A DNA stretch of 22,348 nt. Source: a virus. Both the position numbers and the translations under genes were made by a program. Position 1 is the first letter of the stretch. Each line of letters begins with the position of its first letter. Positions 1 through 22,348 of this stretch are shown in pieces. Below the pieces are notes generated by a model. That model saw nothing but the letters and a program-made list of their open reading frames with translations. It was not told the origin of the DNA and searched no databases. The DNA is taken from positions 1 through 22,348 of IMG/VR virus record IMGVR_UViG_3300045918_000336; one strand, 5' to 3'.

Positions 1-921
1 TTTCCGTGCAGATTCCAGTGCGGCAGGGGAGAGACCGGCATGGGCAGCCTCGTCGAACTCCAAGTCCTTCGGCTCCCAGCCAGCCAGTTCTGCAACCCCA
101 TGCACGAAGTTGTCGCGCTCGGTTTGCATGGCGGCCTTGAGTTTGCCGCGCTCTGCCTGCTTGGCATCGTGGACGCCCAGTTCTTTGTCCTTGGCGATTT
201 GATCCTTGCGGGCGAGTTGGCGCTCTTGGTGCTTTTCTGACAATTCCTGACGGTACGATGATTGCGGCTTCACGCCGCGCAGCTTGAGGTGGTTCAGTTT
301 GCCACCGGCACCGCCGATGACTGACGCAGTCCCGTCTGGATGCTCAGTGATGAGGATCGGGACGCCCTTCGAGCCTTCCCCATTTGGATGAACTGTCAGC
401 CACCTTTCTCCGGGGCCGAGGGATTTGAACAGCAATTCATCCCCAACAATCAGCGCCCCATCAGCCGCAGCAACCCGCACCTTAAAGTCGTCCACAGGCA
501 TGACCAGCACATCCCCAAGGAAGCGCTCGTCGTCGTAGTGCAGCATGAACACGCCGATGGCTTCCTCGGCGTTGTCGAACCCAAGCATGACCTTCTGCTC
601 GTCGTCTTCGGTAAATTCAGGGGGGCGGCGGGTGGTGATGACGTAGGCCAGAGCAGCATTCTCGTCTGGGCCGAGGAAACAGTCTACATGATCACCGTCC
701 GTGCCGAGTGTCGTTTTTCCGAGACTTCGTTTAATGTACCCATAGTCGAAGTGCATGCGCGATTCCCAGCGCTTGCCAGAAGGATCGACGCCACGGCGAA
801 CGGTACCAGAAGGATTCTCGATTGAGATATCCATACCGGCGAACCGCAGCTTTTTCTTTTTGTAGTTTCCGGCCCTGAGTTGCGGGTCGGTAGGTTCGTG
901 AGAATGTCGGAATAGATGCAT
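1..921 (-). CDS. Phage polyvalent-type protein with N-terminal inorganic-pyrophosphatase-like domain (partial)
   Basis: The reading frame is open from an ATG at 921 to the left edge (307 residues seen), so the C-terminal part is missing. Residues about 17-150 resemble the InPase domain of phage polyvalent proteins. Visible motifs are AGNYKKKKLRFAG (17-29), SIENPSG (33-39), HFDYGYIKRSLG (57-68) and DGDHVDCFLGP (75-85). DGDHVD matches the acidic metal-binding signature of family I pyrophosphatases, with His where cellular enzymes have Pro. Residues from about 205 onward are charged and probably coiled coil. In the family this domain sits in large multidomain proteins thought to be delivered with phage DNA. 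Pyrophosphatase activity here is inferred, not shown. ATG 921 is the first in-frame Met after TGA and TAA stops. It has a weak Shine-Dalgarno, so the next Met (834) remains possible, but that would cut off the conserved AGNYKK segment. Confidence 0.8.
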   Translation of the reverse strand, partial: MHLFRHSHEPTDPQLRAGNYKKKKLRFAGMDISIENPSGTVRRGVDPSGKRWESRMHFDYGYIKRSLGKTTLGTDGDHVDCFLGPDENAALAYVITTRRPPEFTEDDEQKVMLGFDNAEEAIGVFMLHYDDERFLGDVLVMPVDDFKVRVAAADGALIVGDELLFKSLGPGERWLTVHPNGEGSKGVPILITEHPDGTASVIGGAGGKLNHLKLRGVKPQSSYRQELSEKHQERQLARKDQIAKDKELGVHDAKQAERGKLKAAMQTERDNFVHGVAELAGWEPKDLEFDEAAHAGLSPAALESARK

Positions 922-950
922 TCCGACAGGTTAACGTCACGACAGAATCG

Positions 951-1340
951 TCAGTTCTGGCCTACGAATTTCGCCAAGTTTAATGATATTGCAGCATCCA
1001 AACGTCCGATCAAATCGGCATCATCAGTGTCCAACCAAAAGCCGAAGCTATGTCCGATGAAGTTACCGCAGAATCGAACTGCATCAGGACGGTCTGGATA
1101 TATCGGATTTATGTCGACTGCGACTCTTCGTTGCGACTCTTTGTCGTAAGCCATTTTTCCACTCCACGCTCTACCTCGGAATGGAGCGCAACCTTTTCTG
1201 CCGGAAAACGCTGGGTCATCAGAAAAGTCCAACCTCCTGTCTAGAGGCCACCGACAGATAGCGTCGAACAGCCCGTCAATGTCTGTGGTCGGCCAGTTCG
1301 GTATGCCCGACGCCGTCCCGATATCCGATGCGATTATCAT
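951..1340 (-). CDS. Hypothetical phage protein
   Basis: This 129-residue protein was not recognised. The frame opens at ATG 1355, but the second Met (1340) is preferred because GGAAAG lies 7 nt upstream of it, while nothing Shine-Dalgarno-like precedes 1355. The first Met would add five residues. The C-terminal half (AVRFCGNFIGHSFGFWLD, then a helical tail) looks like a compact alpha/beta fold. No signal peptide, membrane segment or metal motif is apparent. It lies between the small CxxC gene and the pyrophosphatase-like gene in a minus-strand run and is probably co-transcribed with them. No function is assigned. Confidence 0.6.
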   Translation of the reverse strand: MIIASDIGTASGIPNWPTTDIDGLFDAICRWPLDRRLDFSDDPAFSGRKGCAPFRGRAWSGKMAYDKESQRRVAVDINPIYPDRPDAVRFCGNFIGHSFGFWLDTDDADLIGRLDAAISLNLAKFVGQN

Positions 1341-1357
1341 GTCATAACTTTCCATAG

Positions 1358-1549
1358 TTAAAATTTGTGATCACTTAAAGAAGGCTCGCCATCCTTGCGA
1401 AGCCCGCACTTCGTACAAATAAACTCACCACGCCGAGCCTCGACATAGGCATTATGAGCAATGCGCCGAGCAAATTCCTCGGTGTCCTCGTTTTTCATTG
1501 GTCGCATGCCGGAGCCGGTCTCGCGCCACCACTTGAAAAAGCCGGTCAT
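1358..1549 (-). CDS. Small CxxC hypothetical protein
   Basis: This is a 63-residue protein with one CTKC pair (residues 45-48) near the C-terminus, which could be half of a zinc site. It is otherwise helical and charged. Its ATG overlaps the TGA of the upstream transglycosylase gene in an ATGA junction, so translational coupling is likely. Met15 or Met18 could be alternative starts. Its place directly after a lytic enzyme gene suggests a lysis-module accessory, but nothing in the sequence shows a function. Confidence 0.55.
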   Translation of the reverse strand: MTGFFKWWRETGSGMRPMKNEDTEEFARRIAHNAYVEARRGEFICTKCGLRKDGEPSLSDHKF

Positions 1550-2016
1550 AGCAGTTTGCGCGTCGTGGTATTAAATGGCGCATGATGACGCAAGCGCCAC
1601 CGCTCTGCATGATGCCGATGCATGGCGATTTGACGCGCTCGCCACTTTACGCCTTCATGATATTTGCTCCCGCCGACCGCGTACTGCTTGGTTAGCATGA
1701 TTTTCTGATAGCACGTCCAGCGGTTGCCCAAGTCGTGGTCGAGACCCCACTCCAACAGAAATATCTGCTGCGCCGGATTCATCCATGACGGCTTGCCGAG
1801 CGCAGGCTTCCACGATCCGTCCTTCTTCGCCATCGCGGCGAACTCGTAGAACGTCTCCTTGCGGAACTGAGCAATGCCGCGCGAGACACCGTCGTCACCG
1901 CTCGCGTCGTAGCGCATGCCGGATTCGCACTTCATTATGTTGAGCATCAGGCGGGCATCAGCAGCCTGCGCCGGAGCCGAGAACAACAAGCAAAGCGTTA
2001 TGAAAAAATAGCGCAT
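1546..2016 (-). CDS. Secreted lysozyme-like lytic transglycosylase (SLT family)
   Basis: The 156-residue protein has a Sec signal peptide (MRYFFITLCLLFSAPAQA, cleavage near residue 18). A goose-lysozyme/SLT-like fold follows: the catalytic Glu is in KCESG (Glu31), and then comes DDGVSRGIAQFRKETF (41-56), matching the GLMQ-type motif of the family. Such enzymes cleave the beta-1,4 MurNAc-GlcNAc bond of peptidoglycan without water. The start at 2016 is chosen because AAGGAG lies 7 nt upstream and because it gives a clean signal peptide; the frame extends further upstream to 2130 without a comparable site. The basic, His/Arg-rich C-terminus (HRHHAERWRLRHH) may bind wall polymers or DNA. It could act as an exported endolysin or as a wall-penetrating enzyme. 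Confidence 0.85.
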   Translation of the reverse strand: MRYFFITLCLLFSAPAQAADARLMLNIMKCESGMRYDASGDDGVSRGIAQFRKETFYEFAAMAKKDGSWKPALGKPSWMNPAQQIFLLEWGLDHDLGNRWTCYQKIMLTKQYAVGGSKYHEGVKWRARQIAMHRHHAERWRLRHHAPFNTTTRKLL

Positions 2017-2056
2017 TCGATTACTCCTTGGTTGGAAGGGTTTTTGCAGGAAAACA

Positions 2057-2263
2057 TCACGAATCGGCTGGTGCAACTTCTGAGAAATGCTGAACGTAGA
2101 TTTTATCGACCCACGCCTCCTGCGCATCACTGCCGAATCCGCGCCCAGCCACCGAGCGAAGAAAACGACGCTCCCAATTCGAGTACGTCGGCTCCCCCAG
2201 CAGCGGCAGCATCTTGTCGACCTTCTCGCCCATTGTCATAAGGCGTTTCCCTGCATTTGCCAT
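2057..2263 (-). CDS. Small hypothetical phage protein
   Basis: This is a 68-residue soluble protein that was not recognised. The start at 2263 has a strong GGGAGG site 4 nt upstream. The sequence has an amphipathic N-terminal helix and a Trp-containing segment (NWERRFLRSVAGRG). It ends 40 bp before the transglycosylase gene and is the first gene of this minus-strand run, directly divergent from promoter P1. Its position next to a cell-wall hydrolase suggests lysis or late-phase accessory work, but this is inference. Confidence 0.6.
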   Translation of the reverse strand: MANAGKRLMTMGEKVDKMLPLLGEPTYSNWERRFLRSVAGRGFGSDAQEAWVDKIYVQHFSEVAPADS

Positions 2264-2314
2264 GAGTCCTCCCGTTTAAAGTGGACGCATGGTGGCATAG
2301 ATTAATCCGAAAGT

Positions 2315-2352
2315 AAATAGCCGTTGCTATTTGAAATGGGCAGTGATAGGAT
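2315..2352 (+). promoter_or_regulatory. Promoter P1 with overlapping inverted-repeat operator
   Basis: AAATAGC-CGTT-GCTATTT (2315-2332) is an inverted repeat with perfect 7-bp arms. Its right half supplies the -35 hexamer TTGCTA (2324-2329). Exactly 17 bp later comes the -10 TAGGAT (2347-2352). The same arrangement occurs at 5649, 17301, 18995 and 19861. A CA-rich leader and GGAGG precede the gene at 2391. The palindrome over the -35 suggests repression by a dimeric regulator. P1 is the most symmetric of the five copies. Confidence 0.82.
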
Positions 2353-2390
2353 GCAGTTGTACCGACAAACCAAACCACCACGGAGGCAGC

Positions 2391-2585
2391 ATGAAACAGA
2401 GCGAAGCAAAGAAGGGCATGCAGGTAACGGTCATCGGAGATACGCCTGATCCGCAGGTTTACTACATCACCGAAATCAAAGGCAACTCAGCTCGCATTGC
2501 GTACACCACAGCAGAAGGCAAGACAGCACTCGGCGGGTTGGTGGATTTGAGCATGCTGGTCGAAGCAAAGAAGCAGGCAGCATAA
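2391..2585 (+). CDS. Small hypothetical protein, first gene of the P1 block
   Basis: This is a 64-residue protein. The start at 2391 is supported by GGAGG 4 nt upstream and by the P1 leader; an in-frame Met at 2331 lies inside the promoter and is rejected. The sequence suggests a small beta-barrel, with KGMQVTVIGDTPDPQVYYITEIKGNSARIAYT resembling compact SH3/KOW-like folds. No catalytic motif is visible. As the promoter-proximal gene it should be strongly and early expressed. Function unknown. Confidence 0.7.
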   Translation: MKQSEAKKGMQVTVIGDTPDPQVYYITEIKGNSARIAYTTAEGKTALGGLVDLSMLVEAKKQAA

Positions 2586-2614
2586 AAACACATACCACTG
2601 AAAGGGCAAACACC

Positions 2615-2911
2615 ATGAACGAAAAACAGCTTGCAAAACTTCTCTCGGCAGTCCTCGGTAACATCGGAGGCCCAGCCGACCTAAAGGCGCTCGGCGTCAC
2701 CCAAGTACAAGTAGTCAGCCCGCGCACAATCCGCATCGACATCGCCGAAGGCAAAAGCGCGATGGGCGTGAACCGCATCAAGGTTACGCTGCAGGAAGAC
2801 GGCACCCTGCGCATTCGCACCGCGAAGTACGAAGAGATGGAGGACGTGCCGAACATTGCACCGGCCAACATCAAAGAGGCGTTCAAGAATATCGCTGGGG
2901 TGGAGGCATGA
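2615..2911 (+). CDS. Hypothetical protein
   Basis: This 98-residue protein was not recognised. It has an N-terminal helix (KQLAKLLSAVLGNIGG), a beta-rich middle with TIRIDIAEGKSAMGVNRIKV, and a short helical tail. The start at 2615 has AAAGGG about 9 nt upstream. The stop overlaps the next start (ATGA at 2908). The word EGKSAMG resembles AEGKTALGG in the preceding protein, which hints at a shared beta-hairpin, though the match is short. Function unknown. Confidence 0.65.
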   Translation: MNEKQLAKLLSAVLGNIGGPADLKALGVTQVQVVSPRTIRIDIAEGKSAMGVNRIKVTLQEDGTLRIRTAKYEEMEDVPNIAPANIKEAFKNIAGVEA

Positions 2912-3012
2912 AAACATTCCACGAACCGATGTACCCGATCCCAGAGCGCGTGCCGACATACCAAGAAAAGCTGGCGAAGGCCAAAGAGAGGCTGAAGGGA
3001 CGGCAGTCATGA
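2908..3012 (+). CDS. Small ORF, 34 residues
   Basis: The gene starts with ATG in an ATGA overlap with the previous stop, has GGAGG just upstream (2902-2906), and ends in an ATGA overlap with the next gene. The N-terminus is rich in aromatics and prolines (MKTFHEPMYPIPERVPTY); a basic helix ending KERLKGRQS follows. It fits exactly between its neighbours, which argues that it is a real coupled gene despite its size. Function unknown. Confidence 0.55.
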   Translation: MKTFHEPMYPIPERVPTYQEKLAKAKERLKGRQS

Positions 3013-3323
3013 GCGCAACCAAAGGCCCGTGGGGAGTACGCGGGCGATTCATTGAGGCAGACCATAACTGGGCAACACCGGCATACGGCAACGGATGGGG
3101 ACGAACGGTGGTGGCCCATGTCGCCATGAATACGTCTGCCGACCGGGAAGAGGCAGAAGCGAACGCCCGCCAGATAGCCGCCGCACCAGAATTGCTGGAA
3201 GCGCTGCGCTGGACACTCGAGTGGATCGACGCGGTACCGAGCGACACCGTGCTGCCAGCCATGCCGGGATTCGACCGAGACGAAGTGAACCGCATTCTGA
3301 TTAAAGCAGGAGTCCGGCCATGA
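3009..3323 (+). CDS. Phage protein of the NARxIAAAPELLEAL type
   Basis: The protein has 104 residues. ATKGPWGVRG at the N-terminus and ANARQIAAAPELLEALRW in the middle are the two hallmarks of a widespread, uncharacterised family of small phage proteins. The ATG at 3009 sits in an ATGA overlap with the preceding small ORF, which decides the start; an open frame further upstream has no ribosome site. No enzymatic motif is seen. Such genes usually occur in early accessory regions. Their role is unknown. Confidence 0.75.
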   Translation: MSATKGPWGVRGRFIEADHNWATPAYGNGWGRTVVAHVAMNTSADREEAEANARQIAAAPELLEALRWTLEWIDAVPSDTVLPAMPGFDRDEVNRILIKAGVRP

Positions 3324-3616
3324 GCACAAAACGTATGTGGAAAACATCGTCGATTATTGCGATTGCCAACAGAATAAATGAGGTCGAGATTCTGGAAGAG
3401 ACGGCTCAGTTCTACACATTCAAATACGTCTCCCTTGAAGACTTCGATGACAAGCCGATTCGGCGAAAGAAATGCGGCGACTTTCACGAAACGTTCGAGG
3501 CCGCAAAGAAATACAACATCGCCAGACTTGAGCGACACATCGTGAACATTGAACGCGACCTTGGGGAAGCCCAGCGCCGCCTCGAAGAAACTAAGCTGAT
3601 GGAGCCAAAACAATGA
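3320..3616 (+). CDS. Hypothetical protein with C-terminal coiled coil
   Basis: This 98-residue protein starts in an ATGA overlap at 3320. The N-terminal half is mixed alpha/beta with a basic patch (DDKPIRRKKCG). From about residue 58 the sequence is a long charged helix (ARLERHIVNIERDLGEAQRR) that probably forms a coiled coil and oligomerises. No known family was recognised. Confidence 0.65.
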   Translation: MSTKRMWKTSSIIAIANRINEVEILEETAQFYTFKYVSLEDFDDKPIRRKKCGDFHETFEAAKKYNIARLERHIVNIERDLGEAQRRLEETKLMEPKQ

Positions 3617-3897
3617 GCGCCCCCATGAAATCCATCCAGCAACTCCAAAGCATGCAACTCGTCGCCATGACCCACGAAGAACGTGTGTTCCGGCACCTCG
3701 CCAGCGGGCAACCACTGAACCCGCTCTACGCATGGACGCGATACGGGGTGTACCGGTTGGCCGACGTGATCTACAAGCTGCGCAACCGGGGCATCAAAAT
3801 CGTCAACGAGAGCATGGAGGTTGATAACCAGTTCGGGGAGAAGTGCAGGATAGGGAAGTACGTGATGGCGAAAGACCAACATTCGACTGGAGATTGA
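3613..3897 (+). CDS. Helix-turn-helix protein, HTH_39-like
   Basis: The 94-residue protein resembles the HTH_39 family of small phage DNA-binding proteins. Residues about 22-65 read EERVFRHLASGQPLNPLYAW, then YGVYRLADVIYKLRNRGIKI, the helix-turn-helix and recognition helix typical of the family. A basic beta-hairpin wing (GEKCRIGKYVM) follows. The start at 3613 overlaps the preceding stop. In phages such proteins are often presumed regulators. This one is a candidate for binding the repeated operator, but nothing in the sequence proves the target. Confidence 0.75.
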   Translation: MSAPMKSIQQLQSMQLVAMTHEERVFRHLASGQPLNPLYAWTRYGVYRLADVIYKLRNRGIKIVNESMEVDNQFGEKCRIGKYVMAKDQHSTGD

Positions 3898-3898
3898 A

Positions 3899-4462
3899 AT
3901 GACCGACATAGATAGGGAAACATTTGAGAATGCTGCAACGGCGCTGCGTTACGACATGACACGCGGACACACTCAGCGGTACGCATTCGAGAATACACAG
4001 CAGGCATGGATTCTTTGGAAAGCCGCCACCGAGCAAAGCTCTGCACGTATTGCGGAGTTGGAGAAAGAAGCTGAGAGGCGTAGCCAATTAGCTACACCAA
4101 GTGACTTTAATCGTGAGCAGTTAAAGTTCGCCAATGCAACCATCGAAGAGTTGCGCAGGAAGTTGGCGGAGCAGAAATCAGAAGGTATTAAACTTGCGAT
4201 TGAATCGGTAGCACGCTACTGCGCGACAACAGAAGTTATGAAACTATCCACCGCCCGCGCAGAAGGCCACGCGCAAGCCATGAAGGAAGTGAGCGAGACT
4301 CCGACTACTGTGTGGAAATATAGTTGCTATGGAATACCAGACAGCGAACGCTGCGCGAAGATGATGCATAACCAGTTCGACACGAACAAGCCAGAATCAG
4401 ACGATGACTGGGAAGTATCGAACGTGGAAGAGTACATTCGCCGCACAACATTTAAGGAATAG
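3899..4462 (+). CDS. Hypothetical coiled-coil phage protein
   Basis: This 187-residue protein has a central coiled coil (about 45-90: SSARIAELEKEAERR, then ATIEELRRKLAEQ). The acidic C-terminal region contains a W/C/Y-rich motif (VWKYSCYGIPDSERC). Similar modular proteins (Ea22-like) are common in early accessory regions, but no exact family is assigned. It ends with TAG, one of only three terminal amber codons in the window. A TGA follows two codons later, overlapping the next ATG, so readthrough would add only two residues. Base composition here is slightly more A+T-rich than in neighbouring genes. Confidence 0.7.
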   Translation: MTDIDRETFENAATALRYDMTRGHTQRYAFENTQQAWILWKAATEQSSARIAELEKEAERRSQLATPSDFNREQLKFANATIEELRRKLAEQKSEGIKLAIESVARYCATTEVMKLSTARAEGHAQAMKEVSETPTTVWKYSCYGIPDSERCAKMMHNQFDTNKPESDDDWEVSNVEEYIRRTTFKE

Positions 4463-4464
4463 CC

Positions 4465-5043
4465 ATGACAGATAAATCAATACTGGAAAGAGCGAAGGCT
4501 TTCGGAATTAACTTTGGTGTATGCGAAGCAGGTGTAATTTGCGACGACACTATTTACCTATACCAACTCGAAGCCTTCCTATCCTCCGAGACAGCAGCAC
4601 TCATAGAGGAAGTCGGTAACGCTACCAAGGCGCGTGAGTATTGGCGCGAATTGGCGTTTGACTTGGAAACTAACAAACTCCCTCAAATATCTGACGCATT
4701 GCTTAATGTGACGATGGAAGTGCAAACACTTAAAGCAGAGCTGCAAGCAGCAGAGGCGAAGATTGTGATGCTGACTGAAATACTGAAAGAGTCTGTAAGC
4801 ATGGTTCTCTATGTGTCACAGTTTACTAGCGATGATGGTGAAACTCCAGTTCCAGAATGGTACGAAGGAATCGAAGAAGCAATAAACACCAACCAAGAAT
4901 CCTCCGCAAAGTTCATTGCTGTGGTGAAGGCGGAAGCGCTGGAAGATGCGGCGGTACGTATTAGAGCGATGTATGGACATGAGGCTGCCGCGTCTCAGTT
5001 ATGCGACAGAATAGCATCAGAACTTCGTGGAGTCGGGAAATGA
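4465..5043 (+). CDS. Hypothetical phage protein, Ea22-like
   Basis: The protein has 192 residues. The start at 4465 lies 2 nt after the preceding stop codon. Helical heptad patterns run through about residues 40-110 (AALIEEVGNATKAREYWREL, then VTMEVQTLKAELQAAEAKIV). The C-terminal segment KAEALEDAAVRIRAM is a recurring module of phage accessory proteins. No catalytic residues stand out. Its stop overlaps the next start (ATGA at 5040). Likely part of the same accessory operon; function unknown. Confidence 0.7.
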   Translation: MTDKSILERAKAFGINFGVCEAGVICDDTIYLYQLEAFLSSETAALIEEVGNATKAREYWRELAFDLETNKLPQISDALLNVTMEVQTLKAELQAAEAKIVMLTEILKESVSMVLYVSQFTSDDGETPVPEWYEGIEEAINTNQESSAKFIAVVKAEALEDAAVRIRAMYGHEAAASQLCDRIASELRGVGK

Positions 5044-5486
5044 GTGAACAATACTGGGATGCAGAATCTGCCGCAAAGCGAATGGATGCACTCGAATCAG
5101 AACTCTCCACCCTTCGTGCCGAGCGTGATGTACTGAAGGCAAGGATTGATGCTAAGCAGGAGCCTTTTTCTGTGGATGTTCCAGAGTATCACAAGCAAGG
5201 AATGGGCTGCGGGCTGGAGGATAGAGATATAACAGACCGCTATGATGCTATGGAGTACGGATGGGATTGCGCACTCGAACGAATGTTTGAGAACCTACCA
5301 GAAAAACTCTACGCCCACCCAGCAATACCACCGGAAGGCATGATGCTGGTTCCGGTTGAGTTGACTGAGGCTATGTCTGATGCAGCTTATGCTGTTGATG
5401 CGCACCCAACTTTACCAAACACGTATGCGCATGTGTGGCGTGCCATGCTCAAAGCAGTACCAGCAAAGGGAGAGCAAGAACCATGA
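5040..5486 (+). CDS. Hypothetical phage protein, Ea22/eae-like mosaic
   Basis: The protein has 148 residues. The start at 5040 is set by an ATGA overlap, in preference to an upstream Met in the same frame at 5001. A coiled coil (MDALESELSTLRAERDVLKA) comes first, then an aromatic, acidic middle. The last part, KLYAHPAIPPEGMMLVPVEL plus TEAMSDAAY, is a tail found on many mosaic phage accessory proteins. Its stop overlaps the ATG of the following amber-interrupted gene. Role unknown. Confidence 0.7.
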   Translation: MSEQYWDAESAAKRMDALESELSTLRAERDVLKARIDAKQEPFSVDVPEYHKQGMGCGLEDRDITDRYDAMEYGWDCALERMFENLPEKLYAHPAIPPEGMMLVPVELTEAMSDAAYAVDAHPTLPNTYAHVWRAMLKAVPAKGEQEP

Positions 5487-5650
5487 CTTCAATCCCGTAC
5501 CATTAGGATCGCCCCGGCTCCGTACCTTGGCCCGAGCACGCCAGAGCCATCTACCGCGACGGCATCGCCACAGGCAGGATCACCCTCAAGAACTTCACCC
5601 ACGAACCATCCCAAAAGCCCGCCCCAGAGCAGCTTGATCTATTCCATTAA
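5483..5650 (+). CDS. Small gene interrupted by an in-frame amber codon; C-terminal QLDLF motif
   Basis: ATG 5483 is coupled to the previous stop and preceded by GGGAGAG, so the initiation signals are intact. Codon 8 is TAG (5504-5506). The same frame then continues for 47 codons to TAA at 5648-5650, beginning DRPGSVPWPEHARAIYRDG and ending PAPEQLDLFH. QLDLF matches the consensus pentapeptide with which proteins bind the bacterial beta sliding clamp; that function is inference. The codon could be a nonsense mutation, a sequencing error, or a suppressed or recoded amber codon. A second amber-interrupted gene is at 8775. Promoter P2 begins over the final stop codon. Confidence 0.5.
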
Positions 5651-5686
5651 ATAGCCGTTGCTATTCTACAATAGATGCGTTACTGT
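5649..5686 (+). promoter_or_regulatory. Promoter P2 with overlapping inverted-repeat operator
   Basis: AATAGC-CGTT-GCTATT (5650-5665) forms the inverted repeat. The -35 is TTGCTA (5658-5663), the spacer is 17 bp and the -10 is TACTGT (5681-5686). The element overlaps the stop codon of the upstream small gene by two bases. TGCAGTTGTA directly after the -10 spans the same positions as CAGTTGTA after P1. A CA-rich leader with AAGGAG leads to the DUF932 gene. Confidence 0.8.
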
Positions 5687-5732
5687 GCAGTTGTAACGAA
5701 GCGCAATACCCACAAACCACAAGGAGAACAGC

Positions 5733-6728
5733 ATGTGTGCACATGAGATTGACATGACAACCGGCAAAGCAGCAATGGCCTACATCGCAGGATCAGCAAC
5801 ACCGTGGCACAACCTCGGATTTCAAGTCGCAGCAGACGCCACCATTGCCGACTGGCAAAAAGCAGGCGGCCTTGAATGGGAAGCCAAGCGCGCGGACGTT
5901 TTCTACCAAGCCGAGAACGACGTCGGCATGAGCAAGTTCGCAGACAAGTCGGTTCTCTACCGCAGCGACACCAACAAGCCCCTCTCGGTGGTGAGCAAGG
6001 ATTACAACATCGTCCAGCCCGCCGACATTCTGAACTTCTTCAGCGAAATCGCCAAGGAAGGCCACTTCTCAATCGAGACGGTCGGCAGCCTCAAGGAAGG
6101 TCGCCGCATCTGGGCACTGGCACGGGTCGGCGAGAACGCCCGCATCATGGACGACCAAGTCGCACCTTACCTGCTGCTGGCGACCAGCTTCGACGGAACG
6201 ATGGCGACCATCGGCAAGTTCACCAGCGTGCGGGTGGTTTGCAACAACACGCTGCAGGCCAGCCTGAGCAACAACGCAGGCAAGGCGCAGGTCAACATCC
6301 CCCACAGCGCCCTCTTCAAGCCCGAGCAAGTCCGCGCCGAACTGGGCATCGCAATGGATAGCTGGGAAGAGTTCAAGATGCGCGCAGACTTGATGGCGCA
6401 CCGCAAGATCAACCCGGTCGAGGTCGACGCATACCTGCAGAACCTGCTCGAACCGTTCATTCCTTACGGCACCGTGTACAACGCGGACAAGGTCAAAGCC
6501 AGCCGAGGGTACCAGAGCATCATGACGCTGTTCACCGGCAAGCAGATCGGCACAGGGCAGGACGCAATCGACGGCACGCTTTGGGGAATTTTGAACGCCA
6601 GTACGCAGTATGTGGATTGGGAAAAGGGCAAGGATCAGGACAATCGCCTGAACAACGCATGGTTTGGTACCGGAGCCAAGATCAAAGACCGCGCCTACGA
6701 AATCGCGCAGAAGATGGTGGTGGCATGA
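5733..6728 (+). CDS. DUF932 phage/plasmid-like protein (TIGR03299 type)
   Basis: The 331-residue protein matches the family found in many phages, plasmids and integrative elements. The N-terminus HEIDMTTGKAAMAYIAGSAT plus PWHNLG is the signature start. The middle has SVVSKDYNIVQPADIL and VGSLKEGRRIWALARVG, and the C-terminal part has NNAWFGTGAKIKDRAYEIA. Length is normal for the family. The biochemical role is not established. It is the first gene after P2, with AAGGAG 8 nt upstream of ATG, and shows strongly C-biased third positions, consistent with high expression. It is coupled by ATGA to the DUF2591 gene. Confidence 0.88.
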   Translation: MCAHEIDMTTGKAAMAYIAGSATPWHNLGFQVAADATIADWQKAGGLEWEAKRADVFYQAENDVGMSKFADKSVLYRSDTNKPLSVVSKDYNIVQPADILNFFSEIAKEGHFSIETVGSLKEGRRIWALARVGENARIMDDQVAPYLLLATSFDGTMATIGKFTSVRVVCNNTLQASLSNNAGKAQVNIPHSALFKPEQVRAELGIAMDSWEEFKMRADLMAHRKINPVEVDAYLQNLLEPFIPYGTVYNADKVKASRGYQSIMTLFTGKQIGTGQDAIDGTLWGILNASTQYVDWEKGKDQDNRLNNAWFGTGAKIKDRAYEIAQKMVVA

Positions 6729-7117
6729 AGACCGCAGAACTGACCGGAGCCGCCCTTGATTGGGTGGTTCAAGAGCTTGAATTTATGCATCGGGCAAAAA
6801 GTGGTGAGGTTGCAAAGCAGTGGGTTATCGACCGACACAAACAAGGCGAAGTATTCAGCAGCGCATCTACTGACTGGATGATTGGCGGGCCGATTATCGA
6901 ACGGGAAGACATCTCCTTCCGCAAGTACCACAATCCAGAAAGCGCGGCACACGGAAAATACTACGCGATGGTTTGCCAACAGAGCGGAGAGATTGTGCAC
7001 TGGAAAGGATGGGGAGCAAATACACAAAAAGGGCCATCGGCGCTCATTGCCAGCATGCGCTGCTACGTTGCATCGAAGCTGGGCGACGAGGTCGAGATAC
7101 CAAAGGAACTGCTATGA
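6725..7117 (+). CDS. DUF2591 (NinX-like) phage protein
   Basis: The protein has 130 residues. KTAELTGAALDWVVQ at the start, STDWMIGGPIIEREDISF in the middle and ALIASMRCYVASKLGDEVEI near the end are the three conserved blocks of the DUF2591 family, known from lambdoid nin regions and many other phages. Its function has not been defined. The start at 6725 is in an ATGA overlap with the DUF932 gene; the open frame further upstream is antisense-like filler. The stop overlaps the next start in the same way. Confidence 0.85.
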   Translation: MKTAELTGAALDWVVQELEFMHRAKSGEVAKQWVIDRHKQGEVFSSASTDWMIGGPIIEREDISFRKYHNPESAAHGKYYAMVCQQSGEIVHWKGWGANTQKGPSALIASMRCYVASKLGDEVEIPKELL

Positions 7118-7395
7118 AGACCATCCACAAATACACCCTAGCCATCACCGACAAGCAAACCATCCAAATGCCAGTCGGGGCCGGAATCCTGACAGTACAG
7201 AACCAGAACGAGAGTCTGTGCATGTGGGCGCAAGTCGACGACCAGCCGCACAGAGTCGAATCCCGCGCATTTGCGGTAATCGGAACAGGGCATGAGATGC
7301 GAGAATATAACTCCCTCGGATACCTCGGCACCGTCCAGTTTCAGGGCGGCGCACTGGTGTTTCATGTTTTTGAAATCGATCCGATGCCGTTCTAA
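7114..7395 (+). CDS. DUF7352-type phage protein
   Basis: The protein has 93 residues. HKYTLAITDKQTIQMPVGAG, ILTVQNQNESLCMWAQVD and LGTVQFQGGALVFHVFEI form the beta-rich pattern typical of this small phage and bacterial family. The start at 7114 is in an ATGA overlap with DUF2591, and the stop overlaps the next ATG (TAATG). No catalytic residues are known for the family. It probably forms a small beta-sandwich protein expressed with DUF932 and DUF2591. Confidence 0.8.
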   Translation: MKTIHKYTLAITDKQTIQMPVGAGILTVQNQNESLCMWAQVDDQPHRVESRAFAVIGTGHEMREYNSLGYLGTVQFQGGALVFHVFEIDPMPF

Positions 7396-7691
7396 TGACC
7401 CGACACGACCAACGCTACCAGCGCGCAGTCAAAGAACTCGAAGGCCGCGAGCTGGTGATGATTACCGACACGGAAGACCCGAGCAAAAAGATCATAGTCG
7501 GCATCGCCCGGCGCGGGGTCGGGTACGTTGAACTGGCCTGCAGCAAAGAAAAGTATGACCCGTTCGGCCTGCTGGCGATGTTCAAGCGCCACACGGGAGA
7601 CGACGAAACGAAGTACCCACAACAAAACGAAGAAACGAGGACAGCATATGAGCGAGCAATTGCAGCTACTGCCAAACCCAGTAACCGTTGA
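7395..7691 (+). CDS. Hypothetical protein
   Basis: This 98-residue protein starts at an ATG overlapping the previous TAA (TAATG). It has a basic N-terminus, a beta-rich middle (ELVMITDTEDPSKKIIVGIA) and a helical tail. Its last 44 nt overlap the next gene, much longer than the 1-8 nt overlaps elsewhere in the block. Either the C-terminus is extended or one of the two starts is set differently. No family was recognised. Confidence 0.6.
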   Translation: MTRHDQRYQRAVKELEGRELVMITDTEDPSKKIIVGIARRGVGYVELACSKEKYDPFGLLAMFKRHTGDDETKYPQQNEETRTAYERAIAATAKPSNR

Positions 7692-7986
7692 ATTTGACGG
7701 GGAGCAGCACACACTCAGCGCGCAGCTGACGAACGACCTGCCGATCACCCTGTACGACAATGAATGGCTCAAGAAAAACCACCTGAAGCTGGCCGACCTC
7801 TTCCCCGAGACGTGGACGCACATGCAGAACCTCAACATGCTGGCCATCGGGTACCACCTGAAACTGCTGGGGGTGGACTGGCGCAACAGCTTCGAGCTTG
7901 GGGTGTGCATGTCGGCGCTGAAGCAGCACGGCGGGATATTTGAGCACAGCAGGGAGAACGTCAATCTGGTACGCCGAGTACCTTAA
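7648..7986 (+). CDS. Hypothetical phage protein
   Basis: The 112-residue protein starts at 7648, where GAGGA lies 7 nt upstream. The N-terminal SEQLQLLPNPV is an extended segment that loosely resembles clamp-binding QLxLx motifs, but it is not a full consensus. The rest is mixed alpha/beta with NDLPITLYDNEWLKKNHLKL and a helical end. It overlaps the preceding gene by 44 nt and is followed after 16 bp by the gene at 8003. Function unknown. Confidence 0.65.
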   Translation: MSEQLQLLPNPVTVEFDGEQHTLSAQLTNDLPITLYDNEWLKKNHLKLADLFPETWTHMQNLNMLAIGYHLKLLGVDWRNSFELGVCMSALKQHGGIFEHSRENVNLVRRVP

Positions 7987-8002
7987 CCATAAGGAGAGCA
8001 AG

Positions 8003-8371
8003 ATGGAAGTCAGGATAGATGGTCAACTTTATTCGATAGTGCCGGAGCAAGTAACCGACAAAACAGTAATGGCAGCACTCGATGTTCGCCTCGGAAACAC
8101 CGACGCCGGAGACAATATCACCGTGCGCGACTACCTGCGAGAATTGCTGCTTACGCTTTGGGTCGAGCAGGAAGGATTCAGCGGAAAACGGCCTTTCGGT
8201 AATAGTGGATGGCAACGCGAAATATACATGCCGCTGATCAAGGCCGGTTTTATTCCGGGCAAGTTGGATGGTGATGGATACATCGATGAGTTCGATGAGC
8301 ACGAAGGATGTGAGTACATGAAGCAGTTGATAACCGCAGCATTTCACGGATTCACGGTTGATCGCGCATGA
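8003..8371 (+). CDS. Conserved hypothetical phage protein (FSGKRPFGNSGW type)
   Basis: The 122-residue protein carries LLLTLWVEQEGFSGKRPFGN followed by SGW. This block recurs in small acidic phage proteins of unknown role. The start at 8003 has AAGGAGA 6 nt upstream. The protein is acidic, with a DGDGYIDEFDEHEG stretch resembling a metal-binding loop; calcium binding has not been shown. Its stop overlaps the start of the cysteine-cluster gene (ATGA at 8368). Confidence 0.7.
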   Translation: MEVRIDGQLYSIVPEQVTDKTVMAALDVRLGNTDAGDNITVRDYLRELLLTLWVEQEGFSGKRPFGNSGWQREIYMPLIKAGFIPGKLDGDGYIDEFDEHEGCEYMKQLITAAFHGFTVDRA

Positions 8372-8778
8372 GCCTCTGCGACACATGCTGCAAGCCCGGC
8401 CACTGCTGCCAGAATATCCCACTCTGGGGTAATGAAATGGATTTGGACATTCCAATGAGCAACACGAAATGGAAGAAACGAATCCACAAAATTCTTGATC
8501 GAATGGATAGAGACGCCAGACTGTATACAGAGCAATTCGGCAAGAAACACGGAAACCACGGGGTCTCATGTTTTATTCCAGCCCACCTTCATTATTCAAT
8601 AACCATAGCCGGAGTACAGCAAGGAAAGCCAAGGTTCAAGTGCTTAAATCTGCTTGATGGCCGGTGCTCAGATTACGAAAATAGGCCGGAGCTTTGCAAG
8701 ACGTACAAAGAGGGATCGGATTCACTTTGTGCGGAGTATTGCGGGCCTCCTTTCCTTTACCCAAATGGAACGCCATGA
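8368..8778 (+). CDS. YkgJ-like cysteine-cluster (zinc/iron-chelating) protein
   Basis: The protein has 136 residues. The N-terminus has C4, C7, C8, C13 and C14 (CDTCCKPGHCC). The second half has FKCLNLLDGRCSDYENRPEL followed by CKTY and two further cysteines. This is the CxxCC plus C-L-DGRC-YExRPxxC layout of the YkgJ family, predicted to bind zinc or an iron-sulphur cluster. The exact function of the family is uncertain; some members act with protein demethylation or flagellin modification systems. A phage copy may modify a host protein or protect a metal site, which is inference. It is coupled at both ends by ATGA. Confidence 0.75.
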   Translation: MSLCDTCCKPGHCCQNIPLWGNEMDLDIPMSNTKWKKRIHKILDRMDRDARLYTEQFGKKHGNHGVSCFIPAHLHYSITIAGVQQGKPRFKCLNLLDGRCSDYENRPELCKTYKEGSDSLCAEYCGPPFLYPNGTP

Positions 8779-9089
8779 GACCACTCACAAAACTCATGCT
8801 GAAGGTGCTCATCGACCTGCATCAAGGCCGTGGCTCGCACTTCGTCGATTGCACCAAGCGTGGGCAGATGGCAGGACGGTAGAGCACACTGCGCGGACTG
8901 CGCGACCGGCGTCTGGTCGAATGGCATGGCGGGATAATTTACATGCTCACCGAGCGCGGAAAAGAGATTGTGGCGCTGCTTACACCACAGAACAGGGAAA
9001 CCATCATCGTGGGCGGCAGACGTCCCTGCAGAGCATCACTTCTTGGCGTGCTTCGCCGCCTGCTTGGCAAGGAACCCATCAAGCCATAG
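8775..9089 (+). CDS. Winged-helix-like protein interrupted by an in-frame amber codon
   Basis: ATG 8775 overlaps the previous stop (ATGA). The frame reads 35 codons to TAG at 8880-8882 and then continues for 68 codons to TAG at 9087-9089. The two parts form one winged-helix pattern: LTKLMLKVLIDLHQGRGSHF, CTKRGQMAGR, [amber], STLRGLRDRRLVEWHGG and YMLTERGKEIVALL. The amber falls at the start of the recognition-helix region, where relatives carry an ordinary residue, so the downstream half is under the same fold. CAG or GAG would become TAG by one change. The last 54 nt overlap the convergent Mu-F-like gene. Nonsense mutation, sequencing error and suppression are all possible. Confidence 0.5.
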
Positions 9090-10196
9090 GCTGAACTCGT
9101 CGGCGGTCGCGCCTTCACCTAGAGCAACCCACGCACCACGACAATGCGGGTGAAAAACGCCACTGGTCACTGTCCACATTTCCTCCGGAGCACGCTTCAC
9201 CAGCGCACCACCGACACGCTTGTACGGAGAAGCCGAGCGCCCGATGTTATTTTTTCCCACCCAGACGGAATTATCCCAGTCCTTGTCCTTCGCGTCCGGA
9301 GCCACCACGGTGACGACCTTCCCGTTCATCTTCTTGCAGAACGGGCATGCGCTCGCGTACTGCTCAACCCGCTTTACCTTGCCGCCGGGCGCCACGTTCG
9401 CAATGAAGGCATTGTTCGCCAGTTCGCCAGCCTCGGTCACGGCGATCCGTCGCCAGTCACGGTTGTGCTCTGCAAAGTTGTCGAACAGCTTCTGCTCGAG
9501 CGACGAGTTTTCCTGCTTCACGCCAAGCCGCTTGCCAAGCTCGAAGTCGAGAATCGCGCTCTTGGTCTTGTGCCGGACGGAATCTGACAGGCCGACGATA
9601 TAGTCCGCAATCTTGGCCTCGCCGAACGAGAGCATGGCGTCGTGGTAGTTGATCTTGCGCAGCGCGGCGTCGAGTGCGCCTTTCTTTGCATATTCGACCA
9701 TGAGCGCATCGGCCTGCGCTTCAGTGATGACGGCCAGAGCAGCTTGCACCCGTCCCATGATCATCGCGCGCTTCGCCAGCCATTCAGCCTGCGTCGCGGC
9801 GAAGTCGGGCGGTAGGTGCTTGTTCACCAGATAGTCGACCAGCAGCATGTAGTCGTTCGCCGACCACATTTCCTTCGGGATGCCTTCGAGGTACACCTTG
9901 GCTGCTTTGGATTCAGTCTCAGACCAGCGCGTCATGCCGTTGGGGATTACAGGCTTCGGAGCCGGTGCTGCGGTCTTGGATTCTTTCAGCCATCCCAACA
10001 GTTCTAGTTTGAGAGAGTCGAGCGCACTAACGCCTTTGGCCGTGGCTTGCTCGATCAGATTGCGAATGAATATAGACTCATGCGGGCGCCAGATATCGTC
10101 ATCGCCGGAAGGCATCGAAAGCGCTTTGTGCATTTCCTCGAGCGTGCATTCGCAGCCTTCGTCATGCAGAGCGCCAATATCAACGAGCAGCGTCAC
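9036..10196 (-). CDS. Phage head morphogenesis protein (Mu-F / SPP1 gp7 family)
   Basis: The 386-residue protein's C-terminal half is the Mu-F domain: TEAGELANNAF (254-264), CPFCKKMNGKVV (284-295) and FHPHCRGAWV (348-357), the Cys/His pattern typical of the family. These minor head proteins associate with the portal and procapsid. The N-terminal 200 residues are helical. The start is a GTG at 10196 in a GTGA overlap with the zinc-ribbon gene. It is the last gene of the minus-strand structural run and converges on the plus-strand P2 block with a short 3' overlap and no visible terminator. Confidence 0.88.
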   Translation of the reverse strand: MTLLVDIGALHDEGCECTLEEMHKALSMPSGDDDIWRPHESIFIRNLIEQATAKGVSALDSLKLELLGWLKESKTAAPAPKPVIPNGMTRWSETESKAAKVYLEGIPKEMWSANDYMLLVDYLVNKHLPPDFAATQAEWLAKRAMIMGRVQAALAVITEAQADALMVEYAKKGALDAALRKINYHDAMLSFGEAKIADYIVGLSDSVRHKTKSAILDFELGKRLGVKQENSSLEQKLFDNFAEHNRDWRRIAVTEAGELANNAFIANVAPGGKVKRVEQYASACPFCKKMNGKVVTVVAPDAKDKDWDNSVWVGKNNIGRSASPYKRVGGALVKRAPEEMWTVTSGVFHPHCRGAWVALGEGATADEFSLWLDGFLAKQAAKHAKK

Positions 10197-10378
10197 AGTC
10201 TAACTCCCCGAGTAATTTTCTTGTCTTCATCATCCCGGCACTGAACGCATACCCGCTTGATCAGACGCGGCTTATCATATCCGCAGACAGAACAAATCCC
10301 CCGATTTCCAAGGGGGATGTCTTTTGATTCTCGGGCAATGTGTTCAGGAAGATATCTATCCGTGTACGCATCTGCCAT
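10193..10378 (-). CDS. Small zinc-ribbon protein
   Basis: The 61-residue protein has two CxxC pairs, CSVC and CVQC (ICSVCGYDKPRLIKRVCVQC), spaced as in a small zinc ribbon. The ATG at 10378 is chosen because it follows the preceding stop by 10 nt; an in-frame TTG at 10417 would lengthen it and overlap the membrane protein gene, and neither has a strong ribosome site. Its stop overlaps the GTG start of the head morphogenesis gene, so coupling is likely. It may bind nucleic acid or assist assembly; the role is unknown. Confidence 0.6.
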   Translation of the reverse strand: MADAYTDRYLPEHIARESKDIPLGNRGICSVCGYDKPRLIKRVCVQCRDDEDKKITRGVRL

Positions 10379-10388
10379 GTCGCATTCG

Positions 10389-10703
10389 TCACCCACCGCC
10401 AGCCTTATATATTCCAAGCACAGTTAGTAGCTTTAAAGTGAAACCTGCGGCAATTAGACTAAGCAACAAAAACATCAGCGCGACCGCGCCTTTTTTCGCC
10501 AACTCCAGACGGAGTTCAGACCAGAACCTCTCCTGAGCGATTGCTGCGTCGATCATTTTCTGGTGAGCATCATGGTGCCCCTTTGGGTCATCATTCGGGA
10601 AGGCAGATAGAAGCACTTTGTACTTTCCGGTTAACTCTTCGAGCGCCTTGCAAACTCTACCACTCGGCACTCCGCATTGAGTTTCTTCGTTCTGCGTTGG
10701 CAT
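10389..10703 (-). CDS. Single-pass membrane protein, possibly lysis-related
   Basis: This 104-residue protein has a soluble N-terminal region (about 1-70) with GHHDAHQKMIDAAIAQERFW, then one strong hydrophobic helix, GAVALMFLLLSLIAAGFTL (about 72-90), and a short tail. Many phages encode similar His-containing small proteins with a C-terminal membrane helix; some are annotated holin-like without proof. The start at 10703 has GAGGT 6 nt upstream. An 8-bp-arm hairpin and the minus-strand 16-bp motif lie just upstream of the Shine-Dalgarno. Confidence 0.65.
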   Translation of the reverse strand: MPTQNEETQCGVPSGRVCKALEELTGKYKVLLSAFPNDDPKGHHDAHQKMIDAAIAQERFWSELRLELAKKGAVALMFLLLSLIAAGFTLKLLTVLGIYKAGGG

Positions 10704-10712
10704 TTAGACCTC

Positions 10713-10735
10713 ATGGTTATTCTTGGGATAACCAT
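10713..10735 (-). repeat. Inverted repeat (hairpin) upstream of the membrane protein gene
   Basis: ATGGTTAT-7 nt-ATAACCAT has perfect 8-bp arms. In the minus-strand transcript the hairpin would end two bases upstream of the GAGGT ribosome site of the gene at 10703. It has no U-run, so it is not a classical terminator. It could be an operator or a translational control hairpin, or it could stabilise the mRNA end. Confidence 0.5.
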
Positions 10736-10751
10736 ATTGTCATATCACGAC
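10736..10751 (-). promoter_or_regulatory. Minus-strand 16-bp motif, copy 1
   Basis: In minus orientation the sequence is GTCGTGATATGACAAT. It matches the copy at 17075 in 15 of 16 positions and the copy at 14523 in 13 of 16. Extended slightly, it reads as an inverted repeat TTGTC-7 nt-GACAA (10737-10753). It lies 33 nt upstream of the start at 10703. It may be an operator or activator site for late genes. Confidence 0.5.
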
Positions 10752-10781
10752 AAATCAATTGTGGCATCCATTACTTACCCC

Positions 10782-12614
10782 TTAAAATTTATACGCTCCA
10801 ACACTCCAAGGGCTAACCCTTGTCGCTTTGATGTAGTCATCCCAAACTGGAACCGGAGTACCTGCGCCGATTGCTGGGGAGCCTGCTTTCAGAGCGAAGT
10901 GAGCGGGAAGGGTTGGAGTTGCACTAACGAATACATTCGATGCTGGCTGATTGTAGGCAACTAGATTGTGATCGGAAATCACTGCAAGTCCATTGCCATA
11001 AGTAATGAATGAATTAGTATCATTTGGAGCAACGAGAACATTATTCCTGATTGTTGTTGTCAAAGAATCAACAGAAGTGCTTACCGCCAACACACGATTA
11101 TTATTAGGCACATAGGTTGAGTAGAACGTATTGTTATAGATATATGTCAAATCAGAAGGTGGCCCTAATTCGCCGGGATTCACCGAAACTCCCATCCCTG
11201 TACCGGACGTACCTATATTCATAATGTTATTTCTAACTGTCGTTCCAACTGTATTGACAATATTAACTGCCAAGTTATTCCCTGCTGCTGCCGAGAAATA
11301 GTTTCTCTCCACAATAATATTTCTCAACCTCTCATCATGCGATGTTGCTTGTGAACCAATATGAATATCCCAAGGTGTTGCAACACCCCCTTGAAGTATA
11401 TTGTCTGCAATTACCACCTGTTCACTATATGTTCCGTCCCAAGGTGCAGGATTCCCCACGCCGCGACTAGCGGAGTGGAGATCAATGCAGTGCTTTCCTG
11501 ATGATAGATCAAAATTCTGAGGGTTCCAGATATCATTATTTGAGATAACGCCCTTGGTTATTTTCGGTGCACGAAGAACATGCTCACCACCAGCCACTCC
11601 AGTTGCAGGCCGTGTGTTGTCTATGTGGTTCCCTTGAAATGCAAAGCGTTCACTTAATATCCATACATTCACATGGCCCGCCCCATTATTTATTCCATTA
11701 GAGGTGCTATCCTGAATAGTGAGCTGATCTGCGTTTGGTATGGAAGCGTCAGAAGTAGCAAATGCGGCATCAGTGTTAGTCACATCCACGCGAAGAATTG
11801 TGATCTGCTTTCTATCTAGGAGTCTGATACCATTAGAGGACGTGGTTCCGATTGCATCGAATGCCATATCCATCACACGCCAATCATCACCCGTATTAAA
11901 TGCTATTGTTGAGTGACCATCTCCGGTGACTTGTACGAATGGTTTGGCACCTGTTCCGTAAGCTCCGATGAGTCCTGGCCCTGCTTGTGTGATATTGCTT
12001 GCAGTGCTTGCAGTGAAAGTCTCTCCACGATGTAGCAACACTCGCTTCACTGTGCTGGAGATATACCCTAGTGCTGTAGGTAGATCAGCGATGTTTGGCA
12101 CCTGAGTTGCGCCAGCAGGGCATCCGGTAAAGGATGTTGTGGTTGAGATACAGACCGTGGCAGCACCTACGAACTGAGTGTCAGCAGCAGTTACTGTTAT
12201 CGTCTGTGTAGTGGTAGTTGAAGTGGTGCCGTTGTTTATAGTCAGCGTTGCTGTGTAGGTTCCAGCAGTCTCATAGATGTGCGCCGCTGCGGGTCCAGTC
12301 GCTGTGTTCTTGCTCGTTCCTGCTTTTGCACCATACAACCAATTGGTAGAAGTTCCGTCCCCGAAGTCCCATGTGTATTCGAGTTGGTGAAATGCACAAT
12401 TAAAGAGGGCATTAACCGGACAAGTCAGAGATGAGTCAGTAGTTGCACCAGCATCGAAGAATACGGAGAGGGGAGCTACGCCAGATGTGCGAGCTGGTAC
12501 GAGTGATGCAGTAATTGTTCCCCCACTCTGCGCGAGCTGAAACGCGGGGAAATATGGAGTACTCCATGCATTCAGAGTAATCGCACAAAGGAATAAGGCG
12601 AGTGGTTTTTTCAT
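10782..12614 (-). CDS. Exported PKD plus right-handed beta-helix protein
   Basis: The 610-residue protein has a Sec-type signal (MKKPLALFLCAITLNAWS, cleavage near 18). A PKD-like beta-sandwich follows (about 40-142), with WDFGDG at 82-87 and HIYETAGTYTATL at 112-124. The remainder (about 190-600) shows repeated short strands with Asn/Ile ladders, such as VISNNDIWNP, VIADNILQGG, VERNYFSAA and TYIYNNTFYS, typical of a right-handed parallel beta-helix. Beta-helices in phages often form receptor-binding or polysaccharide-degrading spikes, and PKD domains are common in exported carbohydrate-binding proteins. A signal peptide is unusual for a virion protein. The gene is visibly richer in A+T than the portal and head genes, suggesting separate acquisition. 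No catalytic triad is assigned. Confidence 0.75.
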   Translation of the reverse strand: MKKPLALFLCAITLNAWSTPYFPAFQLAQSGGTITASLVPARTSGVAPLSVFFDAGATTDSSLTCPVNALFNCAFHQLEYTWDFGDGTSTNWLYGAKAGTSKNTATGPAAAHIYETAGTYTATLTINNGTTSTTTTQTITVTAADTQFVGAATVCISTTTSFTGCPAGATQVPNIADLPTALGYISSTVKRVLLHRGETFTASTASNITQAGPGLIGAYGTGAKPFVQVTGDGHSTIAFNTGDDWRVMDMAFDAIGTTSSNGIRLLDRKQITILRVDVTNTDAAFATSDASIPNADQLTIQDSTSNGINNGAGHVNVWILSERFAFQGNHIDNTRPATGVAGGEHVLRAPKITKGVISNNDIWNPQNFDLSSGKHCIDLHSASRGVGNPAPWDGTYSEQVVIADNILQGGVATPWDIHIGSQATSHDERLRNIIVERNYFSAAAGNNLAVNIVNTVGTTVRNNIMNIGTSGTGMGVSVNPGELGPPSDLTYIYNNTFYSTYVPNNNRVLAVSTSVDSLTTTIRNNVLVAPNDTNSFITYGNGLAVISDHNLVAYNQPASNVFVSATPTLPAHFALKAGSPAIGAGTPVPVWDDYIKATRVSPWSVGAYKF

Positions 12615-12615
12615 T

Positions 12616-13344
12616 TCAATTACCTAGGTAAACTGCAATAGTGGAATATATATCTGACCCCGGAGTGGTTGCATCAGCATCGTAAGATACTGCGTTCGGG
12701 AGAACTAAACTCATCTTGAGGTTGCGCAATCCTACGTAAGGAGTTTCTCCACCATCATGTGTCCAACCATTCGTTGCCCCGTAGGTTGTAATCGTCCCAC
12801 TATCTACAGTAATTGACCCGAAGGCGAATGCCGGTGCTGTTGCGGGGGTGAATGGGTTGCTAATACTGGTATCATATACATGCGTCTGATGCGTGGTGCT
12901 AAACGGAGAAGCTTTTAATCCAGACACTTCATATAATTGTATATCAGCCCCGACCGATGAGGCGAAATGCGCAGTTACTGTTGTGGCTCCAGCTACTACG
13001 TTAGATGCGTGAGCAAACCATAGAACGCCATAACCAGCACCAACTGTGGCTATTGGCCCAGCATCTATAACCCATGTGTTTGCGCCATCGGTAATAGATG
13101 TTAGGGTAGCGTTACTTGAGACAACTATGTGAGCAAGGGCTGTATTACCTGATGTTAAACTTGAGACGAACGCTTTTGAGAGGGTCGTTATTCCACCTGC
13201 GAATCCAAGGTTTGCGGCACCACCTTGAACGATCACTACGGGTATCGCAGCCGCTCCACCATCCCCAGCCAGCACCATGCGCCAGTCCACAGCTTGGGCG
13301 GAAGTTGCGATCAGTAGTAAGAAACAGAGTAGGCATTTTTTCAT
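12616..13344 (-). CDS. Exported beta-sandwich protein of unknown function
   Basis: The 242-residue protein has a clear Sec signal ending AQA (MKKCLLCFLLLIATSAQA, cleavage after 18). The mature part contains FVSSLTSGNTALAHIVVSSN, TSITDGANTWVIDAGPIA and ASSVGADIQLYEVSGL. This is the strand pattern of a concanavalin/jelly-roll-like domain seen in exported proteins of environmental bacteria and some phages. The gene ends one base before the PKD/beta-helix gene starts, so the two are probably co-expressed. No catalytic motif is seen. Confidence 0.65.
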   Translation of the reverse strand: MKKCLLCFLLLIATSAQAVDWRMVLAGDGGAAAIPVVIVQGGAANLGFAGGITTLSKAFVSSLTSGNTALAHIVVSSNATLTSITDGANTWVIDAGPIATVGAGYGVLWFAHASNVVAGATTVTAHFASSVGADIQLYEVSGLKASPFSTTHQTHVYDTSISNPFTPATAPAFAFGSITVDSGTITTYGATNGWTHDGGETPYVGLRNLKMSLVLPNAVSYDADATTPGSDIYSTIAVYLGN

Positions 13345-13346
13345 GA

Positions 13347-14138
13347 TTAGCTACCTCTACAGCCAACCAACACCGTACCAGACGCTTTCTTAACCAGACA
13401 GGCAACACCACTCTGTGCGCAGATCGACAAGTAGCCAGATGCACTATCAGGAGTTGCTACTCCAGAAGCCGCGAAAGTTACTTTGCCAACCCCAGCCTGC
13501 TCAACACAAATACGGTCGCCCTCTACCATAGTCAGGGTGTTACCCAACGTCAGAGTAATAGCTCCCGAGCTCGCCGCACTGATTGGACTGAGAGTATTCA
13601 GGTCGGTAGCAGTGAACGTGTGATTCGCCGTGTAGGTTGGAGCGGTAGCATGATGGATCGGCGTGATGGATGTGGAACTCGCCGCCACGAAAGTATCGTT
13701 GGTTGCAACAGTTCCGCTGATCTCCAGCACACCACCCACCTGACTTGCCGCAATACCTGTAATCAACGATCCGTCTTTAGCTGGGTATTGGCTGGAACTG
13801 TTCAGAACTACAGGGCCGCTTGCTGCGTTGGCTGCGTTCTGTACTGCGCTTGCTACACCAGAGCCGAGACCAGTGACGTTGGTAATCGCCACGGAAGATG
13901 CGCCACCTGACGCCGAAGCCACTCCGCTTGCATTGACGGTGATGGTTGAGCCATCCGCCATGAACCCACCATTTGCATACGGCAGCTTCCCTTTGCAGCA
14001 GCTTTTCCCAAGGTTTATAAACGACCCTGCCGCTGCGGCAAAGGCATCCTTCTCAGACCCTAGCGCACCTATGATCAACACCCCGACCAACAGGGCAATC
14101 AAGAAGCGTTGAAAGTATGTGGATAATTTATTTTTCAT
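13347..14138 (-). CDS. Tail-fibre-like repetitive protein with N-terminal export signal
   Basis: The 263-residue protein starts at 14138, where GAGGT lies 5 nt upstream; a TTG at 14150 is less likely. Residues 1-34 look like a signal peptide or anchor (FLIALLVGVLIIGALGS, then DAFA). The rest is low-complexity Ala/Ser/Gly/Thr sequence. The C-terminal block ITLTLGNTLTMVEGDRICVE, then QAGVGKVTFAASG, resembles the ends of many tail-fibre proteins (strand-rich, with a GD-Q-G-G-V pattern). It ends two bases before the next gene. An extracellular or virion-surface role is inferred. Confidence 0.65.
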   Translation of the reverse strand: MKNKLSTYFQRFLIALLVGVLIIGALGSEKDAFAAAAGSFINLGKSCCKGKLPYANGGFMADGSTITVNASGVASASGGASSVAITNVTGLGSGVASAVQNAANAASGPVVLNSSSQYPAKDGSLITGIAASQVGGVLEISGTVATNDTFVAASSTSITPIHHATAPTYTANHTFTATDLNTLSPISAASSGAITLTLGNTLTMVEGDRICVEQAGVGKVTFAASGVATPDSASGYLSICAQSGVACLVKKASGTVLVGCRGS

Positions 14139-14146
14139 GTCACACC

Positions 14147-14491
14147 TCAAGAGTAGTAGGCCAAGAATGTATCGGGAGTTGCGCCGCTAGAGTCGGGGGC
14201 AACATTGATCAGGGTGATGGATGCGCCGACACGGGTTAAATCGCCAGCGGCCACCGTCAAAACTTGACCGTTATAAACGATCAACAATTTACCATCCGAG
14301 GATGGGATACCGGCCAGCGTGAATATTTTGTTCACGCCATTCTGCGTCCCGCCGGGAACTTCTGCCCATGCAGAGAAGCCTCCACCAGCACCAGAAAGAG
14401 CCAACGTAACCGCCGCCGCAATTTCCTGCGCAGCAGGCCAACTTGTAAGCGCCGTCGCCAGACGCTGAACTGTGCTATCGCTCAAAGACAT
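14147..14491 (-). CDS. Fibre-like virion protein with repeated beta-hairpin domain
   Basis: The protein has 114 residues. It has a helical N-terminus and then GTQNGVNKIFTLAGIPSSDG, LLIVYNGQVLTVAAGDLTRV, ITLINVAPDSSG and TFLAYY. This matches the common phage fibre/decoration motif in which G-x-NG-x-x-x-FTL, NGQ-L, ITL and LxAYY strands make a small beta-sandwich. The start at 14491 has AAGGAGAT 6 nt upstream, and the 16-bp minus-strand motif sits 32 nt upstream. It lies between the probable head-associated gene and the exported proteins. Confidence 0.72.
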   Translation of the reverse strand: MSLSDSTVQRLATALTSWPAAQEIAAAVTLALSGAGGGFSAWAEVPGGTQNGVNKIFTLAGIPSSDGKLLIVYNGQVLTVAAGDLTRVGASITLINVAPDSSGATPDTFLAYYS

Positions 14492-14522
14492 ATTAATCTC
14501 CTTCGGTTTTCGTTATGAATCA

Positions 14523-14538
14523 ATTGTCTTGTCACGAT
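14523..14538 (-). promoter_or_regulatory. Minus-strand 16-bp motif, copy 2
   Basis: The minus-strand sequence ATCGTGACAAGACAAT agrees with copy 1 in 13 of 16 positions. It begins in the last codons of the upstream gene and lies 32 nt upstream of the start at 14491, nearly the same spacing as copy 1 (33 nt). Because part of it is coding (the TCG TGA end), chance similarity is harder to exclude. Confidence 0.35.
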
Positions 14539-15200
14539 TGCTGGTCGCTCAATGGCAATTCTGCCTGCTTAGGCTTGCGAGCCTCGGCCAGATCGTTGAT
14601 CAAAGCCTTGGCAAGTTTTTCAGAGCTTGCAACCTTGTCGGCCAGCATCGAGATGGCAGCAGCAAGACCTTGAGACTGCGCATTCTGCGTTGCCAGCAGA
14701 TTATCAAACGACTTGCGCAACTCCTGCGCTTCCGATCCGGAACGGTAGACGAAGTTATCACCGAACTCGGCGCGCACGTAGTCCATCATCGGCTCGAATC
14801 CGGCCTTTGCCAGCTCGGCAATCACTTGTGCCTTCTGCAGCTTGGTCTCGGTTGCCGGTGGGGCCGTTTCTTCTGGGTGCTCTTCATCACCGACCGATCC
14901 GCGCACGAAAACGAGCTTCCCGCTTTCATCCTTGGCAATGAAGCCGTCCTCGCCTTTGTCCACGATTACCAGCTTCTTGTCGGCACGTTTGCGGTGCCCG
15001 AGCACCTTATCCCACGTAACCTCATGCTGTTCGTTCGCTTCATCCTCGCACCGACAGCCATCATTGCCGATGGAAATCACTTTGCCGTGATGTGCGCCTT
15101 TGTCCGTGGAGAAGTATATATGGTCGTCGTGCGAGACCATAGGCCGAGGCGCTTTGTCGTCCTTGGTGTTCGGAACAGATGTGAGTTTGACCGGCTTCAT
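14532..15200 (-). CDS. Probable head-associated phage protein following the portal
   Basis: The protein has 222 residues. The start at 15200 overlaps the portal stop (TAATG) and has a GGGGGA site. The N-terminal 100 residues contain two small beta-barrel-like units, HGKVISIGNDGCRCEDEANE and KKLVIVDKGEDGFIAKDES, with VTWDKVLGHRKR between them. This pattern is seen in phage proteins encoded beside portal or Mu-F genes. The C-terminal half is a long helical region with MMDYVRAEFGDNFVYRSGSE and a probable coiled coil. Scaffolding or head assembly is inferred from position; no protease motif was seen. Confidence 0.65.
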   Translation of the reverse strand: MKPVKLTSVPNTKDDKAPRPMVSHDDHIYFSTDKGAHHGKVISIGNDGCRCEDEANEQHEVTWDKVLGHRKRADKKLVIVDKGEDGFIAKDESGKLVFVRGSVGDEEHPEETAPPATETKLQKAQVIAELAKAGFEPMMDYVRAEFGDNFVYRSGSEAQELRKSFDNLLATQNAQSQGLAAAISMLADKVASSEKLAKALINDLAEARKPKQAELPLSDQQS

Positions 15201-17068
15201 TATTCCCCCAGCACGTAGACACACGACAGCGGAGTGCCGAAGTCGAGCGCCTTCTTCAGTGGCTTGTCGTCCTCTGAATCATCTTCTGCTGAAACCCCAG
15301 CACTTGCCTTGTCAGCGGCAGGCTCGGCAGCATCAGGCGCCGCGTCACTGGGCGCGGGTTCTTCAGTTTGCGTATTTTCAATCGGTCTATTTTCGCCTTG
15401 GTCATCTTGCGATTCCGATCCTATTTGATTTTGCGGAGGCTCTTTGCTTCCATCACCACCATCTTGTGCAACTTCCTGAGCGCCGGGCTGCGCACCTTCT
15501 TCTTCGCCGGTACCGAAGTCCTGCGGCTGCTTGGCCTGCATGATCTGAGTCCACGGCCCGATCAGGGTGGGATTCAGCGGAGCGTCGCCCAGTTCGCCAT
15601 CCATCTTGTCGCGGCCATCCTCGGCGCGCATTTCATTGACGGTAAGGGTGAGCTTCGCGCGCTCGTTGCGCTGGGCCTCGTCGGCATCGTCCAGACCAGT
15701 CCAGCGGAAGCAGTAGTCCTCACTGAACGACGACACAACGTAGTCGGTGAGCAGGTTTTCGTAATACTGCAGCAGCGGGCGCAAGCCCTTGTCTTTGGAG
15801 TCGGCCAACTTCTCTGCGGTGTCGGAGCCGGATAAGGCGGACTTGCCAGAAGAGAACGCCTCGAAGTTAATCTCGTCCGGAGACATGCCGTACACGGCAC
15901 AGATCATGGATGTTAAAAATGTCATCCAAGATTTGAAATACATTTCAGAAAATTCTACGCCGAAGTTCTCAAAACTCGCCTTTGACTCAGCATCCTTCGA
16001 CACCAGAACCGGTACCGACCACTGGTTGTTGATCCCTTTTACCATCGAATTCCAGTAGCGCTTGAACGCCACCAAATCCTCCGGCGTGTAATTCCCTTGG
16101 AGGTGCATCACGCCACGCGGAATAGAGTTGTCGCTGAACCCGCGCATATTGAGCGTCATGGCATTCAGGAAGCCGGTTACGACCTTTACCAGCAACTCGA
16201 CCTCTGACAGCCCGTAACCAGCCAGCAGAACGTCCGTGCGAGGGTTTCTGGCCTCCAGAATCAAGTCGTCGCGGGTGTAGGCGGTGCAGATTCGGCCTTG
16301 AATGACTTGTAGGGCAAAGACCTCATCGTCGCCTTTGTAGCCAAGCTCTGCGCACAAGCGCATGGTCGCACCGTCAACAGCGTACAAACCGGCAATCCCG
16401 AGGTCGCGGTCGCGCCGGAGTTCGGTCTCAATTGGGGCGGAATCCATGATGAGCGAGTCGCGCACCGACTTACCCATGAAGGCGTGGAAATTATCCCGCT
16501 TCAGGCTGCGCCGTTTGCGCGCGTTGAATTCCCATCCGCAATTGGTGAAGAAACGCTGCAGCAGATTGACCGACTTCTGACCTTCATCGTCAAGCTGGTG
16601 CTCTTTGTCTTGGTGACGGATCACAAATCCGGGGCCGCGCCCTGATTCCTGCACGCGGCAGAAGCGCTGAACTTGGCGCACGCGGGTCATTACCACGGCA
16701 TTCAGCACTGGGGTCTGCTCGACCATCATCCGCATGGCATCGTAGGACAACGGAGACGGGCGCTCGAAGTAGTCACCCATAATGGAGATTTGCATGTCGT
16801 CAACCCAGACCGACTGCATGCCGACCTTCTTCTCGACAGCGGTGCGAGACGGGAAGGGAACGATGTTCGTCTGGGCGTTGGCCTTGGCAAGCTCCATGTC
16901 CATCATGTCGGCGCGCACTTCGGCGGCAATCTGCGCCAAGTCGCCCATCGGCATGATCAGGCCGGATTCTGACTTTGGTGCATATTGGGCTTGCAACTGA
17001 CCAAGCGCATCATTGCGCTCGGATGGGCTGGCATTGGGATCAAAGGCAGTGTTCTGGGCTTGGCTCAT
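15200..17068 (-). CDS. Phage portal protein
   Basis: The 622-residue protein shows the portal pattern: PVLNAVVMTRVRQVQRFCRV near the start of the core, YGLSEVELLVKVVTGFLNAM, and KSWMTFLTSMICAVYGMSPD followed by EINF near the end of the core. Portals form the dodecameric ring through which DNA enters and leaves the head. Residues about 520-600 are an acidic, Pro/Glu/Ala-rich disordered tail ending in a short conserved-looking segment (PLKKALDFGTPLSC). The gene starts the minus-strand structural run; its ATG lacks a good Shine-Dalgarno. A terminase gene, usually directly upstream, is not present on this side; the plus-strand P3 block is there instead. Confidence 0.9.
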   Translation of the reverse strand: MSQAQNTAFDPNASPSERNDALGQLQAQYAPKSESGLIMPMGDLAQIAAEVRADMMDMELAKANAQTNIVPFPSRTAVEKKVGMQSVWVDDMQISIMGDYFERPSPLSYDAMRMMVEQTPVLNAVVMTRVRQVQRFCRVQESGRGPGFVIRHQDKEHQLDDEGQKSVNLLQRFFTNCGWEFNARKRRSLKRDNFHAFMGKSVRDSLIMDSAPIETELRRDRDLGIAGLYAVDGATMRLCAELGYKGDDEVFALQVIQGRICTAYTRDDLILEARNPRTDVLLAGYGLSEVELLVKVVTGFLNAMTLNMRGFSDNSIPRGVMHLQGNYTPEDLVAFKRYWNSMVKGINNQWSVPVLVSKDAESKASFENFGVEFSEMYFKSWMTFLTSMICAVYGMSPDEINFEAFSSGKSALSGSDTAEKLADSKDKGLRPLLQYYENLLTDYVVSSFSEDYCFRWTGLDDADEAQRNERAKLTLTVNEMRAEDGRDKMDGELGDAPLNPTLIGPWTQIMQAKQPQDFGTGEEEGAQPGAQEVAQDGGDGSKEPPQNQIGSESQDDQGENRPIENTQTEEPAPSDAAPDAAEPAADKASAGVSAEDDSEDDKPLKKALDFGTPLSCVYVLGE

Positions 17069-17074
17069 GGAATC

Positions 17075-17090
17075 ATTGTCACATCACGAC
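17075..17090 (-). promoter_or_regulatory. Minus-strand 16-bp motif, copy 3
   Basis: The minus-strand sequence GTCGTGATGTGACAAT differs from copy 1 (10736) at one of 16 positions. It is only 7 nt upstream of the portal ATG, closer than the other copies (32-33 nt). If it is an operator or promoter part, the portal mRNA would start very near its initiation codon. Confidence 0.5.
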
Positions 17091-17300
17091 TATTTGAATG
17101 ATGGAGGCGGTCGGCGTCGCCTTTATCCCCCGCCATATTGCGCCACCGACCCGCGCTGTAAGGAGTGCTCGCGGGGGAAAACAGCACATCACCCGTCGCC
17201 GCGAGCGTAACCCCAAGCCGATACGGCGCGACAGGGGGTAACACAGTGAAATCTAACGGGCAGGAAGGATTATGGCGTAACGACTTGAGGGGGATTAAAT
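17091..17300. other. Divergent non-coding region between portal and P3
   Basis: About 210 bp separates the portal start from the P3 operator. It is G/C rich and has no convincing gene. One 46-codon plus-strand ORF (17101-17241), beginning MEAVGVAFIPRHIAPPTRAV and very Arg-rich afterwards, lacks a ribosome site and is left unannotated. An inverted repeat GCTCGCGG / CCGCGAGC (17167-17174 and 17199-17206) has perfect 8-bp arms and a 24-nt loop. A structural RNA, a cos or packaging site, or a regulatory region are all possible; no evidence decides between them. Confidence 0.4.
17167..17206. repeat. Inverted repeat with 8-bp perfect arms
   Basis: GCTCGCGG and CCGCGAGC are separated by 24 nt in the non-coding region upstream of P3. 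There is no T-run on either side, so a rho-independent terminator is unlikely. It may be a binding site or an RNA stem. Confidence 0.4.
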
Positions 17301-17336
17301 ATAGCAGTTGCTATTTAGAATTGATGGGGGTAGGAT
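17301..17336 (+). promoter_or_regulatory. Promoter P3 with overlapping inverted-repeat operator
   Basis: ATAGC-AGTT-GCTAT (17301-17314) is followed by the same arrangement as P1: -35 TTGCTA (17308-17313), 17-bp spacer, -10 TAGGAT (17331-17336). The single base change in the central NGTT (C to A) leaves both arms intact. The leader to 17385 is CA-rich and ends with GGAGA. Confidence 0.8.
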
Positions 17337-17384
17337 GTGAACTGTCAACAAAAAGAGCAACCCAACCAAACCACGGAGACCAGC

Positions 17385-17720
17385 ATGCCAGAAACATACG
17401 GAGTAACCACCACCGAGCGCCTGATTAACATCGACGACCGGAATCTCAGGGGCGGAATCGTTCACGTCGATATCGTCGATCAACGCCTGAACATCGGAAA
17501 TGGTGTAGCAGACCGGCGCGAATACACGTACCAAGAACTGTGGGAAGCGGCACGGAAGCTGAATGCATCTGACGCACTGCTGGTCGCGCTCGAAAAGGTC
17601 ACCGCCGAACTGAAACAGCTTCACGCGCACCACTACGGAACGTGCGAAGGTGGTTGCCCAGCAGAGACGTACATCGCTGAGGCCGAAGCCGCCATCAAGC
17701 AAGCGAAGGGGGAAGCATGA
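17385..17720 (+). CDS. Hypothetical phage protein, first gene of the P3 block
   Basis: This is a 111-residue protein with GGAGA 7 nt upstream of ATG 17385. The N-terminal half is beta-rich (GGIVHVDIVDQRLNIGNGVA). The C-terminal half is helical with a CEGGC pair (HHYGTCEGGCPAETYIAEAE), which could bind a metal together with the preceding histidines. No family was assigned. It is coupled by ATGA to the next gene. Confidence 0.68.
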   Translation: MPETYGVTTTERLINIDDRNLRGGIVHVDIVDQRLNIGNGVADRREYTYQELWEAARKLNASDALLVALEKVTAELKQLHAHHYGTCEGGCPAETYIAEAEAAIKQAKGEA

Positions 17721-18124
17721 GCGCCAACCAGACAATGCTGTTCTGCCTGCGCAGCATCATGAACTCGCTGCCGCAGAACAAGGACTGGCTCTCGCCGGAT
17801 GTTGAACGCTTGGCACGCGAGGCCATTGCGGTACCAGAAACGGACGAGCCAAAGCTGACGTGGCAAAAGTCTACTGCCCACCAATACACAGCCGGAGCCG
17901 AGCACCTCTACCTTGGCCGGTGGCGAGTGGGCGGTACGTTTTACAACGCATGTCGAGACAAGGACGACCAGAACGTCTGGGGCGCAGCCTGCCGCCTGCC
18001 CGGCCTCAAGGATGTGCTCTGGCACTTCGTAACCAGAGAAGAGGCCAAGGCCAAAGTCGAGAAGGCGGTCAAACACTGGATGAAGCATACGAACGACGCG
18101 CTTAATACAGAACTCAACAAATGA
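17717..18124 (+). CDS. Hypothetical phage protein
   Basis: This 135-residue protein was not recognised. The start at 17717 overlaps the previous stop. It is rich in Trp and His, with YLGRWRVGGTFYNACRDKDD in the middle and a Lys-rich C-terminal helix (EEAKAKVEKAVKHWMKH). It is soluble and shows no signal peptide. It belongs to the P3 operon. Confidence 0.65.
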   Translation: MSANQTMLFCLRSIMNSLPQNKDWLSPDVERLAREAIAVPETDEPKLTWQKSTAHQYTAGAEHLYLGRWRVGGTFYNACRDKDDQNVWGAACRLPGLKDVLWHFVTREEAKAKVEKAVKHWMKHTNDALNTELNK

Positions 18125-18540
18125 CCTGCACATGCGCCGGATGCAACGGAAACTGCGCAGGCCACAATTGCGAGATTTACTGCGGCAGGTCGTGCTCCGG
18201 AGAGCCTGAAAACGATTTGACTTTGAGCATAGCGCCTGCTGCGCTACCGAGCATCAAAGAACGCAACAAAAACAGGGAGCCAAACATCATGCTTGACGAA
18301 GTCTACGCACCATCCACCATCTGCAGCCGCTGCATACACTACGCTGATTCATGCGTCGAGCCACCCTGCATTGACTGCCTGACGCCGGAGATTGGCTCCC
18401 CTAACTGCAAGTACGAGCCGACCAAGACAGTACGCACCAAGATGGTGGTGCTCGCATTCATCGACGAACACGCTATCGACATCGCGGCGACCATCATCCT
18501 CGGCACCGTTTTATTGGCTTTAATAGAGGGCAGATCATGA
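18121..18540 (+). CDS. Cys-rich protein with C-terminal membrane helix
   Basis: The protein has 139 residues. The first 26 contain eight cysteines (CTCAGCNGNCAGHNC, then CGRSC). A second Cys cluster follows at about 68-95 (CSRCIHYADSCVEPPCIDC). Near the C-terminus, IDIAATIILGTVLLALI is a probable transmembrane helix. An internal ATG at 18289 has GGGAG 9 nt upstream, so a shorter 83-residue form containing the second cluster and the helix could be made from the same frame. The two Cys modules with a linker suggest fusion of two small genes. A metal-binding, membrane-tethered role is inferred. The start is in an ATGA overlap with the upstream gene. Confidence 0.6.
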   Translation: MTCTCAGCNGNCAGHNCEIYCGRSCSGEPENDLTLSIAPAALPSIKERNKNREPNIMLDEVYAPSTICSRCIHYADSCVEPPCIDCLTPEIGSPNCKYEPTKTVRTKMVVLAFIDEHAIDIAATIILGTVLLALIEGRS

Positions 18541-18935
18541 TCACAATGCACAAAGTCTTAAATTCCAGTCAGGTATTCGAGTTCGGATACGATCCTGACA
18601 CAAAGCGCCTGACGGTCATTTTCACCTCCGGCGGATACGACTACATCGACGTACCACAGAACGTGTTCGACGAGATGGTGAAGCAGAACAACGTCGGACT
18701 GAGCATGGGCAAGTTGATCGCCAACCACATCAAGACGCACTTCAAGTTCGAGAAGCACCCCATCGCGCCCATTACTCCCAAGGCGAAGTGCGGCAACGTG
18801 CTGACAGGCAGCCCGTGCGAGAACGCCACCAAAGAGCAGTGCGACGGTTGCCTCGCCTGCCCAGACACCGGCCAACCGGCCCCATGCGATAAATTGCCTT
18901 GCTGCCAAGGCGTGAAAGGATGCGATGAAAACTAA
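18537..18935 (+). CDS. KTSC-domain protein with Cys-rich C-terminal extension
   Basis: The protein has 132 residues. Residues about 9-68 form a KTSC domain: SSQVFEFGYDPDTKRLTVIF, GGYDYIDVPQNVFDEMV and a final HIKTHFKFEK. KTSC domains are small, of unclear function, and occur alone or fused to RNA- or DNA-related domains. The extension from 85 onward has nine cysteines (C85, C94, C102, C105, C108, C117, C122, C123, C129), including CDGCLAC, suggesting metal binding. ATG 18537 overlaps the previous stop. A short frame beginning MKTKDGG overlaps its last 11 nt. Confidence 0.78.
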   Translation: MITMHKVLNSSQVFEFGYDPDTKRLTVIFTSGGYDYIDVPQNVFDEMVKQNNVGLSMGKLIANHIKTHFKFEKHPIAPITPKAKCGNVLTGSPCENATKEQCDGCLACPDTGQPAPCDKLPCCQGVKGCDEN

Positions 18936-18994
18936 AGACGGAGGTGAGTCGGCATTCCCGACTCTTTGTCAGGCTGGTGATATGGCGATATCGC
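18925..18994 (+). pseudogene. 5' remnant of a DGGxAFP-type phage gene interrupted by P4
   Basis: ATG 18925 has AAAGGA just upstream. It reads MKTKDGGESAFPTLCQAG and then ISHSG, like the N-terminus of the widespread phage proteins that continue into GMTLRDYFA. Directly at that point the P4 operator/promoter begins (18995). The frame happens to stay open through P4 into the gene at 19060, so a fused 139-residue product is possible. A remnant cut by cassette insertion is preferred because the family's continuation is absent. Confidence 0.45.
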
Positions 18995-19030
18995 ATAGCG
19001 GTTGCTATTCAACGAAGACCGGCGTACAGT
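18995..19030 (+). promoter_or_regulatory. Promoter P4 with overlapping inverted-repeat operator
   Basis: ATAGC-GGTT-GCTAT (18995-19008) has the -35 TTGCTA (19002-19007), a 17-bp spacer and the -10 TACAGT (19025-19030). It lies inside an open frame (the DGGxAFP remnant). A separate 10-bp palindrome GCGATATCGC precedes it. The leader ends AAAGGGAAACC before ATG 19060. Confidence 0.78.
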
Positions 19031-19059
19031 GCTCGCCATCAACCAACGAAAGGGAAACC

Positions 19060-19344
19060 ATGTCACGCGACGCAACAATAATCACGCTTGAGCAAGCACT
19101 CAAGCTGCTGCCAGAAGGCAAGTACATCCACACATTCAGGGGAAAAGGCGTCATGTTTGGAGCCGACTGGGAGCGCAGCGACATTGAAAAGGCGCTGGCC
19201 AAGGTCGAAGAGATTCACATCTCCGGCGACGTCGCCCGCACCATGTTTCACGGCATCGCCATCATCAACGACGAGAGCTGGCTGTTCATCGAGACCGCCA
19301 AGACGAACGAGGTGCTGGACTTTCTGAGCAACCCGACAGTTTGA
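19060..19344 (+). CDS. Hypothetical protein, first gene of the P4 block
   Basis: This is a 94-residue protein. ATG 19060 is chosen over the in-frame upstream Met (18925) because it has AAAGGGA 5 nt upstream and sits just downstream of P4. It is mixed alpha/beta: LEQALKLLPEGKYIHTFRGK, then two helices and a beta region (GIAIINDESWLFIET). No metal or catalytic motif was seen. Function unknown. Confidence 0.65.
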   Translation: MSRDATIITLEQALKLLPEGKYIHTFRGKGVMFGADWERSDIEKALAKVEEIHISGDVARTMFHGIAIINDESWLFIETAKTNEVLDFLSNPTV

Positions 19345-19384
19345 ATTTAAACCCAGCAGTCCAACCACCAAAGAAGGAGCAACC

Positions 19385-19567
19385 ATGAAATCCAAGCAAC
19401 CCACCCCCAAGGCCGCGCTCGCCATGCCCGAGCACTCCATCGCCAAGCGCATCGAGGCCCAGACCGAGCAGGCAATCTTCGACGTGATGGTCGAGATGAA
19501 CCTGACGCAGAGCATCGCGCATCACATCATCGAGAACGCGCTGAACCGCTACGTCGCCACCCTGTAA
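19385..19567 (+). CDS. Small basic helical protein
   Basis: The 60-residue protein has AAGGAG 5 nt upstream of ATG 19385. After a basic N-terminus it forms two helices (AQTEQAIFDVMVEMNLTQSI and HHIIENALNRYVATL), possibly a small dimeric DNA-binding or adaptor protein. The leader AACCACCAAAGAAGGAGCA resembles the P-block leaders, but no promoter copy lies upstream. Function unknown. Confidence 0.6.
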   Translation: MKSKQPTPKAALAMPEHSIAKRIEAQTEQAIFDVMVEMNLTQSIAHHIIENALNRYVATL

Positions 19568-19569
19568 TC

Positions 19570-19863
19570 ATGGCCGAGACAGACTGGAAGGCCGTGCATC
19601 GCATGGAAGAGGCTGCGCAGCGCGCATCAAACGCGGCCCAGCAGTGCGAAGACGCGGCCGCACGGATCGCCCACCTTCTCGAAGACGGGTACGGCGGGAA
19701 CGGGCTGCGGCTGATCGAGGCGCTGGAGAGCGCGAACGCAGAGGCGACCATCGCTAGCAACGACGCCAACACGCTACTGCGCCGAGACCTCGCTGCCGCC
19801 CGCACCACCATCGACGAGCAGGCCAACGAAATAACGCGCCTGAAAAGCATCAAGTCGGCGTAG
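19570..19863 (+). CDS. Coiled-coil hypothetical protein ending at P5
   Basis: The 97-residue protein is nearly all helix with Ala-rich heptads (AAQRASNAAQQCEDAAARIA and TTIDEQANEITRLKSIK). It starts 2 nt after the previous stop and is probably coupled to it. It ends with TAG at 19861-19863, which is also the first three bases of the P5 inverted repeat. A TAA follows five codons later. The abrupt end inside the promoter suggests the C-terminus may have been set by insertion of the P5 cassette. Confidence 0.6.
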   Translation: MAETDWKAVHRMEEAAQRASNAAQQCEDAAARIAHLLEDGYGGNGLRLIEALESANAEATIASNDANTLLRRDLAAARTTIDEQANEITRLKSIKSA

Positions 19864-19895
19864 CCGTTGCTATTGCAATAAGACCAGAGTAAAGT
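19861..19895 (+). promoter_or_regulatory. Promoter P5 with overlapping inverted-repeat operator
   Basis: TAGC-CGTT-GCTA (19861-19872) keeps most of the repeat, though the outer A of the left arm is G. The -35 is TTGCTA (19867-19872), the spacer is 17 bp and the -10 is TAAAGT (19890-19895). It overlaps the stop codon of the upstream gene. The leader CACAACAAACCACGGAG leads to the Gp37/Gp68 gene. Confidence 0.78.
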
Positions 19896-19924
19896 GCAAG
19901 CACAACAAACCACGGAGCAACAAC

Positions 19925-20932
19925 ATGGCTGATCAACGCGAAGGCGGTATAGTTTGGACTGACGAAAGCTGGAATCCATTACGCGGCTGCACGCGCGTCT
20001 CGGACGGCTGCAAGAACTGCTACGCCGAGAGTATGGCCGCGCGCTTCTGTGGCGAAGGCATGCCATACGAAGGCACCATTGATCCAATGACTAAACGCTG
20101 GAATGGGGTCGTCAATATGGTACCGGAGCACCTACACGACCCACTGCGGTGGAAACGCCCACGTAAAGTGTTCGTGAACTCCATGTCAGACCTCTTCCAT
20201 GAAAACGTGCCAGACTCGTTCATTGACCAAGTGTTCGCAGTGATGGCGCTGGCACCACAGCACACATTCCAAGTGCTTACGAAGAGACCGGAGAGGATGC
20301 TGGAATACCTCACAACTCCCAACAATAACGGCTTGCCATCGGTAAGAATTGGACTTGCAGCGCTCGAAATGTGTCTAAGAAATAAATCAGCAAATCCGAA
20401 GTCGACACTCGGTAAAGGATGTTTGATTCAGGGTAGCGACATCAACCCGGGCGCACCAGAGATGTGGCCGCTGCCGAATGTGTGGTTAGGTTGCACCGCC
20501 GAAAACCAGAAAACAGCCGACGAGCGCATCCCGCTGCTTCTGCTGACACCGGCAGCCGTTCGATGGGTAAGCATGGAGCCGCTGCTTGGGCAGGTTGATC
20601 TGGATAAGGTTTATTTGTCGACCGAGCACGCGATATGGCTGGATTGGGTTGTCGTCGGCGGAGAGAGCGGCCCCAACGCGCGCCCAATGCACCCAGACTG
20701 GCCGAGAAAACTACGCGATCAGTGCGCAGGCGCTGGGGTGCCGTTTCTGTTTAAGCAATGGGGAGAATGGGCGCCTGATTGTCTATGCGGTAAACCAACT
20801 GCATGCACCGACACGCCACGGCCAGAGCCGGGGAAGATGGGCTGCATGTTCCGATGCGGAAAGAAAGCCGCCGGTCGCCTGCTTGACGGACAGATTCACG
20901 ACGGATACCCAAACGGGAGAACGAGATTATGA
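19925..20932 (+). CDS. DUF5131 / phage Gp37-Gp68 family protein, radical-SAM-like
   Basis: The 335-residue protein has WTDESWNPLRGCTRVSDGCK followed by NCYAE near the N-terminus. Cys22, Cys29 and Cys32 form a C-x6-C-x2-C cluster that would bind an iron-sulphur centre, as in radical-SAM-like enzymes. Later blocks are KVFVNSMSDLFHENVP, TFQVLTKRPERM, VWLGCTAENQKTADERIPLL, WVVVGGESGPNARPM, FLFKQWGEWAPD and GKKAAGRLLDGQIHDGYP, all typical of the family. Its substrate is not established; a nucleic-acid modification or repair role has been proposed for relatives. A segment around residues 135-175 appears as a family-variable insert. Being promoter-proximal behind P5 suggests early expression. Confidence 0.88.
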   Translation: MADQREGGIVWTDESWNPLRGCTRVSDGCKNCYAESMAARFCGEGMPYEGTIDPMTKRWNGVVNMVPEHLHDPLRWKRPRKVFVNSMSDLFHENVPDSFIDQVFAVMALAPQHTFQVLTKRPERMLEYLTTPNNNGLPSVRIGLAALEMCLRNKSANPKSTLGKGCLIQGSDINPGAPEMWPLPNVWLGCTAENQKTADERIPLLLLTPAAVRWVSMEPLLGQVDLDKVYLSTEHAIWLDWVVVGGESGPNARPMHPDWPRKLRDQCAGAGVPFLFKQWGEWAPDCLCGKPTACTDTPRPEPGKMGCMFRCGKKAAGRLLDGQIHDGYPNGRTRL

Positions 20933-21276
20933 GAAACCTGATAGACCGTCTCGCCCAGCACATCAACCAGCTTGCTCCGCACCAAGCAGAGCGCGAAACA
21001 GGAAAGTTGCTGTACGAGGCCCGCGCCATGCTCAAGAAAATCGAGAACGACGCAGCCACAGGAGCGGCCATTCAGCGCGCAGCCGGAGAACTGCCGGAGG
21101 GTTGGGACTTACACATTGAGATAGAGGCCGGTGCTGGGATCGTGAGACTTTACCCGCCAGACAGTGATGCCTGCCTTGACGACTTCGGCGGCGGTGATAC
21201 GTTCGCAGAGGAAATCAATGCGGCCATCGACTACGCGATCAAGCACAAGCATACTCAAATGGGCAGAAAACCGTGA
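20929..21276 (+). CDS. Conserved small phage protein
   Basis: The 115-residue protein starts in an ATGA overlap. An N-terminal helical region precedes RAAGELPEGWDLHIEIEAGA and GIVRLYPPDSDACLDDFGGG, a compact beta unit that recurs in small phage accessory proteins; a helical end follows. No catalytic residues are apparent. It is coupled to the next gene by a GTGA overlap. Confidence 0.68.
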   Translation: MRNLIDRLAQHINQLAPHQAERETGKLLYEARAMLKKIENDAATGAAIQRAAGELPEGWDLHIEIEAGAGIVRLYPPDSDACLDDFGGGDTFAEEINAAIDYAIKHKHTQMGRKP

Positions 21277-21560
21277 CCACCATCAAAGCCAAGCTCTCCG
21301 TCTTCACCGAGGCCGAACTGCTCGAAGAACTTATGCGCAGGGCGAACAGCGTAGAACTGGTGGACATCAAGCATTGGTGCGATGACTGCGACCACTTCAA
21401 GCCGTGGCCTGCGAAGCATATCGCACACATTAGCGACGACTACAACCCTTGCAAGAAGAAGCACGAAATGAAGCTGTATGTACCGCAGGATCACGAAGGG
21501 CCGCACGACGGTGGGTTTTACTTGCCGGTGTGCCCAGATAGACAGGAGAAAGAAACATGA
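21273..21560 (+). CDS. Hypothetical Cys/His protein
   Basis: The 95-residue protein has a GTG start at 21273 in a GTGA overlap. CDDCDHFKPWPAKH in the middle, a further Cys (YNPCKKKHEM) and a final Cys (LPVCPD) could form a zinc site. The N-terminal helix (TEAELLEELMRRANSVEL) may be an interaction helix. No family was recognised. Confidence 0.6.
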   Translation: MTTIKAKLSVFTEAELLEELMRRANSVELVDIKHWCDDCDHFKPWPAKHIAHISDDYNPCKKKHEMKLYVPQDHEGPHDGGFYLPVCPDRQEKET

Positions 21561-21739
21561 GCACCCCAGCCGAGCGCGTGCAGCGCATCTTCGACGAAGC
21601 AGTCGGAAGCGACCTGAACAGTTGGGAGAAGCACCAATTCCTCCCGAGCGTCAAAAACCGCAAGTTCATGACGGTCGATCAGGAAAAGATCATGCGCCAG
21701 ATCGAGCGCAAGGTGTTCGAAGAGGACGACGACGAATGA
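21557..21739 (+). CDS. Small acidic hypothetical protein
   Basis: The 60-residue protein starts in an ATGA overlap. A helical N-terminus (AERVQRIFDEAVGSDLNSWE) leads to a charged tail ending EEDDDE. It may be a partner-binding or DNA-mimic-like protein, but nothing specific is shown. It is coupled to the next gene (ATGA at 21736). Confidence 0.58.
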   Translation: MSTPAERVQRIFDEAVGSDLNSWEKHQFLPSVKNRKFMTVDQEKIMRQIERKVFEEDDDE

Positions 21740-21990
21740 GCACGCTTGAAGACATCGGATCGGCGGCACTTGTATGGCAAGAAAAGGCTGCCGCAAAGAA
21801 CCGCGCTCAAAAGGCGCGGGCAAAAGAGCTTTCTGACTACTGCGACGGTGAGTATTACGACCGTGGATCGGGAGAATCGCCCGAGGTGGAGGCTGCTTTC
21901 AAAGCAACCGACGATGCGATCAAAGAATGCAGGCAAGCTCGCGGAGCGCTGATACGGTCAATAAATAAGCACCGAAAGGAACAGAAATGA
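21736..21990 (+). CDS. Hypothetical helical protein
   Basis: The 84-residue protein starts at 21736, overlapping the previous stop; an upstream open frame is ignored because it has no ribosome site and overlaps two genes. It is helical and charged, with EKAAAKNRAQKARAKELSDY and a DGEYYDRGSGE loop. Its ATGA end couples it to the LuxR-type HTH gene. Function unknown. Confidence 0.58.
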   Translation: MSTLEDIGSAALVWQEKAAAKNRAQKARAKELSDYCDGEYYDRGSGESPEVEAAFKATDDAIKECRQARGALIRSINKHRKEQK

Positions 21991-22268
21991 CTACCCTGTC
22001 CGCCCGCGAGCAGTCAATCAAATCCCTAATCCTAAAGGGCTGCTCCACCAACGAGATAAGCCTCGCCACCGGCATAGCGCCGGACAAGTGCAAAATCCAC
22101 ATCAAGGCGGTGCTGACTCACGAAGGCGCGGACACGAAGCTGATACTGCTGGCGATGGAGAACGAGCGGCTGCAGGAGCGGATCGACGAACTTACCAAAG
22201 GGGTAGCACCAATACCCGACAATGGGAGAATCCACATTTACTCCGGAGCGCGACCAGATCATGCCTGA
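21987..22268 (+). CDS. LuxR/GerE-type helix-turn-helix DNA-binding protein
   Basis: The protein has 93 residues. Residues 4-50 read LSAREQSIKSLILKGCSTNE, ISLATGIAPDKCKIHIKAVL, the LuxR C-terminal HTH pattern (LS-RE, G-S--EIA, I----VK-H). After it comes a helical segment with ENERLQERIDELTKG, likely a dimerisation coiled coil. No receiver or ligand domain is present, so it would act as a stand-alone regulator. It is one of the candidates for binding the repeated operators. It starts in an ATGA overlap and overlaps the next gene by 8 nt. Confidence 0.78.
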   Translation: MTTLSAREQSIKSLILKGCSTNEISLATGIAPDKCKIHIKAVLTHEGADTKLILLAMENERLQERIDELTKGVAPIPDNGRIHIYSGARPDHA

Positions 22269-22348
22269 CCAATTTCTCAACACCCAGCCCCAGATCGATG
22301 CCGCCGTAGGCAAGCAAATCAAGTGGGAAACCCCGTCCCGTAACCCAC
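22261..22348 (+). CDS. Start of a hypothetical gene (partial, runs off the right edge)
   Basis: ATG 22261 opens a frame that stays open to the window end (29 codons seen: MPDQFLNTQPQIDAAVGKQI and onward). GGAGC lies about 12 nt upstream, and the start overlaps the LuxR-type gene by 8 nt, fitting the packed operon. The visible part is too short to assign. Confidence 0.5.
   Translation, partial: MPDQFLNTQPQIDAAVGKQIKWETPSRNP

Follow-up and report, generated by a model that had tools for sequence, protein, structure and literature searches.

We found that three consecutive genes of a PHB04-like phage (P0003, P0002 and P0001, here together referred to as "the trio") encode proteins with real Sec-type signals, and the evidence supports their being an inserted accessory segment in a variable slot. 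The trio resembles a recurring class of Sec-exported phage fibres, although it lacks the motif of that class. We consider it fairly probable that the trio is an accessory fibre or adhesin cassette in this head-cluster slot, whose products are exported by Sec, freed at lysis and bind nearby targets. The DNA analyzed, here called the window, is a stretch of 22,348 nucleotides (positions 1 to 22,348 of IMG/VR record IMGVR_UViG_3300045918_000336), about one quarter of a 90–95 kb genome. The features of the slot are listed in Table 1.

Table 1. Genes of the slot and its two borders in the window.
Feature	Position (strand)	Length	Description
Portal protein	15200..17068 (-)		Upstream slot border; PF04860 E 3.9e-14, phrog_12 E 1.8e-38
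Conserved portal-proximal protein	14532..15200 (-)		SH3/KOW-like module by eye
Short protein	14147..14491 (-)	114 aa	No signal; directly upstream of the trio
P0003	13347..14138 (-)	263 aa	Signal-bearing, fibre-like; 6 mature cysteines
P0002	12616..13344 (-)	242 aa	Signal-bearing; no mature cysteine; beta-sandwich suspected by eye
P0001	10782..12614 (-)	610 aa	Signal-bearing; PKD domain; C-terminal part beta-helix-like by eye
Membrane protein	10389..10703 (-)	104 aa	Single membrane segment at the C-terminus; resembles a holin by eye
Last slot gene	10193..10396 (-)	67 aa	Identical in contig L010
Minor head / particle-associated protein	9036..10196 (-)		Downstream slot border

The preliminary description had noticed export signals at the N-termini of three consecutive genes, and this is borne out. 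All three N-termini have a positive n-region, a hydrophobic core and small residues at -3/-1, as Sec and signal peptidase I require. On a home-made heuristic score combining n-region charge, hydrophobic core and the -3/-1 site, with a call at 4 or above, they reached 5.60 (P0003), 6.16 (P0002) and 4.37 (P0001). Among E. coli K-12 proteins used for calibration, 12 of 16 exported ones scored at least 4 and 14 of 16 at least 3.5, while 0 of 34 cytoplasmic and 2 of 17 inner-membrane proteins were called. The background in eight related phages is 6 of 138 annotated CDS, or 1 of 112 among CDS of at least 100 aa, and 1.4% of 2378 mechanically called genes were called versus 0.25% of their shuffled N-termini. 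A run of three signal-bearing genes is expected only about 1e-5 to 5e-5 times per ~20 genes.

The trio is coded among structural genes, as had also been stated, with the portal on one side and the minor head gene on the other; capsid, protease and sheath genes lie further along in a contig 99% identical to the window. The portal is 54–58% identical to those of 90–95 kb phages, and the protein at the downstream border is 40–45% identical over 88–98% to nine phage records, two of which are annotated as minor head or particle associated protein. Gaps of only 2 and 1 nt separate the three genes. The segment is indeed A+T-richer than the portal and head genes, with 48.6% G+C versus 57% in the portal gene and a GC3 of 0.52/0.38/0.39 versus 0.69 (portal) and 0.72 (minor head); in a sliding plot, 10 of 190 windows of segment length had lower G+C, the lowest starting at 10200. 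The portal-proximal protein has a 72% identical copy in contig L002, and most slot loci encode weaker relatives of it. The short protein upstream of the trio weakly matches (E 0.026) the product of an 87-aa gene of L297, which immediately precedes the signal-bearing genes there, and the 104-aa membrane protein gave no family match at E<=0.001.

We surveyed 63 portal-to-minor-head intervals, ranging from -1 to 7766 bp, and only 2 of the 63 intervals of the window's own clade contain a signal-bearing gene (score at least 4). The slot holds a GDSL-annotated gene in Touem01 and RelA/SpoT in PHB04, while fHe-Yen8-01, whose flanking genes are annotated as particle-associated, has no trio-like genes there. 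In L088 (the same contig as L305), a signal-bearing 623-aa protein with VANGGTGATTLTG repeats, which are classical fibre repeats, is followed by a 511-aa protein that weakly matches pectate lyase close to the N-terminus. In L080, a contig without a portal, a signal-bearing 695-aa protein is encoded with a repeat protein on one side and a slot-type gene on the other. The gene order of L297 repeats the trio layout: a short gene, a signal-bearing fibre, signal-bearing proteins of 266 and 725 aa and a membrane protein.

PKD and beta-helix regions had been proposed for P0001. The former was found in this protein only (PKD_4, E 2.7e-12, residues 77–142); the latter is only an impression by eye, with no match in Pfam, NCBIfam or PDB sequences. 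AlphaFold single-sequence models were unusable (pLDDT 33 for P0001 and 41 for P0003). P0003 gave no family match at E<=0.001, and none of the three proteins matched a fibre family in Pfam, PHROG or NCBIfam at that threshold. Of 15059 ORFs, only two others share the fibre-type motif LGxGVAxA of P0003; they belong to the fibre contigs L209 and L269, and the L269 protein is itself signal-bearing. The sole copy of P0001 found, in L010, is 99% identical and cut at residue 202. For P0002 and P0003, no homologues were found in the viral contigs searched, and against annotated phages and viral contigs the trio gave nothing beyond L010 and two weak matches, both to P0001. Proteins of L297 (266 aa), L149 (916 aa) and L011 (370 aa) look like P0002 by eye, but BLAST matched none of them; the best P0002 match in that set (E 0.15) was to another protein. 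The Rfam search found nothing.

Signals of this kind recur in viral fibres defined by the repeat W[ST]G[ST]C-x7-GDG[ST]C (the Cys-pair fibres). The Sec score is at least 4 in 18 of 24 Cys-pair fibres versus 2 of 75 among the listed matches with the GNGGTGATTLT repeat, which come from a scan giving at least 120 stretches (Fisher p 2.7e-13, leaving out L309, whose start is miscalled); 4 of 28 proteins in the Cys-pair set have an open 5' end, and L299 and L317 come from one contig. The earlier statement that ordinary tail proteins lack signals thus describes most fibres (73 of 75 among the matches listed) but fails as a rule, and since the cysteine-paired subclass usually bears a signal, a signal alone is no argument against a fibre. 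The 22 predicted cleavage sites have an alanine at -1 in 17 cases and at -3 in 16, and a glutamine at +1 in 9. Outside the selecting motif, the Cys-pair class has 0.85 cysteines per 100 aa versus 0.18 in the comparison set of matches listed (p 7e-7), a statistic drawn from a set chosen by its cysteines, and their number is even in 12 of 14 Cys-pair fibres. In a separate count it is even in 14 of 16 rows, or 13 of 15 distinct proteins (L246, present in both sets, is counted twice), versus 15 of 40 signal-less fibres with cysteine.

The Cys-pair fibre genes adjoin baseplate genes, and 16 tail-fibre and 8 baseplate-wedge PHROG matches were found among 104 neighbouring proteins scanned (141 called). 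An S74 chaperone is present in 2 of 23 fibres of the class, both of which end in it. The first fibre repeat begins at a median of 50 residues from the mature N-terminus, versus 220 from the Met in signal-less fibres, by a repeat pattern chosen after seeing the data. Bcep1, PhiXhv-18, AbP2, PA-1 and XapPhi1 are isolated relatives of the Cys-motif contigs, and their fibres at that place have no signals, so that no isolate with a signal-bearing Cys-pair fibre was identified; a search for isolates with the consensus N-terminus found nothing. Matches to the L302 fibre in the isolates Motura, Cr-LKS3 and MW202475 are all signal-less. We rejected the idea that the signal-bearing fibres are bacterial proteins: the cysteine pattern has 4 matches in 84,980 genomes, with only L322 in fibre frame. 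Among the papers listed in searches of the open-access literature, none describes Sec-signalled tail fibres in its title or abstract. Judged by sequence, these proteins apparently form a recurring, distinct and cysteine-paired class of Sec-signalled phage fibres, undescribed so far.

The Cys-pair repeat is absent from the sequences of P0001, P0002 and P0003, so the trio at most works like the class and is no sequence member of it. Since no homologues of P0002 and P0003 were found, their link to the class is drawn from the signals, the cysteines, a single short motif and the gene context. P0002, with no mature cysteine, and P0001, with an odd number (5), count against it.

In the cassette that we favor, the trio products would be made late, together with the structural proteins, and pass the host Sec translocase, and signal peptidase I would remove the signal. 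Folding would take place in the periplasm, allowing the cysteines of P0003, and perhaps those of P0001, to pair, and the proteins would be kept there until lysis. Once freed, they would find themselves near progeny virions, receptors and cell debris, and may bind these. In the Cys-pair class, the signal seems to occupy the place of the longer N-terminal part of ordinary fibres. The freed proteins could either dock on virions or act free, by receptor masking, exclusion of other phages or coating of the infected cell.

Each of these two sharper forms is possible but tentative. In the first, the proteins are true virion fibres, exported, oxidatively folded and docked at lysis on virions assembled in the cytoplasm. 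Docking is favored by the gene position of the signal-bearing Cys-class fibres, which follow baseplate and fibre genes in the tail-fibre locus, by the S74 chaperone at the end of two of them, and by PA-1 and AbP2, where a spike or fibre lacking a signal takes the corresponding position. However, the class fibres apparently have no long N-terminal part for virion anchoring, and in L302-type contigs signal-less fibre genes stand beside the signal-bearing ones, so the virion may not need the latter. In the second form, given about the same tentative weight, free or cell-bound adhesins, periplasmic or on the surface, would block the receptors of the infected cell and of debris. The short N-terminal part ahead of the repeats agrees with this, and a periplasmic phage protein that blocks a receptor has a precedent in T5 Llp and FhuA (PMC9586334); yet large multidomain fibres differ from small lipoproteins, no lipobox was seen in the trio, and no outer-membrane export route was recognized beside it. 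The envelope-anchored adhesins used during infection of the preliminary description fit as one of these two live readings. We doubt somewhat more a general version, in which a widespread class of tailed phages would build receptor-binding parts outside the cytoplasm, by Sec export and periplasmic disulphides, with virion joining only at lysis.

A lysogenic-conversion (moron) island remodelling the lysogen surface, also suggested earlier, found no support and is unlikely. The A+T-rich insert among structural genes would suit it, as would lambda Lom, a signal-bearing protein coded between tail-spike and tail-fibre genes (PMC12309495). However, promoter and terminator patterns are not above shuffles (5 promoters versus 6.0 expected), the genes are packed at 1–2 nt in line with structural genes, and the slots of some relatives hold fibre-like or enzyme genes. 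No integrase, repressor or other lysogeny gene was recognized in the window, but such genes may lie elsewhere, since the window is only part of the genome. Chance hydrophobic N-termini or wrong starts on ordinary cytoplasmic tail proteins, to which the heuristic nature of the score, an internal Met at residue 23 of P0002 and ribosome-binding sites that are not strong before the three starts would lend themselves, are very improbable against the signal rates in relatives and cytoplasmic controls, the expected frequency of triple runs and the enrichment of signals in the Cys-motif class.

By the usual view, phage tail assembly takes place wholly inside the cell, which makes export signals on fibres odd. 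A fibre subclass with signals, paired cysteines and the gene place of tail fibres breaks the no-signal rule of thumb and makes it an experimental question where fibres fold and when they meet the virion. A missing signal peptide has been taken as support for the view that diversified binding proteins come from phages (PMC6199706). The signal-bearing class points to disulphide-stabilised phage adhesins and, if they act free, to a new kind of receptor-masking protein.

Compared with the Cys class, ordinary tail fibres with GNGGTGATT repeats share the repeat type and neighbourhood, with S74 in some of each, but they are nearly all signal-less, cysteine-poor and have a longer N-terminal part. Lambda Lom is also a signal-bearing protein, coded inside the tail-gene cluster, but it is an outer-membrane barrel, not a fibre, and is expressed in the lysogen (PMC12309495). 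The superinfection-exclusion protein Llp of T5 is, as proposed for the trio, exported to the periplasm and acts on the receptor, but it is a small lipoprotein and not fibre-like (PMC9586334). In Xanthomonas phage PBR31, gp40 carries a signal peptide on a protein resembling tail-associated hydrolases, but it is a single esterase, assigned to lysis by its authors (PMC10975493). The mosaic adhesive trimeric (MAT) fibres of Bdellovibrio bacteriovorus are exported and adhesive and, like the signal-bearing phage fibres, combine a signal peptide with phage-tail-fibre-like domains, some ending in the S74 chaperone; they differ in belonging to a predatory bacterium rather than to a phage, and all have a conserved domain of ~130 aa after the signal (PMC10769870).

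The three consecutive minus-strand genes P0003, P0002 and P0001, encoding products of 263, 242 and 610 aa, match the open reading frames and starts of the preliminary description, and the export signals proposed for all three are also predicted here, with Sec scores of 5.60, 6.16 and 4.37, respectively. The score is a simple, self-written heuristic calibrated on E. coli K-12 groups picked by hand from annotation, in which a value of 4 was reached by 12 of 16 exported, 2 of 17 membrane and 0 of 34 cytoplasmic proteins. Among annotated CDS of eight relatives, 6 of 138 reach 4, and of the 112 that are 100 aa or longer only 1 does. Since such scores are rare both among the cytoplasmic calibration proteins and in the relatives' CDS, the run of three signals is not due to chance. 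The suggested A+T richness of the segment was borne out, with the bias strongest at third codon positions; domain search recovered the PKD region of P0001, while no tool supported the beta-helix also proposed for it. Mature P0003 and P0001 contain 6 and 5 cysteines, and P0002 none.

The window is a complete IMG/VR contig of 22,348 bases. Its portal is 54-58% identical to those of 90-95 kb phages (Bordetella PHB04, Aeromonas ST4, Pseudomonas Dolphis, Jeremy, Touem01, Enterobacter phiT5282EW and Yersinia fHe-Yen8-01), in which its minor-head or particle-associated protein also has a counterpart. Contig L010 (record G001), which is 99% identical, extends past the window's left end and encodes there a helicase, head protease, major head protein and tail sheath. 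The portal, the minor-head gene and this continuation place the trio within a cluster of head genes in a phage possessing a tail sheath, and by the size of its relatives the window is about one quarter of the genome. L010 stops within P0001 at residue 202, past the PKD domain, perhaps at an assembly fork in a strain-variable region.

Features of the window and of compared phage or viral contigs (L-numbers)
Feature	Sequence	Position	Strand	Remark
InPase domain joined to start of DNA-helicase-like protein	window	1-921		E 2e-38; helicase of 1599 aa in sister contig
Lysozyme-like protein	window	1546-2016		Phage_lysozyme2, E 4.6e-4 (below cut-off); Sec score 4.73
Small genes, left block	window	2391-8778	plus	between minor head and lysozyme plus InPase/helicase genes
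Minor-head or particle-associated protein	window	9036-10196		
P0001	window	10782-12614	minus	L010 (1-1233) stops near 12010
P0002	window	12616-13344	minus	
P0003	window	13347-14138	minus	
Short gene	window	14147-14491		
Portal-adjacent gene	window	14532-15200		
Portal-adjacent gene	L006	13734-15215		
Portal-adjacent gene	L080	3449-4999		
Portal	window	15200-17068	minus	
Small genes, right block	window	17337-22268	plus	
Three signal-bearing genes	L297	1236-6859		
Small Cys-rich signal protein	L007	15086-15289		
Small Cys-rich signal protein	L008	7636-7872		
Small Cys-rich signal protein	L014	7205-7402		
Small Cys-rich signal protein	L017	7197-7403		

Two plus-strand blocks flank the minus-strand structural segment; in PHB04, unlike the window, InPase-like and methylase/helicase genes come immediately after the minor head. 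The lysozyme-like protein, which bears its own signal, is likely a Sec-exported endolysin.

The trio occupies a variable slot between portal and minor-head genes. These are almost adjacent in Dolphis, Jeremy, phiT5282EW and fHe-Yen8-01 (gap about 240-290 bp, own gene calls). In PHB04 the gap encodes a protein with a RelA/SpoT domain, one with an HD domain that is annotated (p)ppGpp synthetase/hydrolase, and a phosphatase; in Touem01 it contains a gene annotated GDSL lipase. Loci obtained through portal and minor-head alignments gave 63 distinct intervals of -1 to 7766 bp, 25 of them above 1 kb, and only two, those of the window and L088, contain a signal-bearing gene at a score of at least 4. 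The L088 gene encodes 623 aa, with a clear N-terminal signal then classical fibre repeats, and precedes a gene whose 511-aa product weakly matches pectate lyase close to the N-terminus. Elsewhere, on contig L080, which lacks the portal, a signal-bearing protein of 695 aa is encoded ahead of a slot-type gene, and in L065 a signal-bearing protein with a fibre-type repeat lies downstream of the minor head. The portal-adjacent genes form a family with an SH3/KOW-like module, recognised by eye; in relatives it is joined to domains resembling effectors, namely RelA_SpoT (E 4.4e-7) in PHB04, Zeta_toxin (E 5.9e-24) in L080 and others seen by eye, and such proteins may be effector cargo carried in the virion. 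In four clade isolates the minor-head gene is immediately followed by one for a small protein of 65-78 aa that is rich in cysteine and bears a signal.

To ask whether signals are general on fibres, viral contigs were fetched by the common repeat GNGGTGATTLT. The matches listed comprise 98 distinct proteins; of the 75 whose 5' end is closed, 2 score at least 4. One of these, L246, has in common with L088 a further repeat that contains two cysteines and resembles the usual LRGDGTW phage-fibre repeat. A second scan of viral contigs with this two-cysteine version, W[ST]G[ST]C-x7-GDG[ST]C, found 28 distinct proteins; 18 of the 24 with a closed 5' end reach 4 and 22 reach 3.5. With the miscalled L309 left out, the contrast is 18/23 versus 2/75 among the matches listed (p 2.7e-13). 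The sites of predicted cleavage have the classical form, with A at -1 in 17/22 and at -3 in 16/22, which the score itself favours, and in alignments of close relatives the signal drifts in sequence and keeps its form. Because a search of 84,980 genomes of bacteria and archaea with the same DNA pattern turns up a single true fibre reading frame, signal-bearing Cys-pair fibres look like a viral feature, by raw counts from collections of different size.

These fibres adjoin baseplate and fibre genes: 104 neighbour proteins scanned include 16 tail-fibre PHROGs, 8 phrog_6 baseplate wedges, 6 phrog_120 and 4 baseplate hubs. In L302, the sole contig tested, relatives of the adjoining fibre occur in Bcep781-like, Xanthomonas and Acinetobacter phages, whose fibres at the equivalent place lack a signal. 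Two of 23 class proteins carry the endosialidase S74 chaperone at their C-terminus. Beyond the selecting motif, cysteines number 0.85 per 100 aa versus 0.18 in signal-less fibres, with an even count in 12/14. Repeats start a median of 50 residues past predicted cleavage, versus 220 from Met in signal-less fibres, by a repeat pattern chosen after the data were seen. An unrelated phage contig, L297, repeats the window's layout, with a short gene (weakly like that of the window, E 0.026), a signal fibre of 570 aa, signal proteins of 266 and 725 aa (the latter scoring 3.72) and a membrane protein; its trio has no significant sequence similarity to the window's.

The window's trio resembles the Cys-pair class, and we keep it as a look-alike and not a sequence member, because, apart from weak hits and one almost identical contig, the sequences searched contain no homologue of it, the Cys motif is absent from it, and P0002 lacks mature cysteines. 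Gene place and packing suggest that the trio would be made late; Sec export and signal cleavage, predicted from sequence, would be followed by oxidative folding, to which the cysteines of P0003 and P0001 point. As no outer-membrane export system was recognised beside the genes, the products are expected to stay in the periplasm until lysis. That the released proteins then dock on virions is possible but rather doubtful. A similarly tentative proposal has them serve as adhesins that mask receptors, either in free form or on the cell, with a precedent in Llp, a periplasmic T5 protein able to block a receptor (passages in PMC9586334). They may also act in some other way.

A search of open-licence PMC papers returned no report of Sec-signalled tail fibres. 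Lambda Lom offers an example of a signal-bearing gene within a tail cluster (a passage in PMC12309495), and the phage-like MAT fibres of Bdellovibrio, which can be exported adhesins (passages in PMC10769870), share with the Cys-pair class both signals and, in some members, S74 domains.
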